Shown here piece by piece: positions 1 through 64,000 of a stretch of DNA of 64,000 nucleotides. How positions within the stretch are numbered: position 1 is the stretch's first letter; the number at the start of each line of letters is the position of its first letter. A program made the translations under genes and the position numbers. The stretch is from assembly GCF_000685395.1 (NCBI RefSeq), contig NZ_AVSQ01000021.1, positions 1 through 64,000 on the forward strand. The letters are read 5' to 3'. The notes under the pieces were generated by a model that had not been told where the DNA came from, did not search any database, and saw nothing but the letters and a program-made list of their open reading frames with translations. The stretch is from Candidatus Nitrosotenuis chungbukensis (GTDB lineage Archaea > Thermoproteota > Nitrososphaeria > Nitrososphaerales > Nitrosopumilaceae).

Positions 1-1263
1 AATGCCTTGCGGACCTGTAGCTCCTGTTGGACCAGTAGCTCCTGTTAAGCCAGTTTCACCTTGAATGCCTTGAGGACCTGTAGCTCCTGTTGGACCAGTA
101 GCTCCTGTTAAGCCAGTTTCACCTTGGATGCCTTGCGGACCTGGTGGACCTGGGGGACCTGGTGGACCTGTAGCTCCTGTAGCTCCCGTAGCACCTGTAG
201 CACCAGTCAGACCTTGCGGACCAATAGGACCTGTAGATCCGGTTAAATTACCTTTTAGAACCCAAACTCCAAAAATTTTTAAATAAACATCACCATTTGA
301 GGAATCGATATAGATATTACCATTTTTGCCAAGTTTTGGAGATGGAATCCCAATTCCAGTAAACACTTTTTCTTTATCTTTATCTTTATCGTCTCGATCT
401 TGCCCGTTTCCATCGTTATGGTCTTGCCCGTTTCCATCGTTATGGTCTTGCCCGTTTCCATCGTCATGGTCTTGCCCGTTTCCATCGTCATCGCCTTGCC
501 CGTTTCCATCGTCTTGCTCTTGCTTGTTTTTATCGTCTTCTGTTTTCTGGACTAATTCGTCTGCTATTTTCTGAGATGCATCGTTTGCTGCCTTTTTGAT
601 TTCAGCTGCTTTCTGAGCTGCATCACCGGCAGCTTTCTTGGCTGCATCGTCTGCTATTTTCCTGTCTGCATCAGATATTGTTTTCTGAGCTGCATCGTCT
701 GCTTCCTTCTGGATATCAGCTGCATTCTTGGCCGCATCGTCTGCTATTTTCTGAGCCGCATCGTCTGCCGCTTTTTGGATTTCTGCTGCCTTCTTGGCCG
801 CATCGTCTGCTATTTTCTGAGCTGCATCGTCTGCCGCTTTTTGGATTTCTGCTGCCTTCTTGGCCGCATCGTCTGCTATTTTCTGAGCAGATGTATCGTT
901 TGCTGCCTTCTTGGCCGCATCGTTTACTATTTTCCTGGCCGCATCATCTATTGTTTTCTGAGCTGCGTCCTCTGCTGCCTTTTTGATACTAGCTGCCTTC
1001 TTGGCTGCGTCTTCTGCTGCCTTCTTGGCTGCGTCTTCTGCTGCCTTTTTGATACCAGCTGCATTCTTGGCTGCATCATCTGCTATTTTCTGAGCTGCAT
1101 CGTCTGCCGCTTTTTGGATTTCTGCTGCCTTCTTGGCCGCATCGTCTGCTATTTTTTTGGCCGCATCGTCCTGTTCGGCTGCTGCTACGATTGGCAGTGG
1201 TGTCGGGATTATTCCCAGTAATAGAATACCAATTAAAATGAGTCCTAGAACTTTAGTGACCAA
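1..1263 (-). CDS. Secreted collagen-like protein with Ala-rich coil (C-terminus outside window)
   Basis: This is an open frame of 421 codons with no stop before the window edge, so the C-terminus is missing. The start is TTG at 1263; the N-terminus ([20 protein letters not shown]) closely matches that of the beta-helix protein ending at 4892, which also starts with TTG. Visible in order: a signal peptide (about 1-29), an Ala/Lys/Asp-rich heptad-like repeat (variants of [13 protein letters not shown], about 30-240) that should form a long helix or coiled coil, a DDGNGQD-type acidic linker (about 244-290), a short GDVYLK...WVLKG segment common before collagen domains, and Gly-X-Y collagen repeats ([15 protein letters not shown]) from about 341 to the edge. 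I infer a cell-surface fibre or adhesin. An upstream DNA element at 1467-1511 is shared with other secreted genes here. Confidence 0.85.
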
Positions 1264-1440
1264 TTAAAGGCCACCGCTATTTGTACTCAATTTGAGCAAG
1301 GTTGCTTCGCCCGAGTTGGCGTGTGAATTGGCAAGTGCAAAGTTGTCGACTGTAAGATCCAATGGACCAGTAGTTAGGATGGAGAAAAACAGGGTAAAAG
1401 ATACTGCTACCGCTATAAAAAGCATGAAAGTTTTTTTCAC
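1264..1440 (-). pseudogene. Remnant of a DUF3494 (ice-binding-like) secreted protein
   Basis: A 58-codon frame from GTG 1440 encodes a signal-peptide-like start (KKTFMLFIAVAVSF) followed by GPLDLTVDNFALANS. This matches the beginning of the mature DUF3494 domains at 3713 (PLDLTGVDNFVILAN) and 6883. The homology stops after about 20 residues and the frame ends in TAA directly before the TTG of the collagen-like gene. It therefore looks like the 5' stub of a deleted adhesin gene. It keeps an upstream element copy (1467-1511), so the promoter may now drive the collagen-like gene. A longer in-frame start at 1512 would translate the element itself and is less likely. Confidence 0.6.
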
Positions 1441-1466
1441 ATCTACTACTTTGTTGCGAATTCTAT

Positions 1467-1511
1467 TAAGCCGCGCTGACGTTTGTGTTAGTTTCATTGA
1501 CGAATCTGTCA
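1467..1511 (-). promoter_or_regulatory. Conserved secreted-gene upstream element, copy A
   Basis: The plus strand reads TAAGCCGCGCTGACG, then TTTGTGTTAGTTTCAT, then a variable 6-8 nt and TCTGTCA. On the minus strand the element ends in CGCGGCTTAAT, whose TTAAT part may be the TATA box, about 26-30 nt before GTG 1440. Three other copies lie at 4958, 6901 and 49203, always upstream of a secreted-protein gene and in the same orientation. Confidence 0.7.
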
Positions 1512-1805
1512 ATAGTATTAACTGATTTTTCGCATCGATGTCACAACATTTGGGAATTTGACGTCAGAACGACCTGCTTTGACCTTTAAAAGTCACCATC
1601 TTTTATTTTTTTGAATTCTTCGTGTTCCCATAGAAGACAGTCGATTTTAATTTGGACAGCAGGTTGCCATTATGGTTTTAGCCAATTTCGCCATCACTTT
1701 CCTAACTTCCTACTAGAATACAAAATGTGCCAATATTTGTTGTCTTATTGATTGGATTGCCAAATGGCATTATATGATCATCTTGGATCGCATGTTCATA
1801 AAAGA
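1512..1805. other. Intergenic, no gene seen
   Basis: This stretch lies between the upstream element and the 3' end of the DUF3494 gene. I see no coding potential with plausible starts, no tRNA and no strong hairpin. Short frames on the plus strand here are shadows of the neighbouring gene. Confidence 0.5.
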
Positions 1806-3713
1806 TTAGGTTTGTGGTTTTGCCCATCCACGCTCAATGAGTTTTATTTTGGTTTCAGGTTTGACGCAAACAGGATTCTCATTGCTTGTCTTGATTACAA
1901 GATGAAGGTTTTCTTTGCACTGTATTTTATCAAGAGTGATTCCTGCCTTGAATTGTTTTAGGGGGGATTCAATAAGATCACCCGTGGAAACAGGAACTGC
2001 CTCTGCAGATATCACAGTAATGTCAATAGACTGATGATCTCCTACGAATCTGCCATCATTAATGTAATCAGGATCTGCCCACACATCAAGCTTGTATTTT
2101 CCTTCAGGAATGCCTTCCGGAATAACCATGCTTATGTTAAATCTATCAGAAGATGAAATAAAATCCGAGTGGAAGAAAGGACAGTCAATGTCTTGCGCCA
2201 GGACACTTTTTGGCTTGACAAAAAGATAGTGAGGTTTGGTGGCAGATTCTTTGCATATGCCGACATCAGGAGTAATCCAAGGAATGATGTTTCCAATTCC
2301 GTCTGTTATTCTGAAGGATAGTCGTATTATTTCGCCTACCACCACTTGTGATTTCGTGACATTCAAGTCAGAGATTAGCACCTTGTACGCGTCGTCGTTT
2401 GTGACATTTACTGCCAGCCCTGGAATTTCGAGCTCTGGTTCTGGTTCAGTGATTGATTCGACGACTTTGACGCCCGGGGTGAAGTAGTTTTGCCTTGCGT
2501 TTCTATGCTCGTCCCAAACATTTGTTGCCATAATGTTGAACTCAAGCGGCGTTCTGAATGTGTGATAAACAGTTACAATCAGGCAGTCATTTTTGAAAAC
2601 GGCGTCTGCTCTACACGGTCCTTCTGACGTTTCTACCCTAACATCTTTCAAGGCATGTTCCGGATCTATGACGTTTACCGTGTTAATCTCATCCCATGAT
2701 CTGTACAACTCGATCATAACCTTGCTATCGCCAAGTACTTGTCCCTTAGCTAAACCAAATATCAAATCAAAATGCCTCACTTCGTCTGGCGCGTCTTCCT
2801 CAAATATTTTGAAAACTGCCTTGTTGACAGCTCCGACTTCGGTTGTTCTCAATGTAAGTGGTGTTAAGAACGGCCCCACGTTTGATGAATGCCCGTTATA
2901 TGAAAATCCCAGATCCACCCTGCGGAAGTTGTTGCTGTCCAGCCCCAATGTCGGTGGTATGCAGTCATCACAGTCGCTGCGGGATGTTACGTCTACTATG
3001 TCTAATGGAGGTGCAATTGTGACTAACGGGGCAGTAATCGTATCGAAAAACCCAGTTGTGGTGACTGCGCCATTTGACAGGATTCTTCCATCCATAACGA
3101 CAGTGCTTCCCAGTGTAATAGCTGCATTACTCAGTATAATCCCCGCAAAAATACTGTCATCGCCAAGGGTCGTTCCGCCTGCAGGTACCCAGAACACGTT
3201 GTCAGCCTTTGCATTTCCTGCCAGTGAAACCTGTGAGAAGTCCAGTGCGTCGAGTGTGCCGCTTATTCTAAAGATGTAGGTTCCATCGCCGTCAAGAACG
3301 ATCCCACTGTTTATGGAAGCTGCGCCAGTAATGCAATAGACCCCAGGTGCAAGCGGCGAGAGAGTGTCAAGTACGGTTGCCACGCCAAGCGTTGTCGTAC
3401 AAGCTCCAGACTGGGAAGGATTGTTTGCAGATGCCAGCAGGCTGGCCTGCTTTGTCATTGCCGAAACATAGACGGGATTTGGAGATGCAAATGTGGTACC
3501 AGCGACAGTCGGAGGATTTGCAGGCGCTACGGTGTAGCCAAGATCACCATTAAGAACGGTTCCAGTTCCGGAGTTGGTGTACGTGTTTGCAAGAATTACA
3601 AAGTTGTCGACGCCCGTAAGGTCCAACGGGCCGGCAGCAGTAGTGGTTTGGATTGAGAAAAGCATGACAGAAAATGCGGCAGCTGCAAGAAAGTATAATT
3701 TTTTCATAGTCAC
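1806..3713 (-). CDS. Secreted DUF3494 (ice-binding-like) adhesin with thaumarchaeal surface-protein C-terminus
   Basis: This 635-aa protein has a signal peptide (about 1-26, MKKLYFLAAAAFSVMLF core). A DUF3494 beta-solenoid domain follows (about 28-230), with PLDLTGVDNFVILANTYTNS at its start and FWVPAGGTTLGDDSIFAG near its end. The middle region (PPTLGLDSNNFRRVDLGFSY and on, about 250-480) and the tail (PLKQFKAGITLDKIQCKENL, ending near WAKPQT) are recognisable from many thaumarchaeal exported proteins. DUF3494 proteins bind ice or act as adhesins; surface attachment is the likelier role here. The start is GTG 3713 or the ATG two codons in. The gene lacks the conserved upstream element of its neighbours. 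Confidence 0.85.
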   Translation of the reverse strand: MTMKKLYFLAAAAFSVMLFSIQTTTAAGPLDLTGVDNFVILANTYTNSGTGTVLNGDLGYTVAPANPPTVAGTTFASPNPVYVSAMTKQASLLASANNPSQSGACTTTLGVATVLDTLSPLAPGVYCITGAASINSGIVLDGDGTYIFRISGTLDALDFSQVSLAGNAKADNVFWVPAGGTTLGDDSIFAGIILSNAAITLGSTVVMDGRILSNGAVTTTGFFDTITAPLVTIAPPLDIVDVTSRSDCDDCIPPTLGLDSNNFRRVDLGFSYNGHSSNVGPFLTPLTLRTTEVGAVNKAVFKIFEEDAPDEVRHFDLIFGLAKGQVLGDSKVMIELYRSWDEINTVNVIDPEHALKDVRVETSEGPCRADAVFKNDCLIVTVYHTFRTPLEFNIMATNVWDEHRNARQNYFTPGVKVVESITEPEPELEIPGLAVNVTNDDAYKVLISDLNVTKSQVVVGEIIRLSFRITDGIGNIIPWITPDVGICKESATKPHYLFVKPKSVLAQDIDCPFFHSDFISSSDRFNISMVIPEGIPEGKYKLDVWADPDYINDGRFVGDHQSIDITVISAEAVPVSTGDLIESPLKQFKAGITLDKIQCKENLHLVIKTSNENPVCVKPETKIKLIERGWAKPQT

Positions 3714-3761
3714 CAGACATTTTTGTTGGGAATCTAATTAAGTTTTAGAGATTATCGGATA

Positions 3762-4892
3762 CTAGTCCATTATCTTTTGTGTCTTTTCTTTCTCTTCCTT
3801 TACCTTGTTCTTTTCCCCTACGTCGCCATCAAAAGGAGTGTCAAAGCCACTTACCGTGTTCTTGGTAATAGAGTTATTATTCCCATAGTTACCAATTCCG
3901 ATATCATAGTCAAACTGGTTGCAGTCGGCAATAGTTGCGCTATCAAAAACATTGTTTCCGGTTATTGTCAAATTGTCAGCATACGCGTAGATTCCAATGT
4001 CAGAATTTCCACCAATATGGTTTTTGCGAATTACAGAGTTATCTGCATCAAAGATAAGCACAGCTGTTGCCACTGTATCACTTGCGCCGCACCACTGATT
4101 TCCGTCAATTTTGTTGTTCTGGATAATTCCAGTTGCGCCAAACCCGATTTGAACCGAGTTTGCAGCTAATTGAGGAGTTGCGGTGGAGCCGACATCATTG
4201 TGGTGTATATCCACATTTACATCCCCGTTTGCGAGGATTCCGGTCTTTTGATAATTGGAAACTTTGTTATGGCCAATTTCTACAGACAGTGTGCCAGGAT
4301 GAGTCCCATCAAATGGAGCGTTGCGCACCTCAATTGCGTTTCCTTCCTGACATCCGCTTGCAGCCTGATTTAGGCTGAGTATTGTATTGTGCATTATAGA
4401 GCCAGATGCGCCCTCAAACATGATACCTCGCAGTCTGTCGTTACCGGCATCACAGACATTGGCCAGGCCACTGGTTGCGATTTTGAGTCCAGTCACATGT
4501 GCAACTGTGCCTTGGTTTTTGACCACAGCGCCGACAAAATGTCCTCCCAGTGGATCAACTGCAGTTATTGTATGGCGTTTTCCATCAAGCGTAAATCCAT
4601 TTGGAATCAGTATGGTTTTATCTGTAATACAGTCATTATTCAGTGTCATTACAGTTTTCTTTGTGGTGAATTGGCAGTCAGTATTATCATTGTTAGTACT
4701 ATCATTTCTATCATTACCCTTTCGGTCATCATCATTTCTATCGTTGCCGTTTCTGTCATCATCATTTCTATCGTTGCCGTTTCTGTCATCACTGTCGTCT
4801 TTCTCAGCTGCAGTTACAATTGGCAGGGACATTGGAATTATTCCCAGCAATAAAACACCGATTAAGAGAGATGCTAGAAGTTTGGTGATCAA
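3762..4892 (-). CDS. Secreted right-handed beta-helix (NosD/PbH1-type) protein
   Basis: This 376-aa protein starts at TTG 4892. It has a signal peptide (about 1-29), then a repetitive hydrophilic linker of DDRNGNDRND units (about 33-70). The rest is a parallel beta-helix, rich in short turns such as GNNNSITKN, IGHNKVSNY and VIRKNHIGGN, preceded by a conserved-looking entry segment (CITDKTILIPNGFTLDGKRH). Such folds occur in surface polysaccharide-binding or lyase-like proteins; no catalytic residues can be assigned. The C-terminus is a short charged tail. A 31-codon frame beginning inside the upstream element (ATG 4989) ends in TAA directly before this TTG. Confidence 0.8.
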   Translation of the reverse strand: MITKLLASLLIGVLLLGIIPMSLPIVTAAEKDDSDDRNGNDRNDDDRNGNDRNDDDRKGNDRNDSTNNDNTDCQFTTKKTVMTLNNDCITDKTILIPNGFTLDGKRHTITAVDPLGGHFVGAVVKNQGTVAHVTGLKIATSGLANVCDAGNDRLRGIMFEGASGSIMHNTILSLNQAASGCQEGNAIEVRNAPFDGTHPGTLSVEIGHNKVSNYQKTGILANGDVNVDIHHNDVGSTATPQLAANSVQIGFGATGIIQNNKIDGNQWCGASDTVATAVLIFDADNSVIRKNHIGGNSDIGIYAYADNLTITGNNVFDSATIADCNQFDYDIGIGNYGNNNSITKNTVSGFDTPFDGDVGEKNKVKEEKEKTQKIMD

Positions 4893-4957
4893 TTAAGAGT
4901 CACCATAAACATTTGAATTATTTTCATAGACATCAGTTAGTTTGTCGGCAGTGTTAA

Positions 4958-5002
4958 TAAGCCGCGCTGACGTTTGTGTTAGTTTCATGGACCGATCTGT
5001 CA
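4958..5002 (-). promoter_or_regulatory. Conserved secreted-gene upstream element, copy B
   Basis: This copy has the same core as copy A (TAAGCCGCGCTGACG / TTTGTGTTAGTTTCATGG / TCTGTCA), with only a few differences in the variable stretch. On the minus strand it ends in CGGCTTATTAA, a TATA-like run about 60 nt before TTG 4892, which would leave a 5' UTR of roughly 35 nt. Confidence 0.7.
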
Positions 5003-5113
5003 GTACTGATTGAATTTGTACTGATTTACATAAAATCAGAATGACTCAACATTACGTATTTTGAAAAGACATAGTTTTCCAGTAAAACAAGATTTGTCCG
5101 ATAGAATTTCTGA

Positions 5114-6862
5114 TTACGGTATCATGACGATAGATTCGCATGCCAGACCAGTGTCAGTTCCCTGCCCGCCGTTACAAGAGTCATTTCCCAGTCCGCCGTT
5201 TAAGACATCAGAGCCAGCATTACCAAACAGCTGATCATCACCGTCATCGCCAAAAATCACATCGTTTTTCGCATTTCCAATTAGGGTGTCGTTGCCGTTT
5301 CCACCAGATATGGTGTCTGCCCCAAGACCGCCAGTCACAGTGTCGTTGCCGTCGTTGCCGTTTACGATGTCATTGCCGGATTGGCCATCCACCACATCGT
5401 CACCAAGATCACCGTTGAGCGTATCAGCGCCTGCGTTTCCATTAATCACGTCATTGTCCAATCCACCGTTAATCACGTCATCTCCGGCGTTGCCGTTTAT
5501 GATGTCGTTGCCGTTTCCGCCGTTTATGATGTCGTTGCCGTTTCCGCCAGATATGGTGTCGTTTCCGTTTCCGCCGTTTATGGTGTCGTTTCCGTTTCCG
5601 CCGTTTATGGTGTTATTACCGCTTTCATCAATTATGCAGTCATTGCCTCCCCTACCTTGTATGCTGTCATTGCCGCCAAATCCCTGCATTAGATCCATCC
5701 CAGGAGTGCCAATTAGCACATCAGAGAATGGCCCCCCAAGGAACACGTTAGTTCCGTATGACGACAGCGGCAATCCGCAGAACAGCGGAGCGACTACGTT
5801 TATTGTTGCGTCTGCGCGCGCTTGCAAGTCAGATGGGTATGTTATGACATTTCCAAGCGGGTCAGTTCCACTGCCTATTGCCGCGTTTGTGAATGTTCCA
5901 GCTGTTGGGAATGTCTGCGTACACTCAAACTTCCATGCATCTCCAGGATCAAGTACGTTGTCTTGATCAGTATCTCCTGCGTTGAATCCGCCTGAGAGAA
6001 TTGCCGTGACAGGCGAACACGAGTCGTCTGTGACGGAGACGTTTGTGAGCGGCCGGTTACCGTCGTTTGTTTCAGTGTATGTAAATGTCACTGATTGTCC
6101 TATGAAGACAATTATCGCACTGGCAGTCTTGCTAAGAAATATTGACGATATGCCAACTGGATCTGTGATTGGAGCTATAATGACATCAAACGGTCCTGTC
6201 GTGGTAACTGCCCCATTTGACAGGATTCTTCCGTTCATGACCACAGTGTTGCCCAAGGTAATGGATGCATCACTCAGTATGTTCCCTGCAAAAATACTGT
6301 CATCGCCAAGCGTTGTTCCTCCTGCAGGCACCCAGAATATGTTGTTGGCTTGTGCGCCTCCATTTAGTGCAACAGCTGAGCTTGCCGAAGTATCTAGTGC
6401 GCCAGTTATTCTAAAGAGGTAGATGCCATCGCCGTCAAGAATGACCCCGTTTGTTATTGAGACAGCGCCGTCAATGCAATAGACACCAGACGCAAGCGGC
6501 AACATGGTAGTCAGGTCTGTTGCGCCAGAAAGATTCGTCGTGCAATCTCCAGACTGCGCGGGATCGTTTGCAGACGCAAGCAGATTGGCCTGAATTGTCA
6601 TCGCCGAAAGATAAGCAGGATCAGGGGACGCAAACGTATTGCCAGTGACAGTCGGAGGGTTTGAAGGCGCCACGGCATACCCGAGGTCCCCGTCAATTAT
6701 TGTTCCTTCGCCCGAGTTGGTGTACGTGTTTGCAAGAACGGCAAAGTTGCCCACCCCTGTAACGTCCAACGGGTCCACGGCAGTAACAGTTCTGATTGAG
6801 AACAGCATGACGGAGAACATTATAGCCATTGCAAAAAATATGATAATTTTTTTGTTAATCAA
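5114..6862 (-). CDS. Secreted DUF3494 adhesin with DUF11-like domain and RTX nonapeptide repeats
   Basis: I prefer TTG 6862 (LINKKIIIFFAMAIMFSV), which parallels the TTG starts at 1263 and 4892 and sits about 35 nt after the element's TATA-like run. An upstream ATG at 6883 is possible. Domains in order: signal peptide; DUF3494 (about 30-225, PLDVTGVGNFAVLANTYTNS); a DUF11-like beta-sandwich (YTETNDGNRPLTNVSVTDD); then about 15-17 RTX calcium-binding nonapeptides (GGNGNDTIN variants) to the C-terminus. RTX repeats fold into a calcium-loaded beta-roll outside the cell. In bacteria they usually go with type I secretion, but here an N-terminal signal peptide implies Sec export. A surface adhesin is the likely role. 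Confidence 0.88.
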   Translation of the reverse strand: MINKKIIIFFAMAIMFSVMLFSIRTVTAVDPLDVTGVGNFAVLANTYTNSGEGTIIDGDLGYAVAPSNPPTVTGNTFASPDPAYLSAMTIQANLLASANDPAQSGDCTTNLSGATDLTTMLPLASGVYCIDGAVSITNGVILDGDGIYLFRITGALDTSASSAVALNGGAQANNIFWVPAGGTTLGDDSIFAGNILSDASITLGNTVVMNGRILSNGAVTTTGPFDVIIAPITDPVGISSIFLSKTASAIIVFIGQSVTFTYTETNDGNRPLTNVSVTDDSCSPVTAILSGGFNAGDTDQDNVLDPGDAWKFECTQTFPTAGTFTNAAIGSGTDPLGNVITYPSDLQARADATINVVAPLFCGLPLSSYGTNVFLGGPFSDVLIGTPGMDLMQGFGGNDSIQGRGGNDCIIDESGNNTINGGNGNDTINGGNGNDTISGGNGNDIINGGNGNDIINGNAGDDVINGGLDNDVINGNAGADTLNGDLGDDVVDGQSGNDIVNGNDGNDTVTGGLGADTISGGNGNDTLIGNAKNDVIFGDDGDDQLFGNAGSDVLNGGLGNDSCNGGQGTDTGLACESIVMIP

Positions 6863-6900
6863 AACCAATACAGTTCCTAACATCTAACGGGCTATAGGTT

Positions 6901-6960
6901 ACGCTGACGTTTGTGTTAGTTTCATGGACTAATGTGTTAGTTTCATGGACTAATCTGTCA
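6901..6960 (-). promoter_or_regulatory. Conserved secreted-gene upstream element, copy C (with internal duplication)
   Basis: The core CGCTGACGTTTGTGTTAG is present, but a 21-nt unit beginning GTGTTAGTTTCATGGACT is repeated in tandem (6913-6933 and 6934-6954) before the terminal TCTGTCA. The GCCGCG block of copies A, B and D is altered. The element lies about 40 nt upstream of TTG 6862. Confidence 0.65.
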
Positions 6961-7031
6961 GTATCATAGTACGATGAGACGCATATTTGGAGCCAAGTTT
7001 TCAGTATTTCGGAAAAACTGCAGTCATGACA

Positions 7032-7289
7032 TTAGATTTTAGAATTATCTGTACGCCTATGGCTTATCTCAACTACAAGAATTATCAGATTATTTCTTTG
7101 AATGCTCATCAAAATTCGATAATCGCCAACGCGCAGTTTGTAAAATTCAAGACCTGCAAGCTTTGACACGTATTGGAATGGGTTAGGGGCCACTTCACGT
7201 AGTTTTTTATCTATTCTTTTGGCAGTCGGTCTGTCAAGCTTTGCCAGCTGGTTTTTCGCAGTATCAGTTATGCGGATGCTATAGGCCAA
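7032..7289 (-). CDS. RelE/ParE-family toxin
   Basis: This 85-aa protein (MAYSIRITDTAKNQLAKLD, KLREVAPNPFQYVSKL, FYKLRVGDYRILMSI, VVEISHRRTD) matches the RelE mRNA-interferase/ParE fold, including the basic RVGDYRI strand and C-terminal HR residues. RelE-type toxins cleave mRNA on the ribosome. The start overlaps the 3' end of the upstream antitoxin gene by 11 nt, the usual antitoxin-first layout, so the two are probably translationally coupled. Confidence 0.85.
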   Translation of the reverse strand: MAYSIRITDTAKNQLAKLDRPTAKRIDKKLREVAPNPFQYVSKLAGLEFYKLRVGDYRILMSIQRNNLIILVVEISHRRTDNSKI

Positions 7290-7500
7290 GTTCTTTTTCT
7301 ACTTGTTCGAGGGAATGTGTTCTGCCTTTTTCTATATCGTCAAGTGATTTTCTCAGGTTTTTTATTGTCTTAGTGTCTATTTCGTCATCCTGTGCTCTCA
7401 TCAGTCTCTCTATCACATCATTGTATGTCTCCTTTGTGTGCAATTTGAGATTTTCGAGCTTTGTTCGGGTCTTGCCCTTTATTTTTATGGTGGTATTCAC
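7279..7500 (-). CDS. Antitoxin of the RelE-type pair
   Basis: I start this at GTG 7500 (VNTTIKIKGKTRTKLENLKL), giving 73 aa. A TATA-like TATATAC run ends about 24 nt upstream, which points to a leaderless message. The N-terminal VNTTIKIKGKTRTKLENL resembles the beta-strand/helix of ribbon-helix-helix-type archaeal antitoxins; the C-terminal half (DDIEKGRTHSLEQVEKELGL) would wrap the toxin. A longer frame to 7626 would overlap the TPR gene stop, but it would translate through the promoter and operator, so I reject it. Confidence 0.75.
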   Translation of the reverse strand: MNTTIKIKGKTRTKLENLKLHTKETYNDVIERLMRAQDDEIDTKTIKNLRKSLDDIEKGRTHSLEQVEKELGL

Positions 7501-7506
7501 TGGTAA

Positions 7507-7524
7507 ACTATGGTATACCATAGT
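7507..7524. promoter_or_regulatory. Perfect 18-bp palindrome, likely toxin-antitoxin operator
   Basis: ACTATGGTATACCATAGT is identical to its reverse complement. It lies between the TATA-like run (about 7524-7531, minus strand) and GTG 7500, where a bound antitoxin dimer would block transcription. Autorepression by the antitoxin is inferred. Confidence 0.65.
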
Positions 7525-7622
7525 ATATAATAATTTGTAAGACATGATCATAACATCTATTGATTCAGGCATGTCTTGAGTTGGAATTGCTGGATTGAGG
7601 CTTTTGGGATCTGATTCTTGCA

Positions 7623-8087
7623 TCAATCCACAATTATTGAGAATCCTGGCAAGTTTCGCACATAAAGAAAATCCTTGTCATTTTTTGCAAGATTTGCCAT
7701 GTTTGGATTTATTTTGATTGCCCTCTCAAGGTATGACAGGGACTCATCGACGTTTCCCATCATGGACAGGTATGCCGCTTTGTTGTATAATGCACCAGCC
7801 ATGAGCGGATCAACAGATAGCGCTTTTTCCAATAACGGGATGGCTTTTTCATACTGGTTCATATCAATGAGGGCGCCTGCCTTGTTGGAAAGGGCTATAG
7901 GATCATTTGGCGATATGACTAGCGCCTTGTCAAATTCCGAGATTGCCTCTGGGTATTTCCCATCGTCATAAAAGCGCGAGCCTGAGACTAGGAGTTTGAC
8001 GAGTTCTTTCTTGTCGGCCGCTTTGTAGGCAGACTCGTCCTTTGCATATGCCACGTCTTTTTTAAAATTTGGGGACTTTGTTTTCAA
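7623..8087 (-). CDS. TPR-repeat protein
   Basis: This 154-aa protein has about three tetratricopeptide units (GSRFYDDGKYPEAISEFDKA, NKAGALIDMNQYEKAIPLLE, YNKAAYLSMMGNVDESLSYL), with the usual small and Ala/Pro positions. TPRs mediate protein-protein contact; the partner is unknown. The N-terminus is Lys-rich with no signal peptide, so it is probably cytosolic. A degraded copy of its 3' end recurs at 11371-11455. Confidence 0.8.
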   Translation of the reverse strand: MKTKSPNFKKDVAYAKDESAYKAADKKELVKLLVSGSRFYDDGKYPEAISEFDKALVISPNDPIALSNKAGALIDMNQYEKAIPLLEKALSVDPLMAGALYNKAAYLSMMGNVDESLSYLERAIKINPNMANLAKNDKDFLYVRNLPGFSIIVD

Positions 8088-8208
8088 CGAGTTTTATTTT
8101 TATCAAATGGGATAAAAATCAGGCGGTAGATCTGTCCATAGATCAATAAGGATACGTTGTTGCACAGAAAAGTAATTGATGAAAAAATCCTAAAATCATC
8201 AGTGACAG

Positions 8209-8421
8209 TCACAGTTTCTTTACAAAGTTTGCTTCTGAGACTTTAGCTTCAAGTAGAATTTCTCGCAATGTTCCCATTGCGATTGGGGAATGTCGTGGTA
8301 CTGAAATAAATTTTTCGCCATCGCTTAGAATGAGATGACTTCCCCGCTGTCGGACTATTTGGAAATTAAATTTGCCAAGAACTCTAACTACGTTTCGCCA
8401 GTCATTGTTTCGGAGGCTCAA
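8209..8421 (-). CDS. hicA: HicA-type mRNA interferase toxin
   Basis: This 70-aa protein has the HicA double-stranded-RNA-binding-like fold: an N-terminal helix (NDWRNVVRVLGKFNFQIVRQ), the RGSHLIL strand with the catalytic His, then VPRHSPIAMGTLREIL. HicA degrades mRNA. Its start lies 20 nt inside the 3' end of hicB, so the order is antitoxin first, toxin second. Confidence 0.88.
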   Translation of the reverse strand: MSLRNNDWRNVVRVLGKFNFQIVRQRGSHLILSDGEKFISVPRHSPIAMGTLREILLEAKVSEANFVKKL

Positions 8422-8626
8422 TTTTTATCTCGATGACAATTTTCTGGTCGTTTTTAGAAGACTCTCGTATTGCCTCCAGCATCAAATCAATTGCCTCTTT
8501 CATGTTTGTTTTCAATTCATCTAAGGTATTTCCCTCACTTATTGCCCCTGGAAGCTCAAGACATTTTCCGGTAAAACCTTCCGGTGTTTTAATTACCTTG
8601 ACATTGAAAACTTGGACAGTCTCCAT
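8402..8626 (-). CDS. hicB: HicB-type antitoxin
   Basis: I start at ATG 8626 (METVQVFNVKVIKTPEGFTG); a TTAAATA box lies about 26 nt upstream (about 8651-8658), which favours this over the frame's first ATG at 8635. The sequence CLELPGAISEGNTLDELKTN is the HicB signature (partial RNase H-like fold). No C-terminal DNA-binding domain is visible in about 74 aa, so any repression would depend on another factor or on the HicA complex. Confidence 0.87.
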   Translation of the reverse strand: METVQVFNVKVIKTPEGFTGKCLELPGAISEGNTLDELKTNMKEAIDLMLEAIRESSKNDQKIVIEIKIEPPKQ

Positions 8627-8711
8627 ATCATACAATTCTTTTTTTTCTTATTTAAGCTTGTGAACGATGGTTCTCCTCATGCTACAAAGATATCAAGAAT
8701 TAATTTGCAAG

Positions 8712-11222
8712 TCAGGACAGTTTTGAGATTTGTCCTGTGCCATCAACAAAATACGATCTTAAAACTTTGCTTTGCGGGGTCTTTATTGTTATCTGAGCTG
8801 GCTCTTTGTCTACATCATATAATGATTGATCAATTTCAAGCACGATTTTTGCAGTCGTGATATTTCCTTCGAGATCTGAGATTTGGGATATTAAAAGAAG
8901 CGACGACCCGTTTCCAGATGACATGAGCCTTCCTTTTCCAAATATTACATCAAACACGGAATCGCCAATTATCAGCTCCCCACCTGTTACCTTGAATTTT
9001 GCTATTGGTCCCTGCGTGAGGGATTCAAGAAAGATCTCTCCTGAAAACGACAATCCTGCCTTGTTTACAGCCTTTGCCGTACCGTCAAGAATAACATTAA
9101 ACGACTGTGTTTGGTTCTCCAAAGTCTGACCGTAATACTTGCCTGCTTCAAGCTTTGAGAGAAGAGCCTGCACCCTTTGTTCGACATTTTCTTTTTTGTC
9201 GTTAAGCTCGTTGATAATAACTTCGGATTTTGCCTTTGCAAAGACTTCTCTTTCTTTTGGCTTTTCGCTGATATTTACTCCCAATAACGCGTTATCTCCA
9301 AGGCCTGCCACTTTTGAGGACAGTTTTAGTGCTGAAAGCTTTTCAATTTTCGCTGTAAAATTTTGACCTGACATCATCTCAGCTATTACAAGTCCGCGCT
9401 CGGCCATTTTTGGACCGAGTCCTTTTTCGCGCATTTTCTCGGCAATCTCAAGCCCACGCCCTTTGAATTTTTGGGCAACATCGGAATCTTCTTCCGGCTC
9501 GTCAACTGGTTTTTCTTCACTTACTTCCTCCTGGCCTGGTTCCTCCGGAATCGTCCCTGTTTCCTCTGCTGGCTGTTCCAGCAAAAGCATAGCGCCTGCA
9601 TTGGCAAGCGGCTCTGCCATCCCGTCGGGATCATCGGAGAAATATCCGTCACTTCCCGATGCAGGAAATCCCATGTCGATTACGGCCTGCTTTACCATCC
9701 TTACTTCGTCGGTACTGTGTGGCTTTGGATTTTCTGAAAGATACAGTGCGGCAATGCCTGCAACATGAGGGGCTGCCATGCTCGTGCCACTTTGCACGCC
9801 GTATCCCCCGTTTGCCCAAGTTGAAAGAATGCAGGTGCCGGGAGCCGCAAGATCAATTTTTCTTCCATAATTTGAAAAGAATGCAAATGTGTCATCCTGA
9901 TCGTCGAGGCAGCCTCTTGCTGCTTGTGAGCCTGGCTTGCCATCAAAATCAACCATTGCAGAAACAGTAATAACGTCTGGATGATTTGCAGGACTAAATG
10001 TCGACACGTCCTTTGCCTCATTTCCCGCTGCCGCAACATACACTATACCCTTGCTAACTGAGCGCGATATTGCGTCATCAAGTGCTTCACTTTTGCACTC
10101 ACAGCCAAGACTTAGATTCACAACTTCGATCTCACCTGCATTTCCAGTAACATAATCTATTCCTGCGATAAGCCAAGACATCCGTCCAACACCATCGTCG
10201 CCGAGAACCTTTACTGACCAAATGGTAGCGCCGGGGGCCGTTCCAACTATACCCAAATCATTGTCAAGTGCTGCCGCAATTCCTGCAACGTGTGTTCCGT
10301 GACCCATACTATCGTTTCCACCCTTGACACACATCACAAACGTGCCATCATTTGTACAGTCCACACTTTTTGCAACATTGACATTAAGATCAGCATGAGC
10401 AAGATCTACTCCGGAATCTACAATTGCCACATCGACTGGTACGCGCTCGTCCATACCGTCAATTTTTGCAACGGATTTTTCTGCATCGATTCGATTTATG
10501 CCAGTCGGCAATGTTTGTTCAAATTTAAATAAAACTTGGTCCTTTTCGACAAACTTTACACGGGGATCCCGACTCAGCTTATCAATAACGTCAGACGGAA
10601 TCTTTCCTGCAAGTCCGTTGAGCGCCTTGCTGTAAACAGATGCTGGGATCAAACCATGAGATCTTGCAACCTCTTGTGGCGATACGCCGTCTTGTAGAAC
10701 AACAATGTATCTATCCTCTGTTGCGGCTGCAACTGGCAACAGTTCCTTTATGGTTGGAACCCGTTCTGTTTTTGGTTTTTGCGGGGATGCGTTTTGCCCT
10801 TCTGTTTTTTGTTCTCTTTGTGCACCAGATTGTGATTGCGCTTGAGAGGGCTTTACCTCTGATTGCGCTTGGGGCTTTGATTCTGATTGTGCTTGGGGCT
10901 TTGATTCTGATTGTGCTTGGGGCTTTGATTCTGATTGCGTCTGGGGCTTTTCTGATTGCATCTGGGGCTTTTCTGATTGCGTCTGGGGCTTTTCTGATTG
11001 CGTCTGGGGCTTTTCTGATTGCGCTTGAGAGGGCTTTGATTCGGCGTCTTTGGTTTCTGATTTTTGTGAGGCTTCTTTTGCCTTTTCTTGGGCCTGTTTT
11101 GCCGTATCAGACTGTGCGTATACGGTATCGACTAAGTGAAAATCTGAATTGAAAGTTAGTGGTGAAAACACGCCTGCCAAAAGCATTGTAGACAAGATAA
11201 GTGCCGTTCTCACTCTTGTCAA
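8712..11222 (-). CDS. Secreted subtilisin-like serine protease (S8)
   Basis: This 836-aa protein has a signal peptide (about 1-36), a low-complexity region of QSEKPQT/QSESKPQA repeats (about 60-150), an inhibitor-I9-like propeptide (RYIVVLQDGVSPQEVARSHG and VKFVEKDQ, about 171-230) and a complete S8 catalytic domain. I place the catalytic Asp at 269 (VDSGVD), His at 308 (GHGTHVAG), oxyanion Asn at 401 (AAGNEA) and Ser at 481 (GTSMAAPHVAG). After about 560 come an acidic linker and a region not found in minimal subtilisins. The Q/S/E/P stalk probably spans the cell surface layer. Protein turnover outside the cell is inferred; all catalytic residues are present. Confidence 0.93.
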   Translation of the reverse strand: MTRVRTALILSTMLLAGVFSPLTFNSDFHLVDTVYAQSDTAKQAQEKAKEASQKSETKDAESKPSQAQSEKPQTQSEKPQTQSEKPQMQSEKPQTQSESKPQAQSESKPQAQSESKPQAQSEVKPSQAQSQSGAQREQKTEGQNASPQKPKTERVPTIKELLPVAAATEDRYIVVLQDGVSPQEVARSHGLIPASVYSKALNGLAGKIPSDVIDKLSRDPRVKFVEKDQVLFKFEQTLPTGINRIDAEKSVAKIDGMDERVPVDVAIVDSGVDLAHADLNVNVAKSVDCTNDGTFVMCVKGGNDSMGHGTHVAGIAAALDNDLGIVGTAPGATIWSVKVLGDDGVGRMSWLIAGIDYVTGNAGEIEVVNLSLGCECKSEALDDAISRSVSKGIVYVAAAGNEAKDVSTFSPANHPDVITVSAMVDFDGKPGSQAARGCLDDQDDTFAFFSNYGRKIDLAAPGTCILSTWANGGYGVQSGTSMAAPHVAGIAALYLSENPKPHSTDEVRMVKQAVIDMGFPASGSDGYFSDDPDGMAEPLANAGAMLLLEQPAEETGTIPEEPGQEEVSEEKPVDEPEEDSDVAQKFKGRGLEIAEKMREKGLGPKMAERGLVIAEMMSGQNFTAKIEKLSALKLSSKVAGLGDNALLGVNISEKPKEREVFAKAKSEVIINELNDKKENVEQRVQALLSKLEAGKYYGQTLENQTQSFNVILDGTAKAVNKAGLSFSGEIFLESLTQGPIAKFKVTGGELIIGDSVFDVIFGKGRLMSSGNGSSLLLISQISDLEGNITTAKIVLEIDQSLYDVDKEPAQITIKTPQSKVLRSYFVDGTGQISKLS

Positions 11223-11557
11223 TAGTAAAACTCGAATTTAAAAGGTACGCATGAAAGTATTTTTTCAAACCAAAAGAACCCGAGAGTTTGAATCCATACT
11301 TTTTTGATTCTAAAGGCCCGTCACACTAAACCCGCACTCACTGGAATGGGTCTAATGGACCAAGATACAGTTTTGGGACTTGGATCCTGCATTAATCCAC
11401 AATTATTGAAAATCACGGCAAGTTTCGCACATAAAGAAAATCATTGTCATTTTTCTTTATTTTTATGGCGTCATTCATTGGCACAACATTAATGAAAGCA
11501 CTAGATTACTGCGTCCAAAGTCAATGCAAAGAAGAGCGTTTTAAAAGATTATCAGGC
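11223..11557. repeat. Degraded, rearranged duplicate of the TPR/antitoxin junction
   Basis: Positions 11371-11455 closely match 7602-7686 (shared runs include AAGTTTCGCACATAAAGAAA and AATCCACAATTATTGA). Directly after, 11456-11485 matches 7477-7505 (CTTTATTTTTATGG then TCATTCATTGG). In the original, these two segments are in the opposite order. No intact frame remains, so this is a dead fragment. Nothing else is evident in 11223-11370 or 11486-11557 apart from the subtilisin promoter region. Confidence 0.6.
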
Positions 11558-11947
11558 CTATCCCGGCAGTTTTATCCTGACTTTGTCAAGTATTCGTTCT
11601 GCCACTTTTATCGAGTTTTCCGCCTCCTTTGGCTTCATCATGTCGGGTTGGTATTCGGAGGCATTTTTGAGGCGAATTAGTGACTTGTATTGCTTTTCAA
11701 TGTCATCTTGCTCCTGTGGCGTAAGTATGGATTTGGTAAGCGATGGCGGATTTGCATGTTGTCCGGAGGAACGTTTTCCCAGAAAGTATGTAGTGAGGGC
11801 ATCCAGTGCATTAATGGCACTATGAACCGCATTCATGACTGCAGCATCGTACGCTCCTTCTCTTAGTGCGATTTTTGAAACTTTAAGTGATTTCTCTGCC
11901 TTGGCAAGGTATCCGGCATATTTTCCCTTGTCAAGATCTCTTGTCAT
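11558..11947 (-). CDS. HEPN-domain protein, toxin partner of the MNT protein
   Basis: This 129-aa, all-helical protein begins YLAKAEKSLKVSKIALREGA, then AAVMNAVHSAINALDALTTY, typical of HEPN proteins next to minimal nucleotidyltransferases. A possible R-x4-H motif is RSSGQH at about 69-74. HEPN toxins of this type are RNases neutralised by the MNT partner. The start ATG 11947 overlaps the stop of the upstream nucleotidyltransferase gene in ATGA. Confidence 0.8.
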   Translation of the reverse strand: MTRDLDKGKYAGYLAKAEKSLKVSKIALREGAYDAAVMNAVHSAINALDALTTYFLGKRSSGQHANPPSLTKSILTPQEQDDIEKQYKSLIRLKNASEYQPDMMKPKEAENSIKVAERILDKVRIKLPG

Positions 11948-12555
11948 TTGCCAGGAACGATCCTCTTGCCAGATATCATGATATGATTGCCGATGATTGA
12001 CTGCACAAGAGATCCCTTTTGCTTAGCCTTGAACTCTTTTTCCGTGAATATTATTGGGGACAGGTTTCCATTAAATCTGGTAGATATTGGCATTCCCGCC
12101 TCAGCTACCAGTGCAATGGCATGATCATGATCATTTGATATTATGAGTAGATCAATATCGCTATCTATTTTTTCTTCAGCGCTTGCCACGCTTCCAAAAA
12201 TTGCAGCAGTTATGATTTTTTTTGTGTCAAGGTGTTTTCTTAAAGTCTGGATCAATTCACTGATGGTGTTTTTCTCTGCATTTACTATTGGCTCTATTAT
12301 TTTGTTGAAAATGTAGCTTTTCTCATTTAGCTCCAAATGGTATGCTCTTCCTATTGGCTGAATGTTTATGATGCCAAGTTTTTCAAGATCATGAACCGTC
12401 AGGGCAGTCTCATTGATAGAAACGTGTGCCGTATTAGCGAGCCCCCGGACAGTGAAGACCTTGCCCCTATAGCGTATCATCGTTCTAAGCAAGGCAATGG
12501 CTACCTTGTTTCCAAGCACGTGTTCCAGATATACGTGTAGCAGCATTGGTCTCAT
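11944..12555 (-). CDS. MNT nucleotidyltransferase with N-terminal winged helix (antitoxin)
   Basis: This 203-aa protein has a winged-helix DNA-binding region (about 15-75, VRGLANTAHVSINETALTVH) and a minimal nucleotidyltransferase domain. Its active site motif runs from G121-S122 to D133-I-D135 (SDIDLLIIS). MNT antitoxins modify or block HEPN toxins; the winged helix could repress the operon. Two direct copies of TATATTTAAGACATA (12569-12583 and 12589-12603), 20 bp apart, lie just upstream and include the TATA box. Confidence 0.82.
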   Translation of the reverse strand: MRPMLLHVYLEHVLGNKVAIALLRTMIRYRGKVFTVRGLANTAHVSINETALTVHDLEKLGIINIQPIGRAYHLELNEKSYIFNKIIEPIVNAEKNTISELIQTLRKHLDTKKIITAAIFGSVASAEEKIDSDIDLLIISNDHDHAIALVAEAGMPISTRFNGNLSPIIFTEKEFKAKQKGSLVQSIIGNHIMISGKRIVPGK

Positions 12556-12568
12556 AGTATGTTTGTCC

Positions 12569-12603
12569 TATATTTAAGACATATGTAATATATTTAAGAC
12601 ATA
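12569..12603 (-). promoter_or_regulatory. Promoter of the MNT-HEPN pair with 20-bp-spaced direct repeats
   Basis: TATATTTAAGACATA occurs twice with a 20-bp period, each copy holding a TATA-like TTAAATAT on the minus strand. The proximal copy lies about 20 nt before ATG 12555. Two helical turns of spacing fit side-by-side binding of the winged-helix protein; that is inference. Confidence 0.45.
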
Positions 12604-12736
12604 AAACTTGGCACATTAACTCTTTAGGCGCAGCATGAGCCAGAAGACAGATTATGGATTATTCCACAATCATCACGGCAACAGAACGTGACAAAACCAG
12701 TATATATTTAGAAAAACCCCATTCCAGTAGATACAA

Positions 12737-15226
12737 TTGAAGATCCCAAGGATTAGTTCAGCATTAAAGGCAGTCGAGCTAAAGCAGACACCCGCGCCCC
12801 TGATAATAGGCGAGAGGCTAAACACCCAGGGCTCAAAGAGGGCAAAGCAGCTAGTCTTATCAGACGATTTTGACGGGCTAATCGACTTGGCAAGAGAGCA
12901 GGTCGAAGACGGGGCGCACTGCCTTGACGTGTGCGTTGCCACGACAGAGAGGGCAGACGAGCTGGAATTTATGAAAAAACTGGTAAAACGGCTGTCACTT
13001 GAGATTGACGCGCCGCTAGTCATTGACTCTACTGACCCAAGCGTGATAGAGTCAGCCATACAGCAGATACCTGGCAGGCCGATGATCAATTCTATCAACC
13101 TGGAAGGCGACGGCAGCAGGTTCCACAGGCTTGCGCCACTAATGGCAAAGTACGGGCTGCCTGCAGTCGCACTGTGCATCGGACCCAAGGGAATGGCAAA
13201 GACCCCGCAGGAAAAAGTGGAAACTGCAGAACTGCTATACCAGACTGGGAAAAAATACGGATTAAGAGAGGACCAGTTCGTATTTGACGTTCTGACATTT
13301 ACGCTTGCAACAGGCGAGGCGGAATTTTTGGACGCTGGAAAAAACACGCTAGACGGAATCAGGCTGGTAAAGCAGAGGTTCCCAAACGCGTTCACAGTTT
13401 TAGGATTAAGCAACATCAGCTTTGGGCTATCACCTGCAGCTAGAAAGATTCTCAATTCAATATTTCTGTATCACGCGGTAAAGTCAGGCCTTGATGCGGC
13501 AATAGTCAACGCAAAGGAAATCATCCCGTATCCTGAAATTTCAGAAAAGGAGAAAACGCTAGTCGAGAATCTCATATTTAACAAGACGCAGAACGCCCTT
13601 GCAGACGTGATATCGCACTTTGAAAACTCGGGCAAGGTATCTAGCCTATCAAAAAAAGTCGAGGTCGACCCCACGTGGAGTGCGGCAAGACGCGCCAACT
13701 TTAGAATAGTAAACAGGCTAAAGGACGGAATAGAGCGAGACGTGGTCTTGGCCATAAAGGAAAAGATCCCGCAGGACATACCAGTTGAGGAGGTAAACGG
13801 AATACCTGTCCTCAGGGCAAAAAAAGAGACAACGCATGCTGCCGCGATACAGACCCTAAATGACGATCTATTACCTGCGATGAAGGAGGTAGGCGACAAG
13901 TTCGGCGCAGGCGAGCTTATCCTGCCATTTGTCCTCAAGTCAGCAGAGTGCATGAAGGCATCAGTTGTGGAACTTGAAAAATACCTCCTAAAAGAAGAGG
14001 GAACAAGCAAGGGAAAACTGGTCCTAGGAACGGTATACGGGGACGTGCACGACATTGGAAAAAACCTGGTCAAGACCATCTTTGAGAACAACGGCTATAC
14101 GGTATACGACATGGGAAAGCAGGTGCCGCTCCAGAAATTTGTAGAAAAGATAAACGAGGTAAAGCCAGACGCCATAGGGCTGTCAGCATTGCTGGTCTCA
14201 ACGTCAAAGCAGATGCAGTATTTTGTGGAATATGCAAGGCAGAACGAAATGAAAATTCCCGTCTTGTGCGGGGGCGCCGCCATCAATAGCAACTACATCA
14301 ACAGAATAGCAAAGGAGGGCGGCATTTACCAGTCCGGCGTGTTTTTCTGCAGGACAATGTTTGACGGGCTAAAGACAATGGACAGGATTATTTCAGAAAA
14401 AGACGTTTTGATAAAAGAATGGAAGGAAAAAGTGGAAAAGTGGAAGGAGACCAAGGTGGAAAAGGCAGATCACTCGGATCTTCCCCACAGCGGAATAAGG
14501 CCAGTCACCCCTCCTGTCGCACCCATATTGGGAAGGCCGATCCGGCTAGGGCCGGGCGACATTGATTTGGAGCAGGTGTGGTCATACCTTTCCAAGAAAT
14601 CCCTGTTTTCGCTGTCGTGGGGCCTTCGTGGAAACAGCATGAAGGACGCAGATGCAGAAGGCGAGAAAATCCTAGGGGAATGGAAGAAAAAGGTGGTTGC
14701 AGAAAAACTGTTCGAGCCAAAAATAGTGTACGGGTATTTTGCATGCCACAACAAAGACGGGAGGCTGGCAGTAGACTATCCAGGAGGCTGCGTAGAGTTT
14801 GACTTTCCGCGGTCTGCGCAGAGCAAGCATTTGTGTCTTAGCGACTACTTTGGGGAAAATGACGTCGTGGCATTTCAGGCAGTGACGGTAGGGCAGAGAA
14901 CCCAGGACATAATCGACAAATGGAACAAGGACGACCATTACACCGATGCGTATTACCTGCACGGACTGGCAGTGGAGACAGCAGAAGCCCTGGCAGAAAT
15001 GACACAAAAGAGAATCCAGGACGAGTTGGGGATAGGAAAAAGGGGCCTGCGGTACTCGTGGGGATATCCCAGCTGCCCAGATGTGTCCCAGCACCATTTG
15101 GTGTGGAAGATATTACAGCCTGAAGAATCAGGCATGACACTTACCGAGGCAGGGCAAATCATCCCGGAGCAGTCCACTGCGGCCATCGTGGTGCATCATC
15201 CAGATGCAGAATATTTTGTGTTGTGA
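12737..15226 (+). CDS. metH: Methionine synthase (cobalamin-dependent) without homocysteine domain
   Basis: This 829-aa protein has a pterin-binding barrel (about 20-290, IIGERLNTQGSKRAKQL), a cobalamin cap (about 365-415), a B12-binding domain with D436-V-H438-D-I-G441 (His as the lower cobalt ligand) and a C-terminal S-adenosylmethionine reactivation domain (about 590-829; GYPSCPDVSQH, HPDAEYF). It transfers a methyl group from methyl-pterin via B12 to homocysteine. The N-terminal homocysteine/zinc domain of bacterial MetH is absent and no such gene lies in this window; a separate gene elsewhere is expected. The start is TTG 12737 after a TATATATTTAG box at about 12700. The last 31 bp overlap the convergent ATPase gene. 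Confidence 0.93.
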   Translation: MKIPRISSALKAVELKQTPAPLIIGERLNTQGSKRAKQLVLSDDFDGLIDLAREQVEDGAHCLDVCVATTERADELEFMKKLVKRLSLEIDAPLVIDSTDPSVIESAIQQIPGRPMINSINLEGDGSRFHRLAPLMAKYGLPAVALCIGPKGMAKTPQEKVETAELLYQTGKKYGLREDQFVFDVLTFTLATGEAEFLDAGKNTLDGIRLVKQRFPNAFTVLGLSNISFGLSPAARKILNSIFLYHAVKSGLDAAIVNAKEIIPYPEISEKEKTLVENLIFNKTQNALADVISHFENSGKVSSLSKKVEVDPTWSAARRANFRIVNRLKDGIERDVVLAIKEKIPQDIPVEEVNGIPVLRAKKETTHAAAIQTLNDDLLPAMKEVGDKFGAGELILPFVLKSAECMKASVVELEKYLLKEEGTSKGKLVLGTVYGDVHDIGKNLVKTIFENNGYTVYDMGKQVPLQKFVEKINEVKPDAIGLSALLVSTSKQMQYFVEYARQNEMKIPVLCGGAAINSNYINRIAKEGGIYQSGVFFCRTMFDGLKTMDRIISEKDVLIKEWKEKVEKWKETKVEKADHSDLPHSGIRPVTPPVAPILGRPIRLGPGDIDLEQVWSYLSKKSLFSLSWGLRGNSMKDADAEGEKILGEWKKKVVAEKLFEPKIVYGYFACHNKDGRLAVDYPGGCVEFDFPRSAQSKHLCLSDYFGENDVVAFQAVTVGQRTQDIIDKWNKDDHYTDAYYLHGLAVETAEALAEMTQKRIQDELGIGKRGLRYSWGYPSCPDVSQHHLVWKILQPEESGMTLTEAGQIIPEQSTAAIVVHHPDAEYFVL

Positions 15227-17172
15227 TGGGGGATGACGAACACTGTAACATTTTCAGCTTCACTGCCAAGTTTGTCTTTTATCTTCTGAATACTTTTACT
15301 TTTTGACCACACATGACATTCATCAAATCCCAAATCTTTCCATTTTGTCATGTTTAATCTAACTTGCTCAGGATGAGCCTTAGCATGCGATTTTGATTCA
15401 ATTTCAACTGAGATTGTAATATCGTTTTCATAATCGTGAACTATGAGATCAGGTCGCATTTCATGTTCTTTGATATATTGATTAGCTAAAGAGATAAAGA
15501 ATTTCTTTTCAAGATAATAATCATACACTTTATGTGTTATTTCGTTTATGTCTTCTGCAGTTCCAATGGATTCGAATGTTTCTGGAAAATAACATTTTCG
15601 GGCATTTTCAGAAAGAGCATACTCATGCATGAATATAGGACCAAATTTTTTTGACTTGGAGATTACAATTACATTGTCATTACTGAGTGCTCGAATAACT
15701 TCACTTGTTTTATCCCTGTGAATACTTTTCACACCTTCTACTATTTGTGCTAGATTTCCATTTCTATTACGCAAAAATAAAATAACATCCCATTCATCTT
15801 TAGTTCTAAATTCTGCATCGAGTTGACTCAGCCATGCGATTTTCTTGCTCGTTTTTGAATCAAACGTAGATTCAATAATCTCTTTTGAGCCATATTGATC
15901 TTTCATTTTTTGAATAAATTGATTTGTTTCAAATTCAGACAAAACTAGTGGTGGGGGAGGGAGTGCATGGAATTGAATTGGCATATTTTGTTGACATCCA
16001 AGAGGAGGTCGGATTTTTGCAGTAAAGATGAAATCAGGTTGTGTTGTTATTTGATCAGTAATTTCTTGTGAAAAACGAGGATCAATTATTCTAGATATGT
16101 TTCCAGCATCAGATCCAGACATTCTTCCATAAATCTGCGTAGACGTGTTACCCACTACTGTTTCAAGAATTTCTGGGCTTATCTGCGCTATATTCTGATG
16201 AGATAAAATCAAACCTAGATTATATGAACGAGATTGAGAAAGAATCGTCAATAAAATTGACATATCAGATATTTTTTGAAATTCATCCAGCGTTAAAATA
16301 ACGAGACTTCGTTTGTCAGATTCAATTTTACTAGCTCGTTCTTGAATCATAAACCAAATTTTTATCACGATTGTCATTATTGCCAAACCACGTACATGTT
16401 TTGGTGTCTCAGTGTCAGATATTCTAAAAATTGTAATATTTCCAGGCTGTAATATTTTTTCAAAATCAACAGTTGTTTTCTTGACCCCAAATTTCTTTCT
16501 CAAATACTGTTCGGTAACAAACACCTCAAGCCTATTCAGAAGTGGAATCCATGCATCTTTTGGAAGTGATGAGATAGAGTCCAACGCAACTTCCATTTCA
16601 GGCCCAGTGACATTTTTGAAAATTTGTCTAATTTGTCCAAGCTCCGCAGGCCCATATTTTTGCAATTTTATAATCATATAATATAGATCTATGATCATCG
16701 GAGAATCAGTATTTGAGTACAGATAATGCAATAACAAACGCAAAATTCGTTCCATTTGGACATATGTTTGATGTTGTGAATACAGGTCTCGAAACATCTC
16801 TATTAGATGTCCAACCATTCGGCTCACGACATTATTACGTTGTGATTCATGGTACTTTGGAAGTTCAAGTAGGTTTACAGCGAAATCAATATGATTGATA
16901 TCCAAATAGGTTACATTGTTGTTATCAAATGAGATTTTATCGCATTGACGCAAAAATAGCATTGCGTCTTCATCTTTAATGTCAATATAGATAGCGGAAC
17001 TATGCAGAGTGTCAGTGTAATTTGCGCATTCCAGATGTTTGTACAAATTTCGGATCAAAGTGGATTTGCCACTACCGGAACCTCCAAGAAGATACAAATG
17101 TCGTGATAGGTCTTCGGGTGCGATTCCCACTATGTTTTCCTTCAACGAATTGGATAGGCTGCCAAACTCCAT
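15196..17172 (-). CDS. VirD4/TraG-HerA-like ATPase fused to winged helix and PD-(D/E)xK-like domain
   Basis: This 658-aa protein has an additional-strand ATPase of the HerA/FtsK group. Walker A is G30-G-S-G-S-G-K36-S-T and Walker B is LVILTLDE (D297-E298). A conserved SRSYNLGLILSHQ follows (about 313-325). After about 450 comes a winged-helix-like region (DEWDVILFLRNRNGNLAQI), and residues 572-658 resemble a PD-(D/E)xK nuclease (D575, E592-S-K594, then a Q/HVW region). Coupling ATPases of this kind pump DNA in conjugation; the nuclease-like tail is unusual. The upstream 395-aa gene probably supplies the usual N-terminal domain. The gene is AT-rich and marks the start of the island; its 3' end overlaps metH by 31 bp. 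Confidence 0.78.
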   Translation of the reverse strand: MEFGSLSNSLKENIVGIAPEDLSRHLYLLGGSGSGKSTLIRNLYKHLECANYTDTLHSSAIYIDIKDEDAMLFLRQCDKISFDNNNVTYLDINHIDFAVNLLELPKYHESQRNNVVSRMVGHLIEMFRDLYSQHQTYVQMERILRLLLHYLYSNTDSPMIIDLYYMIIKLQKYGPAELGQIRQIFKNVTGPEMEVALDSISSLPKDAWIPLLNRLEVFVTEQYLRKKFGVKKTTVDFEKILQPGNITIFRISDTETPKHVRGLAIMTIVIKIWFMIQERASKIESDKRSLVILTLDEFQKISDMSILLTILSQSRSYNLGLILSHQNIAQISPEILETVVGNTSTQIYGRMSGSDAGNISRIIDPRFSQEITDQITTQPDFIFTAKIRPPLGCQQNMPIQFHALPPPPLVLSEFETNQFIQKMKDQYGSKEIIESTFDSKTSKKIAWLSQLDAEFRTKDEWDVILFLRNRNGNLAQIVEGVKSIHRDKTSEVIRALSNDNVIVISKSKKFGPIFMHEYALSENARKCYFPETFESIGTAEDINEITHKVYDYYLEKKFFISLANQYIKEHEMRPDLIVHDYENDITISVEIESKSHAKAHPEQVRLNMTKWKDLGFDECHVWSKSKSIQKIKDKLGSEAENVTVFVIPHHNTKYSASG

Positions 17173-17284
17173 TTCGACTGATTTTGATATAGTATTTATT
17201 GTTCTTAAAGATCCGCTTTTAGTACTTTATTAACATCATACTAAATTACACGATTTTTTTGTGTATATCCAGATTATCAGTTCA

Positions 17285-18472
17285 TCAAAGTACAGATCCC
17301 AAAGAAAACACCATCTTGTCATAATTCAGTCCCTTTAGCTTCTGTCGCCTATATGAGATAGGCAAGGTTGGGTCAGTTGGCAATGAAACAAAAATAGGAA
17401 ATTCGTCTGGCGCGAGACATAAAAATTGCACAAAATCACGACCAATGCCCCAATTCATGTTGTTCCACATGTTTGCGTTTTCTTCCAATATTTCAACGGC
17501 GTATTTACTAGTAATGGTATTGTTTTCAAGCCATTTGTATGCAACATCAAGATCAGGATAATCAAAATACTCCAATGAGTCTCCGATGATCCTAATACTT
17601 GAAAAAACAGCATCCAAGTTTTGTGCTGCCGCTTTGAAATCATTTTGATTCCCCACAATTATTCCTCGAATAGAAAGAGTTATTGGTACAGATTGAGCTT
17701 TTTGATGATAAATTTCTTCCAGCTTTTTTCCTGTTTGATATATAGATGAAGAGAGTTGTTTTGTTCTTGGAAATGTTTTAGTGGCCACAGTAGGAATAAA
17801 ATTATACCCGATTCCAGTGAAAACATATTTTGTTATCCCTTCTTCCATAGATTTTAGATATCGACTTAATTTTGAAGATGTGAGTTTTGCAATTTGATTC
17901 CATTTTACAGATCTAGTGAAAACAAACTGAACAACAATTCCACAATTTTTACTAGTGTTCATTGCACGAATTAATTTATTGATTATTGGTTCTTGTAGGG
18001 GTTCAAGTGAGGTAAAATTGAATTGATTTGCGAGCTCAAAATCAAAAAAATAGGCATGGTGATTAGAAGATGAAGATTCACTCAGAATTGGCAGCATCTT
18101 TAATCCAGTGTCCCGGTATTCAAGTCCTAATGATTTGGCATAACCTTGAATGTCCTGCAAGGTAGATCTTATCACTAATCGAATCGTATCGGAGTCATCA
18201 TGTTTGTACAATTCAAACGACCTTATCGCCTCAGTTACAATATGAGAAAGAGGAATGTTATTCTCTTTTAATGTAGGAAATATTTCATATGCTATGATTT
18301 CTAGGTCTGGTGGTTCAGATACATAATTTGCATACATACCAGCACCAAAATAATCTGGATCGGGCATTCCATCTTTTTGAAATTTTTTGAGGAATTTAGG
18401 AATTGTTTTTCGACGAATTAATCCGATAGTTTTATTTTTGTATTGAAACCAAACCACAAAAATAGAAGACAT
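17285..18472 (-). CDS. Conjugation-associated protein, probable partner of the VirD4-like ATPase
   Basis: I do not recognise a named family for this 395-aa protein. It lies 112 bp upstream of the ATPase gene on the same strand. The segment PITLSIRGIIVGNQNDFKAA, followed by AQNLDAVFSSIR, resembles the region that precedes the motor domain in single-chain TraG/VirB4-type conjugation ATPases (an alpha/beta domain with a repeated 'accumulated index' helix). I infer that the pair is a split version of such a protein. No signal peptide or clear membrane segment is seen. The composition is AT-rich like the rest of the island. Confidence 0.5.
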   Translation of the reverse strand: MSSIFVVWFQYKNKTIGLIRRKTIPKFLKKFQKDGMPDPDYFGAGMYANYVSEPPDLEIIAYEIFPTLKENNIPLSHIVTEAIRSFELYKHDDSDTIRLVIRSTLQDIQGYAKSLGLEYRDTGLKMLPILSESSSSNHHAYFFDFELANQFNFTSLEPLQEPIINKLIRAMNTSKNCGIVVQFVFTRSVKWNQIAKLTSSKLSRYLKSMEEGITKYVFTGIGYNFIPTVATKTFPRTKQLSSSIYQTGKKLEEIYHQKAQSVPITLSIRGIIVGNQNDFKAAAQNLDAVFSSIRIIGDSLEYFDYPDLDVAYKWLENNTITSKYAVEILEENANMWNNMNWGIGRDFVQFLCLAPDEFPIFVSLPTDPTLPISYRRQKLKGLNYDKMVFSLGSVL

Positions 18473-18831
18473 TTCAATTTTTTAAAGTTTCTTCACATTG
18501 CTATCGATGTAAGATTCGTTATTACACTACAAAATAGCCCAGGATTGAATTAAGTTCAATATGTTTTCTGATATATAGAAGTCCGAGAAAGAAATGATTG
18601 CAGCAAATTAACGAATATGTAGATAAGAGAAAACACAACATCCCTTCGGACTCGTTTTCAATGTGGTATCGGGCACCTTTTTCACAAATCAACGGCAGGG
18701 AGTCATCTCCGTTTCAGCGACGTTAGTCCAGATACCTCAGGAACGGGTCAGCGAATGCGGACTGAAACGGAGAATGAGTGAGGCACAGGCGGAAATCTTG
18801 AATACCATTAAACTAGAATCATTGTTGAACA
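18473..18831 (+). ncRNA. Gene-free stretch with a long inverted repeat; possible structured RNA
   Basis: TCTCCGTTTCAG (18706-18717) and CTGAAACGGAGA (18762-18773) form a perfect 12-bp inverted repeat around a 44-nt loop that holds further short complementary pieces (AGTCC with GGACT). A GATATATAG box at about 18570 could start a plus-strand transcript near 18600. I see no protein frame across it. It could be a small RNA, the 5' leader of the next gene or an operator; no known RNA family is recognised. Confidence 0.35.
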
Positions 18832-19191
18832 ATGGATGAACTCACGGGGTTTCAAATCGAAGAAGTAGTAAAAGAAAAACTTGAGAAAGAACACGGTAAA
18901 AAATTTTCAAAGAGAAAAATCACTATTGGAAACTATGACCGGGAAATCGACTTACTCTCAGACGATGGAGAGATCGCGGTTCAGGTCAAAAGCGGCAAAG
19001 ATTTTTCATCTTCTGGACGAATTAGCCCCTACAGATTTGCCGAAATCTGTATAGATTGTCTAATTCTGATGGCATCTAAATCACCCAAAAAATTGATGAT
19101 TCTTACCGATAAGGGAATGCTCGAACAATTTAACAAAGAATCAGGGGGCTTGCCTATATTCGGAGTTGAACTAAAGTTAATCGAATGTTAG
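18832..19191 (+). CDS. Small PD-(D/E)xK-like (restriction endonuclease-fold) protein
   Basis: In this 119-aa protein the core NYDREIDLLSDDGEIAVQVK has the spacing of a PD-(D/E)xK nuclease: D40, then Q51-V-K53 with Gln in place of Glu, as in some Mrr/restriction families. The following helix (YRFAEICIDCLILMA) and strand (KLMILTDKG) fit the fold. A DNA-cleaving role in defence is inferred from this and its neighbours. No partner is obvious. Confidence 0.6.
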   Translation: MDELTGFQIEEVVKEKLEKEHGKKFSKRKITIGNYDREIDLLSDDGEIAVQVKSGKDFSSSGRISPYRFAEICIDCLILMASKSPKKLMILTDKGMLEQFNKESGGLPIFGVELKLIEC

Positions 19192-19238
19192 AGATCATGA
19201 GCGAAGTTGAATAAATAGTTTAAAGTGATAATGAAATA

Positions 19239-19697
19239 ATGAAATATTTTGCATATGGTTCTAACATGAGTCAGGTTCGGATGAAAGAAGAGAGAAAAAT
19301 AAATTTTCTCAATAGGCGCCATGCGGTGCTGAACAACTATTCTTTTCAGTTCAACAAAATAGCTACCGGTAAACTTGCCAAATCTGGAGAAGGAAAGGGA
19401 AACATCGTATGTAGTGCGGGGGGAGTAGTTGAGGGCGCATTGTATGATATTAAACCTATAGATCGAAACAAACTTGATTGCGTCGAAGGATATCCTTTCC
19501 ATTACGAAAGAATTACAGTCATGGTTCAATTAGACAACGAATCCGTTGTTGAAGCATTCGCCTATATTGCGCATCATGACAAAGTAAAGAACGGACTAAA
19601 GCCTACCAAAAAATATCTCAGTTACTATTTGGAAGCTGATGATATCTTGTCAAAGGAATATTATCGAAAATTGAAGTCTTGGCCTACACTAGATTAG
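19239..19697 (+). CDS. Gamma-glutamylcyclotransferase-like (AIG2/GGCT) protein
   Basis: This 152-aa protein begins MKYFAYGSNM, the conserved glycine-rich entry of the GGCT fold, and has VVEGALYDI and LDCVEGYPFHYER with the candidate catalytic Glu. Family members cyclise gamma-glutamyl amines or related peptides. Why one sits in this island is unclear; such genes do travel on accessory elements. It is AT-rich and preceded by a TTTAAAG box at about 19217-19223, close to the start. Confidence 0.8.
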   Translation: MKYFAYGSNMSQVRMKEERKINFLNRRHAVLNNYSFQFNKIATGKLAKSGEGKGNIVCSAGGVVEGALYDIKPIDRNKLDCVEGYPFHYERITVMVQLDNESVVEAFAYIAHHDKVKNGLKPTKKYLSYYLEADDILSKEYYRKLKSWPTLD

Positions 19698-19764
19698 TAA
19701 ATCACACACATTAAACAGTAGAATTACCTAAAAGATTTTTGTATGGGCATTCAAACTATATGCA

Positions 19765-20361
19765 ATGAGTAATTACCCGATAGAAGACGAATATGCTCAC
19801 CACATAACTAATCAAATTGTCGATTATTTTAGAAAACGTGGATTTGATGTAACGTCAATTCCAATTTCTAGGAATGTGGAGAGACGGGAAGGCTATGACT
19901 GGAGATACGAGATAAAAGGCTTGAATAAGGTGTTTATGTTACAGTTCAAGAGACCAAATCCGCGAGACACCAACATATCTTGGGAATTAGACCAAGTTCA
20001 GCATGACAATATTGCAGACAAGCCGTATATTTTCTACTGCCTTCCAAAGAGTAATCAGAGAGAGGAGATGGAGGTTATGATCCACAGGTGTCTATTCAAA
20101 CGTGCTTCTTTTCCCTTTGTGAGAATTCTGAGACCGCAAATGTTAAGATACTGTGATGGTTGGGGCAGTTTTGCATCGAAAGTACTTCAATGTCTCTATG
20201 GTATAAGGTTGGACATATCTAAAAGAAAAGACGAAGATGTATTCGAGGATGTAGAAATAAACTTCAAAGAACCTATTGCCATCTTCGGCATCTCCTTGAA
20301 AGACAAAAAAATAAAGATATTTGCAAATGAGAAAATAATAAAGAAATCAGATCATGAATAG
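19765..20361 (+). CDS. Hypothetical protein, possible PD-(D/E)xK-like nuclease
   Basis: I do not recognise this 198-aa protein with certainty. An N-terminal helix (YAHHITNQIVDYFRKRGFDV) is followed by EGYDWRYEIKG and FMLQFKRPNP. D45 with Q60-F-K62 could be a nuclease-type metal site with Gln for Glu. The second half (CYGW...IFGISLKDKKIKIFAN) has no clear match. It sits among other nuclease-like genes. A TATA-like element precedes ATG 19765. Confidence 0.5.
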   Translation: MSNYPIEDEYAHHITNQIVDYFRKRGFDVTSIPISRNVERREGYDWRYEIKGLNKVFMLQFKRPNPRDTNISWELDQVQHDNIADKPYIFYCLPKSNQREEMEVMIHRCLFKRASFPFVRILRPQMLRYCDGWGSFASKVLQCLYGIRLDISKRKDEDVFEDVEINFKEPIAIFGISLKDKKIKIFANEKIIKKSDHE

Positions 20362-20402
20362 TCTAAGAATTGTAATCTTGAGAAACAAAAGTGTACTAAA
20401 TT

Positions 20403-21515
20403 CTAGGAATAATGCGCCGCGTTTGCTAAATCCATCTTCTTGATTTCTTCCGAGAGCGTAGTCAAATGACTGTGAATTTCTGTGAGTACTGTCAATGACA
20501 TCCCTGCATATGGTCCAGCTTTTTTCGCAAGATCAATCAGCATAGATACTACGTCAATGATCCAGTTGATCATCTTTTCAGCGTTATCGCCTATCAAATT
20601 CAGAACTGATTTTATTGCCTCTGAAAACTTGCTACGAGTTTCTTTGCGAGAGATTAGGATTACTGTTAGAATAACCAAGCCAATGCCCAAGATAATGCCT
20701 AGAATCTTCTTAGCGTTTGGTGGGATTCTTGAGATCAAGTCGCTGACTTTGTCAACAGCGCCAGATGTCATCCCTTTGAGCAAATCCCACATAAGTTGGA
20801 GTATTTCGAATATGCCTTTAACTATTGCAATTATCACCTTACCTAGGATTTCTAATACAAACGGCAAGACATCATTCATGATGAAAAACGAGAACATGCC
20901 GCGGTGAAACACTCCGACAGTGTCATTCAAACCTTTCATGCTAAACGTACGAACAGAAGGTATCTCATAGTCATTATCGTATGTGAGAACTGCATGAGCG
21001 CCCATCTCTATGTAAAGGCTGACAAACGGAACATCTGACGGATCCCTATCCCCTATAATCTTCATGGCTGCATTTCTTGCAGCGTCATTCTCTACGTCCT
21101 TGATAATTATGATCTGCCTTATTTTTTCCCATCCTTCCCTAAGTTTTTCCCTGTCCAATCCTTTTGCCTTCTTTCCTCCAATGAACTTTTGCACCTCTGA
21201 TTCTATTTCTCTTGGAGAGTAGAACGTAAAGAGAGGATTTTCCGCCAGTTTGAAAATGATTGATGGTTCGCCTTTGGCATAACGTTTGAGGGTCGAGTTC
21301 ACAATGTTAGTGTCCATCACAATACTAACTTTGAGTTGGCCCAGCTTTTCCCCAAGCCAGACATGCATATTCTTCTCAATCCGTTCCTTGACCCATATCC
21401 ACATGTCAGAATCAAGCGATTTGCTTACTTCATTTAGATACCACTCTACCTTCTCTGAAACATCTGATTTTCCATTAATGATAGCCTTTTCTACTTTTGG
21501 CTTTGGATTTTCCAC
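20403..21515 (-). CDS. PIN-domain protein with C-terminal membrane segments
   Basis: In this 370-aa protein a PIN-like ribonuclease domain spans about 62-185. Candidate metal ligands are D68 (VMDTN), E104 or E106, D158 or D161 (GDRDPSDVPF) and D180 or D182 (LTYDNDYE). The C-terminal half holds hydrophobic stretches at about 205-245 and a clear transmembrane helix at about 270-290 (ILGIILGIGLVILTVILIS), followed by an amphipathic tail. A PIN nuclease tied to the membrane is unusual and would fit a defence effector, but that is inference. It is transcribed alone, between two plus-strand genes. Confidence 0.65.
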   Translation of the reverse strand: MENPKPKVEKAIINGKSDVSEKVEWYLNEVSKSLDSDMWIWVKERIEKNMHVWLGEKLGQLKVSIVMDTNIVNSTLKRYAKGEPSIIFKLAENPLFTFYSPREIESEVQKFIGGKKAKGLDREKLREGWEKIRQIIIIKDVENDAARNAAMKIIGDRDPSDVPFVSLYIEMGAHAVLTYDNDYEIPSVRTFSMKGLNDTVGVFHRGMFSFFIMNDVLPFVLEILGKVIIAIVKGIFEILQLMWDLLKGMTSGAVDKVSDLISRIPPNAKKILGIILGIGLVILTVILISRKETRSKFSEAIKSVLNLIGDNAEKMINWIIDVVSMLIDLAKKAGPYAGMSLTVLTEIHSHLTTLSEEIKKMDLANAAHYS

Positions 21516-21641
21516 GTCATGGACAAGTTGATTCTTTTTTAAGAATTTAACTTTTGTAAGATGAATTGAGATCGCAGTGAACTATGAGCGGAAGCCGGTG
21601 TAAATTTAATTTAGGAATCGGTAACTAAATGTTTAATCGTT

Positions 21642-22211
21642 ATGGATTTCATAGGCCCGAGCAAATGCGATGAAGCAAGAATGTCTAGGGAGATGGATAT
21701 TGAAAACGTCTGGAAGGATTTGACAAATAATAAGGGTTTTGTTGAAACGTACGCCCTATTTGGTCCTACAATTGATTTTTTTAGGGAAGCACAGTCATGT
21801 TATCAAAACAGCGCATACATGGCTACAGCATTAATGTGCAGAGCTACGACAGAGATTGGAATCTACTATCTGGTTTCAAGATATGTTAACAAGTATTCTC
21901 CGGAAGACAAAACAGTATTGGAAATAAAAAAATTGCTTGAGATTGGAGATCAGTGGAGAACAATTTTTCAAGTCGCAAAAACTAAATGTGATATTAACGA
22001 AAATCTTGAGCTGGTCATAAACGAAATCAGGGAGGCGGGAAATTTTGTAGCGCATTACGCGCAGAAGATGGATAAAAGAGATTTTAACCATCTTGTTGAG
22101 AAAGAGTCTTGGTTTACCAGAGACAAGGCATTAGAGATATTAAAGAAAACGGTTCTAGTGATAAATCATCTTCTTAAACATACATACGAGCGACTTCCAA
22201 AAAATTCTTGA
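21642..22211 (+). CDS. DUF4145-like (HEPN-type) protein
   Basis: This 189-aa, mainly helical protein has CRATTEIGIYYLVSRY (about 66-81) and INEIREAGNFVAHYA (about 127-140), which match the two conserved helices of DUF4145 proteins. The R130...H138 pair fits the HEPN RNase-type active site with slightly longer spacing. DUF4145 domains are frequent in restriction and abortive-infection loci. A TTTAATTTAG box lies about 30 nt before ATG 21642. Confidence 0.6.
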   Translation: MDFIGPSKCDEARMSREMDIENVWKDLTNNKGFVETYALFGPTIDFFREAQSCYQNSAYMATALMCRATTEIGIYYLVSRYVNKYSPEDKTVLEIKKLLEIGDQWRTIFQVAKTKCDINENLELVINEIREAGNFVAHYAQKMDKRDFNHLVEKESWFTRDKALEILKKTVLVINHLLKHTYERLPKNS

Positions 22212-22278
22212 AATCTTGAGCACATTAAGATGAGTCGAATTTTTTTCTAAAATGTATTTCAATGATTAGAAATGATCA

Positions 22279-22788
22279 TCAATAACCTATGATCAGAATC
22301 CCTTTCAGTGGCAACTCAAGCTTTCTGCTGGCATACAAAACATCAAAAAACAGATTAACTGCCTCGAAATCCTTTTTGCCCCTGTAAACTTTTCTGACAG
22401 CAATGACTAGATAATCCGTTGCGTTCATCATGCACGCTTCAAAGAGATCTTTGAGGAATTGATTATTGGCAACGGCCCTGCCTGCCTCTACCTCAATAAC
22501 GGTTTTCGTTTCCCCGTTGTACGCATCGGCGTTAAAAGACTTGTCCATTTTTCCGTTCTTGCCAAACAACACCGGTATCCTGACAATGTTTTCCCTTTTC
22601 GCAGAAGCTTCAACTTCGTACCCGAGTTCGGTAAGGCCTTCTCTGAGAAACGAAAGTACTTTGTTACTGACGAGTGTCATTGTTTGAGAACCTACGTGCT
22701 GCTCATTTTTTACAAAAACGTCTATCACGCCTTGAAGATGCTTTGGCATGGCCGCCGATTTGGGAAAGTACTGCCACGTTATGTCCAT
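22279..22788 (-). CDS. Restriction endonuclease-fold (PD-(D/E)xK-like) protein
   Basis: I start at ATG 22788 (MDITWQYFPKSAAMPKHLQG); the frame is open to 22842. FNADAYNGETKTVIEVEAGR holds D106 and E117-V-E119 (numbered from 22842), a BglII/PD-(D/E)xK-like metal site, followed by a long helix (NQFLKDLFEACMM) and DYLVIAVRKVYRG. It is divergent from the NurA-like gene; starts lie about 94 bp apart. A Type II-like DNA cleavage role within the adjoining cassette is inferred. Confidence 0.6.
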   Translation of the reverse strand: MDITWQYFPKSAAMPKHLQGVIDVFVKNEQHVGSQTMTLVSNKVLSFLREGLTELGYEVEASAKRENIVRIPVLFGKNGKMDKSFNADAYNGETKTVIEVEAGRAVANNQFLKDLFEACMMNATDYLVIAVRKVYRGKKDFEAVNLFFDVLYASRKLELPLKGILIIGY

Positions 22789-22882
22789 ACACATTAAGCA
22801 AGTATGACATTCTCTTAACTTTTCGGATCTGTTGTTGTGCAATCGGCATAATCAATAAAAGCTTGCAAACCAAGTTCTTTTA

Positions 22883-24052
22883 ATGGAGACTTACGATCCG
22901 GAATCATCTTTTTCTGATCTTCCTCAAGCCATGGTTGAGGAAATGCTTTCTGATTACAAAGGGTTGTCATCAAAGGTATCTGACGACATAACTAATTTGC
23001 AAAAGGACAAAGACAAGTTTCGTGACGAATTGAAAGGCAGAATGAGACATGAATCAGACGTTATCAAAGTGCAATCTTTTCCGACCACGGCCGGAACTGA
23101 TGGTTCTAACTGCTACGATAAATTACTAGCAACTGATTTTGTTGCAATAGCTGCAGTGGCAGTAGAGGGACTGACTCCTCCTAAGATGATGGAACCAATT
23201 TGGAAAAAACCGCGTCATTTTGTCAAAGTTGAAAGTTTACCGCACGATGAAAATACGGCAGTATTATCTCAAGCAATAATGTTTTCCATGGAAATGCAGC
23301 TTGCTGCATTGGCTCCACACAATGTGATTTTTATTGACGGCTCTCTTCTGACTTTGAGCATTTCTTATAACATCGCACTCAACAAAAAATCTCCCGAAAA
23401 ACTAATAGACTTTTTGATCAATGGAGATAAAAAAGAATACTCTGATGACAGAGCCAAGTTTCAGGGAATAAAACACACGTTGGAATGTTATAAGGAAATT
23501 CTAGCGGCCAAAAGGACCGACAGAATGGTGGTTGCAGCTCCAAAATACACCGTAAAAAACGACGTTTGCAAAAGCATAGGAAAAGAAGGATTCGACGACA
23601 GAGGATTTTTGTCTGTCATTCTCAAACCTGGCGAATTCATTGAACCTTTTGAGTTTGAAAGGGATCATCCGGGTAAATTTCTAATTGCAAGCCTTCACGA
23701 TGAATTAAAATCGGTAGCAGATGACATAGAAAAACTTCTCCGTGAGATTCATGTCACGTACTACAAACCGAAAGAACATTTTCCTGCCATCAGATTAGAA
23801 ATGAGCTCGGCGGTAGCAAAAAACAAAGAGCGTTTGGCGATGTTGTTTGACGCAGTCAAATTGCAAACTGGGTATCCTGGAATCATGGAACCTTATCCAA
23901 CTTATCTTGCGGACAGGATGGTAAAGCATTTGTCGAAGGCTTTGCCAGTAATAAAAGGAATTTCCATGAATCAAATGGTAGAGAAGTGGGAGGGAAGCAC
24001 CTCTGACATCAACGTGTCCATGCATTCGTATCGGACTGGTGGGTTCAGATAA
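22883..24052 (+). CDS. nurA: NurA-domain nuclease
   Basis: This 389-aa protein has the two hallmark NurA acidic motifs: GTDGS (D73) and FIDGSLLTL (D152). NurA is a Mn-dependent 5'-3' nuclease that works in a ring with the HerA translocase, which is encoded next and overlaps by 1 nt (TAATG). In most archaea NurA-HerA sit with Mre11-Rad50 for end resection. Here neither is near; the neighbours are restriction-type genes, so a defence version is likely. Confidence 0.82.
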   Translation: METYDPESSFSDLPQAMVEEMLSDYKGLSSKVSDDITNLQKDKDKFRDELKGRMRHESDVIKVQSFPTTAGTDGSNCYDKLLATDFVAIAAVAVEGLTPPKMMEPIWKKPRHFVKVESLPHDENTAVLSQAIMFSMEMQLAALAPHNVIFIDGSLLTLSISYNIALNKKSPEKLIDFLINGDKKEYSDDRAKFQGIKHTLECYKEILAAKRTDRMVVAAPKYTVKNDVCKSIGKEGFDDRGFLSVILKPGEFIEPFEFERDHPGKFLIASLHDELKSVADDIEKLLREIHVTYYKPKEHFPAIRLEMSSAVAKNKERLAMLFDAVKLQTGYPGIMEPYPTYLADRMVKHLSKALPVIKGISMNQMVEKWEGSTSDINVSMHSYRTGGFR

Positions 24053-25845
24053 TGTCTGAACTTTCCAATTTGGTCGACAAAGCCGAAGACATAGGTGTAG
24101 TGGGTTCTCCATCTTCCACCTCTCACTTAAAGTTGGACATTTTGGGCAGAGCGGCTGACAAGAGACTTGTCGGTTCTATGGCGGTGCTAAAATACACTCA
24201 AGACGGTCACGCAAATTACGCTCTGGGTCAGATTACGGAAGTTTCTCTTTACAACCCTTTTGTGATGGATCCTACTATGAGGTCCATAATACGACAACGT
24301 GGTAGCGTTGAACCCATCACTGAACGGCAAGACACGCACAGTGCTGACATGTTGATAAGCGCCGTGTTTCAAGAAAGCGGAGACGGACTTGATCCGAGCT
24401 CGTTTTCCACTGTTCCATCTACGGGTTCTCGGATTAAGACGATTAACCAAGACATAGTAGATAAGTTAGTTTCTCCATATTCAAAAGAAATCTCGTACAT
24501 AGGAAAAATTTTTGGAACTGATGTCCTCATGCCAAGCCTTTTCAGGAATTTTGGGAACGAAGCGGAAGGGGGCCTTGGTGAGGCAATGCACATAGGAGTT
24601 TTCGGAAAAAGCGGTTCAGGAAAATCGTTTCTAGGAAAAATGATTCTTGCCTCATACATGAGGCACAAACAGATGACCTTGTTAGTGGTCGATCCGCAAG
24701 GAGAGTTTTCCAAAATGAAAAATGACAAAAATTTGATGGATTATGTTGAAAAAACACTTGGAAGAAAAATTGAATTTTATGATTTATCGAAACTAGTTCT
24801 TCTTCCAGAAATAGAATTATTCAAACAGATTCTTGTCAAATCAAAATTTCTCAAAGATCTTGGAATAAAAAACATGGATAATCAAGAAGATGGGGCAGAC
24901 GAAATAGCCAAAATTTTAAGTCATGATTGGGGCCACTCGATTGCAAGCGGAATTACCGGCAGGATAAACCTATGGGATGCTTACCAAAGACCTGTTTTTG
25001 ATCATGTTTGGGAAAGGCTGACACACACGCGGCCAAGAAATGGTGAACAGATTCCTATTGTAATTGAAAGAATCTACTCGACCCCGTCATACAGAGATAA
25101 AGTTTTTAGCGACATGCAGGACATAACGCGAAATCCAGAACGTTTGGAGGCTTTTTATCAAAAATGGAGAAAAGTGACGAGTCTTTTTGGCAGAGAGGGA
25201 ATGGGACCGTCTAACAATTTGGCTCTCATTTTGAAGGCCATTGGAAAACGCGGAGACGGTAGAATCATCATAATCAACTTGTCAGAAGCCGAAGTTCCAG
25301 ATTATCTATTTTGGAACGAAGAGATCAAAAAAGTTGCAATAAATCAAATTCTCCAGAGAATCGCAGAAGTGGCTAAGGATCAATATAATGAAGGTGGATC
25401 TCTTAATTCTCTCGTTGTACTTGACGAAGCCCATGAATTCGCGCCAAGGGAAAGAACTGACGAAGAGGAAATCATCGAACTAAGAGATACACTTACCACT
25501 GCGGTAAGAGAAACCAGAAAATATAATCTTGGTTGGATGTTCATCAGCCAAACCTTGTCCAGTCTAGACAGAAGAATAATCGAACAGCTTCGAATGTATT
25601 TCATAGGGTATGGTCTAGCTTACGGTATCGAACTTAGCGGTGTAAGGGAATTATTGGCTGGAAACGATTCGGCAATACGCCTGTATCAGCAATTCCAAGA
25701 TCCTAAAAGCAGTTACACGAAGCCGAAGTATTCGTTCATGTGCATAGGGCCATCATCTCCTATGTCGTTCTCACAAATTCCGTTGTTTTTAAATTCCTTG
25801 AATTATCCAAAAGAGTTTCTAAATATTAATGACAAAACCAATTGA
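24052..25845 (+). CDS. herA: HerA-type DNA translocase/helicase
   Basis: This 597-aa protein has an N-terminal HAS-like barrel (about 25-160), Walker A G185-K-S-G-S-G-K191-S, the DPQGEF strand (about 214-219), Walker B LVVLDEAHEFAPRE and the sensor region TRKYNLGWMFISQTLSSLD, as in HerA. HerA forms a hexameric pump that feeds DNA ends to NurA. Its start overlaps the NurA stop (TAATG), so the two are translationally coupled. The composition is AT-rich. The GHKL ATPase follows after 116 bp. Confidence 0.9.
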   Translation: MSELSNLVDKAEDIGVVGSPSSTSHLKLDILGRAADKRLVGSMAVLKYTQDGHANYALGQITEVSLYNPFVMDPTMRSIIRQRGSVEPITERQDTHSADMLISAVFQESGDGLDPSSFSTVPSTGSRIKTINQDIVDKLVSPYSKEISYIGKIFGTDVLMPSLFRNFGNEAEGGLGEAMHIGVFGKSGSGKSFLGKMILASYMRHKQMTLLVVDPQGEFSKMKNDKNLMDYVEKTLGRKIEFYDLSKLVLLPEIELFKQILVKSKFLKDLGIKNMDNQEDGADEIAKILSHDWGHSIASGITGRINLWDAYQRPVFDHVWERLTHTRPRNGEQIPIVIERIYSTPSYRDKVFSDMQDITRNPERLEAFYQKWRKVTSLFGREGMGPSNNLALILKAIGKRGDGRIIIINLSEAEVPDYLFWNEEIKKVAINQILQRIAEVAKDQYNEGGSLNSLVVLDEAHEFAPRERTDEEEIIELRDTLTTAVRETRKYNLGWMFISQTLSSLDRRIIEQLRMYFIGYGLAYGIELSGVRELLAGNDSAIRLYQQFQDPKSSYTKPKYSFMCIGPSSPMSFSQIPLFLNSLNYPKEFLNINDKTN

Positions 25846-25961
25846 TTACGTTGTATTAATTTGGTAGAATGACATTCCGAGAGTTTTTTGTGGTTTAAGA
25901 TTGGACACGGCCAACAACGCTCAAAGTTCCTGTAAATATCTTTAATACGTTACTTTAGCAA

Positions 25962-27872
25962 ATGGTAACAATGACCCTACCTGAGTTCAGGATGCATTTT
26001 GAACCAACTACGATAGAACATTTGGGACACAGCTTGTACACTAGAATCGCTCCGGTAATCGGAGAACTGGTTTCTAATTCTTGGGATGCTGAAGCAGAGA
26101 AAGTGGAGATTACAATTCCTGAAACAAGTATCACCCCAGACACGGAAATAGTTGTTAGAGATTATGGAAACGGTATGAATCCTAACGAAATAAACGACGC
26201 ATATCTTCAAATCGGTAGAAATTGTAGGGTTGAACTTGGCAGAGAAGTCACAAAAAACAAAAAACGAGACATAATGGGTAGGAAGGGAATAGGAAAGTTG
26301 GCTGCTTTTGGCGTTGCCAATGAAGTAGAACTGCGTTCCATAAAAAATGGCGAGGCTGTTTGCATCAAATTAAATTTTAATGACATGAAAACATGGCCCA
26401 AAGAAAAAGGAGATTATCAACCAGTAGTAGTAGACAGTAGAACTGGAAAAACAAGTGAAGAAAATGGAACCGAATTAAGAATTCGTCAAATACAGCGTTC
26501 CACACCCATTGTAAGCGAAATAGTTCGGAAGGAATTGGCACGAAGGTTCATCATAGTTACCAAGAAAGATTTTGAAGTGTATGTGAACGGAACAAAGATC
26601 ACAAAAGCTGATAGAAGACTTCGAGAAGACTGCAAAAAATCATGGGAGATCAATGACCTCCCCATGGGAAATATCATAAGTCAATCTGCGGGTTGGCAGG
26701 TGGATGGATGGATAGGTGTAACATCAAAAACGTCTCAAACAGAACGCGGATTAGATATCTTTGTGAGAGGAAAAGCAGCTGAGCTCAACACTATGTTTAA
26801 TTTGAAAACTACAACAACGCAATTTGCAAGATCCTATGTTGTTGGAGAGATTACCGCTAATTTTCTTGATACACAAAAAGGCGATTTCGTTGGAACTGGA
26901 AGAAGTTCAGTTCAATGGGAAACATTACCGGGTGAAGCGTTAGAAAAATGGGGCCAAGAAGTTCTCAAGTATATTTTTGCCGAATGGCTAAAGATGCAAA
27001 AAAAAGAAAAAGAAGACAAAATAGCAAAGTTAACAAATTTTCATACTTGGTATCAATCTAGAACTACAAGAGAACAAAAGGTAGCAAAGACATTCTTCGA
27101 TGCCATAATAAACGATGAAAATATTGAACCCGAATCTGCAAAACCGTTGTTAGAGATGCTAAAAACAAATATCGAATACCAAGCTTTTCAAGATCTGGTG
27201 GAAGAGATTGGAGAAAAAGGGATCAGTGTTGAAACTTTGATCAAACTCTTTAACGATTGGAGAATAATAGAAGCACGTGAGCATCTAATTCTTTCTGATG
27301 GCAGATTTGAAATCATTGAACAACTTGATGATCTTGTTGAACGAGGAGCGTTGGAAGTCCAACACATACAACCAATTTTTGAGGAACATGGATGGATCGT
27401 AAACCCATCGTGGAATGAAGTAACTGGTCAAAACAGATATTCAAAGTTGTTAAGGGAGCAATTTGAGGAATCCTCAAAATTAACTGAAAAAGACAGAAGA
27501 ATCGACATATTGGGGTATGAGGTTGGAGGCACTCTGCACGTAGTAGAAATAAAGAGGCCAGACAAAACCCTAAGTTGGGCCGATTTGGATCAAATTGAAA
27601 GATACGTGCGATGGGTAAGAAAAAATGTCGTTGGGACCGGAAAAGATTCTCCAAGATATGCAACGGGATTGCTCATAGTGGGCCGCCTAAGCAGAGATTC
27701 CACGATCCAGGACAAACAGACTGCTCTAGCTGGTCAAGACATAAGAGTTGAAACTTTTAGAGATCTGTTACACACATCTGAAAAAGTGTACGGGTTGGTT
27801 GACGAAAGATTGCAAAAAATAGCACCAGAATATTCACGCAAAAAAAGAAAGGAACGTAAGAGATCCAAATGA
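25962..27872 (+). CDS. MORC/MutL-type GHKL ATPase with C-terminal PD-(D/E)xK-like domain
   Basis: In this 636-aa protein the GHKL ATP-binding site is complete: E35-L-V-S-N39 (motif I), D67-Y-G-N-G71 (motif II) and G106-R-K-G-I-G-K112 (lid). A transducer-like region and a helical region (about 200-430) follow. Residues about 440-610 look like a nuclease domain: D515 (RRIDILG) and E529-I-K531 (VVEIKRP), then LDQIERYVRW, similar to Shedu/DUF4263-type PD-(D/E)xK domains. The tail is strongly basic (KKRKERKRSK). MORC-like GHKL ATPases have been linked by comparative genomics to restriction-modification loci. An ATP-driven DNA clamp that cuts is inferred. Confidence 0.82.
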   Translation: MVTMTLPEFRMHFEPTTIEHLGHSLYTRIAPVIGELVSNSWDAEAEKVEITIPETSITPDTEIVVRDYGNGMNPNEINDAYLQIGRNCRVELGREVTKNKKRDIMGRKGIGKLAAFGVANEVELRSIKNGEAVCIKLNFNDMKTWPKEKGDYQPVVVDSRTGKTSEENGTELRIRQIQRSTPIVSEIVRKELARRFIIVTKKDFEVYVNGTKITKADRRLREDCKKSWEINDLPMGNIISQSAGWQVDGWIGVTSKTSQTERGLDIFVRGKAAELNTMFNLKTTTTQFARSYVVGEITANFLDTQKGDFVGTGRSSVQWETLPGEALEKWGQEVLKYIFAEWLKMQKKEKEDKIAKLTNFHTWYQSRTTREQKVAKTFFDAIINDENIEPESAKPLLEMLKTNIEYQAFQDLVEEIGEKGISVETLIKLFNDWRIIEAREHLILSDGRFEIIEQLDDLVERGALEVQHIQPIFEEHGWIVNPSWNEVTGQNRYSKLLREQFEESSKLTEKDRRIDILGYEVGGTLHVVEIKRPDKTLSWADLDQIERYVRWVRKNVVGTGKDSPRYATGLLIVGRLSRDSTIQDKQTALAGQDIRVETFRDLLHTSEKVYGLVDERLQKIAPEYSRKKRKERKRSK

Positions 27873-27918
27873 AAATAGAATAAACATTTAGCATAACCGT
27901 CAGATAAAGTGCTTTATC

Positions 27919-28329
27919 ATGAATGATATGTTTTCTAAGAAAAAAAGAAGTGAAATCATGAGCAAGATCAAAAGCAAGAATACCAAGCTTGATTGCTCAA
28001 TGGCAAAGATTTTGACAAAATCACACTTTACATTCAGACAATATCCAAAAATTTTTGGAAATCCAGATTTTGTAGTGAAGAAAAAAGTGGTAGTTTTCTG
28101 TGACAGCTCATTTTGGCACGGAAGAAACTGGAGAAAATTGAAACAAAAACTGTCACGCGGTAACAATCCACAATACTGGGTTTCTCACATCGCAAAAAAC
28201 AAGAAACGTGATAAGATGGTAAACAAGAAGATGAGGAATGACGGTTATATAGTTGTTAGATTTTGGGACACGGACGTTTACAAGCGACCCGAGTGGTGCA
28301 TCGACGAAATCAAAAAGGCGTTAAAGTGA
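27919..28329 (+). CDS. vsr: Very-short-patch repair endonuclease (Vsr)
   Basis: This 136-aa protein, close to the usual family length, begins MNDMFSKKKRSEIMSKIKSK (the Vsr N-terminal basic region). It has GNPDFVVKKKVVVFCDSSFW and HGRNW, with catalytic D50 and His67. Vsr nicks DNA 5' of T in T:G mismatches that arise when 5-methylcytosine deaminates. Its partner methyltransferase lies directly downstream on the opposite strand; the two stop codons abut as TGATCA. Some Vsr-fold proteins in restriction loci are plain endonucleases, so restriction is an alternative. Confidence 0.9.
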   Translation: MNDMFSKKKRSEIMSKIKSKNTKLDCSMAKILTKSHFTFRQYPKIFGNPDFVVKKKVVVFCDSSFWHGRNWRKLKQKLSRGNNPQYWVSHIAKNKKRDKMVNKKMRNDGYIVVRFWDTDVYKRPEWCIDEIKKALK

Positions 28330-29451
28330 TCAAGGCAGTATTTTCAGCAAATTCTCCGCTATTTTCTGAGTCAGTAAGACAGGTACTGCGTCCCCAATCA
28401 TCTCTTCTAAGTCTTGTTTGGATCCCTCCATCTCAAAACTGTCCGGAATGGTCTGAATGCGGGACGCTTCCCTTATCGTGATTGCGCGGCTTTGTGATGG
28501 GTGAATGAATCTTCCGCAGGCCGGAGTAGTGCATCTACCAGTTATTGTCCCAGACGGCTTGTCCCATGACATCCTACCGTAAACTGAATCCGCACCATGT
28601 TTAATTTTCTTGTGGCATTCCAACCACATGCTTCTAGGAAGGTCTGTCCTGCTCCCACCATCCTTTGGAACGTGTTTTATCATTTTCAGAACTTTTGCAC
28701 TGTGATTTCTTGCGGAATGTAACGAATCGTTTCTGTCGGTTTGACCTGGTCGAAGTGATTTTAGCTCTCCGATCGCATCACGAACAGTTTTTGGTTTTTT
28801 GATTTTATTTTTGTAAAATTTTTCAATTTCCTCTGTTTTCTTTTTGGTGAGAAATCTCTTTTTTATGGATATTGCGACCACTCTGAATCTGTTCTGTGGA
28901 ACTCCAAAATCAGCCGCGTTCACAGTGCCGTAAAATGTTACGTATCCTGCTCGTTTTAGTGTCCTCAAGTATCTTTTAAAGAAAATTTTTCCCGGCCCTT
29001 CTATCATCCACGGAACATTTTCAAAAATTACTGCGGTGGGCTTGGTTTCCTCGACTAGTTTGGCGAATTTGTTAACGTACCTGCTTCTCGGATCCTTCAA
29101 GACGTTTATACTCCTCGTATCCGACAGCTTGCTGAATGATTGACACGGAGGGCAACCGATCATGCAAAATTTTCCTCCCTTTCTTAATTTTGCCTCTGCG
29201 AGAAGATCTTCTCCGTCAATTTTCAGGACATCTGATTGAATCGGTTTGAGGCCGATGTTCTTTTCGTATATGCGGCATCGCAGCGGGTTGATCTCTAGCG
29301 CGGCGGCTATTTGAAAACCGGCTCTCTTGAATCCAAGTGAGGCGCATCCCATCCCAGAAAAAACGTCTATTACTTGATAAGCGCCTTTCATAACGCCTCT
29401 TTCGTCAAAATTTCGATTGGAGGACATACTCAATCTCTTATTTCTCAGCAT
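28330..29451 (-). CDS. dcm: DNA (cytosine-5-)-methyltransferase
   Basis: This 373-aa protein has motif I FSGMGCASLGFKRAG, motif IV GCPPCQSF with catalytic C103, motif VI (FENVPWMIEG), motif VIII (PQNRFRVVAI) and motifs IX-X (SRAITIREASRIQTIPDSF). The target-recognition region is short (about 235-320). It methylates cytosine at C5 in a specific site that cannot be read from sequence. The start could be ATG 29451, 29427 or 29391 (MKGAYQVIDVFS). It converges on vsr with no gap. With Vsr and nucleases next to it, it is likely the modification arm of the cassette. Confidence 0.93.
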   Translation of the reverse strand: MLRNKRLSMSSNRNFDERGVMKGAYQVIDVFSGMGCASLGFKRAGFQIAAALEINPLRCRIYEKNIGLKPIQSDVLKIDGEDLLAEAKLRKGGKFCMIGCPPCQSFSKLSDTRSINVLKDPRSRYVNKFAKLVEETKPTAVIFENVPWMIEGPGKIFFKRYLRTLKRAGYVTFYGTVNAADFGVPQNRFRVVAISIKKRFLTKKKTEEIEKFYKNKIKKPKTVRDAIGELKSLRPGQTDRNDSLHSARNHSAKVLKMIKHVPKDGGSRTDLPRSMWLECHKKIKHGADSVYGRMSWDKPSGTITGRCTTPACGRFIHPSQSRAITIREASRIQTIPDSFEMEGSKQDLEEMIGDAVPVLLTQKIAENLLKILP

Positions 29452-29690
29452 TTATCTTTTCATACGTCCTGCGGCAAAACAACTCAAACTCGCTTAAGAT
29501 GTTACGTTTTTCGTAACTCCGTAGTAGTTCCGAAACATTATGCCTCTTCCAGACATGTGAATAAGACGCACTTCATTGCCGTATCCGACAAGAGTCAAGT
29601 GCGTGAAGGTTGATTATGCTACATCTTTTAGAGCACGTATTTTACGATCTCATGTGGAGTTAGTAACGGTTCAAAAATCATTTCAACAGA
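29452..29690. other. Short intergenic stretch with small hairpin
   Basis: GTTACG-tttttc-GTAAC (about 29500-29515) could fold into a small hairpin upstream of the methyltransferase gene. I see no supported gene here; the short plus-strand frame is not convincing. Confidence 0.3.
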
Positions 29691-29819
29691 TCACTTCTTG
29701 GGCTTATCCCAGTATGGACTCTTACATTTAGCGCAACGCGTCGGTTTTTCTTTGTCTCGTGATAACCATTCATGCCCACACCTATCACATTTCAAAATTT
29801 TTCTAGTTACTTCCCCCAA
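29691..29819 (-). CDS. Small zinc-ribbon protein (42 aa)
   Basis: Starting at TTG 29819, the frame encodes 42 aa with CDRCG (C11-x2-C14) and CAKCK (C29-x2-C32), a compact zinc ribbon, in a basic peptide (EVTRKILK...WDKPKK). A TATA-like CTTTATAC on the minus strand (29841-29848) lies about 26 nt upstream, so the message would be leaderless. Tiny zinc-ribbon proteins of this pattern are common in thaumarchaea and may bind nucleic acid or partners; function unknown. Confidence 0.7.
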   Translation of the reverse strand: MGEVTRKILKCDRCGHEWLSRDKEKPTRCAKCKSPYWDKPKK

Positions 29820-29825
29820 CACCAA

Positions 29826-29883
29826 TAGTGCGCACTAACAGTATAAAGTCTTATATACACTTTAAGTGTACACTAATAGTGTA
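29826..29883. promoter_or_regulatory. Divergent promoter with three palindromes
   Basis: TAGTGCGCACTA (29826-29837) is a perfect palindrome. TACACTTTAAGTGTA (29856-29870) and TACACTAATAGTGTA (29869-29883) are both 7-1-7 palindromes with shared TACACT/AGTGTA arms. They flank and overlap the two TATA boxes (CTTATATAC plus, CTTTATAC minus) between the zinc-ribbon and the Cys-rich gene. This is an operator array for a dimeric regulator that would control both genes. Confidence 0.7.
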
Positions 29884-29990
29884 TGAGATACTTTGAGAAT
29901 ACATTGATCTGCGAATCGTGTCAGTACGGATTTTGTGAGGATTGTGTCGCACCATCATGCGGGTGTCAATGTAAAAAGAAATATCAATAA
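29883..29990 (+). CDS. Cys-rich mini-protein (35 aa)
   Basis: ATG 29883 opens a 35-aa frame with seven cysteines: C10, C13, C18, C21, C26, C28 and C30 (LICESCQYGFCEDC, then PSCGCQCKKK). The paired spacing suggests a zinc- or copper-binding knot. A CTTATATAC box about 26-30 nt upstream makes the message leaderless, and one operator palindrome ends on the start codon. I do not recognise a family. The function may be metal handling or regulation of the island. Confidence 0.6.
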   Translation: MRYFENTLICESCQYGFCEDCVAPSCGCQCKKKYQ

Positions 29991-30025
29991 AATAACCTAT
30001 TTTAAATTTAAAAATAATTTAATGA

Positions 30026-31000
30026 TTAAAACGCGGCCATTTTTCCTCGCAGAAAATACGTACCAAAAATGATAAACCCTACAGCGGCCACATGTAATTC
30101 ACGTATAGATTCACTCAAAATGAAATATGAAAGCATCACACCAAATATGGTGGTGGTTGAAAACAAGATTATGCTTCTCGTTGGTCCAATTATTTTAATT
30201 GCAGCAACCAAAAATAAAATAGAGATCCCAACTCCAAAAATCCCGGTAAATAACACAGTTGGTATTTCTTCAAGTAGAGTTTCTTCAAAACCTAGGTAAA
30301 TTCCACCAAAAAACAATGCAGCGGCCAAAGCTGTGATCCCCGTGATATAGGAAGTTATTTCCATCATTCGTAATGAGCCAATATTTTCGCCGACTTTTTT
30401 AAACAACAACATTTCAATCCCATAAAAAAAACAAGAAAGAATCACAAGAAAATCACCAGCAATAGACGAATGTGATGAATCATGCATCGATGTATCGATA
30501 AACACTGGAACTAACACAGACCCCACAATTATTAATAAAAATGGAAATATTTCATATCGACGTAATTTTTCTTTGAGAAAAATAAAAGCAATCAACATGG
30601 TAAACACGATATCCATATTTCCTAAAATAGCCCCATTCGTAGCAGATGTCTTTTCTAAGCCAAAGTAGAATGTTGTGGTGGCAATAGCTTCAATTATGGA
30701 AACAGTCAAAAGCATGATCTTGTCGTTTTTCCCGATTTTGGAAAATGAAATTTGTTTGTATTTCGATAATTTTTTTGATTTTGAAATTATTTTAATTAAG
30801 AATGTAAACAAAATGGCAGACACCAAAAACATCAATGCAGTTATTGAAAATGGATTGAAAGTTGATTTTACAACATGCTCGTCAAGGATTGGTTTTGGTA
30901 ATACGTCGGCAATTGCGCCAAAAAATGCAGACATTATTGCCAAACATATTCCAAGTGTGACTAATTTTGTACTCTGGTGACATGTATCTGTTCTAAACAC
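30026..31000 (-). CDS. EamA/DMT-family membrane transporter
   Basis: The frame is open to 31027 (333 codons) and encodes ten hydrophobic helices in the DMT two-fold pattern (LGICLAIMSAFFGAIADVLP; GAILGNMDIVFTMLIAFIFL near the end of the first half; VVGPTRSIILF-type second half). The start is uncertain: GTG 31000, TTG 30943 or ATG 30934 are all possible. Its 5' end runs into the truncated VirB11-like gene, as if inserted or fused there. The substrate is unknown (metabolite efflux is typical). Confidence 0.8.
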   Translation of the reverse strand: MFRTDTCHQSTKLVTLGICLAIMSAFFGAIADVLPKPILDEHVVKSTFNPFSITALMFLVSAILFTFLIKIISKSKKLSKYKQISFSKIGKNDKIMLLTVSIIEAIATTTFYFGLEKTSATNGAILGNMDIVFTMLIAFIFLKEKLRRYEIFPFLLIIVGSVLVPVFIDTSMHDSSHSSIAGDFLVILSCFFYGIEMLLFKKVGENIGSLRMMEITSYITGITALAAALFFGGIYLGFEETLLEEIPTVLFTGIFGVGISILFLVAAIKIIGPTRSIILFSTTTIFGVMLSYFILSESIRELHVAAVGFIIFGTYFLRGKMAAF

Positions 31001-31857
31001 GATGACATCCCAATCAAATATACACACAACTTGTATATTTCATTTCCACATTTGGAAATAAGGTATTCAAGTGTTCTAAAATCAATCATCAAATCATTCA
31101 ATGCACCACACTTCAAGAGATGAACTATGGTGTACGGATCCTCGGCAAATTTTCTTATGTCCAATGTCGGACCTGGAAGAGAAACTTCGCGTTCATAAGT
31201 AACTATAATTCGATGCCCTTCAGGAGTCATAGCGTTCACGATAGGGGTTGCAGAAGATACACTATTTCCTGTTTTTTGCATTAATTTTTGAATGTATGAA
31301 TTCATTAGTTCTACGGTACCAAATACGACATTGGTATCAAGAATATTGAATTCGCTAAATTGTCGATGAATTACGCCCACATTTCTATCAAATCGTTCTA
31401 CGGTAATCTCTTCAAGTTTTTTATCTTTCATCAATACATCTAGAATTCCATATCCCAAAACATCGCGAATAAGATAATACCTAAGTTGGCTAAAATTTTT
31501 TGAGACAATTTCAGTAATTCCTTGTTGATGTGCTTCTTCCCAGAGATGTTTTTCAATATAATTTACAGGGTCGTCATTTTTCATCATGGGTTCCATTGAT
31601 AAAAATAACTGTTGCATCATATTGGAGTACACAGTATGAGCTTCAGTATTCAGTACAGGCTCTGAAATCAAGTATTTACCAAACCGTGTTATGAAGACAA
31701 TTGCGTCTCCAACTTTGTATGAATCTATTATGTCAGTTTCTGCATATGATGCAACGTGGCAGATAACATCAAAATTTGGGATTAAGTTGAACTTTGATGG
31801 ATTGGTAGATCGAATTTTGATTTTTTTGTTATTACCATAGCGATCATATGATTTCAT
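30961..31857 (-). pseudogene. Truncated VirB11/GspE-type secretion ATPase
   Basis: The 298 aa cover the N-terminal domain and the start of the motor (DVLGYGILDVLMKDKKLEEI, VNAMTPEGHRIIVTYE, LDIRKFAEDPYTIVHLLKCG). The frame stops before the P-loop: no Walker A or B is present, whereas intact archaeal homologues run to about 450-550 aa. The last 30 residues do not resemble the family. It is therefore probably a broken gene. Its start lies 48 bp from that of the VirB4-like gene on the other strand. Confidence 0.72.
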
Positions 31858-31905
31858 AAATAATATGCAATGAGAGGTTTAAAAGAATACAAATTTTTAC
31901 TTTTA

Positions 31906-33729
31906 ATGAAGAGATCAGTAAAAATAACATTACCAGAAAAAATTAAGATTTCAACATTTGCCTATGAGATAAAACCTACTAATTTCGGCACTCTTCCAGA
32001 CGATAAAAAAATGCTCGCTCTATCAAAGTTCTTTCAAACACTAAGTTCCATTCAAAAGCCAATTAGGATCATAATCCTAAAGGAACCATTAGAATTAGAG
32101 ATAGGAAATGAGACAAGATATTTGCAAATACCAAGAACATATGTTGTTTCTAACGAACCATTAGAGTTAATCCTCGAACAAATCGGATTAGAGTATTCGA
32201 TGATATCTTCGGTTCCAGATTGGAAGATTAAATCAGAGAATCTAAACAATGTTATTTTAGAGAACAATAATTTCGCAAAGTGCTACACATTATACAAAAT
32301 TCCATCCACATTACCTGCAGCGTGGACACATTCATTGTTATCAAGGACAGACATGGTCTCTATTTGGATCAAACCAATTGAGAATCATAAAGCTGTATCT
32401 CAGATGATCAGATACACTGGATTAGTTGGTACAGGTGCTACAAAATCATATAATGCAAAACATTCTTTCCAAAAAAGTCAGGAAGTGCTAGAAGCACTGT
32501 CACGTCAAGAAACAAAATTATTCAGTTGTTCAGTCGTTGTAACAATAGTAACAAGAGATTTAATTTCATTAAAGATTGCAGACAAAAATTTCAAAACTAC
32601 GATGAGAGCAAACTTGGCTTCATTCGATGCCATATCTGCAATGCAGAAACAAATGTTAATCGAGGGGATTGGAAAAGTTTTGTATTTTGAATTAGGTTCA
32701 ACTGCAATTTTCTACCCATTTGTGAGTGCAGATATGATTGAGGTTCCAAACGGAGTCCCACTTGGAATTAATCTGAATACGATGGCTCCAGTCATATACG
32801 ATTACACCCAAAGAGAAAACTATAACATTTTGTTCTTAGCGGCATCAGGTGCAGGAAAATCAGTTACTGCCAAGACATGCCTTACTAGACTATCAAGCAA
32901 ATATCCAGACGCCATGATATTCATAATCGATCCCAATGGCGAATATGAAGCAGTTGCCGAATACCTGAAACTAAATTCAATTAGAGTGACGCAAGAATCA
33001 AAATTAGGTTTAGAGCCGTTCAAGATGTTTACTCCTTCTGACGCTGCAGACATACTTGGCGACATTACAAAGGCGCCAGACACGGTACGAAAGGAGTTCA
33101 GGGCGAAAGCCGAAAAATGTAGCAGTGTAAAAGAATTGTGCGAAAAGACAAGCGAGGAGGCCAAAAAATTTCTTGTGGATTTAGTCGAGGGCCCAATTTC
33201 AAACGTGCTCCAAGGGGACTCGAGATTTGAGGACAGAATGGTGATTTCCCTAAGGGGGACTTCGGGGGAGGAGCGCGTGTCAATGCTGCTGCTCTTGACA
33301 CTTGGCAAGATATGGAAACAAATCAATTCGTCGCCTACAAGAATACCTAAAATTCTTGTAATCGATGAAGGATGGATGTTGTTCCAGATGGCTAGCGCTG
33401 GACGATTCTTAAACATGATTGCAAGGATGGGAAGAAAGTTCAATGTCATTTTCATGTTCATTACACAGCGGCCGGAGGATGTGATAGAAAATGACTTTGG
33501 CAGGGCAATTGCAGACAATGCTGGAACAAAGATATTTTTGCAAAATACAGAACAGGCCTCTGAGAAGATAAAAAATGCGATGGTACTATCAGATCTTGAG
33601 GCAGACATGCTAAAGTCATTTGGTAAGGGGGAGTGCCTCTTTTTGACTAAGGATTACCGCTTGAGAGTCCAGATAACCCCAACAAAAGAAGAGCTCAAGA
33701 TATTCTCAACCACTCCGACGACATCTTGA
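31906..33729 (+). CDS. VirB4-type conjugation ATPase
   Basis: I start at ATG 31906 (MKRSVKITLPEKIKISTFAY), about 26 nt after a TTTAAAAG box; the frame opens at 31870. The N-terminal third is a VirB4-like domain (QKSQEVLEALSRQETKLFSC, VVTIVTRD). The motor has Walker A A-S-G-A-G-K-S (K330 counted from 31870), DPNGEY (about 350-356), Walker B ILVIDEGWMLF and FMFITQRPEDV. VirB4 ATPases energise type IV secretion and conjugation. The first part is AT-rich, while about 33050-33310 is clearly more GC-rich, hinting at a mosaic gene. Confidence 0.85.
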   Translation: MKRSVKITLPEKIKISTFAYEIKPTNFGTLPDDKKMLALSKFFQTLSSIQKPIRIIILKEPLELEIGNETRYLQIPRTYVVSNEPLELILEQIGLEYSMISSVPDWKIKSENLNNVILENNNFAKCYTLYKIPSTLPAAWTHSLLSRTDMVSIWIKPIENHKAVSQMIRYTGLVGTGATKSYNAKHSFQKSQEVLEALSRQETKLFSCSVVVTIVTRDLISLKIADKNFKTTMRANLASFDAISAMQKQMLIEGIGKVLYFELGSTAIFYPFVSADMIEVPNGVPLGINLNTMAPVIYDYTQRENYNILFLAASGAGKSVTAKTCLTRLSSKYPDAMIFIIDPNGEYEAVAEYLKLNSIRVTQESKLGLEPFKMFTPSDAADILGDITKAPDTVRKEFRAKAEKCSSVKELCEKTSEEAKKFLVDLVEGPISNVLQGDSRFEDRMVISLRGTSGEERVSMLLLLTLGKIWKQINSSPTRIPKILVIDEGWMLFQMASAGRFLNMIARMGRKFNVIFMFITQRPEDVIENDFGRAIADNAGTKIFLQNTEQASEKIKNAMVLSDLEADMLKSFGKGECLFLTKDYRLRVQITPTKEELKIFSTTPTTS

Positions 33730-33942
33730 CAATGCAGATTACAACAAGTTGTAGCAAACTTACAACACAGTACAAACTAACGAAGAAGAATATAGAAATA
33801 ACGAGTTCAGATATTTTGTTTAGCGATTGCACGTATCATCGTTGAACATCTGTTAAGCAAAGTAAGATTAGGTTTATGTTTAATCAAAAAGCGATTCAAG
33901 CATACAGAAACAAGTCTTATATTGAAAGAAGTCATTTGTAAT
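33730..33942. other. Intergenic, promoter of the following small gene
   Basis: No gene is seen. A CTTATATTG box at 33916-33924 lies about 26 nt before ATG 33943. Confidence 0.45.
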
Positions 33943-34137
33943 ATGACAAATATGAAGTCAAATCTCGGGACATGCATGATAACTTTCCCAAACAAATCTG
34001 AAAAGGAAAAAGCGTTCTACGAACTTATTCATTCTAAAACACATTTTAGTGGTGTTGACAAGAATACCATCATCATTCAAGAAAAGGACTGTCAGTTTCT
34101 TGAAAGTAAGCACATAAAATACGAACGAATCCCATAA
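33943..34137 (+). CDS. Small hypothetical protein (64 aa)
   Basis: The ATG at 33943 (MTNMKSNLGTCMITFPNKSE) is placed correctly for a leaderless message after CTTATATTG. The frame runs 64 aa, soluble, with KAFYELIHSKTHF and IIIQEKDCQFLESKHIKYER. The alpha/beta pattern is plausible for a ferredoxin-like small domain. No family is recognised. Confidence 0.55.
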   Translation: MTNMKSNLGTCMITFPNKSEKEKAFYELIHSKTHFSGVDKNTIIIQEKDCQFLESKHIKYERIP

Positions 34138-34140
34138 ATT

Positions 34141-34476
34141 TTGTCTGATCTTAAAGTAGAGATTTTACTTCCGCTTTATTATAATCAAGATCAATCAGGC
34201 AAGCGTAAGGAAGTAGAGGGCTCAAAATTTACAGAGACTTTTGATGATCTCATGGACAGATTTGGGGGATGTACTGTCGATGATACCCCCCTATTAGGAG
34301 GATGGGTAGATCCAAAGACAAAGGATAGAATCAATGATACAAACACAACTTATTGGGTAGTTTGCAAGAAAACAAAAAAGAATGTGGAATTTCTCCACAA
34401 ACTTAAGAAAGTGTTGAAGAAACGGTTTGAACAGGAAGATATAATGATGTATTTTGTAACCATAACTAGAATCTAG
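34141..34476 (+). CDS. Hypothetical protein (111 aa)
   Basis: The start is TTG 34141, 3 nt after the previous stop, so the two genes are probably one transcript. The segment FGGCTVDDTPLLGGWVDPKT, followed later by YWVVCKKTKK and a lysine-rich helix, suggests a small alpha/beta protein. I do not recognise a family or function. Confidence 0.55.
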   Translation: MSDLKVEILLPLYYNQDQSGKRKEVEGSKFTETFDDLMDRFGGCTVDDTPLLGGWVDPKTKDRINDTNTTYWVVCKKTKKNVEFLHKLKKVLKKRFEQEDIMMYFVTITRI

Positions 34477-34582
34477 CCCAAGTCGACACCAAATCGGTTT
34501 AGCCAAATACAACAGGCAATATTTTGATCGTTCGTAAAGCCAACGAAATGAGATAAATATTATCAGTTTTTACCAAAGAACA

Positions 34583-34747
34583 GTGCCCACATTCATCTGC
34601 AGGGATTATGGTTTTGACTGTGATTTTGTTGCAAAAGCAGACAGCATTGAAAAGGTAATTGAGGAATTTAGCAAGCATTCGACTGACGAGCACGGAATCG
34701 AGTACTCCAAAGAAGCACTCATGCAGTTCATAATAAGAAAGGGCTAA
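34583..34747 (+). CDS. DUF1059 small protein (54 aa)
   Basis: GTG 34583 opens a frame starting PTFICRDYGFDCDFVAKADS, the DUF1059 signature with Cys5 and Cys11, then a helix (IEKVIEEFSKH) and EHGIEYSKEALMQF. DUF1059 proteins are short and widespread in archaea, function unknown. A GATAAATATT box about 26 nt upstream supports a leaderless GTG start. Confidence 0.75.
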   Translation: MPTFICRDYGFDCDFVAKADSIEKVIEEFSKHSTDEHGIEYSKEALMQFIIRKG

Positions 34748-34823
34748 GATTATTTCTAAAATAAATTACCAGATGTAAAATTCAGTTTGCCAAAGACACG
34801 TAAAATAATTTTGGGAGAAATAT

Positions 34824-35669
34824 CTATCCGTACGACTCGTACTTTACTTCAAAGCTTCCGTCGTCGCGCTTGTCATGGAACGTGACAAATCCCTGTGGTG
34901 ACAAAAAGTCCATCACGCCATCAATTGTTCCCTGCCAGCCGCAGATATAGAACATGGTGTTGTCCTTGGTGATTTTTTCGCCTACTAGTTCCTCAAGTGG
35001 TGACTTGCCGTTGTCGCGTGCCCTTAGGAAGTTTTCAACCCTGCCAGTTGGCCCCTTCCATGCACGGTTAAACCATTCGTGCGGCCTGCTGATTGCTGCG
35101 CGATATCTGAAATTCCACTTGTCTTTTCCCCTATCTAGGGACTCGTACTCTAGCTTGGTAAATGTCTCCTTGTAGCTTAGCTCATCAATGTAACTTGCAC
35201 CGTGCAAAACCACGATCTCCCTTTTGTCACCCACTGCATGTAGGTGCTTTGCAAAGCTAACAAAGGGCGCAATTCCAGTACCGCCGCCAATGCAGACTAT
35301 TCTTCTATCATCCTTGCGGCCGTCTGGCAGCCTTTGGTTAATTGTCAGGGCGTTTCCAGTGGGCTTGCCCAAGTACACCTCGTCTCCCTCGCTTGAATAG
35401 AACAGCTGCGTCGTCACACGGCCAGGCAGAGGCTTTCTGACCCACCTTATCACAAACTCGTAATACTTTTTGTTTTCAGGATGGGATGCCAGAGAGTACG
35501 CCCTGCGGACAATCTTGTAGTTTTCAGCAGTCACCTGGATGCCAAGCGTAATGAACTGGCCTGCCAGATAGTCTGGAATGATGCCGTCGTTTGGGGCTAT
35601 ACGTAAAACTACAAGATCCTCTTTGAGTAGCTGAACATAGATTATAGTTGCCTTGCTTTCTACGACCAC
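34824..35669 (-). CDS. Ferredoxin-NADP reductase-type flavoprotein
   Basis: In this 281-aa protein a FAD-binding barrel (about 15-115, RRAYSLASHPENKKYYEFVI with the flavin-contacting RAYS) is followed by a nucleotide-binding domain with GGGTGIAPFVSFAKHL and the C-terminal FYICGWQGTIDGVMDFLS. It moves electrons between NAD(P)H and ferredoxin or another carrier; the partner is unknown. No iron-sulphur cysteines are seen. It has core-like codon use, so the island ends just before it. Confidence 0.85.
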   Translation of the reverse strand: MVVESKATIIYVQLLKEDLVVLRIAPNDGIIPDYLAGQFITLGIQVTAENYKIVRRAYSLASHPENKKYYEFVIRWVRKPLPGRVTTQLFYSSEGDEVYLGKPTGNALTINQRLPDGRKDDRRIVCIGGGTGIAPFVSFAKHLHAVGDKREIVVLHGASYIDELSYKETFTKLEYESLDRGKDKWNFRYRAAISRPHEWFNRAWKGPTGRVENFLRARDNGKSPLEELVGEKITKDNTMFYICGWQGTIDGVMDFLSPQGFVTFHDKRDDGSFEVKYESYG

Positions 35670-35800
35670 GTTGGATTAATTCAATACTCAATGGTTAAAT
35701 ATTTTATGATATATCCCCACGAGAACCAGTTTGTAAAATCGATCTTTGCCAGATTTGACCAGAGCCACAGTTTTGAAAATATAGATTAGGATTGCGTAGG

Positions 35801-37912
35801 TTACAGGTGCTTGCCCCATTGTGCAAGCGCTGCAGCAGCTGCCACCCAGTCCCTAAGGTCGTCATACACTGGGACGCCCTCGTTTTCTATCAGCTTTGAA
35901 ATCTTTTGGGTGTACGGTCCCCCGTTTCCTCCGACTAGCAAAGGCTTTTTCTTTTGTTTTGAGAACTCTGCCAGATGCTGGATGATTGTTTCCTCCAGCG
36001 GGTCGTCCTGGAACACAAACCACGGCATTACGATGTCCACGTTTGGATCCTCCATGAACTTTTGAATGGTATACCTATAGTCTTCTGCATTTGCGCCGCC
36101 AGTCACGTCAGCCGGGTTTCCCTTGCCAATCACATACGTTGGCGGAAAGTGCGCCTTCATTTCCTGCAATGTCTTTGGAGTTACCTTTGCAAGATCCAGT
36201 CCCAGTCTCTCAAAGTGGTCTATCCCGCCAATCATCGGGCCTGCGCCGTTGCTGCACATTGCTGCCCTGTTTCCCTTTGCAGCAGGCTGCCATGCAAGTG
36301 CCTTTGTCACTGCTGCCAATTCCTGGTAGCTGTCAACTGAGATGATTCCTGCCTGCTTGAATGCTCCCATTATGATGGCGTTGGATCCGCCAAGTGAGCC
36401 GGTGTGCGATGCTGCCTGCTTTGCGCCGGCCTCCGTTCTTCCGCTCTTCCAGATCACGATTGGCTTTTTCTTTTCCTTCATCACCCGTTTTGCAGTCTCG
36501 ATGAACTTTCGTCCGTCGCCAAATCCTTCTACGTATAATGCAATCACCTTTGTCTGGTCGTCCCCTGCCAGATACCAAATCATGTCTGCCTCGTCCACGT
36601 CAGAGCGGTTTCCGTAGCTTACCATTTTTGACAGCCCAAAGGAATCCGCAGTTTCCAAAAAGCTGATTCCCATTGTTCCGCTTTGCGATAACAGTGCGAC
36701 TGGGCCCAGCTTTGCGCGAACCATTCTTTCCTGTCCCTGGAATGCGCAGTCCAGCCTGTTTGCGGCATTGAACATCCCTATGCAGTTTGGACCGATAATT
36801 CTGATTTTGTGCTTTTCTGACAACTCTTTGATTTGCGCCTCATAGTCGGCCCTCTCCCCTCCAAGCTCCTTTCCGCCGCCTGACACAATTACGACGTTGT
36901 GGATTCCCTTCTTTGCGCATGCTTCGAGTACCGGTGGTGTGACTGACAGGTCAACGCACACCACAACCAGATCAACTGGCTCAGGTATTGCATCGACAGA
37001 AGGATAGCACTTGATTCCGAGTATTTCCTCTGCCTTGGGGTTAATCGGGTAGACCTTTCCCTTGTAGTCGTGCTTTGCAAGACTGTCAAGGACCGAGTTT
37101 CCGACCTTTCCAGGTGTGGCAGATGCGCCTACCAGTGCGACAGACTGGGGCGTGAAGAATTTTTCCATGAAAGAGTCGTTTGGCTTTGCCTTTGATATTG
37201 CGTTTTTGTTTACCTCCTTTGATAGTATGATTTTCGCATCAACCACATAGTATGATTTTGGGTACACTACTACGGGGTTAAAGTCGATGCTGTTGACATA
37301 TTTTGCATTGTCAACGCCGATTTTACCGATTTGGACTAGCGCCTTTGCAAGCATGTTTTGGTCAATTGGCTCGCTTCCGCGGAAGCCCTTGAATATTTTA
37401 GATGACTTTAATTCGCTTAGCATCGACTTTGCGTCAGATGTTGTGATTGGGAGCATCCTAAATGCCACGTCCTTGAACACTTCGGTCATCACGCCGCCAA
37501 GTCCGACCATCATTACGGGGCCAAACTGCGGGTCGTTTTGAAGGCCGACGATCAGCTCGATTCCCTTTGGAACCATTTTCTCCAGAAGTACGCCTTTTAC
37601 GTGGACTCCCTTTTTCTTTGAGAGTCGCCCGTACATGTCGGTAAATGTCTTTCTTACGTCCTTGTCATTGTCAATTCCCACCTTGACTCCGCCAACGTCT
37701 GTCTTGTGGAGGATTTGCGGGGAAACTATTTTCATCACCAGAGGATAGCCGATTTTCTTTGCAGCCTTGACTGCCTCGTCTGCAGACGTGACAAGCGCGT
37801 ATGGGGGCACCTTTACCCCGTATGTCTTGAGGATTGATTTCGAGGCTTCTTCGGTGATTACCTTGTGATCTGTTTTTATTGTTTCTTCAAAAATTTTCAG
37901 AGTAGAACTCAT
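35801..37912 (-). CDS. ADP-forming acyl-CoA synthetase (4-hydroxybutyrate/3-hydroxypropionate type)
   Basis: I start at ATG 37912 ([20 protein letters not shown]); a TTTAATATATTG box lies about 30-40 nt upstream. The protein carries an ATP-grasp domain first ([31 protein letters not shown]), then a CoA-binding Rossmann domain ([18 protein letters not shown]) and a ligase-CoA domain ([16 protein letters not shown] with the phospho-His). Enzymes of this layout activate 3-hydroxypropionate or 4-hydroxybutyrate in the energy-efficient thaumarchaeal carbon-fixation cycle. Which substrate this one uses cannot be told from sequence alone; acetate-type activity is also possible. Confidence 0.82.
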
Positions 37913-37954
37913 AATGTGATCGAATCCCTCCAGATTCAATATATTAAACTTTGG

Positions 37955-38635
37955 TCAAAGATTAAACTCGGACTTGAAGTTCCGGTAAAAAGTTCTCATG
38001 TTGTTTTGGACACCGGGCAGATTTTGATCCATTTGGTTTTGGATTGATTTTGGATCGATGTACGGGATTTTCGCCAGATCGTCTGCGGCATTCTCAAGCC
38101 AGGACAGAATTGTTTCCCTGTCAACTTCGAGGTGGAACTGCACGCCAACTGCGCTTCCCGCCTGAAATGCCTGGTTGTACAGTCCAGAATATGCAAGTCG
38201 GGTTGCGTTTTTTGGAATGTCAAATGTGTCGCCGTGCCAGTGAAACACTGTAAACGGGCTTTGTATTCCCCGGAACAAGTTCGATGCCGAGTCCACCCGT
38301 ATGTCGTCATAGAACCCAATTTCCTTCATTGGTCCCGAGAACACGTTTGCCCCAAAGGCCTTTGCCATTAGCTGCGAGCCTAGGCAGATCCCAAGTACTG
38401 GAATGTCTTTCCCAGACGCCTCCCTGATCAGGCTCATTTCGTTTTTGAGGTATTCCAGATTGTCGTTTGCACTCTCAGGTGCCCCAAGCACCACCACCGC
38501 GGAATGATCAAGGCTTGGGAGTTTTTCCTTTTTTGCAAAAACAACATCCAGGCGAAACCCGTCAGATTCCAGCAACCTGCCTAGTTCCCCAGGCCCCTCA
38601 AGCCTTGCATTTTGTACGACAAGTATGTCTGACAT
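37955..38635 (-). CDS. Class I glutamine amidotransferase
   Basis: This 226-aa protein has the catalytic triad: C84 in GICLGSQ, H168 and E170 in VQFHLEVD. It resembles stand-alone GMP-synthase-like amidotransferases that release ammonia or cleave gamma-glutamyl compounds. No synthetase domain is attached. It sits 3 bp downstream of the LEA14-like gene and probably shares its transcript. Confidence 0.82.
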   Translation of the reverse strand: MSDILVVQNARLEGPGELGRLLESDGFRLDVVFAKKEKLPSLDHSAVVVLGAPESANDNLEYLKNEMSLIREASGKDIPVLGICLGSQLMAKAFGANVFSGPMKEIGFYDDIRVDSASNLFRGIQSPFTVFHWHGDTFDIPKNATRLAYSGLYNQAFQAGSAVGVQFHLEVDRETILSWLENAADDLAKIPYIDPKSIQNQMDQNLPGVQNNMRTFYRNFKSEFNL

Positions 38636-38637
38636 CT

Positions 38638-39147
38638 TTAGCAGATTGTGTCCTTGTTCATCATCTCCAAGAACTCCTGGCCGGAATACTCGTGCGTGAC
38701 AGAGAGCGGAATTGCCCAGAACAGCGAATATTCTAGTGTTGCAACCACCCTCATCTTGTCTGTGTCAACGCGGGTAACGTCGGTTCCCTGTATTTCGGTG
38801 TCAAGAAACGAGAAAAATATCTGCGAGACTTGTTTGTCATCTGCCTCAAACTTGCCACTTATTTGCGCCTCAGAGTACGGCTGCACCGCAGTCCCGGAGG
38901 CGGTAAATTTCCCAATCGGCTTCGAGTCGTAGAATATGGTAAAATGGTATTTTGAAAAGACTGCAGGATAGTCAGAGTCGTTGCAGACTGCCATGTTTTT
39001 GCCGTGCAGCACTGAAAGATAGTCAAAATCAGAGGCCCACTTGAACTGCAAGCTGCTTGCAGAAACAAGATTCAGAGACGAGTAGCCAAGCGAGGACGCA
39101 ATTACGATTATTGACACTATCACTATTATGGTGTGCTTGTCTGCCAC
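38638..39147 (-). CDS. Secreted LEA14-like hypothetical protein
   Basis: This 169-aa protein has a signal anchor (about 8-30, IIVIVSIIVIASSLGYSSL) followed by a beta-sandwich-like domain (NMAVCNDSDYPAVFSKYHFT, FYDSKPIGKF, ISGKFEADDKQVSQIFF) resembling the LEA14/WHy fold. The C-terminus is FLEMMNKDTIC. Family members are seen in thaumarchaea; function unknown, probably membrane-anchored outside the cell. Confidence 0.7.
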   Translation of the reverse strand: MADKHTIIVIVSIIVIASSLGYSSLNLVSASSLQFKWASDFDYLSVLHGKNMAVCNDSDYPAVFSKYHFTIFYDSKPIGKFTASGTAVQPYSEAQISGKFEADDKQVSQIFFSFLDTEIQGTDVTRVDTDKMRVVATLEYSLFWAIPLSVTHEYSGQEFLEMMNKDTIC

Positions 39148-39213
39148 GAATGATAAAGTGGCCTAGGTGTAATTTTAGGTATTTGGCCCTTTTAATCTAC
39201 GATGATCATAAAT

Positions 39214-39238
39214 AGTAAGAAAGTAAAATAGTCTTACT
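39214..39238. promoter_or_regulatory. Operator-like inverted repeat before the VapBC pair
   Basis: AGTAAGA (39214-39220) and TCTTACT (39232-39238) are 11 nt apart and end 1 nt before ATG 39240. A CATAAATAG box lies at about 39207-39215. This fits autoregulation by the AbrB-type antitoxin. Confidence 0.5.
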
Positions 39239-39239
39239 G

Positions 39240-39527
39240 ATGAGAATATTAGAAGACCCAGAGATTACAACGATGAGTGAAAAAGGACAAGTAGTCATAC
39301 CTCAGGAGATGAGAAAACATCTTGGAATAAAGCCCAAGACCAAATTCATAGTATATGTTGTTGGCGACAACATAATAATGAGAAAGCTCGACATGCCAGA
39401 CATAAAAAAAGAATGGAAAAGCATATTCCAGACAATGGATAAAAAACACCTCAAACTAGACGAAAGGGAAATCGCAAAAGAGATCAGGTCGTACAGGAAG
39501 GAAAAACACAAAAAATCAACGGGCTGA
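39240..39527 (+). CDS. AbrB/SpoVT-type antitoxin (VapB-like)
   Basis: This 95-aa protein has TTMSEKGQVVIPQEMRKHLG, the swapped-hairpin DNA-binding motif, then IKPKTKFIVYVVGDNIIM and a charged C-terminal tail that would mask the toxin. It starts with ATG 39240 right after the operator-like repeat. The PIN toxin gene follows within a few nucleotides. Confidence 0.85.
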   Translation: MRILEDPEITTMSEKGQVVIPQEMRKHLGIKPKTKFIVYVVGDNIIMRKLDMPDIKKEWKSIFQTMDKKHLKLDEREIAKEIRSYRKEKHKKSTG

Positions 39528-39531
39528 TTTG

Positions 39532-39936
39532 ATGTTGAGGATCGTGCTCGATACGAATGTAATTGTGAGCGCGATAATTCATAATGGAAAGCCCAGAAAA
39601 TTACTCCAGCTTGGAATTAACGGGAAATATCAAATTCTGACATCAAGAGAAACTCTAGAAGAAGTATCCGAAGTTCTTCAAAGACCGAAATTCAAGACGA
39701 CTGGCGAGGATATTGCACACATCATATCCGCACTAGTAGCGTCAAGTGAGAACGTGTCGATCAGATCACATTTCCAAGTCATAACCGATGATCCTGACGA
39801 TAACATCATAATCAATACTGCGTACGATGGAAATGCAGACTACATAGTTTCTGGTGATAGAGACCTACTGAATCTTGAAAACTTTCGCACCATCAAGATC
39901 ATAACGATAGACGAGATGCTAAAATTAGCATCATAA
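39532..39936 (+). CDS. PIN-domain toxin (VapC-like)
   Basis: This protein of about 134 aa has D at LDTNVIVSA, E in ETLEEVSEVL, D in TDDPDDNIII and D in SGDRDLL, the four acidic positions of a PIN ribonuclease. Its partner is the upstream AbrB-like protein (stop 39527). The start may be TTG 39529 or ATG 39532. It would cleave RNA when free. Confidence 0.87.
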   Translation: MLRIVLDTNVIVSAIIHNGKPRKLLQLGINGKYQILTSRETLEEVSEVLQRPKFKTTGEDIAHIISALVASSENVSIRSHFQVITDDPDDNIIINTAYDGNADYIVSGDRDLLNLENFRTIKIITIDEMLKLAS

Positions 39937-40056
39937 GTATGCAACAATTACACGTAGATTAAGGCATGAGATAATTGCAAAGATATCACAAAAAACCGGC
40001 AAACGGGTTAAACCTAGAGTTCTTTCACAGATTATTATAAAATGAAAAAGAGGATT

Positions 40057-41328
40057 TTATGGCCAGAGGCCCTTTGCTTTGAATGCTTCAAGAACTCGAC
40101 TTACTGCCAAAACCATTGCTGCGCGTCTCATGTCCACCTTGTGCTTCTTTGACAAGGCAAGCGTGTCGCGGAATCCGCGCGTGATGTGGTCTTCCATCTT
40201 CTTTGCAACCTCGTCAAATGTCCAATAGTATCCCATGTTGTTTTGCACCCACTCGAGGTACGAGATACAGACACCGCCAGAGTTTGCCAGAATGTCCGGA
40301 ATCATCAGTATTTTCTTGCCGTACAGAATTGGATCTGCGTCTGGCATGGTTGGGCCGTTTGCCGCCTCTGCAATTATCTTGCAGTTTATTTTCTTTGCAA
40401 TGCTTGCAGTGATTTGGTTTTCAAGTGCTGCTGGAACCAAGATGTCGCACTTTGTTGTTAGCAGTTCCTCGGTGCTGATTTTCTTGCTGCCCGGGAATCC
40501 GACAACAGAGCCGGTCTTGTTTTTGAATTCCAGAACTTTTTTAGAGTCCATTCCTTTTGGATTTATGATTGCACCCTTTGAGTCAGATACCGCGATTACC
40601 TTTGCGCCCATCTTTTCCAGATATTCCGCAGCAAAGGTTGCAGCGTTTCCATACCCTTGCAGCACCACCTTGGCGCCCCTCAGCTTGAGGCCGATTGTCT
40701 TTGCGGCGTCTCTGATGCAGTATGCGCACCCAAGGCCTGTTGCCACATTCCTTGCAAGCGAGCCTCCAATAGAGAGCGGCTTGCCGGTAATGACGCCAGG
40801 ATCAGATTCGCTTCCATGCAACTTGCTGTAAACGTCCATGATTTGAGCCATTTCAGTTCCAGTCGTGTAAACGTCTGGAGCTGGGATGTCTTTCTTTGGT
40901 CCGATTATCTCAGAGATTGCATAGGCGTATCGTCTCGTGATTCGCTCAAGCTCTGCTGCGCTAATCTTTTCCTTTTTGGCGTTGAGGTAGATTCCCCCCT
41001 TTCCTCCGCCTAGCGGAACGTCGACTACTGCACACTTCCAAGTCATCCAAGACGATAGCGCCTTGACCTCCTTTTCCATGTACTCGACTCCGCCTTCAGG
41101 ATCAAAGTATCGGATGCCGCCCTTGTACGGGCCTCTGTCGTTGTTGTGCTGACTTCTAAATCCAATGAATGTTCTAATTTTTCCGTTGTCCATCTTGACT
41201 GGGATCTTTACCCTTAGAACCTTGTTTGGCTCTGCCAGATAGTCCCTCAGGCTCTTGTCAATCTTTAGAATCGAGCAAGCGTCGTCAAGTTGCTTTAATG
41301 CATTCTTCCATGGATCTGCTGAAATCAA
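40057..41328 (-). CDS. gdhA: Glutamate dehydrogenase
   Basis: This 423-aa protein has the N-terminal GPYKGGIRYFDPEGG (catalytic-Lys region), KCAVVDVPLGGGKGGI, a Rossmann domain (VVLQGYGNAATFAAEYL) and NSGGVCISYLEW near the end. It interconverts glutamate with 2-oxoglutarate plus ammonium and is central to nitrogen assimilation in ammonia oxidisers. The length and motifs are normal. A PPOX-type gene is divergent from it. Confidence 0.95.
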   Translation of the reverse strand: MISADPWKNALKQLDDACSILKIDKSLRDYLAEPNKVLRVKIPVKMDNGKIRTFIGFRSQHNNDRGPYKGGIRYFDPEGGVEYMEKEVKALSSWMTWKCAVVDVPLGGGKGGIYLNAKKEKISAAELERITRRYAYAISEIIGPKKDIPAPDVYTTGTEMAQIMDVYSKLHGSESDPGVITGKPLSIGGSLARNVATGLGCAYCIRDAAKTIGLKLRGAKVVLQGYGNAATFAAEYLEKMGAKVIAVSDSKGAIINPKGMDSKKVLEFKNKTGSVVGFPGSKKISTEELLTTKCDILVPAALENQITASIAKKINCKIIAEAANGPTMPDADPILYGKKILMIPDILANSGGVCISYLEWVQNNMGYYWTFDEVAKKMEDHITRGFRDTLALSKKHKVDMRRAAMVLAVSRVLEAFKAKGLWP

Positions 41329-41445
41329 ATTTATCGAGTATCCTGAAGCCAGATTCTATTTAAGTTTTCGAGGAAGAGTCGCTCGGATCGCCGATCAGAA
41401 ACGATTTCACAAAATCGATATTACAGTAGCAGGCAACTGACTGCA

Positions 41446-41805
41446 ATGAGTGACAGCCTTTTAGATCAGAAGTACATCAACCTGGAGACATATAGAAAAA
41501 GTGGAAAACCAGTGTGCACCCCCGTGTGGTTTGTCACGGACAACAATACCATCTACGTGATCACGACAAAGGAGACAGGCAAGGTAAAGCGGCTCCAAAA
41601 CAACAAAAACGTCAGAATTGCGCCGTGCGGGTTCAGGGGTGAGCTGAGGGGGGAATGGGTCTTGGGGACTGCGAGGTTTGCAGAAAAGGACGAAGCCGAA
41701 ACGGCGCTAAAGCTTCGAAAGAAAAAGTACGGGCTCCAGGCGCGCCTAGTCGGGGCACTCGTTGCAAGAAAGGGCGAGCCTGTCGTAATTGCGATTTCGA
41801 TTTGA
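41446..41805 (+). CDS. Pyridoxamine-phosphate-oxidase-like flavin/F420 enzyme
   Basis: This 119-aa protein has LDQKYINLETYRKSGKPVCT, PVWFVTDNNTIYVIT, KVKRLQNNKNVRIAPC and GEWVLGTARF, typical of the small split-barrel PPOX family that binds FMN or F420. Thaumarchaea have F420; either cofactor is possible. The substrate is unknown. Confidence 0.8.
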   Translation: MSDSLLDQKYINLETYRKSGKPVCTPVWFVTDNNTIYVITTKETGKVKRLQNNKNVRIAPCGFRGELRGEWVLGTARFAEKDEAETALKLRKKKYGLQARLVGALVARKGEPVVIAISI

Positions 41806-41947
41806 GAGAATAGAAAAATCATCACACCGTAATCAGAATGCCGCTGTTTTGGTTTATTTGTAAACAAACAATTTCAAATGCCATGAACTAAATCTGACTT
41901 TCTAAAAACACCATATTCTAATAAGAAAGTAATATCGTACAAGACAC

Positions 41948-43021
41948 GTGTCTGGCAGGCAAGGCCAACGTAAAGAAAGCTTGGAGAAATTTCTAAACAG
42001 CGCGCCATTTATGTGGAGAAGGGTAAACACCGACGGAGTCATTCTGGATTGCAACCAAATGTATGCAGACAAGATTAATTTCTCAAAGGACGAAATCATA
42101 GGCAAGTCAATTTTTGATCATGTGTCGCAAGAAAGCGTAGCAAACTTGCAAAAAGCATTTGAGGCGTGGAAAAACGCAGGCGCAGTACACAACATGGAGA
42201 TATGGCTCAAAAGAAAGGACGGCACCATATTTCCGGTTTTACTTTCAGCAGCCAACGCATATGACGAAAGTGGCGCCCTGCTTGGGAGCAACACCGTCAT
42301 GATTGACATCTCAGAGATTAACGAAGAAAAGCAGGTAATCCATTGGCCAAAGATAAAGAGGCTCCAAGTAATTGGAGAGCTGACATCCCGCATATCGCAT
42401 GACATCAGAAATCCGCTTGCAATGATAAAGAACGGATTAGAGATGATCAGGATTGCAGAATACCAGAACACTAGCGACAGGACAAGAGACTGGCTTGAAA
42501 GAATAGGGCGCGGGGTGGAGAGGATCAACTACCAGGTGGAAAACGTCCTAGACTATGTCAGTCCAAGGCCATTAAGACTTGTAGAATCCACAGTATCAAA
42601 GATCATAGGCGACTCAATTGAGGATGTGGCAGTTCCAGACACCGTAAAGATCCAAGTAATAGGAGACTCGGCCATACAGTGCGACACAAACAAGATTCAG
42701 ATTGTTTTTGTGAACCTGATTTCAAACGCGATTCAGGCAATGAGCGGGGTTGGAGCAATAACAATTCAGACGGCCCAAGACGGAAACGAGATAAAGATCA
42801 CCGTGACTGACACAGGTCCTGGAATTCCCCTAAAAAACATGAGCAAGATTTTCGATCCCCTATTCACCACGCGGCAGATAGGAACCGGGCTTGGCCTCCC
42901 AAGCTGCAAGGCCATACTGGAGCAACACGGAGGCTCAATCGAGGCAGACACGGAGCTTGGAAAATATGCGCGGTTTACAATCAGGCTGCCCAAAACGGCG
43001 TCTTTGGTTAACGGCTCGTAA
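41948..43021 (+). CDS. PAS sensor histidine kinase
   Basis: This 357-aa protein has a PAS domain (about 18-125, WRRVNTDGVILDCNQMYADK), a dimerisation helix with phospho-His151 (RISHDIRNPLAMI) and a HATPase domain (NLISNAIQAM, VTDTGPGIPLKNMSKIFDPL, GTGLGLPSCKAI). No membrane helix is present, so it senses a cytosolic signal. The start is GTG 41948. No response regulator lies next to it; CheY-like proteins are found at 59.5-61.1 kb. Confidence 0.93.
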   Translation: MSGRQGQRKESLEKFLNSAPFMWRRVNTDGVILDCNQMYADKINFSKDEIIGKSIFDHVSQESVANLQKAFEAWKNAGAVHNMEIWLKRKDGTIFPVLLSAANAYDESGALLGSNTVMIDISEINEEKQVIHWPKIKRLQVIGELTSRISHDIRNPLAMIKNGLEMIRIAEYQNTSDRTRDWLERIGRGVERINYQVENVLDYVSPRPLRLVESTVSKIIGDSIEDVAVPDTVKIQVIGDSAIQCDTNKIQIVFVNLISNAIQAMSGVGAITIQTAQDGNEIKITVTDTGPGIPLKNMSKIFDPLFTTRQIGTGLGLPSCKAILEQHGGSIEADTELGKYARFTIRLPKTASLVNGS

Positions 43022-43176
43022 ATTTGCAATGCTGCACTTTCCTGTTTTTGGAGTTTCCTAAAACGGCACAAAATTGCAGGCAAGCGGTTCAGGGCAAGCA
43101 CAGTCAGCGGCCATAGCTAAAGCATGTTCATAAAATACAAACTGGTCGTTATCTACATTCAAGGGCATATTACTGT

Positions 43177-43644
43177 GTGCAGGTAAGCGACGCCAAGGCC
43201 AAGGATGCAAAGTCAGAGTGGGAAAAGATAGACGGCGTTTCTGACGGCGAGGCCCAACTAGCAAAATATTTTTCTGTTTGCGACATTTGGAAGGAAAGCG
43301 TTCACAAGATAATCACAAAAACAGAATACCAAACGCCAATTTATCTTCAGGCCTACAGCATGATGCACTCAGAGTTTCTGCATTCCATTGACAATTTGTT
43401 TGGCACGTGCTATATCTGGCAGAAGAGGTACTTTGACAGAATGGGAATTGATCAAAGAGTCATCGATGCGTACGGCGAGCTTTGCGAAAAAAGCACTAGC
43501 GGCGTAATGGAGTGGATGGATGCATATGCAAATTATAAAAAATTCCAAGCTGACCTTGCTATTGACTATATGAAAATTGGAAACAACTATCTTCACTGGT
43601 GGATAGACATGTACGGTAAGACGGTGTCTTTTTGGAATTTTTAG
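43177..43644 (+). CDS. Hypothetical helical protein (155 aa)
   Basis: GTG 43177 (VQVSDAKAKDAKSEWEKIDG) opens a 155-aa, mostly helical protein with many aromatics (SMMHSEFLHSIDNLFGTCYI, CEKSTSGVMEWMDAYANYKK). I do not recognise a family. It lacks a signal peptide and could be a soluble or peripheral membrane bundle. Confidence 0.6.
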   Translation: MQVSDAKAKDAKSEWEKIDGVSDGEAQLAKYFSVCDIWKESVHKIITKTEYQTPIYLQAYSMMHSEFLHSIDNLFGTCYIWQKRYFDRMGIDQRVIDAYGELCEKSTSGVMEWMDAYANYKKFQADLAIDYMKIGNNYLHWWIDMYGKTVSFWNF

Positions 43645-43663
43645 ATCAGCACAAGCGCAAACT

Positions 43664-44041
43664 TTACAGATAAACCTTTTTTGCGTTTAGCTTTCGCTCC
43701 AGTTTTGTCGCAACTTCGTCTAGCGCAAGAATGTTTACCTCAAGATAGTTCGAAAGGTAAAACAGTGCGCCGTATTTTCCCCCCAGTTTGGCAACGAGGT
43801 TGTTTTTCTCCAGCACCTCAAGATGGTGCTGAATTGCCTTGTAGTCCAAGTTCATTTCAGATGCAATCTGATTTGTGTTAAGCGGCCTGTCAGACAGCAG
43901 GGATATTATTTTCAGTCTTGTGTGGCCGCCCCGCGTTCCTGTGAACACGTACAGCAAGAGTCGCCTTGCATCTCGATCAGGGGTGTGCGAAATTGCAGCA
44001 GATCGCGTCCTTGCCAGATTTCGTATATCAACTAGCTCCAT
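43664..44041 (-). CDS. ArsR-type winged-helix transcription regulator
   Basis: I start at ATG 44041 (MELVDIRNLARTRSAAISHT). The winged helix is TRLKIISLLSDRPLNTNQIA, MNLDYKAIQHHLEVLEKNNL and AKLGGKYGALFYLS, a DNA-binding fold common in archaeal regulators. The C-terminal helix (ILALDEVATKLERKL) probably dimerises it. Its targets are unknown; it is divergent from the proteasome gene. Confidence 0.82.
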   Translation of the reverse strand: MELVDIRNLARTRSAAISHTPDRDARRLLLYVFTGTRGGHTRLKIISLLSDRPLNTNQIASEMNLDYKAIQHHLEVLEKNNLVAKLGGKYGALFYLSNYLEVNILALDEVATKLERKLNAKKVYL

Positions 44042-44166
44042 GTGAAATACAGAGCCGCGCAATTGCATAAAACACTATTTCCAAATCCGCCCCAGATCTC
44101 ACCCAAAACAATGAGGCTTGGAAAGCAACTAACGCTTAAATTGACAACGGGGTTAGCTGAGTCATT

Positions 44167-44898
44167 ATGATGCCAGCACGCGGCTACGACATGACGCCTA
44201 CAATGTATTCGCCGGACGGAAGGATATACCAAGTAGAGTATGCCATCGAGACCGTAAAGCGAGGAACGCTTGCAATAGGCATCAAGGCAAAAGACGGCGT
44301 AATCATGGCAGTAGAGGAGATCCCGCGAAAGCTCCAGTCAGCTGGGGTCACGCAGAAAATATTCCAAGTTGACGACCACATAGGAGTCGCGGCAGCAGGC
44401 TACATTCCAGACGCAAGAACCCAGGTGGACGACGCGCGCACCTTTTCTCAGAGCCACAAGCTCATTTACGATGAGCAGGTAGACGTAGAAACAGTTGCAA
44501 AGCATCTGGCAGACAAGTGCCACCAGTACACCCAGTATTCAGGGGTAAGACCGTTTGGCGTAGCACTCATCGTTGCAGGGGTAGACCAGCGGGGGCACAT
44601 CATCTATGTGACAGATCCTAGCGGAACGTTTCTTTCATATGCGGCAGTGGCAATAGGCGCAGGCTCTGAAGACGTAAACTCGTTTTTGGAAAAGAACTAC
44701 AAAGACGACATGTCAATTGAGGAGGCATCAGCACTTGCAATTGCGGCAATAGACATGAAAGGCGAGCAAAAGGAAGAATCAAAGCACATCAAGATGGCAA
44801 AAATCACCGACAGCAAGAAAACGCTTGAGAAAATCTCAGACGCAGACGTGGAAAGATACGCCAAGGTTGCAAAAGAAAAGTATCCAAAATCATCCTAG
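44167..44898 (+). CDS. psmA: Proteasome alpha subunit
   Basis: This 243-aa protein has the alpha-subunit signature GYDMTPTMYSPDGRIYQVEY and the expected RPFGVALIVAGVD and IGAGSEDVNSFLEKNYKDD later. It forms the gated outer rings of the 20S proteasome. A TTAAATTG box lies about 30 nt upstream. The length is normal. Confidence 0.96.
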   Translation: MMPARGYDMTPTMYSPDGRIYQVEYAIETVKRGTLAIGIKAKDGVIMAVEEIPRKLQSAGVTQKIFQVDDHIGVAAAGYIPDARTQVDDARTFSQSHKLIYDEQVDVETVAKHLADKCHQYTQYSGVRPFGVALIVAGVDQRGHIIYVTDPSGTFLSYAAVAIGAGSEDVNSFLEKNYKDDMSIEEASALAIAAIDMKGEQKEESKHIKMAKITDSKKTLEKISDADVERYAKVAKEKYPKSS

Positions 44899-44933
44899 CC
44901 TTACCAGCCATTTCACGCAATGATCTGCAAGAA

Positions 44934-45428
44934 TCATTTTACCAATATTACGGGGCATTTAGCTCGCTGTACAAGTTCGATTGCAACACTGCCCATCATG
45001 AACCGCCTTGGGCCTTCCCTTGCCCTTGTCCCCATCACGATAAGGTCCACCTTTTGTTGGGCTGAAAACGCAAGCAGTGAGTCCGAAATGTGATTGGAAA
45101 GAATCAGGTCAGACTTGGTTTTTACCCCAAATCTTTCTGCAGTCTTGTGCAGGACCTGAAACAAGGACTGCATTTGCTTTATTTTGTTTCGCTCGATTAT
45201 CGTTTGGTGGCTCGCCATGTCAAGAAACGAGCTTGACATTATGCTGCTGTATATTACCGTGATTAGCGAAATTTTGGAATTGTATTTCTTGGCAAGGTCC
45301 AGTGCAAGCTCAAAGGCACGGTATGAAATCTGCGACTCGTCAAAGGGCACCAGTATGTGCTTGATTAGCGATGGCGAGACTTCCCTGCACTCAGGCATCG
45401 CAGGGCAGACAATCTGGGTATCTTGCAT
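44934..45428 (-). CDS. Universal stress protein (UspA family)
   Basis: I start at ATG 45428 (MQDTQIVCPAMPECREV), which has a GAATATAAG box about 26 nt upstream; the longer frame to 45536 is less likely. HILVPFDESQISYRAFELAL opens the UspA fold and VMGTRAREGPRRFMMGSVAI holds the ATP-binding G-2x-G-9x-G(S) pattern. It probably responds to stress; role not specified. Confidence 0.85.
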   Translation of the reverse strand: MQDTQIVCPAMPECREVSPSLIKHILVPFDESQISYRAFELALDLAKKYNSKISLITVIYSSIMSSSFLDMASHQTIIERNKIKQMQSLFQVLHKTAERFGVKTKSDLILSNHISDSLLAFSAQQKVDLIVMGTRAREGPRRFMMGSVAIELVQRAKCPVILVK

Positions 45429-45744
45429 CAACAGAATAGTTTGGACTAATTTTCTTATATTCAGGAGTTTGTTCTTTTTCAAACAACAGGTTTCCGTCGC
45501 ATTTGTTTGGCTCCAAATGCAGTCATTTTCAGGCAAGAGCAGTCAAAATTAGACCCCCGCGCACCTAATCATTCAGTTATCATTTGACGACTTGACTCAA
45601 CCGCAGACGCCAAATTAGTACGCACTTCCTACCTAATTAACAAGCTAAATAGGGCAACTGACAACATACTTGCAAATGATGCTGCCTAGAGATTGCTTGC
45701 GGGCGACAAATAAATTTACATTTTACCAAAAATCTTATAGTATT

Positions 45745-45825
45745 ATGAAACAGATCCAGCGTGAATTGAAATTCAGATTAATGGAAGTTAACACTTCGGG
45801 CGCATCGGCTATGGTGGGATCATGA
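45745..45825 (+). CDS. Possible short upstream ORF (26 aa)
   Basis: ATG 45745 (MKQIQRELKFRLMEVNTSGA) runs 26 codons and stops at 45825, overlapping the ATGATGG start of the regulator. An AATAAATTTA box lies about 26-35 nt upstream, so it could be translated first and couple to the regulator. It may equally be unused leader. Confidence 0.35.
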   Translation: MKQIQRELKFRLMEVNTSGASAMVGS

Positions 45826-46112
45826 TGGCAAAGCAGCAGTACCGCTCAGAAATAGGAATACTCAACGACATTTTGGGCGTAATTGCAGACTCGGGGAGAA
45901 ACGGAATCATGATATCGGCAATAACCAAAGCGGCAAACGTCTCGCACAGCTCGGTAAACGAAAAATGCCAAAAGCTTGTTGACGCAAACCTTGTAAATGC
46001 AGTCAAGGACGGCAGGGGGAACACTTTTTTCATAACAGAGAAGGGGATGATTTTCCTTGAGCAGTTGCGCAGATTTACCCAAACTATGAAATCAATGAAC
46101 ATCAGGTACTGA
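45825..46112 (+). CDS. Winged-helix regulator
   Basis: This protein of about 95 aa (first ATG at 45822) has IGILNDILGVIADSGRNGIM, then SAITKAANVSHSSVNEKCQK and LVNAVKDGRGNTFFITEKGM, a winged-helix DNA-binding fold. The small size and lack of sensor domain suggest a global or chromatin-type regulator. The next gene begins 7 bp downstream, probably in one transcript. Confidence 0.78.
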   Translation: MAKQQYRSEIGILNDILGVIADSGRNGIMISAITKAANVSHSSVNEKCQKLVDANLVNAVKDGRGNTFFITEKGMIFLEQLRRFTQTMKSMNIRY

Positions 46113-46119
46113 GAAATTC

Positions 46120-46671
46120 TTGACACAAAACGAAAGCGAGCCGGCAAAATTCATACGAGAGTTAAAGGACAAATCTAGCCTGCTCGTATTTTATGACAAC
46201 CAAAGCTACGCCAAGTCGCTTGGGTTCCTTTTCTTGGACATAGGGCTGAGGAGCGGTCACATGTGCCTTTATCTTTCGTGCGAGGCCACACATAACGTGG
46301 AGGCAGACATGGCCTCTGCTGGAATCGACGTGGCCGGCTACAAGGCAAGCAACAGCCTGAAAATTCACAACATAACTAATCACAGAAAGGATCAGATCTC
46401 CAAACTAATTGAAGAGTTTGTGAAAAACGCAAAAGAGCATTCGCGAATAATATTGCAGCACGACAGGTTCACCAGGGCACAGCAGCAGGATCTATTGTCA
46501 CTTGAAGAATACATCCAGACACTCTTTGAGAAGCACGACATCTCTGTCCTGAAAATATACAACACGGAATTTTTGGACAATGCCAAATTCATGCAGCAGA
46601 TAATCAACATGCACGAGTATACGATTTTTGCGCCGGACTTTGGAAAGGGAATCGTGATCAAAATGAAATGA
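46120..46671 (+). CDS. MEDS-domain sensory protein
   Basis: This 183-aa protein has LLVFYDNQSYAKSLGFLFLD followed by GLRSGHMCLYLSCEA and IIKMK at the end, like the MEDS (DcmR-type) RecA-like sensory domain. It is paired with the upstream winged-helix gene and may act as its sensor. The start is TTG at about 46120. Confidence 0.68.
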   Translation: MTQNESEPAKFIRELKDKSSLLVFYDNQSYAKSLGFLFLDIGLRSGHMCLYLSCEATHNVEADMASAGIDVAGYKASNSLKIHNITNHRKDQISKLIEEFVKNAKEHSRIILQHDRFTRAQQQDLLSLEEYIQTLFEKHDISVLKIYNTEFLDNAKFMQQIINMHEYTIFAPDFGKGIVIKMK

Positions 46672-46742
46672 CACTTTGGAATTTCATCACACCAGACTGG
46701 GCTTTTGCACGGTTCCGGAGGATTAATACAAATTATAGCTGA

Positions 46743-46759
46743 TTAGTACCTAGTACTAA
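46743..46759. promoter_or_regulatory. 17-bp operator-like palindrome at the methyltransferase start
   Basis: TTAGTAC-CTA-GTACTAA spans the transcription start region between an ATTATAGC box (about 46732-46739) and ATG 46759, whose A it includes. A repressor site is inferred. Confidence 0.5.
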
Positions 46760-47448
46760 TGGGTCTTGGAAGCTATTGGGGAGAGGTAATCGAGGTCCTG
46801 CGGCAGATAATCCCGATTTATGACAAGGTAAACAAGTACATCTCCCTTGGAAAGGATACGGAGCACAGGAACAGGGGGATAAATGGAAGAGTAAATCCAG
46901 GGGACTCGATATTGGATGCAGGCTCCGGCTTTGGGAACATGTCAAGGACTGCAGAAAAAATCTGCGGCGGCAAACTTGCCATTACACTTTACGACCCGCT
47001 TGTTCCGATGCTGAAAAACACGAGCACGTATTTTCAAAAAACTCCAGACCTGTCGTGCGGGGTCTTTGAGCACATACCGTTCAAGGACGGGCAGTTTGAC
47101 GCAGTCCTGTGCGGGTACTCGCTGCGGGATGCAATAAATCTCAGAATTGCAATTTCAGAAATTCACCGGGTTTTAAAAAACGGTGGCCGCTTTGTTATAG
47201 TTGATTTGGGAAAGCCAGACAGCGCATTAATCCGCGCAGGCGTTTCGTTTTATCTCAGAGTTATTTTGCCAATCATTGCGTTTGCAGTAGGCGGCAGGCT
47301 CGGACTAAAGTTCGGGACCTTGCACGGGACGTTTAAGAGGTGGCCGCAAAACAAAAAGCTCGAATCGCTGATCTTAGAAAAGTTCTCCCGCGTCGAATTT
47401 GACACGGATCTAATGGGCGGCGCAATAATGGTTGCAGCATACAAATGA
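46759..47448 (+). CDS. SAM-dependent methyltransferase (UbiE/MenG-like)
   Basis: This 229-aa protein has motif I SILDAGSGFGNMSRTA, then AVLCGYSLRDAINLRIAISE and VLKNGGRFVIVDLGKP, characteristic of the UbiE quinone methyltransferase group. Quinone or lipid modification is possible. It shares an operon with the MFS gene (4-bp overlap). Confidence 0.85.
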   Translation: MGLGSYWGEVIEVLRQIIPIYDKVNKYISLGKDTEHRNRGINGRVNPGDSILDAGSGFGNMSRTAEKICGGKLAITLYDPLVPMLKNTSTYFQKTPDLSCGVFEHIPFKDGQFDAVLCGYSLRDAINLRIAISEIHRVLKNGGRFVIVDLGKPDSALIRAGVSFYLRVILPIIAFAVGGRLGLKFGTLHGTFKRWPQNKKLESLILEKFSRVEFDTDLMGGAIMVAAYK

Positions 47449-48590
47449 ACAGAACACTAGTCCTTGTAAACATCACGGCCATTTTGATTGGCACCTCCTA
47501 CGGGATGCACAATCCGCTTGTTCCCATATTTGCAAAAAACGAGCTCGGGGCATCGTATGCAGACTTGGGGTTGATTGGCCTTGCAAACTTTATCCCGTAC
47601 ATATTCATCCCGGTTTTTGTAGGGGCTCTGCTTGGAAGATTCAACAACGGAAGAATCCTGTCACTTGGAATCATCATAAACTCGTCGTCAGTGTACCTGC
47701 TTGCGCTTGCAAGGTCTGTCCCAGAGGTAATGGCATTTAGGGCAATGACTGGCGTGGCGCACGCGTTTTTCTGGCCCCCTGCAGAATCAATCATATCAAA
47801 CGCAAGCACGCCCGAGTCCCGCATAAAGAACATCGCAAGGTTCACGGGGTTTTTTGTCAGCGGGTTTATGATTGGCCCGCTAATAGGGTCGTTTCTCCTC
47901 GAGGGGATGGATGCGTCATACAGGCTCTTGTTCCAGATTGCAACGTTTGTCCTTGCGTCATCCATAATATTTTCAATCAAGGTTGCACAAAATCACACGC
48001 CGCTGCCCCACTCCAAGTTTTCGTTTTCAGGAATCATGGAGATGACCAAGTTTCCTCACGTGATTGCAATTTTGATTTACTGCGCTTCATCGTTTGGGAT
48101 GATCCTGGCAATACATCCTGCATTTCTAAACGACCGTCACATGTCGGCAACTGCAATAGAAATACTGTATTTCGTGTTTGGTGTTTCGCGCGTCATAACG
48201 CTTGCACTGGCAGAAAGACTTGCAAGGCACATTACAAGAACCATGGTCTCCTCAACCCTTTGCATTTCGGCAGGACTCTTGCTGTCGTTTTTTTCAGAAT
48301 CCATCATACAGTTTGGGATAGCGATGGCAATCATGGGATTTGGGTTTAGTGTGATTTTCCCGTTCACCCTTGAGATAATCCTAAGAAAGGTCAGGCGGGA
48401 AACGTCAGGCGTGATAATTGGCGCGTACGAGACCACGTTTGGGATTGGGTGGGCAGTCGGCCCAATAGCATCAGGCCTGATATCAGAGTTCTCAGGAAAC
48501 GCAATCCCGTACTTGGTGTTCTTTGGGGCAGGGATTGGAATTTCTGCAATGACTGCGATAAAAAGAAAGTCGCTAGAACAGGCATCCTAG
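47445..48590 (+). CDS. Major facilitator superfamily transporter
   Basis: This 381-aa protein has about 12 hydrophobic helices and the MFS loop LGRFNNGRILSLGIIINSSS, with a central loop near 190. It starts with ATG overlapping the methyltransferase stop. The substrate is unknown; efflux is possible. Confidence 0.85.
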   Translation: MNRTLVLVNITAILIGTSYGMHNPLVPIFAKNELGASYADLGLIGLANFIPYIFIPVFVGALLGRFNNGRILSLGIIINSSSVYLLALARSVPEVMAFRAMTGVAHAFFWPPAESIISNASTPESRIKNIARFTGFFVSGFMIGPLIGSFLLEGMDASYRLLFQIATFVLASSIIFSIKVAQNHTPLPHSKFSFSGIMEMTKFPHVIAILIYCASSFGMILAIHPAFLNDRHMSATAIEILYFVFGVSRVITLALAERLARHITRTMVSSTLCISAGLLLSFFSESIIQFGIAMAIMGFGFSVIFPFTLEIILRKVRRETSGVIIGAYETTFGIGWAVGPIASGLISEFSGNAIPYLVFFGAGIGISAMTAIKRKSLEQAS

Positions 48591-48652
48591 TTTGCACGTT
48601 TTTATAAAATCAGCGATTTTGATCTGATACGGTTAACGGCGGTTACTTCAGA

Positions 48653-49177
48653 TTACTTGTCAGACATCTTCTTGTCCAACATTAGTTTGTCGGACATTTT
48701 CTTGTCAGACATTAGTTTATCAAACATTATCTTGTCAGACATTAGTTTATCTGACATTTTCTTGTTAGATACCATTTTATCATAAGTTTTACTATCAGAC
48801 ATCATCCTATCGTACATTTTATTGTCAGATATCATTTTTTCAAACGTTCTCTTGTCAGACATTGCCTTCTTCTCAGATATCATTTTGTCAAACATTTTAC
48901 TGTCATACATCATTTTACCAATTACCTTTCTGTCGGACATTTTTTTGTCGTATACTTTGTTGTGGGATGTTTTTTTATCGTACATTTTATTGTCAGATGT
49001 CACTTTATCAGACGTGGGGTATGGTTTTGCAGGACACAGTCCGTCGCCGCAAACTTTGGATACTTTTAGGTTACTTGTGACCACGGGGTCTGCCGCAACG
49101 GTTTGGACGGAGAAAAACATCATGGAAATCATGGCGATCACGGTAGGAAGTACAAGGACTCGCTTCACAGTTGCCAT
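48653..49177 (-). CDS. Secreted Met/Lys/Asp-rich repeat protein
   Basis: I start at ATG 49177 (MATVKRVLVLPTVIAMISMM), about 26 nt after the element's TATA-like run. A signal peptide (to about AAD) precedes KVCGDGLCPAKPYP and then about 120 residues of degenerate 5-residue units such as KKMSDKLMSDK, KMYDKKTS and KMFDKMISEK. Methionine makes up a large share of these units. The strict K-x-M/x-D-K pattern suggests an extended or coiled surface polymer; Met and Cys could bind copper, which is abundant in these cells' enzymes. Function unknown. The DNA is strongly repetitive. Confidence 0.72.
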   Translation of the reverse strand: MATVKRVLVLPTVIAMISMMFFSVQTVAADPVVTSNLKVSKVCGDGLCPAKPYPTSDKVTSDNKMYDKKTSHNKVYDKKMSDRKVIGKMMYDSKMFDKMISEKKAMSDKRTFEKMISDNKMYDRMMSDSKTYDKMVSNKKMSDKLMSDKIMFDKLMSDKKMSDKLMLDKKMSDK

Positions 49178-49202
49178 GCAGTCTGTTTGCATGCAATGCT
49201 AT

Positions 49203-49247
49203 TAAGCCGCGCTTACGTTTGTGTTAGTTTTATGGATGAGTTTGTCA
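49203..49247 (-). promoter_or_regulatory. Conserved secreted-gene upstream element, copy D
   Basis: The core TAAGCCGCGCTTACG / TTTGTGTTAGTTTTAT / TTGTCA differs from copies A-C in few positions. A further TAATCTGTCA-like half site lies at about 49258-49267. The element is 42 kb away from the other copies but again precedes a secreted protein gene. Confidence 0.68.
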
Positions 49248-49365
49248 GTATGATTGACTAATCTGTCACCTAGGTCAGGATGATTAGAAAAACACGCCTG
49301 AAACTGGCAGCCAACTAATCAGCGTGTTTTTTTACAAAAGATCAAGGCGCAGATTTGACGTGCCT

Positions 49366-50697
49366 TTACGCAAGTCGCTTTCTAATCTTCAGTATGACAA
49401 ACGCAGGAAGTGCAAAGTACATTCCGATATTTAGCAGAATTACCCCTATTCCGTATCCGAGCAGTTCCTGTTCTGAGTCGATGTTTGCATAGTTCAGAAT
49501 TGACAGTGAGGATAGCAGCGGTGTCAGCGCGGCCTTTGTCGCTTCTTTGAACAGTGGGCTTTGCCTTTCCCAGTCAGCCACAGCGGGGCTAAACGAATAG
49601 TAAAATGCGTTAAATCCGTCCATAAATGCAGAGCCGAAATTTGTCCTGTACAGCATGCCGTCGCGCAACTCCCTTAGGTTCTGCACTTGGGGCGCAAGCT
49701 CCGTCCCGTATGCTGCAGTAGCTACAAGGCATCCGCCTCCGCTCTTTTGCTCGACTACACAGACCCCGTCTTGAAGAACGGTTCCCTCGCCACACACCCC
49801 AACTATCGGCTGGGGCTCTGGCAGTCCCACCACCTCATAGATCGTCTGCCCTGGGAAGTACCTGTCAAACCATTCCTTGAACGCCAAATCGCTGTTGTAT
49901 CTGTCAACATATGTCTGAGGGTCTTTTGACGGGTCTGGAAATCCCGGAACTGTTGCCGGCGTCTTTGCAGGATCAGGCAGCCCCACTACATCATAGATCG
50001 ATTCGCCTGGGAAGTACCTGTCAAACCATTCCTTGAACGCAGGTTCATTTTTGTATCTGTCAACATACGTCTGAGGGTCTTTTTTAGGATCTGGAAATCC
50101 CGGTATGACTGTTTTTGGTTTTTCTTGCGGCTCAGGCTCTGTCGTCTTTGGCTCCTCAGTCTTTGGGGTTTCTGTCTTTGGTGGTTCAGTTGTCGGCGGC
50201 TGTAACGGCGGTGTCGTGGGTGTTGTCGGTGTCGTGGGTGTAGTTGGCGTTGTAGGTGTAGTTGTAGTTGAGGACTTTCCTTTCATCAAGTCGGCTGCAG
50301 ACGGGCTGACAGGGGAACCATCGGCAGAATAATCAAATAGCGTGAACTTGCCTTTGTAGTTTGGCTCTGCGTCATAAAACGCAGTTGCGTTGTAAACCCC
50401 CTTTTGTGCAAACTTGGTAGAATATTTCTCCAAAGAGGTGTCCACAGGATTAATTTTTAATATTCCGTCTGAATCAGACGTACCGCCAAGCAGTGTGACA
50501 AACTGGCCATTGGGGCCGTAAATCTTGATTGAGACCATTTTGTTTGCATGTTCGGAATCGGTTGTGCCGCTAAAGGTAATCTTGTCTCCCTTTTTGTATG
50601 CCATCTTGTCTGTTTGAAGCGTCTGAATCACGGCAAATGCAGGAGAAACTGCCATGCTTACTACCAACAGTGACAGGACTAGTGCTAGTGTTTTCAA
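49366..50697 (-). CDS. Surface protein with Ig-like domain, tandem repeats and CFI-box C-terminus
   Basis: This 443-aa protein has a signal peptide (about 1-22), an Ig/MG2-like domain (MAYKKGDKITFSGTTDSEHA, about 30-130), a TTPTTPT linker, and two near-identical units of about 58 aa each (PQTYVDRYKNEPAFKEWFDR, YFPGESIYDVVGLP). A CFI-box region follows (GGGCLVATAAYGTELAPQVQ) and a C-terminal transmembrane helix (YGIGVILLNIGMYFALPAFV) with RKRLA tail. It is anchored in the membrane and displayed outside. Function unknown, possibly a surface-layer or adhesion component. Confidence 0.8.
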   Translation of the reverse strand: MKTLALVLSLLVVSMAVSPAFAVIQTLQTDKMAYKKGDKITFSGTTDSEHANKMVSIKIYGPNGQFVTLLGGTSDSDGILKINPVDTSLEKYSTKFAQKGVYNATAFYDAEPNYKGKFTLFDYSADGSPVSPSAADLMKGKSSTTTTPTTPTTPTTPTTPTTPPLQPPTTEPPKTETPKTEEPKTTEPEPQEKPKTVIPGFPDPKKDPQTYVDRYKNEPAFKEWFDRYFPGESIYDVVGLPDPAKTPATVPGFPDPSKDPQTYVDRYNSDLAFKEWFDRYFPGQTIYEVVGLPEPQPIVGVCGEGTVLQDGVCVVEQKSGGGCLVATAAYGTELAPQVQNLRELRDGMLYRTNFGSAFMDGFNAFYYSFSPAVADWERQSPLFKEATKAALTPLLSSLSILNYANIDSEQELLGYGIGVILLNIGMYFALPAFVILKIRKRLA

Positions 50698-50817
50698 CCC
50701 TATGAAATGGAATCAGGCGTTAGGATCTTTAACTAGATTGTGCATAATTGTGCAGTGGTTGCTGGACAGATCTAGACTAGTGCCAAACTTTATTTTTCGA
50801 CAGGTGAAAAATCAACC

Positions 50818-51168
50818 ATGCAGGATTACGCCCTTAACATCTTGGGAAGCGAGTGGGTAATCATAGTACTTGTGGCCCTAATCGTGCTTTTTGGTACAAA
50901 CAAGATCCCAGACGTGGCAAAAAAGCTTGGACGGACAGTCGGCGAATACAACAGGGCAAAGGAGGAGATTCAAAACCAAATCTCAGGAATCACAAACGCA
51001 AACCTCAACATAACAAATCCCGTGCAAAACGAAAGGCAGAAGCTGGAGGCAATGGCAAAGTCACTTGGCATTGACTTTGCAGCAAAGACAGACGACGAGA
51101 TAAAAAAGGCAGTATCGGAAAAAATGCCAAAAAACGACCCCGGCCAAAAGGACAAAAAGCAGTCTTGA
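50818..51168 (+). CDS. tatA: Twin-arginine translocase subunit TatA/E-like
   Basis: This 116-aa protein has one N-terminal transmembrane helix (WVIIVLVALIVLFGTNKIPD) followed by the amphipathic AKKLGRTVGEYNRAKEEIQN, the TatA pattern. It forms the protein-conducting pore for folded exported proteins. A CTTTATTTT box lies about 26 nt upstream. Its stop overlaps the TTG of the methyltransferase gene. Confidence 0.85.
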   Translation: MQDYALNILGSEWVIIVLVALIVLFGTNKIPDVAKKLGRTVGEYNRAKEEIQNQISGITNANLNITNPVQNERQKLEAMAKSLGIDFAAKTDDEIKKAVSEKMPKNDPGQKDKKQS

Positions 51169-51935
51169 AAAACATTTCATTTAACAGGATTTACAACACG
51201 AACTGTATTGATGGAATGAAATCCATTTTGCCAAACAAAATAGATCTCATAGTGACAGACCCGCCGTTTGCAATCGACTTTAAGGCAACCAGGCAAAACT
51301 ACAACAGGACTGCGTCAAGGGTGATGCAGGGGTACAACGAGATCAAGCAAAAGGACTATTACGATTTCACATTCCAGTGGATGTCAGAGGCATTTAGAAT
51401 TCTGAAAAAATCCGGAAGCATGTATGTTTTTTCTGGGTGGAACAACCTCAAGGACATCTTAAACGCGCTAGACAGCGTCGGATTTACCACGATAAACCAC
51501 ATAATTTGGAAATACCAGTTTGGCGTAGTCACGTCAAGAAAATACGTCACGTCGCACTACCACTGCATCTATGTTTGCAAGGACGAGAAAAAAAGAAAGT
51601 TCTACCCGTTTGTGAGATTCAAAAAGACAGACAGGACTCAAGACGGGCACAGCCTCCACTACAGGGACAAGGAAGACGTCTGGGAAATAAAGCGCGAGTA
51701 CTGGACTGGCGACAAAAAGACCCCGACCAAACTACCTGCGGAAATCATAAAAAAAATTCTCCAGTATTCCTCAAAGACTGGGGACGTGGTGTTTGATCCT
51801 TTCCTGGGCTCAGGACAGGTTGCAGTGGTAAGCAAGATGCTAAAGCGCAAGTATGTCGGATTTGAAATCGTCCCTGAATACTATGATTTTGCCAAGAACA
51901 GGCTAGATAGGAACCAGTACCGGCTCAAAGCATGA
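51165..51935 (+). CDS. DNA adenine/cytosine-N4 methyltransferase (beta class)
   Basis: This 256-aa protein has DPPF (about 29-32) before the target region and DPFLGSGQVAVVSKMLKRKY after it, i.e. beta-type order. It methylates an amino group on A or C in a specific site. No cognate restriction gene is adjacent. The start TTG 51165 overlaps the tatA stop. Some thaumarchaeal genomes have such orphan methylases; replication or regulation roles are possible. Confidence 0.85.
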   Translation: MKNISFNRIYNTNCIDGMKSILPNKIDLIVTDPPFAIDFKATRQNYNRTASRVMQGYNEIKQKDYYDFTFQWMSEAFRILKKSGSMYVFSGWNNLKDILNALDSVGFTTINHIIWKYQFGVVTSRKYVTSHYHCIYVCKDEKKRKFYPFVRFKKTDRTQDGHSLHYRDKEDVWEIKREYWTGDKKTPTKLPAEIIKKILQYSSKTGDVVFDPFLGSGQVAVVSKMLKRKYVGFEIVPEYYDFAKNRLDRNQYRLKA

Positions 51936-51984
51936 TACAAAAAGAGTAGGGAGATTTCGGACTAGGCGTCCTGTCGGTCTCCGT

Positions 51985-52191
51985 TTATCTATATTCCATT
52001 TTTGCCTTTATGCGTTTGACTTCGCCCATCTCTTCTCTGAGATGTTTTGCCAGCAATGTTTCTGATTCCTTCTTGTGCTTCCAATAGGCGTTCAGAACCG
52101 CTTGCCTTGTCTTTGCATGTTTTATGGCAGACTGGTATTTTTTGTGAATTGCAGCTACGCCTCTTGCGTAGCTTCCTGCACTACTTCCCAT
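51985..52191 (-). CDS. Small hypothetical protein (68 aa)
   Basis: I start at ATG 52191 (MGSSAGSYARGVAAIHKKYQ); the frame opens at 52218. It is a helical, basic peptide (AIKHAKTRQAVLNAYWKHKK) with no recognised family. It could be a nucleic-acid-binding or ribosome-associated protein. The two neighbours point toward it from both sides, so it is transcribed alone. Confidence 0.45.
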   Translation of the reverse strand: MGSSAGSYARGVAAIHKKYQSAIKHAKTRQAVLNAYWKHKKESETLLAKHLREEMGEVKRIKAKMEYR

Positions 52192-52376
52192 GAGACGTAG
52201 GGGATGATCATTATACATAACTAGGCGAAGTTTACCATATTGTCATATTTACTGAGTTAAGGTTGACTAGATCCAATGGGTATGTTATTCCCCAATAGAC
52301 CAAATGCATGACCCCAAACTAGCACCACCGTACCACCAAACGATAAATCCATACCATACCTAAGAGGGTGGAAGAC

Positions 52377-54884
52377 ATGAAGTATTCCTGCCCAAAGTGC
52401 AAGTCGGCACTTGAGATCCAAAAGACGTTCAACAAAAAATACATGATAACGTGCAAGTGCGGCCTTGAGGACCTAGTCGAGTTTGCAAAAAACATGGACG
52501 AGGTGTACCTGGAGTTCTTGGCAAGGTACGACGATGGGTCCACTCCGGGCAAAAAGCAGCTAAAGGCAGAGCTAAAAGAATCAGGAATAATCCGCGACGA
52601 ATCTGAGATAAAGAAGATGATCGGAAATGCCTCCCCAGATCCCATAACAAAGGAGGTGCTTTATTCAAAAAAAGACTACATCTCATATTACAAGGCAGTG
52701 ACAAGCCCGCCGCCAGAAATGGGAAGTCCAGTCGAGGACTTGGGGCTAGATGACGGAATGACAAGATACCTGCGTGAAAAGGGCATCACTCAGTTCTACA
52801 GATTCCAGGAAGAGGCAATACGGGAGATAATTTTCGGCCAGAACGTTGTAATTACTGCGCCAACTGCGTCTGGAAAGACAGAGGCATTTGCCATCCCAGT
52901 GATACAGAAAGTTGCAAGCGACAGCAGTAAGGGGGGAATACTTGCGATATTTGTGTACCCTACAAAGGCACTTGCCCGGGACCAGATCCCAAAGATCATG
53001 GAAATTGCAAAAAGCGTCGGCGTCTTGGCAGACGTCTTTGACGGCGACACAAAGGAATCAGAGCGGGCAAAAATCATTGACTTCCCTCCCCAGATAATAG
53101 TTACAAATTTTGACGTCTTGCACTATCACATGATGTACAGGACAAAGTTTGCGTCCGCATGTACCACTGCAAAGTTCCTAGTGGTGGACGAGGCGCACGT
53201 GTACTCTGGCATATTTGGCTCAAACGTGCACTATATCATAAAGCGCCTCAAACGAATCTGCAAGAAAATCCAGTTTGTCGCATCGTCTGCCACCTTGGAT
53301 AACGCAAAAGAGTTTTGCGAGGATCTCTTTGGCGCAAAGATGGACCTCATACAGGGCTCCGGAAAAAAAGGCGAGACGGATTTGGTCATGATATTTCCGT
53401 CGCTTAGGACCCAGAGGGCGCTCATGATCGACCTGCTTGAAAAACTGACATCAAAGAAGCACAAGACAATGGTGTTTTCAAATTCGCATCTAAACTCTGA
53501 GCTAATAGCGATGCAGGCAAGAAAAAAGAAGATAGACATCAAGGTGCACCGAGCTGGGCTGATGGCAAACTATAGGAACTTTGTAGAAAGGTCATTCAAG
53601 GAGGACAGGCTTTCTGCAATATCGTGCACCCCAACACTTGAGCTTGGAATAGACGTAGGAAACGTTGACGGCGTGATATCGTCCACCATCCCGATCAACA
53701 GGTTGCTCCAGAGAATAGGGAGGGCTGCAAGAAAGGGGCAGCGGGGATTTGCTTTTTTGGCGCTTGGAAATGATCCGATTTCACAGTACTACAAGAACCA
53801 CCCTGACAACTATTTTGAGGACGTAGAGCAGACATACATCGATCCAAAAAATCCGTTTGTGGAGGAGTTCCAAGTGCTTGCAATGGCGTGCGACAAGCCA
53901 ATTGCCATGCACGAGATGGCAGAGCATTCAGAGGCGATAAGAAAACATGTAGAGTCGGGAAGACTGGTTTTGCAGGAAAACCGGTATGTCCCCAACTATC
54001 CTGCCATAAAGGACATGCAAAGTGAATACAGCATACGCGGGATTGGAAAGTCAATTGATATTTTCCTAAACGAGAAAAAGGTAGGCGACAGGGTCCTCCC
54101 GATGGCACTAGAGGAATTGCACGAGTCTGCAATCTATTTTCTTGCAGGAATGCGCTACAAGGTAAAGGAGTTCGATTATCCGAAAAAACAGTTTGCAAAG
54201 ATTGTTTCCATCCCGCGGAACTACCCGTACTATACAAGGGCGCTTACCGAGGAATGGCCTACAATTGAGACAATATACGAGAAAAGGAGGGCATTTGGTG
54301 CAGAGGTCTGCTTTTGCAAGCTGCATATCCAAAAGAAGGTATACGGTTATGTCAACATCGAGCTTGGGCAGGAGGTGACCCAGGGACAAAAGATCCTCCT
54401 TGAGAATCCGCTAGAATACGACTTTGTGACAAAGGGAATCGTGATACACGCGCCAAGGCCTACAGACGAGATGAAAAAGTCAGAAAACTCTGAATACACG
54501 GAGGCAAGCGGGTACCACGCGACAGAGCACATCATAATTGAGGGAAGCAACATGGTGACAGGCGGAGTGTCGCAGGACTTGGGCGGAATATCGCTTGGAA
54601 CGTCTGGGCTAATTTTCATCTATGACGGGGCAATAGGCGGAAATGGCGCAAGCAAGGCACTGTACGACAGGCTGGAAAAAGCACTAGAGCGCAGCCTGCA
54701 CATCGTAAAGGAGTGCCCGTGCACAAACGAGGCAGGATGCCCCCGCTGCACGTTCTCGTACAGATGCGGGAACAACAACGAATTCTTGCACAAAAAGGCC
54801 TCAAACGAGATACTGCAGAGAATCAACGACGGCGAAATCACAGACATCATAGAGCCAACAGAGGGAGATAGGCCGCTGGTATAA
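52377..54884 (+). CDS. DEAH-box helicase with C-terminal DUF1998 (MrfA/Hrq1-like)
   Basis: This 835-aa protein has an N-terminal zinc-binding pair (CPKCKS and CKCG), Walker A TAPTASGKTEAF, DEAH (VVDEAHVYSG), SSATLDNAKEF, helicase C motifs (RIGRAARKGQRGFAFL) and a C-terminal four-Cys domain (CPCTNEAGCPRCTFSYRC), which is DUF1998. Such helicases act in DNA repair, for instance of crosslinks. The start is ATG 52377 (GTG 52368 is in frame). Confidence 0.87.
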   Translation: MKYSCPKCKSALEIQKTFNKKYMITCKCGLEDLVEFAKNMDEVYLEFLARYDDGSTPGKKQLKAELKESGIIRDESEIKKMIGNASPDPITKEVLYSKKDYISYYKAVTSPPPEMGSPVEDLGLDDGMTRYLREKGITQFYRFQEEAIREIIFGQNVVITAPTASGKTEAFAIPVIQKVASDSSKGGILAIFVYPTKALARDQIPKIMEIAKSVGVLADVFDGDTKESERAKIIDFPPQIIVTNFDVLHYHMMYRTKFASACTTAKFLVVDEAHVYSGIFGSNVHYIIKRLKRICKKIQFVASSATLDNAKEFCEDLFGAKMDLIQGSGKKGETDLVMIFPSLRTQRALMIDLLEKLTSKKHKTMVFSNSHLNSELIAMQARKKKIDIKVHRAGLMANYRNFVERSFKEDRLSAISCTPTLELGIDVGNVDGVISSTIPINRLLQRIGRAARKGQRGFAFLALGNDPISQYYKNHPDNYFEDVEQTYIDPKNPFVEEFQVLAMACDKPIAMHEMAEHSEAIRKHVESGRLVLQENRYVPNYPAIKDMQSEYSIRGIGKSIDIFLNEKKVGDRVLPMALEELHESAIYFLAGMRYKVKEFDYPKKQFAKIVSIPRNYPYYTRALTEEWPTIETIYEKRRAFGAEVCFCKLHIQKKVYGYVNIELGQEVTQGQKILLENPLEYDFVTKGIVIHAPRPTDEMKKSENSEYTEASGYHATEHIIIEGSNMVTGGVSQDLGGISLGTSGLIFIYDGAIGGNGASKALYDRLEKALERSLHIVKECPCTNEAGCPRCTFSYRCGNNNEFLHKKASNEILQRINDGEITDIIEPTEGDRPLV

Positions 54885-54938
54885 TTTGCAAGGCAAGTGA
54901 TTTTACAATTAATTAAGAACCACAAACAAACACTACAC

Positions 54939-55766
54939 ATGGAAAAAGTTGCCCTGGTTACTGGATGCTCAAGCGGAATAGGGCTAGAGACCGCACTAGG
55001 ACTTGCACGTGACGGCTACTTTACGTATGCGTCAATGCGCAACACATCCAAGTCGTCTAAAATTGAGCAGGCCGCAAAAAAAGAAAACCTCACTCTAAAG
55101 GTAATCCAGCTAGACGTCGATGACAAGGACTCGATAAAAAACGCAGTGTCACAGATAGTCAAGGAGAAAAACAGGCTGGACGTTCTGGTAAACAATGCAG
55201 GATATGGAATTTTCGGATGTCTTGAGGATATTTCAGTTGAGGAGTTAAAGGAACAGTTTGAGACGAATTTTTTTGGGGCGGTAAGACTGATTCACGAGGT
55301 TGCGCCAATCATGAGAAATCAAAAGGCGGGCACAATTGTGAATGTGAGCTCTGTCGCCGGAAGAATAGGATTTCCTGGCTCACCTGCTTACATTAGCTCA
55401 AAGTTTGCACTAGAGGGGCTAAGCGAGTGCATGAGGTACGAGATGGCGCCGTTTGGAATAAACACCATAATCATTGAACCGGGAGTGATAAAGACAAACT
55501 TTCTTGATTCCATGAGAATGCCAAAGAGCCCAAGGCCTGACTCGCCGTACAAGGAGCTCACAGACAAGGTGGTTGGCGGGATCAAGATGATGGCGCAGAT
55601 GGGAACCCCTCCAAAAGAAGTGGCAGACACGATAGTTCGGGTGCTAAAGGAGAAAAACCCGCTTCCAAGATACCCGGTAGGAAATGACGCTGCAATGTTC
55701 CTTGAGGCAAAAAAGATGAAAACTGACATCGAGTTTGAGAACTATCTCAAAAAAGAACTGTTCTAG
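54939..55766 (+). CDS. Short-chain dehydrogenase/reductase
   Basis: I start at ATG 54939 (MEKVALVTGCSSGIGLETAL). It has the SDR TGxxxGIG nucleotide site, NNAGYGIFG, the catalytic Tyr-Lys (YISSKFALEGLS) and a Ser in VSSVAGRIGF. It oxidises or reduces an alcohol or carbonyl with NAD(P); substrate unknown. Length 275 aa, normal. Confidence 0.88.
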   Translation: MEKVALVTGCSSGIGLETALGLARDGYFTYASMRNTSKSSKIEQAAKKENLTLKVIQLDVDDKDSIKNAVSQIVKEKNRLDVLVNNAGYGIFGCLEDISVEELKEQFETNFFGAVRLIHEVAPIMRNQKAGTIVNVSSVAGRIGFPGSPAYISSKFALEGLSECMRYEMAPFGINTIIIEPGVIKTNFLDSMRMPKSPRPDSPYKELTDKVVGGIKMMAQMGTPPKEVADTIVRVLKEKNPLPRYPVGNDAAMFLEAKKMKTDIEFENYLKKELF

Positions 55767-55996
55767 ATCAGATTTTAGGCATTTATTCAAAATAAAAACC
55801 GCGCACATCAGATGGTTTTTTTGTAAATGTACGTTACCCCCTAAATTCTAAAATTTCACAGATTTTTATAAAAAAGGCGGGCATACTGAACAGATAATTT
55901 GACAGGATGAGATTCGGCAAAAGCCACCAGTGGTTAAATTGATATATGCTAGATAACGAGTTTTTATCAAAGTCTGCAATTTAGGCATGATAAATT

Positions 55997-57562
55997 ATGA
56001 AATGGAAAACACTACAACACAATGGGATAATATTTCCGCCTGATTACGAGCCAAAGGGGTTTACGATCAAGATAAAGGGCCAGCCAGTAAAGCTTGACGC
56101 AAACCAGGAGGAGATGGCATACCAGTGGGCAAAGAAAAAGGACACGCCGTATGTCAAGGACGCAGTTTTTCAAAAGAACTTTGTTGCGGACTTTGCTGCC
56201 ACGTTTGGCGGCAAGTTCAAGGGATTGAGCATTTCTGATATCGATTTTACCGAGGCATTCAAGCTAGTGGACAAGGAAAAGTCCTCCCGTGAACTGATGA
56301 CAAAGGAGGAGAAAAAATCAATCGCGCAAAAAAGAAAGGAGCTGCGAGAAAAGATGAAAGGAATCTACGGAAAGGCGATACTTGACGGACATGAGGTGGA
56401 GGTTGCAAACTACATGGCAGAGCCGCCTGGAATTTTCATAGGGAGGGGAGATCACCCGATGAGGGGAAAGTGGAAGCCGAAGATCACTCATAGGGACGTA
56501 ATTCTGAATTTAGGCAAGGAGGCAAAGGTCCCTCCAGGAGACTGGAAAAAAATAGTGCATGAACACGATTCCATGTGGCTTGCGTGTTGGACCGATGTTC
56601 TTTCTGAGAAGATAAAGTACGTGTGGCTTGCAGACACGGCAGGACTCAAGCAGGAGCGAGACATGGCAAAATACGACAAGGCTGCAAAGCTTGGAAAAGA
56701 GATCAAAAAGATAGAGGACGCCATCACAAAAGGAATGAACAGTAAGGACCCAAAGGTCAGCCGCATTGCAACTGTTTGCTATATCATTTACAGGACATCG
56801 ATGAGAGTCGGAGACGAAAAGGACCCTGACGAGGCAGACACCGTCGGTGCCACAACACTCCGAAAGGAGCACGTAAAGCTTGAAGATGACAAGATTCACT
56901 TTGACTTTTTGGGAAAAGACAGTGTCAGATGGCAGGAAACCATACGTGCCGAGGGAAACGACAAGTCGCTGTATGAAAACCTGAAGAAACTGACTGCAAA
57001 CAAGAGCCCAAAGGACGAGATCTTTCACGACATCACGTCAAGGCACGTAAACGCGTTTTTGGGCGGAATAGTAAAGGGCCTGACTGCAAAGGTCTTCAGA
57101 ACATACCTTGCCACGACACAGGTGAAGAACTATCTCAAGGACAAGCTTGACGTAAAGGGAAAAAGCGAGACTGAGAAACTATACATTGCAAAAATGGCAA
57201 ACCTGCAGGCCGCAATGATGTGCAACCACAAGAGGACCATCCCGAAGAACTTTGAGGAGACGCTGCAAAAGAAAAGAGAGACCCTGAAAAATCTTGAAAA
57301 GGTAAAGGTAAAAACAGACAAGCAAAAAGAGCGCCTAAAGGAAAGGGCGAAAAAACTCGAGCTTGCAATCACGCTCACAGAGCAGACAAAGGACTACAAC
57401 TTGGGAACGTCGCTTCGCAACTATATCGACCCACGCGTATTCAAGGCTTGGACAGACGAGGTAAAAGCAGAGTGGGAAAAACTCTACACCACTTCGCTTC
57501 AGAGAAAATTCCTCTGGGTAAAAAACGTAAACACCAGTTGGAAAGAAATAATGTCCCAGTAA
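55997..57562 (+). CDS. DNA topoisomerase IB (eukaryote-type)
   Basis: This 521-aa protein has KWKTLQHNGIIFPPDYEPKG and RGDHPMRGKWKPKI in the N-terminal cap. The catalytic core (SMRVGDEKDPDEADTVGATT, DFLGKDSVRW) has active Tyr476 in SLRNYIDPR. A basic coiled linker (KTDKQKERLKERAKKLELAI) lies in between. It relaxes supercoils by nicking one strand. Its presence in an archaeon is a hallmark of Thaumarchaeota. Confidence 0.95.
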   Translation: MKWKTLQHNGIIFPPDYEPKGFTIKIKGQPVKLDANQEEMAYQWAKKKDTPYVKDAVFQKNFVADFAATFGGKFKGLSISDIDFTEAFKLVDKEKSSRELMTKEEKKSIAQKRKELREKMKGIYGKAILDGHEVEVANYMAEPPGIFIGRGDHPMRGKWKPKITHRDVILNLGKEAKVPPGDWKKIVHEHDSMWLACWTDVLSEKIKYVWLADTAGLKQERDMAKYDKAAKLGKEIKKIEDAITKGMNSKDPKVSRIATVCYIIYRTSMRVGDEKDPDEADTVGATTLRKEHVKLEDDKIHFDFLGKDSVRWQETIRAEGNDKSLYENLKKLTANKSPKDEIFHDITSRHVNAFLGGIVKGLTAKVFRTYLATTQVKNYLKDKLDVKGKSETEKLYIAKMANLQAAMMCNHKRTIPKNFEETLQKKRETLKNLEKVKVKTDKQKERLKERAKKLELAITLTEQTKDYNLGTSLRNYIDPRVFKAWTDEVKAEWEKLYTTSLQRKFLWVKNVNTSWKEIMSQ

Positions 57563-57663
57563 TTTTTTGAACCAGATCACATTTTTCAGATTTTGCCAAA
57601 ACCTGCCTGAACCAAAATAATTGTAGAATCATTTAATTGCGCCATGAAATTAGGCGTTTTTGT

Positions 57664-57756
57664 GCCGGGGTAGCTCAGCCTGGTTAGAGTGCCAGTCTCC
57701 AGCAAAGGGCATTACTCATAATCTGGAGGTCGTGGGTTCAAAACCCACCCCCGGCA
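57664..57756 (+). tRNA. tRNA-Met (CAT, elongator type) with 18-nt intron
   Basis: The acceptor stem GCCGGGG/CCCCGGC, D arm GCTC...GAGT, anticodon loop CTCATAA, T arm GTGGG-TTCAAAA-CCCAC and a 3' A are all present. The anticodon stem only pairs fully (CCAGA/TCTGG) if about 18 nt (57696-57713, TCTCCAGCAAAGGGCATT) are removed between positions 30 and 31. The mature sequence closely matches the archaeal elongator tRNA-Met. Position 30/31 is not the canonical 37/38 site. CTCTTTTTTT (57761-57770) directly downstream is a likely T-run terminator. Confidence 0.9.
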
Positions 57757-57927
57757 GACACTCTTTTTTTAATATCCCCTGCAGGTTTTGATCATTTGCA
57801 GGGTTTGAACGGATAGTAAATCCACTAGGTTGGAATTAATCTCGAATCTAGTGAGAACCAGTAACCATTTTGGACTAATTTTAGACCCAGATTATGCGTA
57901 AAATGGATGGATTTTGGATTCTGAGCA
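57757..57927. terminator. Gene-free stretch with terminator-like T run
   Basis: CTCTTTTTTT at 57761-57770 right after the tRNA is a typical archaeal T-rich stop signal. No gene is seen in the remainder. Confidence 0.5.
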
Positions 57928-58191
57928 TTATGGATTCTTTCTTTTTCTATCCACAAGCAAAACTACCCCACCAGCAATTTGGACGATTATTCCCGTTATG
58001 AAGTCGAATCTGCCTATGACAAAAACAACATAGTAAAATCCCTCTATTGAGCGCATGGTCGAAGAATCTGTCTTGCCAAACCAATCACTTACAAACGAAA
58101 TAAAAAAGGAAAACCCAAAAAGAACTAGAAAATATCCAGTATCAGAATTACAAAACCGCGTTTCACGTGTTTTATGATTGAGTCTTCTCAA
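57928..58191 (-). CDS. Small membrane protein (87 aa)
   Basis: Two hydrophobic helices (GYFLVLFGFSFFISFVSDWF and ITGIIVQIAGGVVLLVD) and a basic tail (RKRKNP) are seen. No family is recognised. It may anchor or modulate a membrane protein. Confidence 0.45.
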   Translation of the reverse strand: MRRLNHKTRETRFCNSDTGYFLVLFGFSFFISFVSDWFGKTDSSTMRSIEGFYYVVFVIGRFDFITGIIVQIAGGVVLLVDRKRKNP

Positions 58192-58584
58192 GGTGTGCTA
58201 CAGAATGTCGCTATTTTGGTATTTTTAGAAAGTGATTAAACGGTAAGTCACCCTACTTGTTTCATGATCTTTCTAAAAATGATAAGAAGGTAATACTGTA
58301 TGAAACCACGAAATAATGATAGGCGTAGTTTAGTACATTTTTGCGAAGAAAATTGCGGAAGGCTATAAAGTTTTGCCTATCCAGTTTAGACAGATAACTG
58401 CTGTTATGTGTTGAACGAACATAATATGCATGATCAAGTTTTTTGTTGTTAAAAAAAATGTAAACTGCAAAAAAGAAAGCATTGCAATAAACACACCGTC
58501 AATTACCTATATGACAATTAAGAATTCACACAAATTTACAGATGCAGTATTTTTAGGATCTGAAGAATTGGTGAGATATTAAAC
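58192..58584. other. Intergenic, no gene seen
   Basis: This AT-rich stretch has no convincing frame, RNA or palindrome. It presumably carries the promoter of the metzincin gene. Confidence 0.45.
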
Positions 58585-59499
58585 TTGGAACAAGAGAGAA
58601 TGATAGATCTTGAGCAGCAAAAGATCATATTTGCACACATAACCAAAATAATGAAAAACAGAATCGAAGTACTTGAAAACCAGAGAAACATCGCATCATA
58701 CGCACTAGCTGCAAAAATCGCATCCGAGTCAGGCACAAAGACATTAAAAAAACGAATCAATCTCAGAACCATTTGCTGTATAGCCATATGTACAATTATG
58801 GCGTCTGGATCCGTTATCGCAATTACTCAGTTAAAGTCAGATGAAGTTGTAACACCATTCAAGACAAGATACATGGTAGAAAATCTTAATGGGGATACCG
58901 TAGACACGTGGAAATTTTGGAAAATCGATGCAGAGTCCACGCTGGTTGTAAATATTGTAAACTCGGGCATTGTTGACGAGCGCAAAATAAAGTCGATAAA
59001 AGACGCCATTCTTTCAACGGACAAAATAATCATAGACGATTCTATCACTCACAAGGGACTAGGCACCAGCTCAACTTACTTTGCCGGGTGGAGGGGAGCA
59101 CTGGAGGAATCTTCGATGATAAAAACAGAATACGCGATACCGATCAAGTTCAAAATAATTGAATCTGAGTCTGAAATAGGAAACATAATCATAAAACTAT
59201 CTACGCTAAAAGACCAGGACGGCTATTCGGGATTTACAAAGTCAACAGTCGATGGGAATGAAATCCTCAAGTCGCAGATTATCATCTATGATGCAGATGG
59301 TATTTCTGATGAGGGACTAGCGGCAATAGTAAGGCATGAGTTCGGTCATGCGATTGGTCTTGGTCATTCGACAGCCCCTGAGGACTTAATGGCACCTACA
59401 ATAAACATGCAGATTCCATACATTTCTGAATGCGATACAGACGCAGTTTCTCAGCTGTATGATGGGGTGGCAATGGACAAAACGGTGTGCATGAAATGA
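58585..59499 (+). CDS. Membrane-anchored metzincin metalloprotease
   Basis: This 304-aa protein has an N-terminal coiled segment (about 1-35), one transmembrane helix (about 62-80, TICCIAICTIMASGSVIAIT) and a protease domain with H251-E252-F-G-H255-A-I-G-L-G-H261 and a Met-turn DLMAP (M269). The three His bind zinc and E252 activates water, as in matrixin-like metzincins. The start is TTG 58585. The stop overlaps the next receiver gene (ATGA), so a signalling link is possible. The active domain should face outward. Confidence 0.87.
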   Translation: MEQERMIDLEQQKIIFAHITKIMKNRIEVLENQRNIASYALAAKIASESGTKTLKKRINLRTICCIAICTIMASGSVIAITQLKSDEVVTPFKTRYMVENLNGDTVDTWKFWKIDAESTLVVNIVNSGIVDERKIKSIKDAILSTDKIIIDDSITHKGLGTSSTYFAGWRGALEESSMIKTEYAIPIKFKIIESESEIGNIIIKLSTLKDQDGYSGFTKSTVDGNEILKSQIIIYDADGISDEGLAAIVRHEFGHAIGLGHSTAPEDLMAPTINMQIPYISECDTDAVSQLYDGVAMDKTVCMK

Positions 59500-59903
59500 T
59501 AAAAAACGCAAATTTGACTGCAATTATTGTGGATGATGACTATAACACGGTCGTAACTTTTACTGATTTTCTCCAGTTTAATGGAATAAGGGTGGTAGGG
59601 ACTGGGTCCACAGGAAGAGACGCCGTAAAGATGTACGAGAAACTGCGGCCAAGCGTGGTTTTTCTGGATGTAATGATGCCCAAACCATACGACGGGTTTT
59701 ATGCGCTCGAAAACATTAGAAAAACAAACCCAGATGCCATAGTAATCATGATCACGGCGGATCTTACAGAGCAGACAGAAGACAGATTGAGGCAGCTATG
59801 CGCTTCCGCTATCGTGTACAAGCCTTTTGACATTAAAAGAATCTTGCAGATATTAGATGGGTTACTGGCAAAAAATATCAGAATTGCAAAAATTAACGCA
59901 TGA
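59496..59903 (+). CDS. CheY-like receiver domain protein
   Basis: I start at ATG 59496 (MIKNANLTAIIVDDDYNTVV), which overlaps the protease stop as ATGA; an upstream ATG at 59487 is in frame. The phospho-acceptor is D58 in VVFLDVMMP, and the conserved T/A and KPFD are present. There is no output domain. It probably relays a kinase signal, perhaps to the neighbouring protease. The family paralogue is at 60734. Confidence 0.9.
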   Translation: MIKNANLTAIIVDDDYNTVVTFTDFLQFNGIRVVGTGSTGRDAVKMYEKLRPSVVFLDVMMPKPYDGFYALENIRKTNPDAIVIMITADLTEQTEDRLRQLCASAIVYKPFDIKRILQILDGLLAKNIRIAKINA

Positions 59904-60068
59904 TAGAAAACTTGTTTTTGGTTATTGAGACTGGAAATCTTGATTTGGGATGCTTAAAACGCACCACGGAATCTTTCATTGTATGGGTAAAAGATTAGTT
60001 TTATTCTGCCTAGATAGAATCTAGACTAAAAACCTGCAAACAAACCCGTCTGGCATTAATTACAGATC

Positions 60069-60454
60069 TTATCGTTGTCGCAAAACCTTGTTGATTACCA
60101 ATCCGACATTGCTTCTGTCAAATGGCTTTACGATATAATCTCGTGCCCCAATCTTCATTGCATCCTGAACAATTTGCTTTTGCTCAATAGATGTGACCAT
60201 TATCACCTTTGCAACGAGATCAATTTTCATAATAGCGCGTAACGCTTGAATGCCGTCAGCTCTTGGCATGTTCACATCCATAGTTACAAGATCTGGTTTG
60301 TGTGCCTGATATGCCTTTACTCCTTCAATGCCATCTGCTGCCTCGATTACCTCGGTAGCAAGGCCATTTCCTTTGACAATATCCTTTAAGACGGTTCTCA
60401 TAAAGGAGGCATCATCGACTACTAGGATTTCTTTTCTTGTGAAACTACACTCAT
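60069..60454 (-). pseudogene. CheY-type receiver with N-terminal frameshift
   Basis: The main frame (from ATG 60401) is MRTVLKDIVKGNGLATEVIE with phospho-Asp in DLVTMDVNMPRADG and KPFDRS, but it lacks the first strand. In the same frame just upstream lies EILVVDDASF, with no usable start codon. The natural start is ATG 60454 (MSVVSQEK), about 26 nt after an AATAAAAAAA box, in the other frame. A one-nucleotide shift in GAAAAGAAATCC (about 60428-60439) joins them. This is a mutation, a sequencing error or a programmed -1 frameshift. Confidence 0.75.
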
Positions 60455-60733
60455 CAGCTATCCTCTCGACAATTTTTTTATTGTAGGTGAATCGTAAATG
60501 ATTTGAAAGAATCCTAATTTTACATGCATTTGTGTCAGGTTCATGACAGGGTATTTTATCGTTTGATAATAATGTCTAGTATGTTTACAGTGATCACAGA
60601 CAATGAAAATTTTAAAACCATGAAAACTTTTCTGGTATCAAATTGGAATCATTAGAGTCGTTAGCTCTTATCTATTTCAACTTCAATTCATCGAAGTTGG
60701 TATGTTATTAACTAATTTTTTTACATTTGATGG

Positions 60734-61096
60734 ATGACTAGTGCAATCGTGATTGATGATGACCGAGATACCGTCGAGGTTTTTGTCGACTATTTGAAAA
60801 TATTAAACGTAAATGTCTTGACAAGAGGTTACTGCGGAAAAGACGCAGTCGAACTGTATGAGAGACATAGACCAGACATGGTATTTTTGGATCTTATGAT
60901 GGCAGATTATGATGGGTTTTACGCACTGGAACGAATCAGAAAAATCAATCCCGATGCAAAGGTGATAGTCGTGACAGCAGACTTGAGAAGCGATATCGAG
61001 ATGAAACTGTCGGCACTGAAGCCAACAGAAGTGGTTTTCAAGCCGTTTGCCCCAGAAATACTTGAAGAAATAGTCAAAAAGTATAAGAGCGCATGA
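60734..61096 (+). CDS. CheY-like receiver domain protein
   Basis: This 120-aa protein has MTSAIVIDDDRDTVEVFVDY and DMVFLDLMM with D53, then VVTADLRSD and VVFKPFAPE. It is close to the receiver at 59496 (shared MYE/LYEKxRP...DGFYALE pattern). There is no output domain. It is transcribed separately from the frameshifted receiver. Confidence 0.9.
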   Translation: MTSAIVIDDDRDTVEVFVDYLKILNVNVLTRGYCGKDAVELYERHRPDMVFLDLMMADYDGFYALERIRKINPDAKVIVVTADLRSDIEMKLSALKPTEVVFKPFAPEILEEIVKKYKSA

Positions 61097-61486
61097 CTGG
61101 CGTTTAGTGAAATTTTGAAGTATAGGTTCATTTTTGATTGCAGATATTAAAATCCTAATTTGGGCTTTCTTAGCACACTACAGATTAGTATCGGTCCCAC
61201 CTAGACCCGATACGATTTGGGTCTTATTTTGGATCCAAATTCTTCTAGACTCACTTGAAAGTAAGTAATGTTGTATACTTTTGAAAGATTTGAACTTTTG
61301 TCAAAATGCTTTGCTTGGGATGACAAAATGTAGGGTTTCGCGCTTTTCGCACATAACTCACCCCGGTAGACATTCTTTTTTAGTCCACACAGACGCAGTA
61401 GAGGAGTGTTGAGCCAAAAACTCGTCTCAGGGGAAATGATATCCGTAACTACGAGTACCAAATGAGGTGAGCGCAGGGACCAGTTA
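61097..61486. other. Intergenic with tRNA-end-like scar
   Basis: ACTCACCCCGGTAGACATTC followed by TTTTTTA (61356-61381) resembles the 3' end and terminator of the tRNA-Met (57743-57771: ACCCACCCCCGGCAGACACT, then CTTTTTTT). It may be a degenerate tRNA or attachment-site remnant. I see no reliable gene; the minus-strand frame 61201-61521 looks spurious. Confidence 0.35.
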
Positions 61487-61924
61487 ATGTCGGAAATTAC
61501 TGAAAGCTTTTGCAATGACATAGTAAAACAATATGATTCTAGAAAGATGGTAAGACCGGTCTACGTAATACAAGAACATCATGCATCAAGATTGCACTGG
61601 GATTTGAGATTCGAGTTTGACGGAGTATTGAAAAGTTGGGCTTTACCAAAAACACCCCCAACAAAAGAGGGAGAAAAAAGACTGGCAGTGTCTGTCCCTG
61701 ATCACCCAGTACAATACGCCTTGTTTGAAGGGCAAATTCCAGAGGGGAATTATGGCGCAGGATCAGTGAAAATTTGGGATAGGGGGACGTTTGAGACAGT
61801 AGAAAATGAACCAAAAAAGTTGGTCCTGAACATAAAGGGCGAAAAACTCCAAGGAAAATACTGCTTATTGCATTTTAAGCCTCGAGAAAATAATTGGTTA
61901 TTTTTCAAGTTAAAAACTGCATAA
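61487..61924 (+). CDS. Stand-alone LigD-type 3'-phosphoesterase
   Basis: This 145-aa protein has HHASRLHWDLRFEFDGVLKS, VSVPDHPVQYALFEGQIPEG and NYGAGSVKIWDRGTF, the metal-binding PE motifs of LigD. The enzyme removes 3'-phosphates and single ribonucleotides from DNA ends. No ligase or polymerase is fused or adjacent. A solo role in break repair is likely. The start is ATG 61487. Confidence 0.88.
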   Translation: MSEITESFCNDIVKQYDSRKMVRPVYVIQEHHASRLHWDLRFEFDGVLKSWALPKTPPTKEGEKRLAVSVPDHPVQYALFEGQIPEGNYGAGSVKIWDRGTFETVENEPKKLVLNIKGEKLQGKYCLLHFKPRENNWLFFKLKTA

Positions 61925-62027
61925 TTTCAATTTGAAAAAACCAACACAGGAAAATTTTGCTCGATTTACGAAAATCAAACAAGAAAATCATCAAGTTTCT
62001 TATTAACACAAAATCACACTGATTCGT

Positions 62028-62858
62028 ATGCAGGTAAAGGAATTAGCGAAAAAACCGATTGGGATCCTAAAACATTCTACAATGTCAGATGTCATCAAAA
62101 AATTACTCGAAAATCACATAAGCAGGCTAGTTGTTCTTGACTCTGGAAATCCTGTTGGAATAATTTCTCAAAAAGATGTCGGATTTTTCTTGTTCAACGA
62201 CTCTACAAAATACGGCCTTGACAAGATACCACTTTCTAGCATCATGAACGACATAGAATACGTTGATGGAAGCACAACAGTTGAAAAATGCGCAAAAACA
62301 CTCATTGATAAAAAAATCAGCTCATTATGCGTCAAGGAAAACAGCCAACTGGGCATTTTTACAAAGACTGATCTTGCAACGTATTACTCAAAAAACTATT
62401 CGAAAAAACACAAAGTAGTCGATTTTATGACCCATGACTACATATCGACTCATAACGCAACTCCACTTTTCAAGGTGGTAAGAAAAATGCTTGAGCACAG
62501 AATCTCAAGAATAATTACTAAAAGCCAAAATGAGCAACCTGCAGGCATACTCTCGTTTAAAGATCTATTCAGAATATCCCTGGAACTGGGCAATGAAGAA
62601 GACGATGAAGGATTCACGTTGTCAGATCAGATAAGGAGAGGATTTTTGTCAGAAAAGGGCTTTGGAAGTATATCATTGGCAAAAGACGTAATGTCTAAAG
62701 AAATCCTTACTGTAAAATTCAGCGATGATCTCGAGAATGCTTGTAAAATAATGCTAAACAACAACGTGAGCGGTCTTGCAGTTATTGATGGAAATGGTGG
62801 TGTTACAGGCATGATCAGCAAAACCGATGTCATAAGAGCATTATCTTCTATGAATTGA
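62028..62858 (+). CDS. Four-CBS-domain protein
   Basis: In this 276-aa protein four CBS repeats are seen as two pairs (IGILKHSTMSDVIKKLLENH; LVVLDSGNPVGIISQKDVGF; later DVMSKEILTVKFSDDL and LAVIDGNGGVTGMISKTDVI). CBS pairs bind adenine nucleotides and act as energy sensors. No catalytic domain is attached. It may regulate the adjacent CBS-TrkH transporter or another target. Confidence 0.88.
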   Translation: MQVKELAKKPIGILKHSTMSDVIKKLLENHISRLVVLDSGNPVGIISQKDVGFFLFNDSTKYGLDKIPLSSIMNDIEYVDGSTTVEKCAKTLIDKKISSLCVKENSQLGIFTKTDLATYYSKNYSKKHKVVDFMTHDYISTHNATPLFKVVRKMLEHRISRIITKSQNEQPAGILSFKDLFRISLELGNEEDDEGFTLSDQIRRGFLSEKGFGSISLAKDVMSKEILTVKFSDDLENACKIMLNNNVSGLAVIDGNGGVTGMISKTDVIRALSSMN

Positions 62859-63031
62859 ACGGACCCTTTTCACAGTACGAATATTTTTCATCAGGATAGT
62901 TTTTCATACAAATGGAATTATTCCAAATGCGAAGCGCGTGCCCACGCATTATTTAAAACCATAATTTCCACTGAAGATAAAGCTGCACATAACATTAATC
63001 AGTGACCAATATTGGCGTTGAGTTGATCTAG

Positions 63032-64000
63032 TTGCCAAAATCTCCAGATCTCTCCACCCATCTCAATCAGGTAGTCAAATCCTATGCAAATCCAGATGTG
63101 GTAAAGCTTGCAGAGTCAGCCATCATCCCAGTTGCATGCAAGCAAATGGTCAAGGCAAACATAGACGAAATCATAGTAATTGACAAAAACGAAAATCCGA
63201 TTGGTCTAGTAACAGATGAGGATGTCCTAAAAAAGACATCAGAGGCATTTATCAACCCTGCAAAAACCACCTTGGGAGACATTATGACGTTTCCAGTAAT
63301 CACCATAAATCAAAACAAGACTCTTTCAGATGCCTTGGAGCAGATGCATCAATACAAGGTAAGAAAGCTTGTTGTGGTGTCAGGCGAAAACATGATTGTC
63401 GGCATGTTGTACAAAAATACCATCATCAGTCTTATGAAGAATCATCTGGCGGCAAAGCACGAAAAACACTCCTCGTTTTGGACCATAATTTGGAATCTAG
63501 GGATAGTGCTGCAGTTTGCAGGAGTCCTGATGTTTATTCCAGCAGTGATTGCCACCATACTGTGGGAGACCGTTCCGGCTACTGGAATCTACCTAATGTC
63601 CACATTGCTATTCATGACAGGGTTTTTCATGAACACGTACGGAGAGAGGCGGCCCCTAAAACTAAGAGACGTGGCAATTTTGGTTTTTGTGAGCTTTATG
63701 CTGCTTGTACTGTTTGGCACCATACCCCACTTGCTAGTAGTCCCACATGACGCTGCAAAGCCGCTAGAACACTTTGCGAACAGCTTCTTTGAGAGCGCAG
63801 CTGGCTTTACCACAGGAGGACTGTCGCTGATCACTACACCAGAAGATCTTCCGCAGAGCTTTACTTTCTATCGAAGCTACACTCAGTTCGTGGGAGGGCT
63901 AAGCTTCGTTTACCTGATAGTTACGACGTTTTTTCCAGAGCACAAGATACGCACGATGCGCAGTTTTATTTCGGGCAGAGTTCCCCAGTTGCGCGAGCTA
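63032..64000 (+). CDS. trkH: CBS-domain TrkH-type potassium transporter (C-terminus outside window)
   Basis: TTG 63032 opens a 323-codon frame with no stop before the window end. The first about 130 aa hold a CBS pair (IVIDKNENPIGLVTDEDVLK and LGDIMTFPVITI). After about 145 the chain is membranous and carries a TrkH-like pore loop, ESAAGFTTGGLSLITTPEDL, then YRSYTQFVGGLSFVYLIVT. TrkH conducts K+ with a TrkA partner; an N-terminal CBS pair is an unusual regulatory addition. The start is inferred; the rest of the protein is off the window. Confidence 0.82.
   Translation, partial: MPKSPDLSTHLNQVVKSYANPDVVKLAESAIIPVACKQMVKANIDEIIVIDKNENPIGLVTDEDVLKKTSEAFINPAKTTLGDIMTFPVITINQNKTLSDALEQMHQYKVRKLVVVSGENMIVGMLYKNTIISLMKNHLAAKHEKHSSFWTIIWNLGIVLQFAGVLMFIPAVIATILWETVPATGIYLMSTLLFMTGFFMNTYGERRPLKLRDVAILVFVSFMLLVLFGTIPHLLVVPHDAAKPLEHFANSFFESAAGFTTGGLSLITTPEDLPQSFTFYRSYTQFVGGLSFVYLIVTTFFPEHKIRTMRSFISGRVPQLREL

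Follow-up and report, generated by a model that had tools for sequence, protein, structure and literature searches.

Gene content of the locus

The window (the whole 64-kb stretch of DNA that was analysed) comes from an ammonia-oxidising archaeon and holds a cassette of six genes within an acquired island. All six open reading frames are real at the following coordinates.

15227..31000 (approximate), no strand: acquired island holding the cassette (low GC; absent from the closest relative, G287)
22279..22842 (start may be 22794), minus strand: PD-(D/E)xK-like protein of 187 amino acids, family not recognised (open reading frame; sequence motif)
22883..24052, plus strand: NurA2, divergent NurA-fold nuclease (PF09376 below cut-off; fold match of AlphaFold2 model; invariant residues)
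24052..25845, plus strand: HerA2, predicted HerA/FtsK-type DNA-pumping ATPase (PF01935, 2e-13; Walker motifs; profile match)
25935..25947, plus strand: candidate TATA-like box CTTTAATA, about 25 bases 5' of the ATG at 25971 (sequence only)
25962..27872, plus strand: BbrUII/HgiDII-like type II restriction endonuclease, a GHKL ATPase with a D-ExK nuclease fused to it (NF050001; motifs)
27919..28329, plus strand: Vsr-like endonuclease (TIGR00632, E 7e-27; Vsr Pfam match, 6e-20)
28330..29451, minus strand: DNA (cytosine-5) methyltransferase (PF00145, DNA_methylase, E 4e-59; TIGR00675)

The gene identities given in an earlier note on this DNA are borne out by the open reading frames, the Pfam matches and the NurA fold match. 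The methyltransferase gene is on the opposite strand and is convergent with the Vsr gene, their stop codons touching; the earlier note passes over this arrangement.

The first gene was described in the earlier note as PD-(D/E)xK-like. Its reading frame is real and the motif is present (D90...E101-V-E103, kept in the single close relative); the label comes from the sequence, with no match for the product in Pfam, PADLOC or NCBIfam and a poor single-sequence structure model (pLDDT 41). Among 379 genomes of the phylum, a relative (51% identity) is found in G334 only, where it adjoins another C5 methyltransferase, a Vsr gene and a helix-turn-helix protein. No relative occurs in viral contigs, and plasmids hold one fragment.

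A predicted type II restriction-modification system

The GHKL protein has a HATPase_c_3 domain (Pfam match, 1e-20) and, as the earlier note had seen, a nuclease-like tail. The nuclease motif includes D515 and K531, which are invariant in nine relatives together with D67-G-G71 and G109-G-K112. Along its full length (residues 9-610) the protein matches NF050001, with E 2.4e-98 and 330 bits against a curated cut-off of 550; it is therefore termed BbrUII/HgiDII-like and is not an equivalog member. The earlier note took it for a MORC-like sensor serving HerA-NurA. Given the NF050001 match, the role of the restriction endonuclease itself suits it better.

The locus resembles BbrUII/HgiDII-type systems in having a full-length GHKL protein with a C-terminal nuclease, an adjacent C5 methyltransferase and a Vsr gene, which is often present in such systems. 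The cognate methyltransferase is found at 28330-29451, beside the GHKL and Vsr genes. The locus differs from them in the lower score of its GHKL protein, in the 24-28% identity of this protein to the relatives aligned, and in the convergence of the Vsr and methyltransferase genes. Compared with its E. coli counterpart, the Vsr-like protein keeps D51 and H69, has an aspartate for H64 and is missing the zinc ligands.

G319, an archaeon of the same family, carries GHKL, Vsr and C5 methyltransferase genes without NurA-HerA (locus L059). Its Vsr and methyltransferase genes are also convergent, and their products are 54% and 63% identical to those of the window. A C5 methyltransferase is beside or near the GHKL gene in nine of the ten loci of GHKL relatives, and Vsr is present in four; none of the ten contains NurA2 or HerA2. 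From their sequences, the three genes are predicted to be a stand-alone type II restriction-modification system, in itself ordinary.

This system would be complete within 25962-29451. The C5 methyltransferase would mark the host's recognition sites, and the GHKL-nuclease, probably dimerising on ATP, would cut the same sites in DNA that lacks the mark. T:G mismatches that arise from deaminated 5-methylcytosine would be nicked by the Vsr-like nuclease, which may alternatively be a divergent nickase. HgiDII cuts GTCGAC. Palindrome avoidance gives no clear signal in the window, which is short for this purpose (GTCGAC: 8 observed, 9.1 expected).

MORC and paraMORC restriction-modification operons likewise combine a GHKL ATPase, a cytosine methyltransferase and Vsr (Iyer 2008, PMC2292703). 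Most of these operons, about 70% in the case of MORC, contain an SF2 helicase, in contrast to the six genes of the window; HerA and NurA are unmentioned in that paper.

A second NurA-HerA lineage

NurA2 matches PF09376 with E 9e-4 and 19.3 bits, below the Pfam cut-off of 21 bits. The ten best PDB matches of its AlphaFold2 model (mean pLDDT 88.9) are all NurA structures (E 5e-12), and the top Foldseek match is T. kodakarensis NurA (9x1m; E 4.7e-12, probability 1.00). These structures were found by the fold search alone, as searching PDB sequences with the NurA2 profile gave no match. Residues D73, E95 and D152 are invariant across 21 relatives. HerA2 matches DUF87 (PF01935) with 51.2 bits against a cut-off of 23.2 (E 2e-13), and its profile matches HerA structures. 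Its Walker A (GKSGSGKS) and Walker B (DEA) motifs are invariant across 18 relatives. Against NF040819, the equivalog for HerA of double-strand break repair, it scores 31.5 bits with a cut-off of 970. The two genes overlap by one base (TAATG), and the junction at 24052 confirms the coupling described in the earlier note.

A canonical NurA-HerA-Mre11-Rad50 operon is also present in this genome, on another contig; the case in which the pair is the cell's only copy, raised by the earlier note, does not apply. NurA2-HerA2 is like canonical archaeal NurA-HerA in the NurA fold, the HerA ATPase motifs and the adjacent, overlapping genes. It differs in belonging to a separate deep lineage which is horizontally spread, in the sub-threshold Pfam score of NurA2, and in having no Mre11-Rad50 beside it in the window.

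Beyond the window, the pair is found at 46 loci spread over at least ten phyla, and NurA2 and HerA2 are adjacent in every locus where both are complete. In the NurA2 and HerA2 trees, the window groups with two Bathyarchaeota and one Nitrososphaeraceae (support 100/99 and 97). Since both trees place the window alike, the pair travels together. NurA2-HerA2 is a second, divergent, horizontally spread NurA-HerA lineage which moves between archaea and bacteria, and this is where the value of the locus lies.

An extra divergent NurA-HerA pair also stands beside a defence locus in the archaeon Pyrobaculum, as the CRISPR-associated nurA-csm6-herA (PMC3396285); unlike it, the window locus has neither csm6 nor CRISPR. 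The solved relatives of HerA2 include DUF4297-HerA (8xau). DUF4297-HerA and SIR2-HerA antiphage systems resemble the window in pairing a nuclease with a hexameric ATPase of HerA type; in the window the nuclease is a NurA-fold protein, and Pfam and PADLOC find no DUF4297 or SIR2 partner in the cassette. PADLOC has no model for a HerA and NurA-fold pair.

DruA and the role of the pair

The usual partner of NurA2-HerA2 in bacteria is a DruA gene. A DruA-family gene (PF14236) is directly upstream of the pair in 33 of 37 scorable bacterial loci, a count which takes in the divergent copies at L095 and L096 recognised by Pfam's model. DruA-NurA-HerA is a conserved, widespread bacterial cassette, and no description of it was found in the literature searched. 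Pyrinomonas methylaliphatogenes K22 (L035) and Thermogemmatispora are among its carriers. DruA is a GNAT-fold protein (PMC10853773). Druantia, which is defined by DruE (PMC13316683), is similar in that bacterial relatives of the pair have an adjoining DruA-family gene. It is dissimilar in that no DruE is recognised beside the pair; proteins scanned from the cassette and selected neighbours gave no match to DruE or DUF1998. Archaeal pairs are mostly without DruA, which is absent from the window pair and from the whole genome of the window; the strongest defence marker is therefore missing in exactly this clade.

The pair also clusters with restriction-modification genes unrelated to those of the window. 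Four of the 18 well-flanked pair loci have an N6/N4 methyltransferase no more than 10 kb away, where 0.42 hits are expected (Poisson P about 0.001); the test rests on PF01555, and the 18 loci include the near-duplicate pairs L021/L022 and L025/L040. The restriction partners at these loci are MjaI REase, a type III-like REase and GmrSD. This enrichment makes a defence link plausible. Against it count L018 and L019, the sister loci of the window, whose visible flanks contain no restriction-modification gene.

The role of archaeal NurA-HerA is disputed between end resection and antiviral degradation; the T. kodakarensis proteins degrade both strands, and antiviral defence was proposed by the authors (PMC12977600). 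The present version is uncoupled from Mre11-Rad50 and from the host repair operon, and the question is therefore directly testable with it. In the window (22883-25845), starting from an end, a HerA hexamer would pump duplex DNA into a NurA dimer, and both strands would be degraded there. The pair is not bound to the window's restriction-modification system; elsewhere it occurs in the DruA-NurA-HerA cassette or alone. Most likely, its role would be to destroy foreign DNA that has free ends, among them the ends produced by any nearby restriction system.

NurA-HerA has a known role in end resection alongside Mre11-Rad50, and the pair could instead be a horizontally acquired spare resection set for repair. 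Two Nitrososphaeraceae loci (L036 and L037), in which the divergent pair is followed by its own divergent Mre11-Rad50, fit such a role. It is nevertheless unlikely: the canonical operon is present in the host in any case, the pair is patchy (HerA2 in 4/398 genomes of the phylum, NurA2 in 22/400 Chloroflexota), decayed copies occur at L101, L102 and L028, and the pair is enriched near restriction-modification genes and linked to DruA.

The defence reading can be extended tentatively. DruA-NurA-HerA may be an undescribed anti-invader system present in at least ten phyla, with HerA pumping duplex DNA into a NurA-fold nuclease under DruA control; the window would then hold an archaeal, DruA-free form acting downstream of the adjoining restriction system. 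We put this somewhat below an even chance.

Probably two modules side by side

The earlier note proposed one ATP-dependent system of all six genes: the methyltransferase would label self DNA, the GHKL protein would sense foreign DNA, and the destruction of the latter would fall to HerA-NurA. Four of the genes (NurA2, HerA2, GHKL and Vsr) share a strand with tight spacing (gaps of 116 and 46 bp), pair loci in general are enriched in nearby restriction-modification genes, and in G334 too the first gene adjoins a C5 methyltransferase and Vsr. This proposal is nonetheless very improbable. The combination is matched in 0/46 other pair loci and 0/10 GHKL loci. A single-query search, which may miss distant methyltransferases, found no homologue of the GHKL, Vsr or C5 methyltransferase genes at those 46 loci. 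The GHKL protein needs no outside nuclease, since it has a nuclease motif of its own and matches a restriction-enzyme family. The TATA-like box before the ATG at 25971 would give the GHKL gene a separate promoter and suggests a separate transcript for the restriction-modification genes.

The earlier note looked to conserved co-occurrence of the six genes, and its objection from non-co-occurrence largely holds: no second locus among those compared has the full set. Sub-groups do recur, namely GHKL, Vsr and C5 methyltransferase at L059, and the first gene with another C5 methyltransferase and Vsr at L110.

The locus thus probably consists of two separable, independently distributed modules side by side in the island: a restriction-modification system and a second NurA-HerA pair. 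The border between them is not clean because in G334 the first gene is linked to C5 methyltransferase and Vsr genes. Most likely, the restriction-modification system is accompanied by a defence-linked end-degrading machine; the predicted activities of the two may cooperate, without forming one apparatus.

The acquired island

The island has a GC content of 38.1% (40.5% in the six genes) and its flanks 45-46%, in agreement with the AT-rich, defence-like island described in the earlier note. At the same site in G287 there is no homologue for any gene of 15196-30026, and the flanks are 84-100% identical to those of the window. The restriction-modification system and the second NurA-HerA pair are carried on foreign DNA.

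A gene for a HerA/FtsK-type and VirD4-like ATPase (15196-17172) shares the island with the pair, and could make the pair a DNA-processing partner in island transfer; this is the least probable reading, as no integrase, relaxase or replication gene was identified among the island genes and relatives of the pair are in unrelated chromosomal contexts, with one viral contig only (none for HerA2), one weak plasmid match and no match in a phage search.

The site was also considered as a hypervariable hotspot. This was rejected, as six of seven sister species carry conserved lysine/arginine biosynthesis genes in the gap. The flank genes are 16-23 kb apart in the seven species, among which only G287 has the window's arrangement at the site.

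Genomic context of the six genes

All six open reading frames claimed in the earlier note are present in the window. The island-like composition claimed for them holds (38% GC inside, 45-46% GC in the flanks), as does the TAATG overlap coupling NurA2 to HerA2. The C5 methyltransferase and Vsr genes are convergent, their stop codons abutting.

Features of the island
15196-18472, minus strand: VirD4/DUF87-like ATPase with weak Mad8 similarity, then a protein of no known family; left edge of the island
20403-21515: PIN-domain protein with likely membrane segments, adjoining the cassette
21642-22211: DUF4145 protein, adjoining the cassette
22279-22842, minus strand: first gene of the six
22883-24052, plus strand: NurA2
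24052-25845, plus strand: HerA2
25962-27872, plus strand: GHKL-nuclease
27919-28329, plus strand: Vsr
28330-29451, minus strand: C5 methyltransferase

The host is an archaeon of ammonia-oxidising type, its order judged from the names given to its relatives; its genome (1.76 Mb) is 98% complete. In its closest relative, G287, the genes flanking the island site are 84-100% identical to those of the window; window genes 15196 to 30026 have no counterpart at that site, so the cassette was either gained after the lineages split or lost from G287. The G287 site is taken up by a pilus-like cluster. The island seems to have taken the place of a portion of this cluster, because a VirB11/FlaI/BasE-type ATPase (30961-31857, minus strand) is truncated to 298 aa in the window, versus 520 aa for the intact copy at the same site in G287 (L111:12388-13950, 84% identity). 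Elsewhere in the window, an ORF at 51075-51932 (plus strand) resembles an N6/N4 methyltransferase (E 1.6e-10); it may belong to the orphan methyltransferases that persist in Nitrososphaerota (PMC10609329).

Two probable modules

The genes probably represent two modules: a restriction-modification (R-M) trio (GHKL-nuclease, Vsr and C5 methyltransferase) and the NurA2-HerA2 pair. The comparisons establish gene content, folds, motifs and independent distribution. The earlier reading of all six as one ATP-dependent system is very improbable; the combination is absent from all 10 GHKL loci and from the 46 further loci of the pair. A TATA-like CTTTAATA before the GHKL gene is a candidate promoter of its own, and a separate promoter there would fit two transcripts.

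In R-M systems, the C5 methyltransferase protects and the restriction enzyme cuts; HerA pumps DNA into NurA. Here, the GHKL enzyme would cut DNA and NurA2-HerA2 may degrade the ends. In Thermococcus kodakarensis, HerA-NurA can start at any DNA end and degrade both strands, for which the authors of that study suggest an antiviral use (PMC12977600); Pyrobaculum has a CRISPR-linked nurA-csm6-herA (PMC3396285). The window pair is a divergent variant within known NurA-HerA.

The R-M trio and the first gene

Residues 9-610 of the GHKL protein match the NCBIfam BbrUII/HgiDII restriction enzyme (E 2.4e-98), scoring 330 against a cut-off of 550 bits; the GHKL motifs and nuclease-tail residues D515 and K531 are invariant in nine relatives. 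The methyltransferase has a complete set of C5 motifs. Vsr matches TIGR00632 (E 7e-27). In an alignment with E. coli Vsr, D51 and H69 are conserved, whereas D stands in place of H64 and the zinc ligands are absent; the precise activity of the window protein is thus uncertain. The closest Vsr relative shares both changes.

Two other genomes among 398 of the phylum encode the GHKL protein. In G319, of the same family, it occurs with Vsr (54%) and C5 methyltransferase (63%), which are convergent as in the window; the 16 kb of this locus (L059) holds no NurA2 or HerA2. In G368 (L060) it occurs with C5 methyltransferase. Plasmid GHKL loci have C5 methyltransferase in seven of eight cases and Vsr in three; neither NurA2 nor HerA2 is found at any of these ten loci. 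The trio forms a unit, and is a divergent example of an already known R-M type.

The 22279-22842 protein has no assigned family and a possible D...ExE nuclease motif. Its sole relative among 379 genomes, in G334, adjoins C5 methyltransferase, Vsr and a RecB-like helicase-nuclease; the gene shows a similar habit to the pair in keeping R-M gene company. The G334 run (L110:4554-11995) comprises C5 methyltransferase, Vsr, a helix-turn-helix protein, the relative and the helicase-nuclease, the last of the same family as those adjoining DruA-NurA-HerA in L023, L032 and L045.

The NurA2-HerA2 pair

HerA2 matches Pfam DUF87 (E 2e-13). The Pfam NurA match of NurA2 falls below cut-off, and sequence searches of PDB, profile query included, give no match. 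An AlphaFold2 model built from 21 sequences (pLDDT 88.9, pTM 0.86) has NurA chains as its ten best PDB matches, led by 9x1m from T. kodakarensis (E 4.7e-12). D73, E95 and D152 are invariant in the alignment and are placed by the model at or beside strands of an RNase H-like core; we infer that they are catalytic.

A canonical NurA, HerA, Mre11 and Rad50 set lies on contig C20 of the host genome; the window pair is therefore a second copy, which excludes its being the cell's only one. Besides the host, 3 genomes among 398 of the phylum encode a HerA2 relative. Scanned with a NurA2 profile, 84,980 species yield 29 loci, in Bathyarchaeota, Nitrososphaeria, Chloroflexota, Thermomicrobiota, Gemmatimonadota, Pseudomonadota, Bacillota, Thermodesulfobacteriota/Myxococcota, Planctomycetota, Deinococcota, Acidobacteriota and Nitrospirota; one viral contig carries an additional locus. 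NurA2 is also found in 22 of 400 genomes around a Thermomicrobiaceae genome. HerA2 directly follows NurA2 wherever both are complete, and in both trees the window groups with L018, L019 and L028, all archaeal. Homologues of the window-type GHKL, Vsr and C5 methyltransferase are absent from all 46 other pair loci; the pair is a unit apart from the trio. Two Nitrososphaeraceae loci have the pair followed by divergent Mre11 and Rad50.

Four-gene runs, NurA2-HerA2-Mre11-Rad50, divergent, Nitrososphaeraceae
L036:9950-16944
L037:9953-16947

In three Chloroflexota loci (L101, L102, L040) NurA2 is decayed by frameshifts or stops, as expected of accessory genes. Four others (L104-L107) carry a further divergent NurA-like family, without adjoining HerA2 or DruA.

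R-M genes and DruA near the pair

Of 18 well-flanked pair loci, 4 have N6/N4 methyltransferases in their flanks; at the density of such genes in these genomes, 0.42 hits would be expected (P about 0.001). In L028 the system is that of an MjaI restriction enzyme (E 9e-46), and in L029 and L031 that of a BPTD_3080-type III-like enzyme; the methyltransferase of L032 has GmrSD and RecB-like genes nearby. Because the methyltransferases belong to different systems, the pair associates with R-M genes but is tied to no one kind.

Clustering of pair neighbourhoods gives a single recurrent neighbour, DruA (PF14236, E down to 2e-109; PADLOC, E 1e-113). Of 37 bacterial or viral loci that can be scored, 33 have it immediately upstream, a count that includes two divergent copies detected by Pfam's model; the open frames usually overlap. 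No paper in the literature library searched mentions Druantia together with both NurA and HerA, or DruA in combination with a nuclease, a helicase and anti-phage activity. Of these findings, the DruA-NurA-HerA cassette most merits follow-up.

Among archaeal pair loci, DruA occurs in one of seven (L028), downstream and on the opposite strand; genome-wide searches detect none in the host or in G227, G283, G398 and G408. Burroughs and Aravind describe the DruA domain (PF14236) as GNAT-like (PMC10853773). An ordinary GNAT gene occupies DruA's usual position in L019, which may be chance. In L028, HerA2 carries an internal stop, and a fusion of protein kinase and ORC-CDC6-like ATPase (L028:14310-17967) adjoins the pair and the DruA gene.
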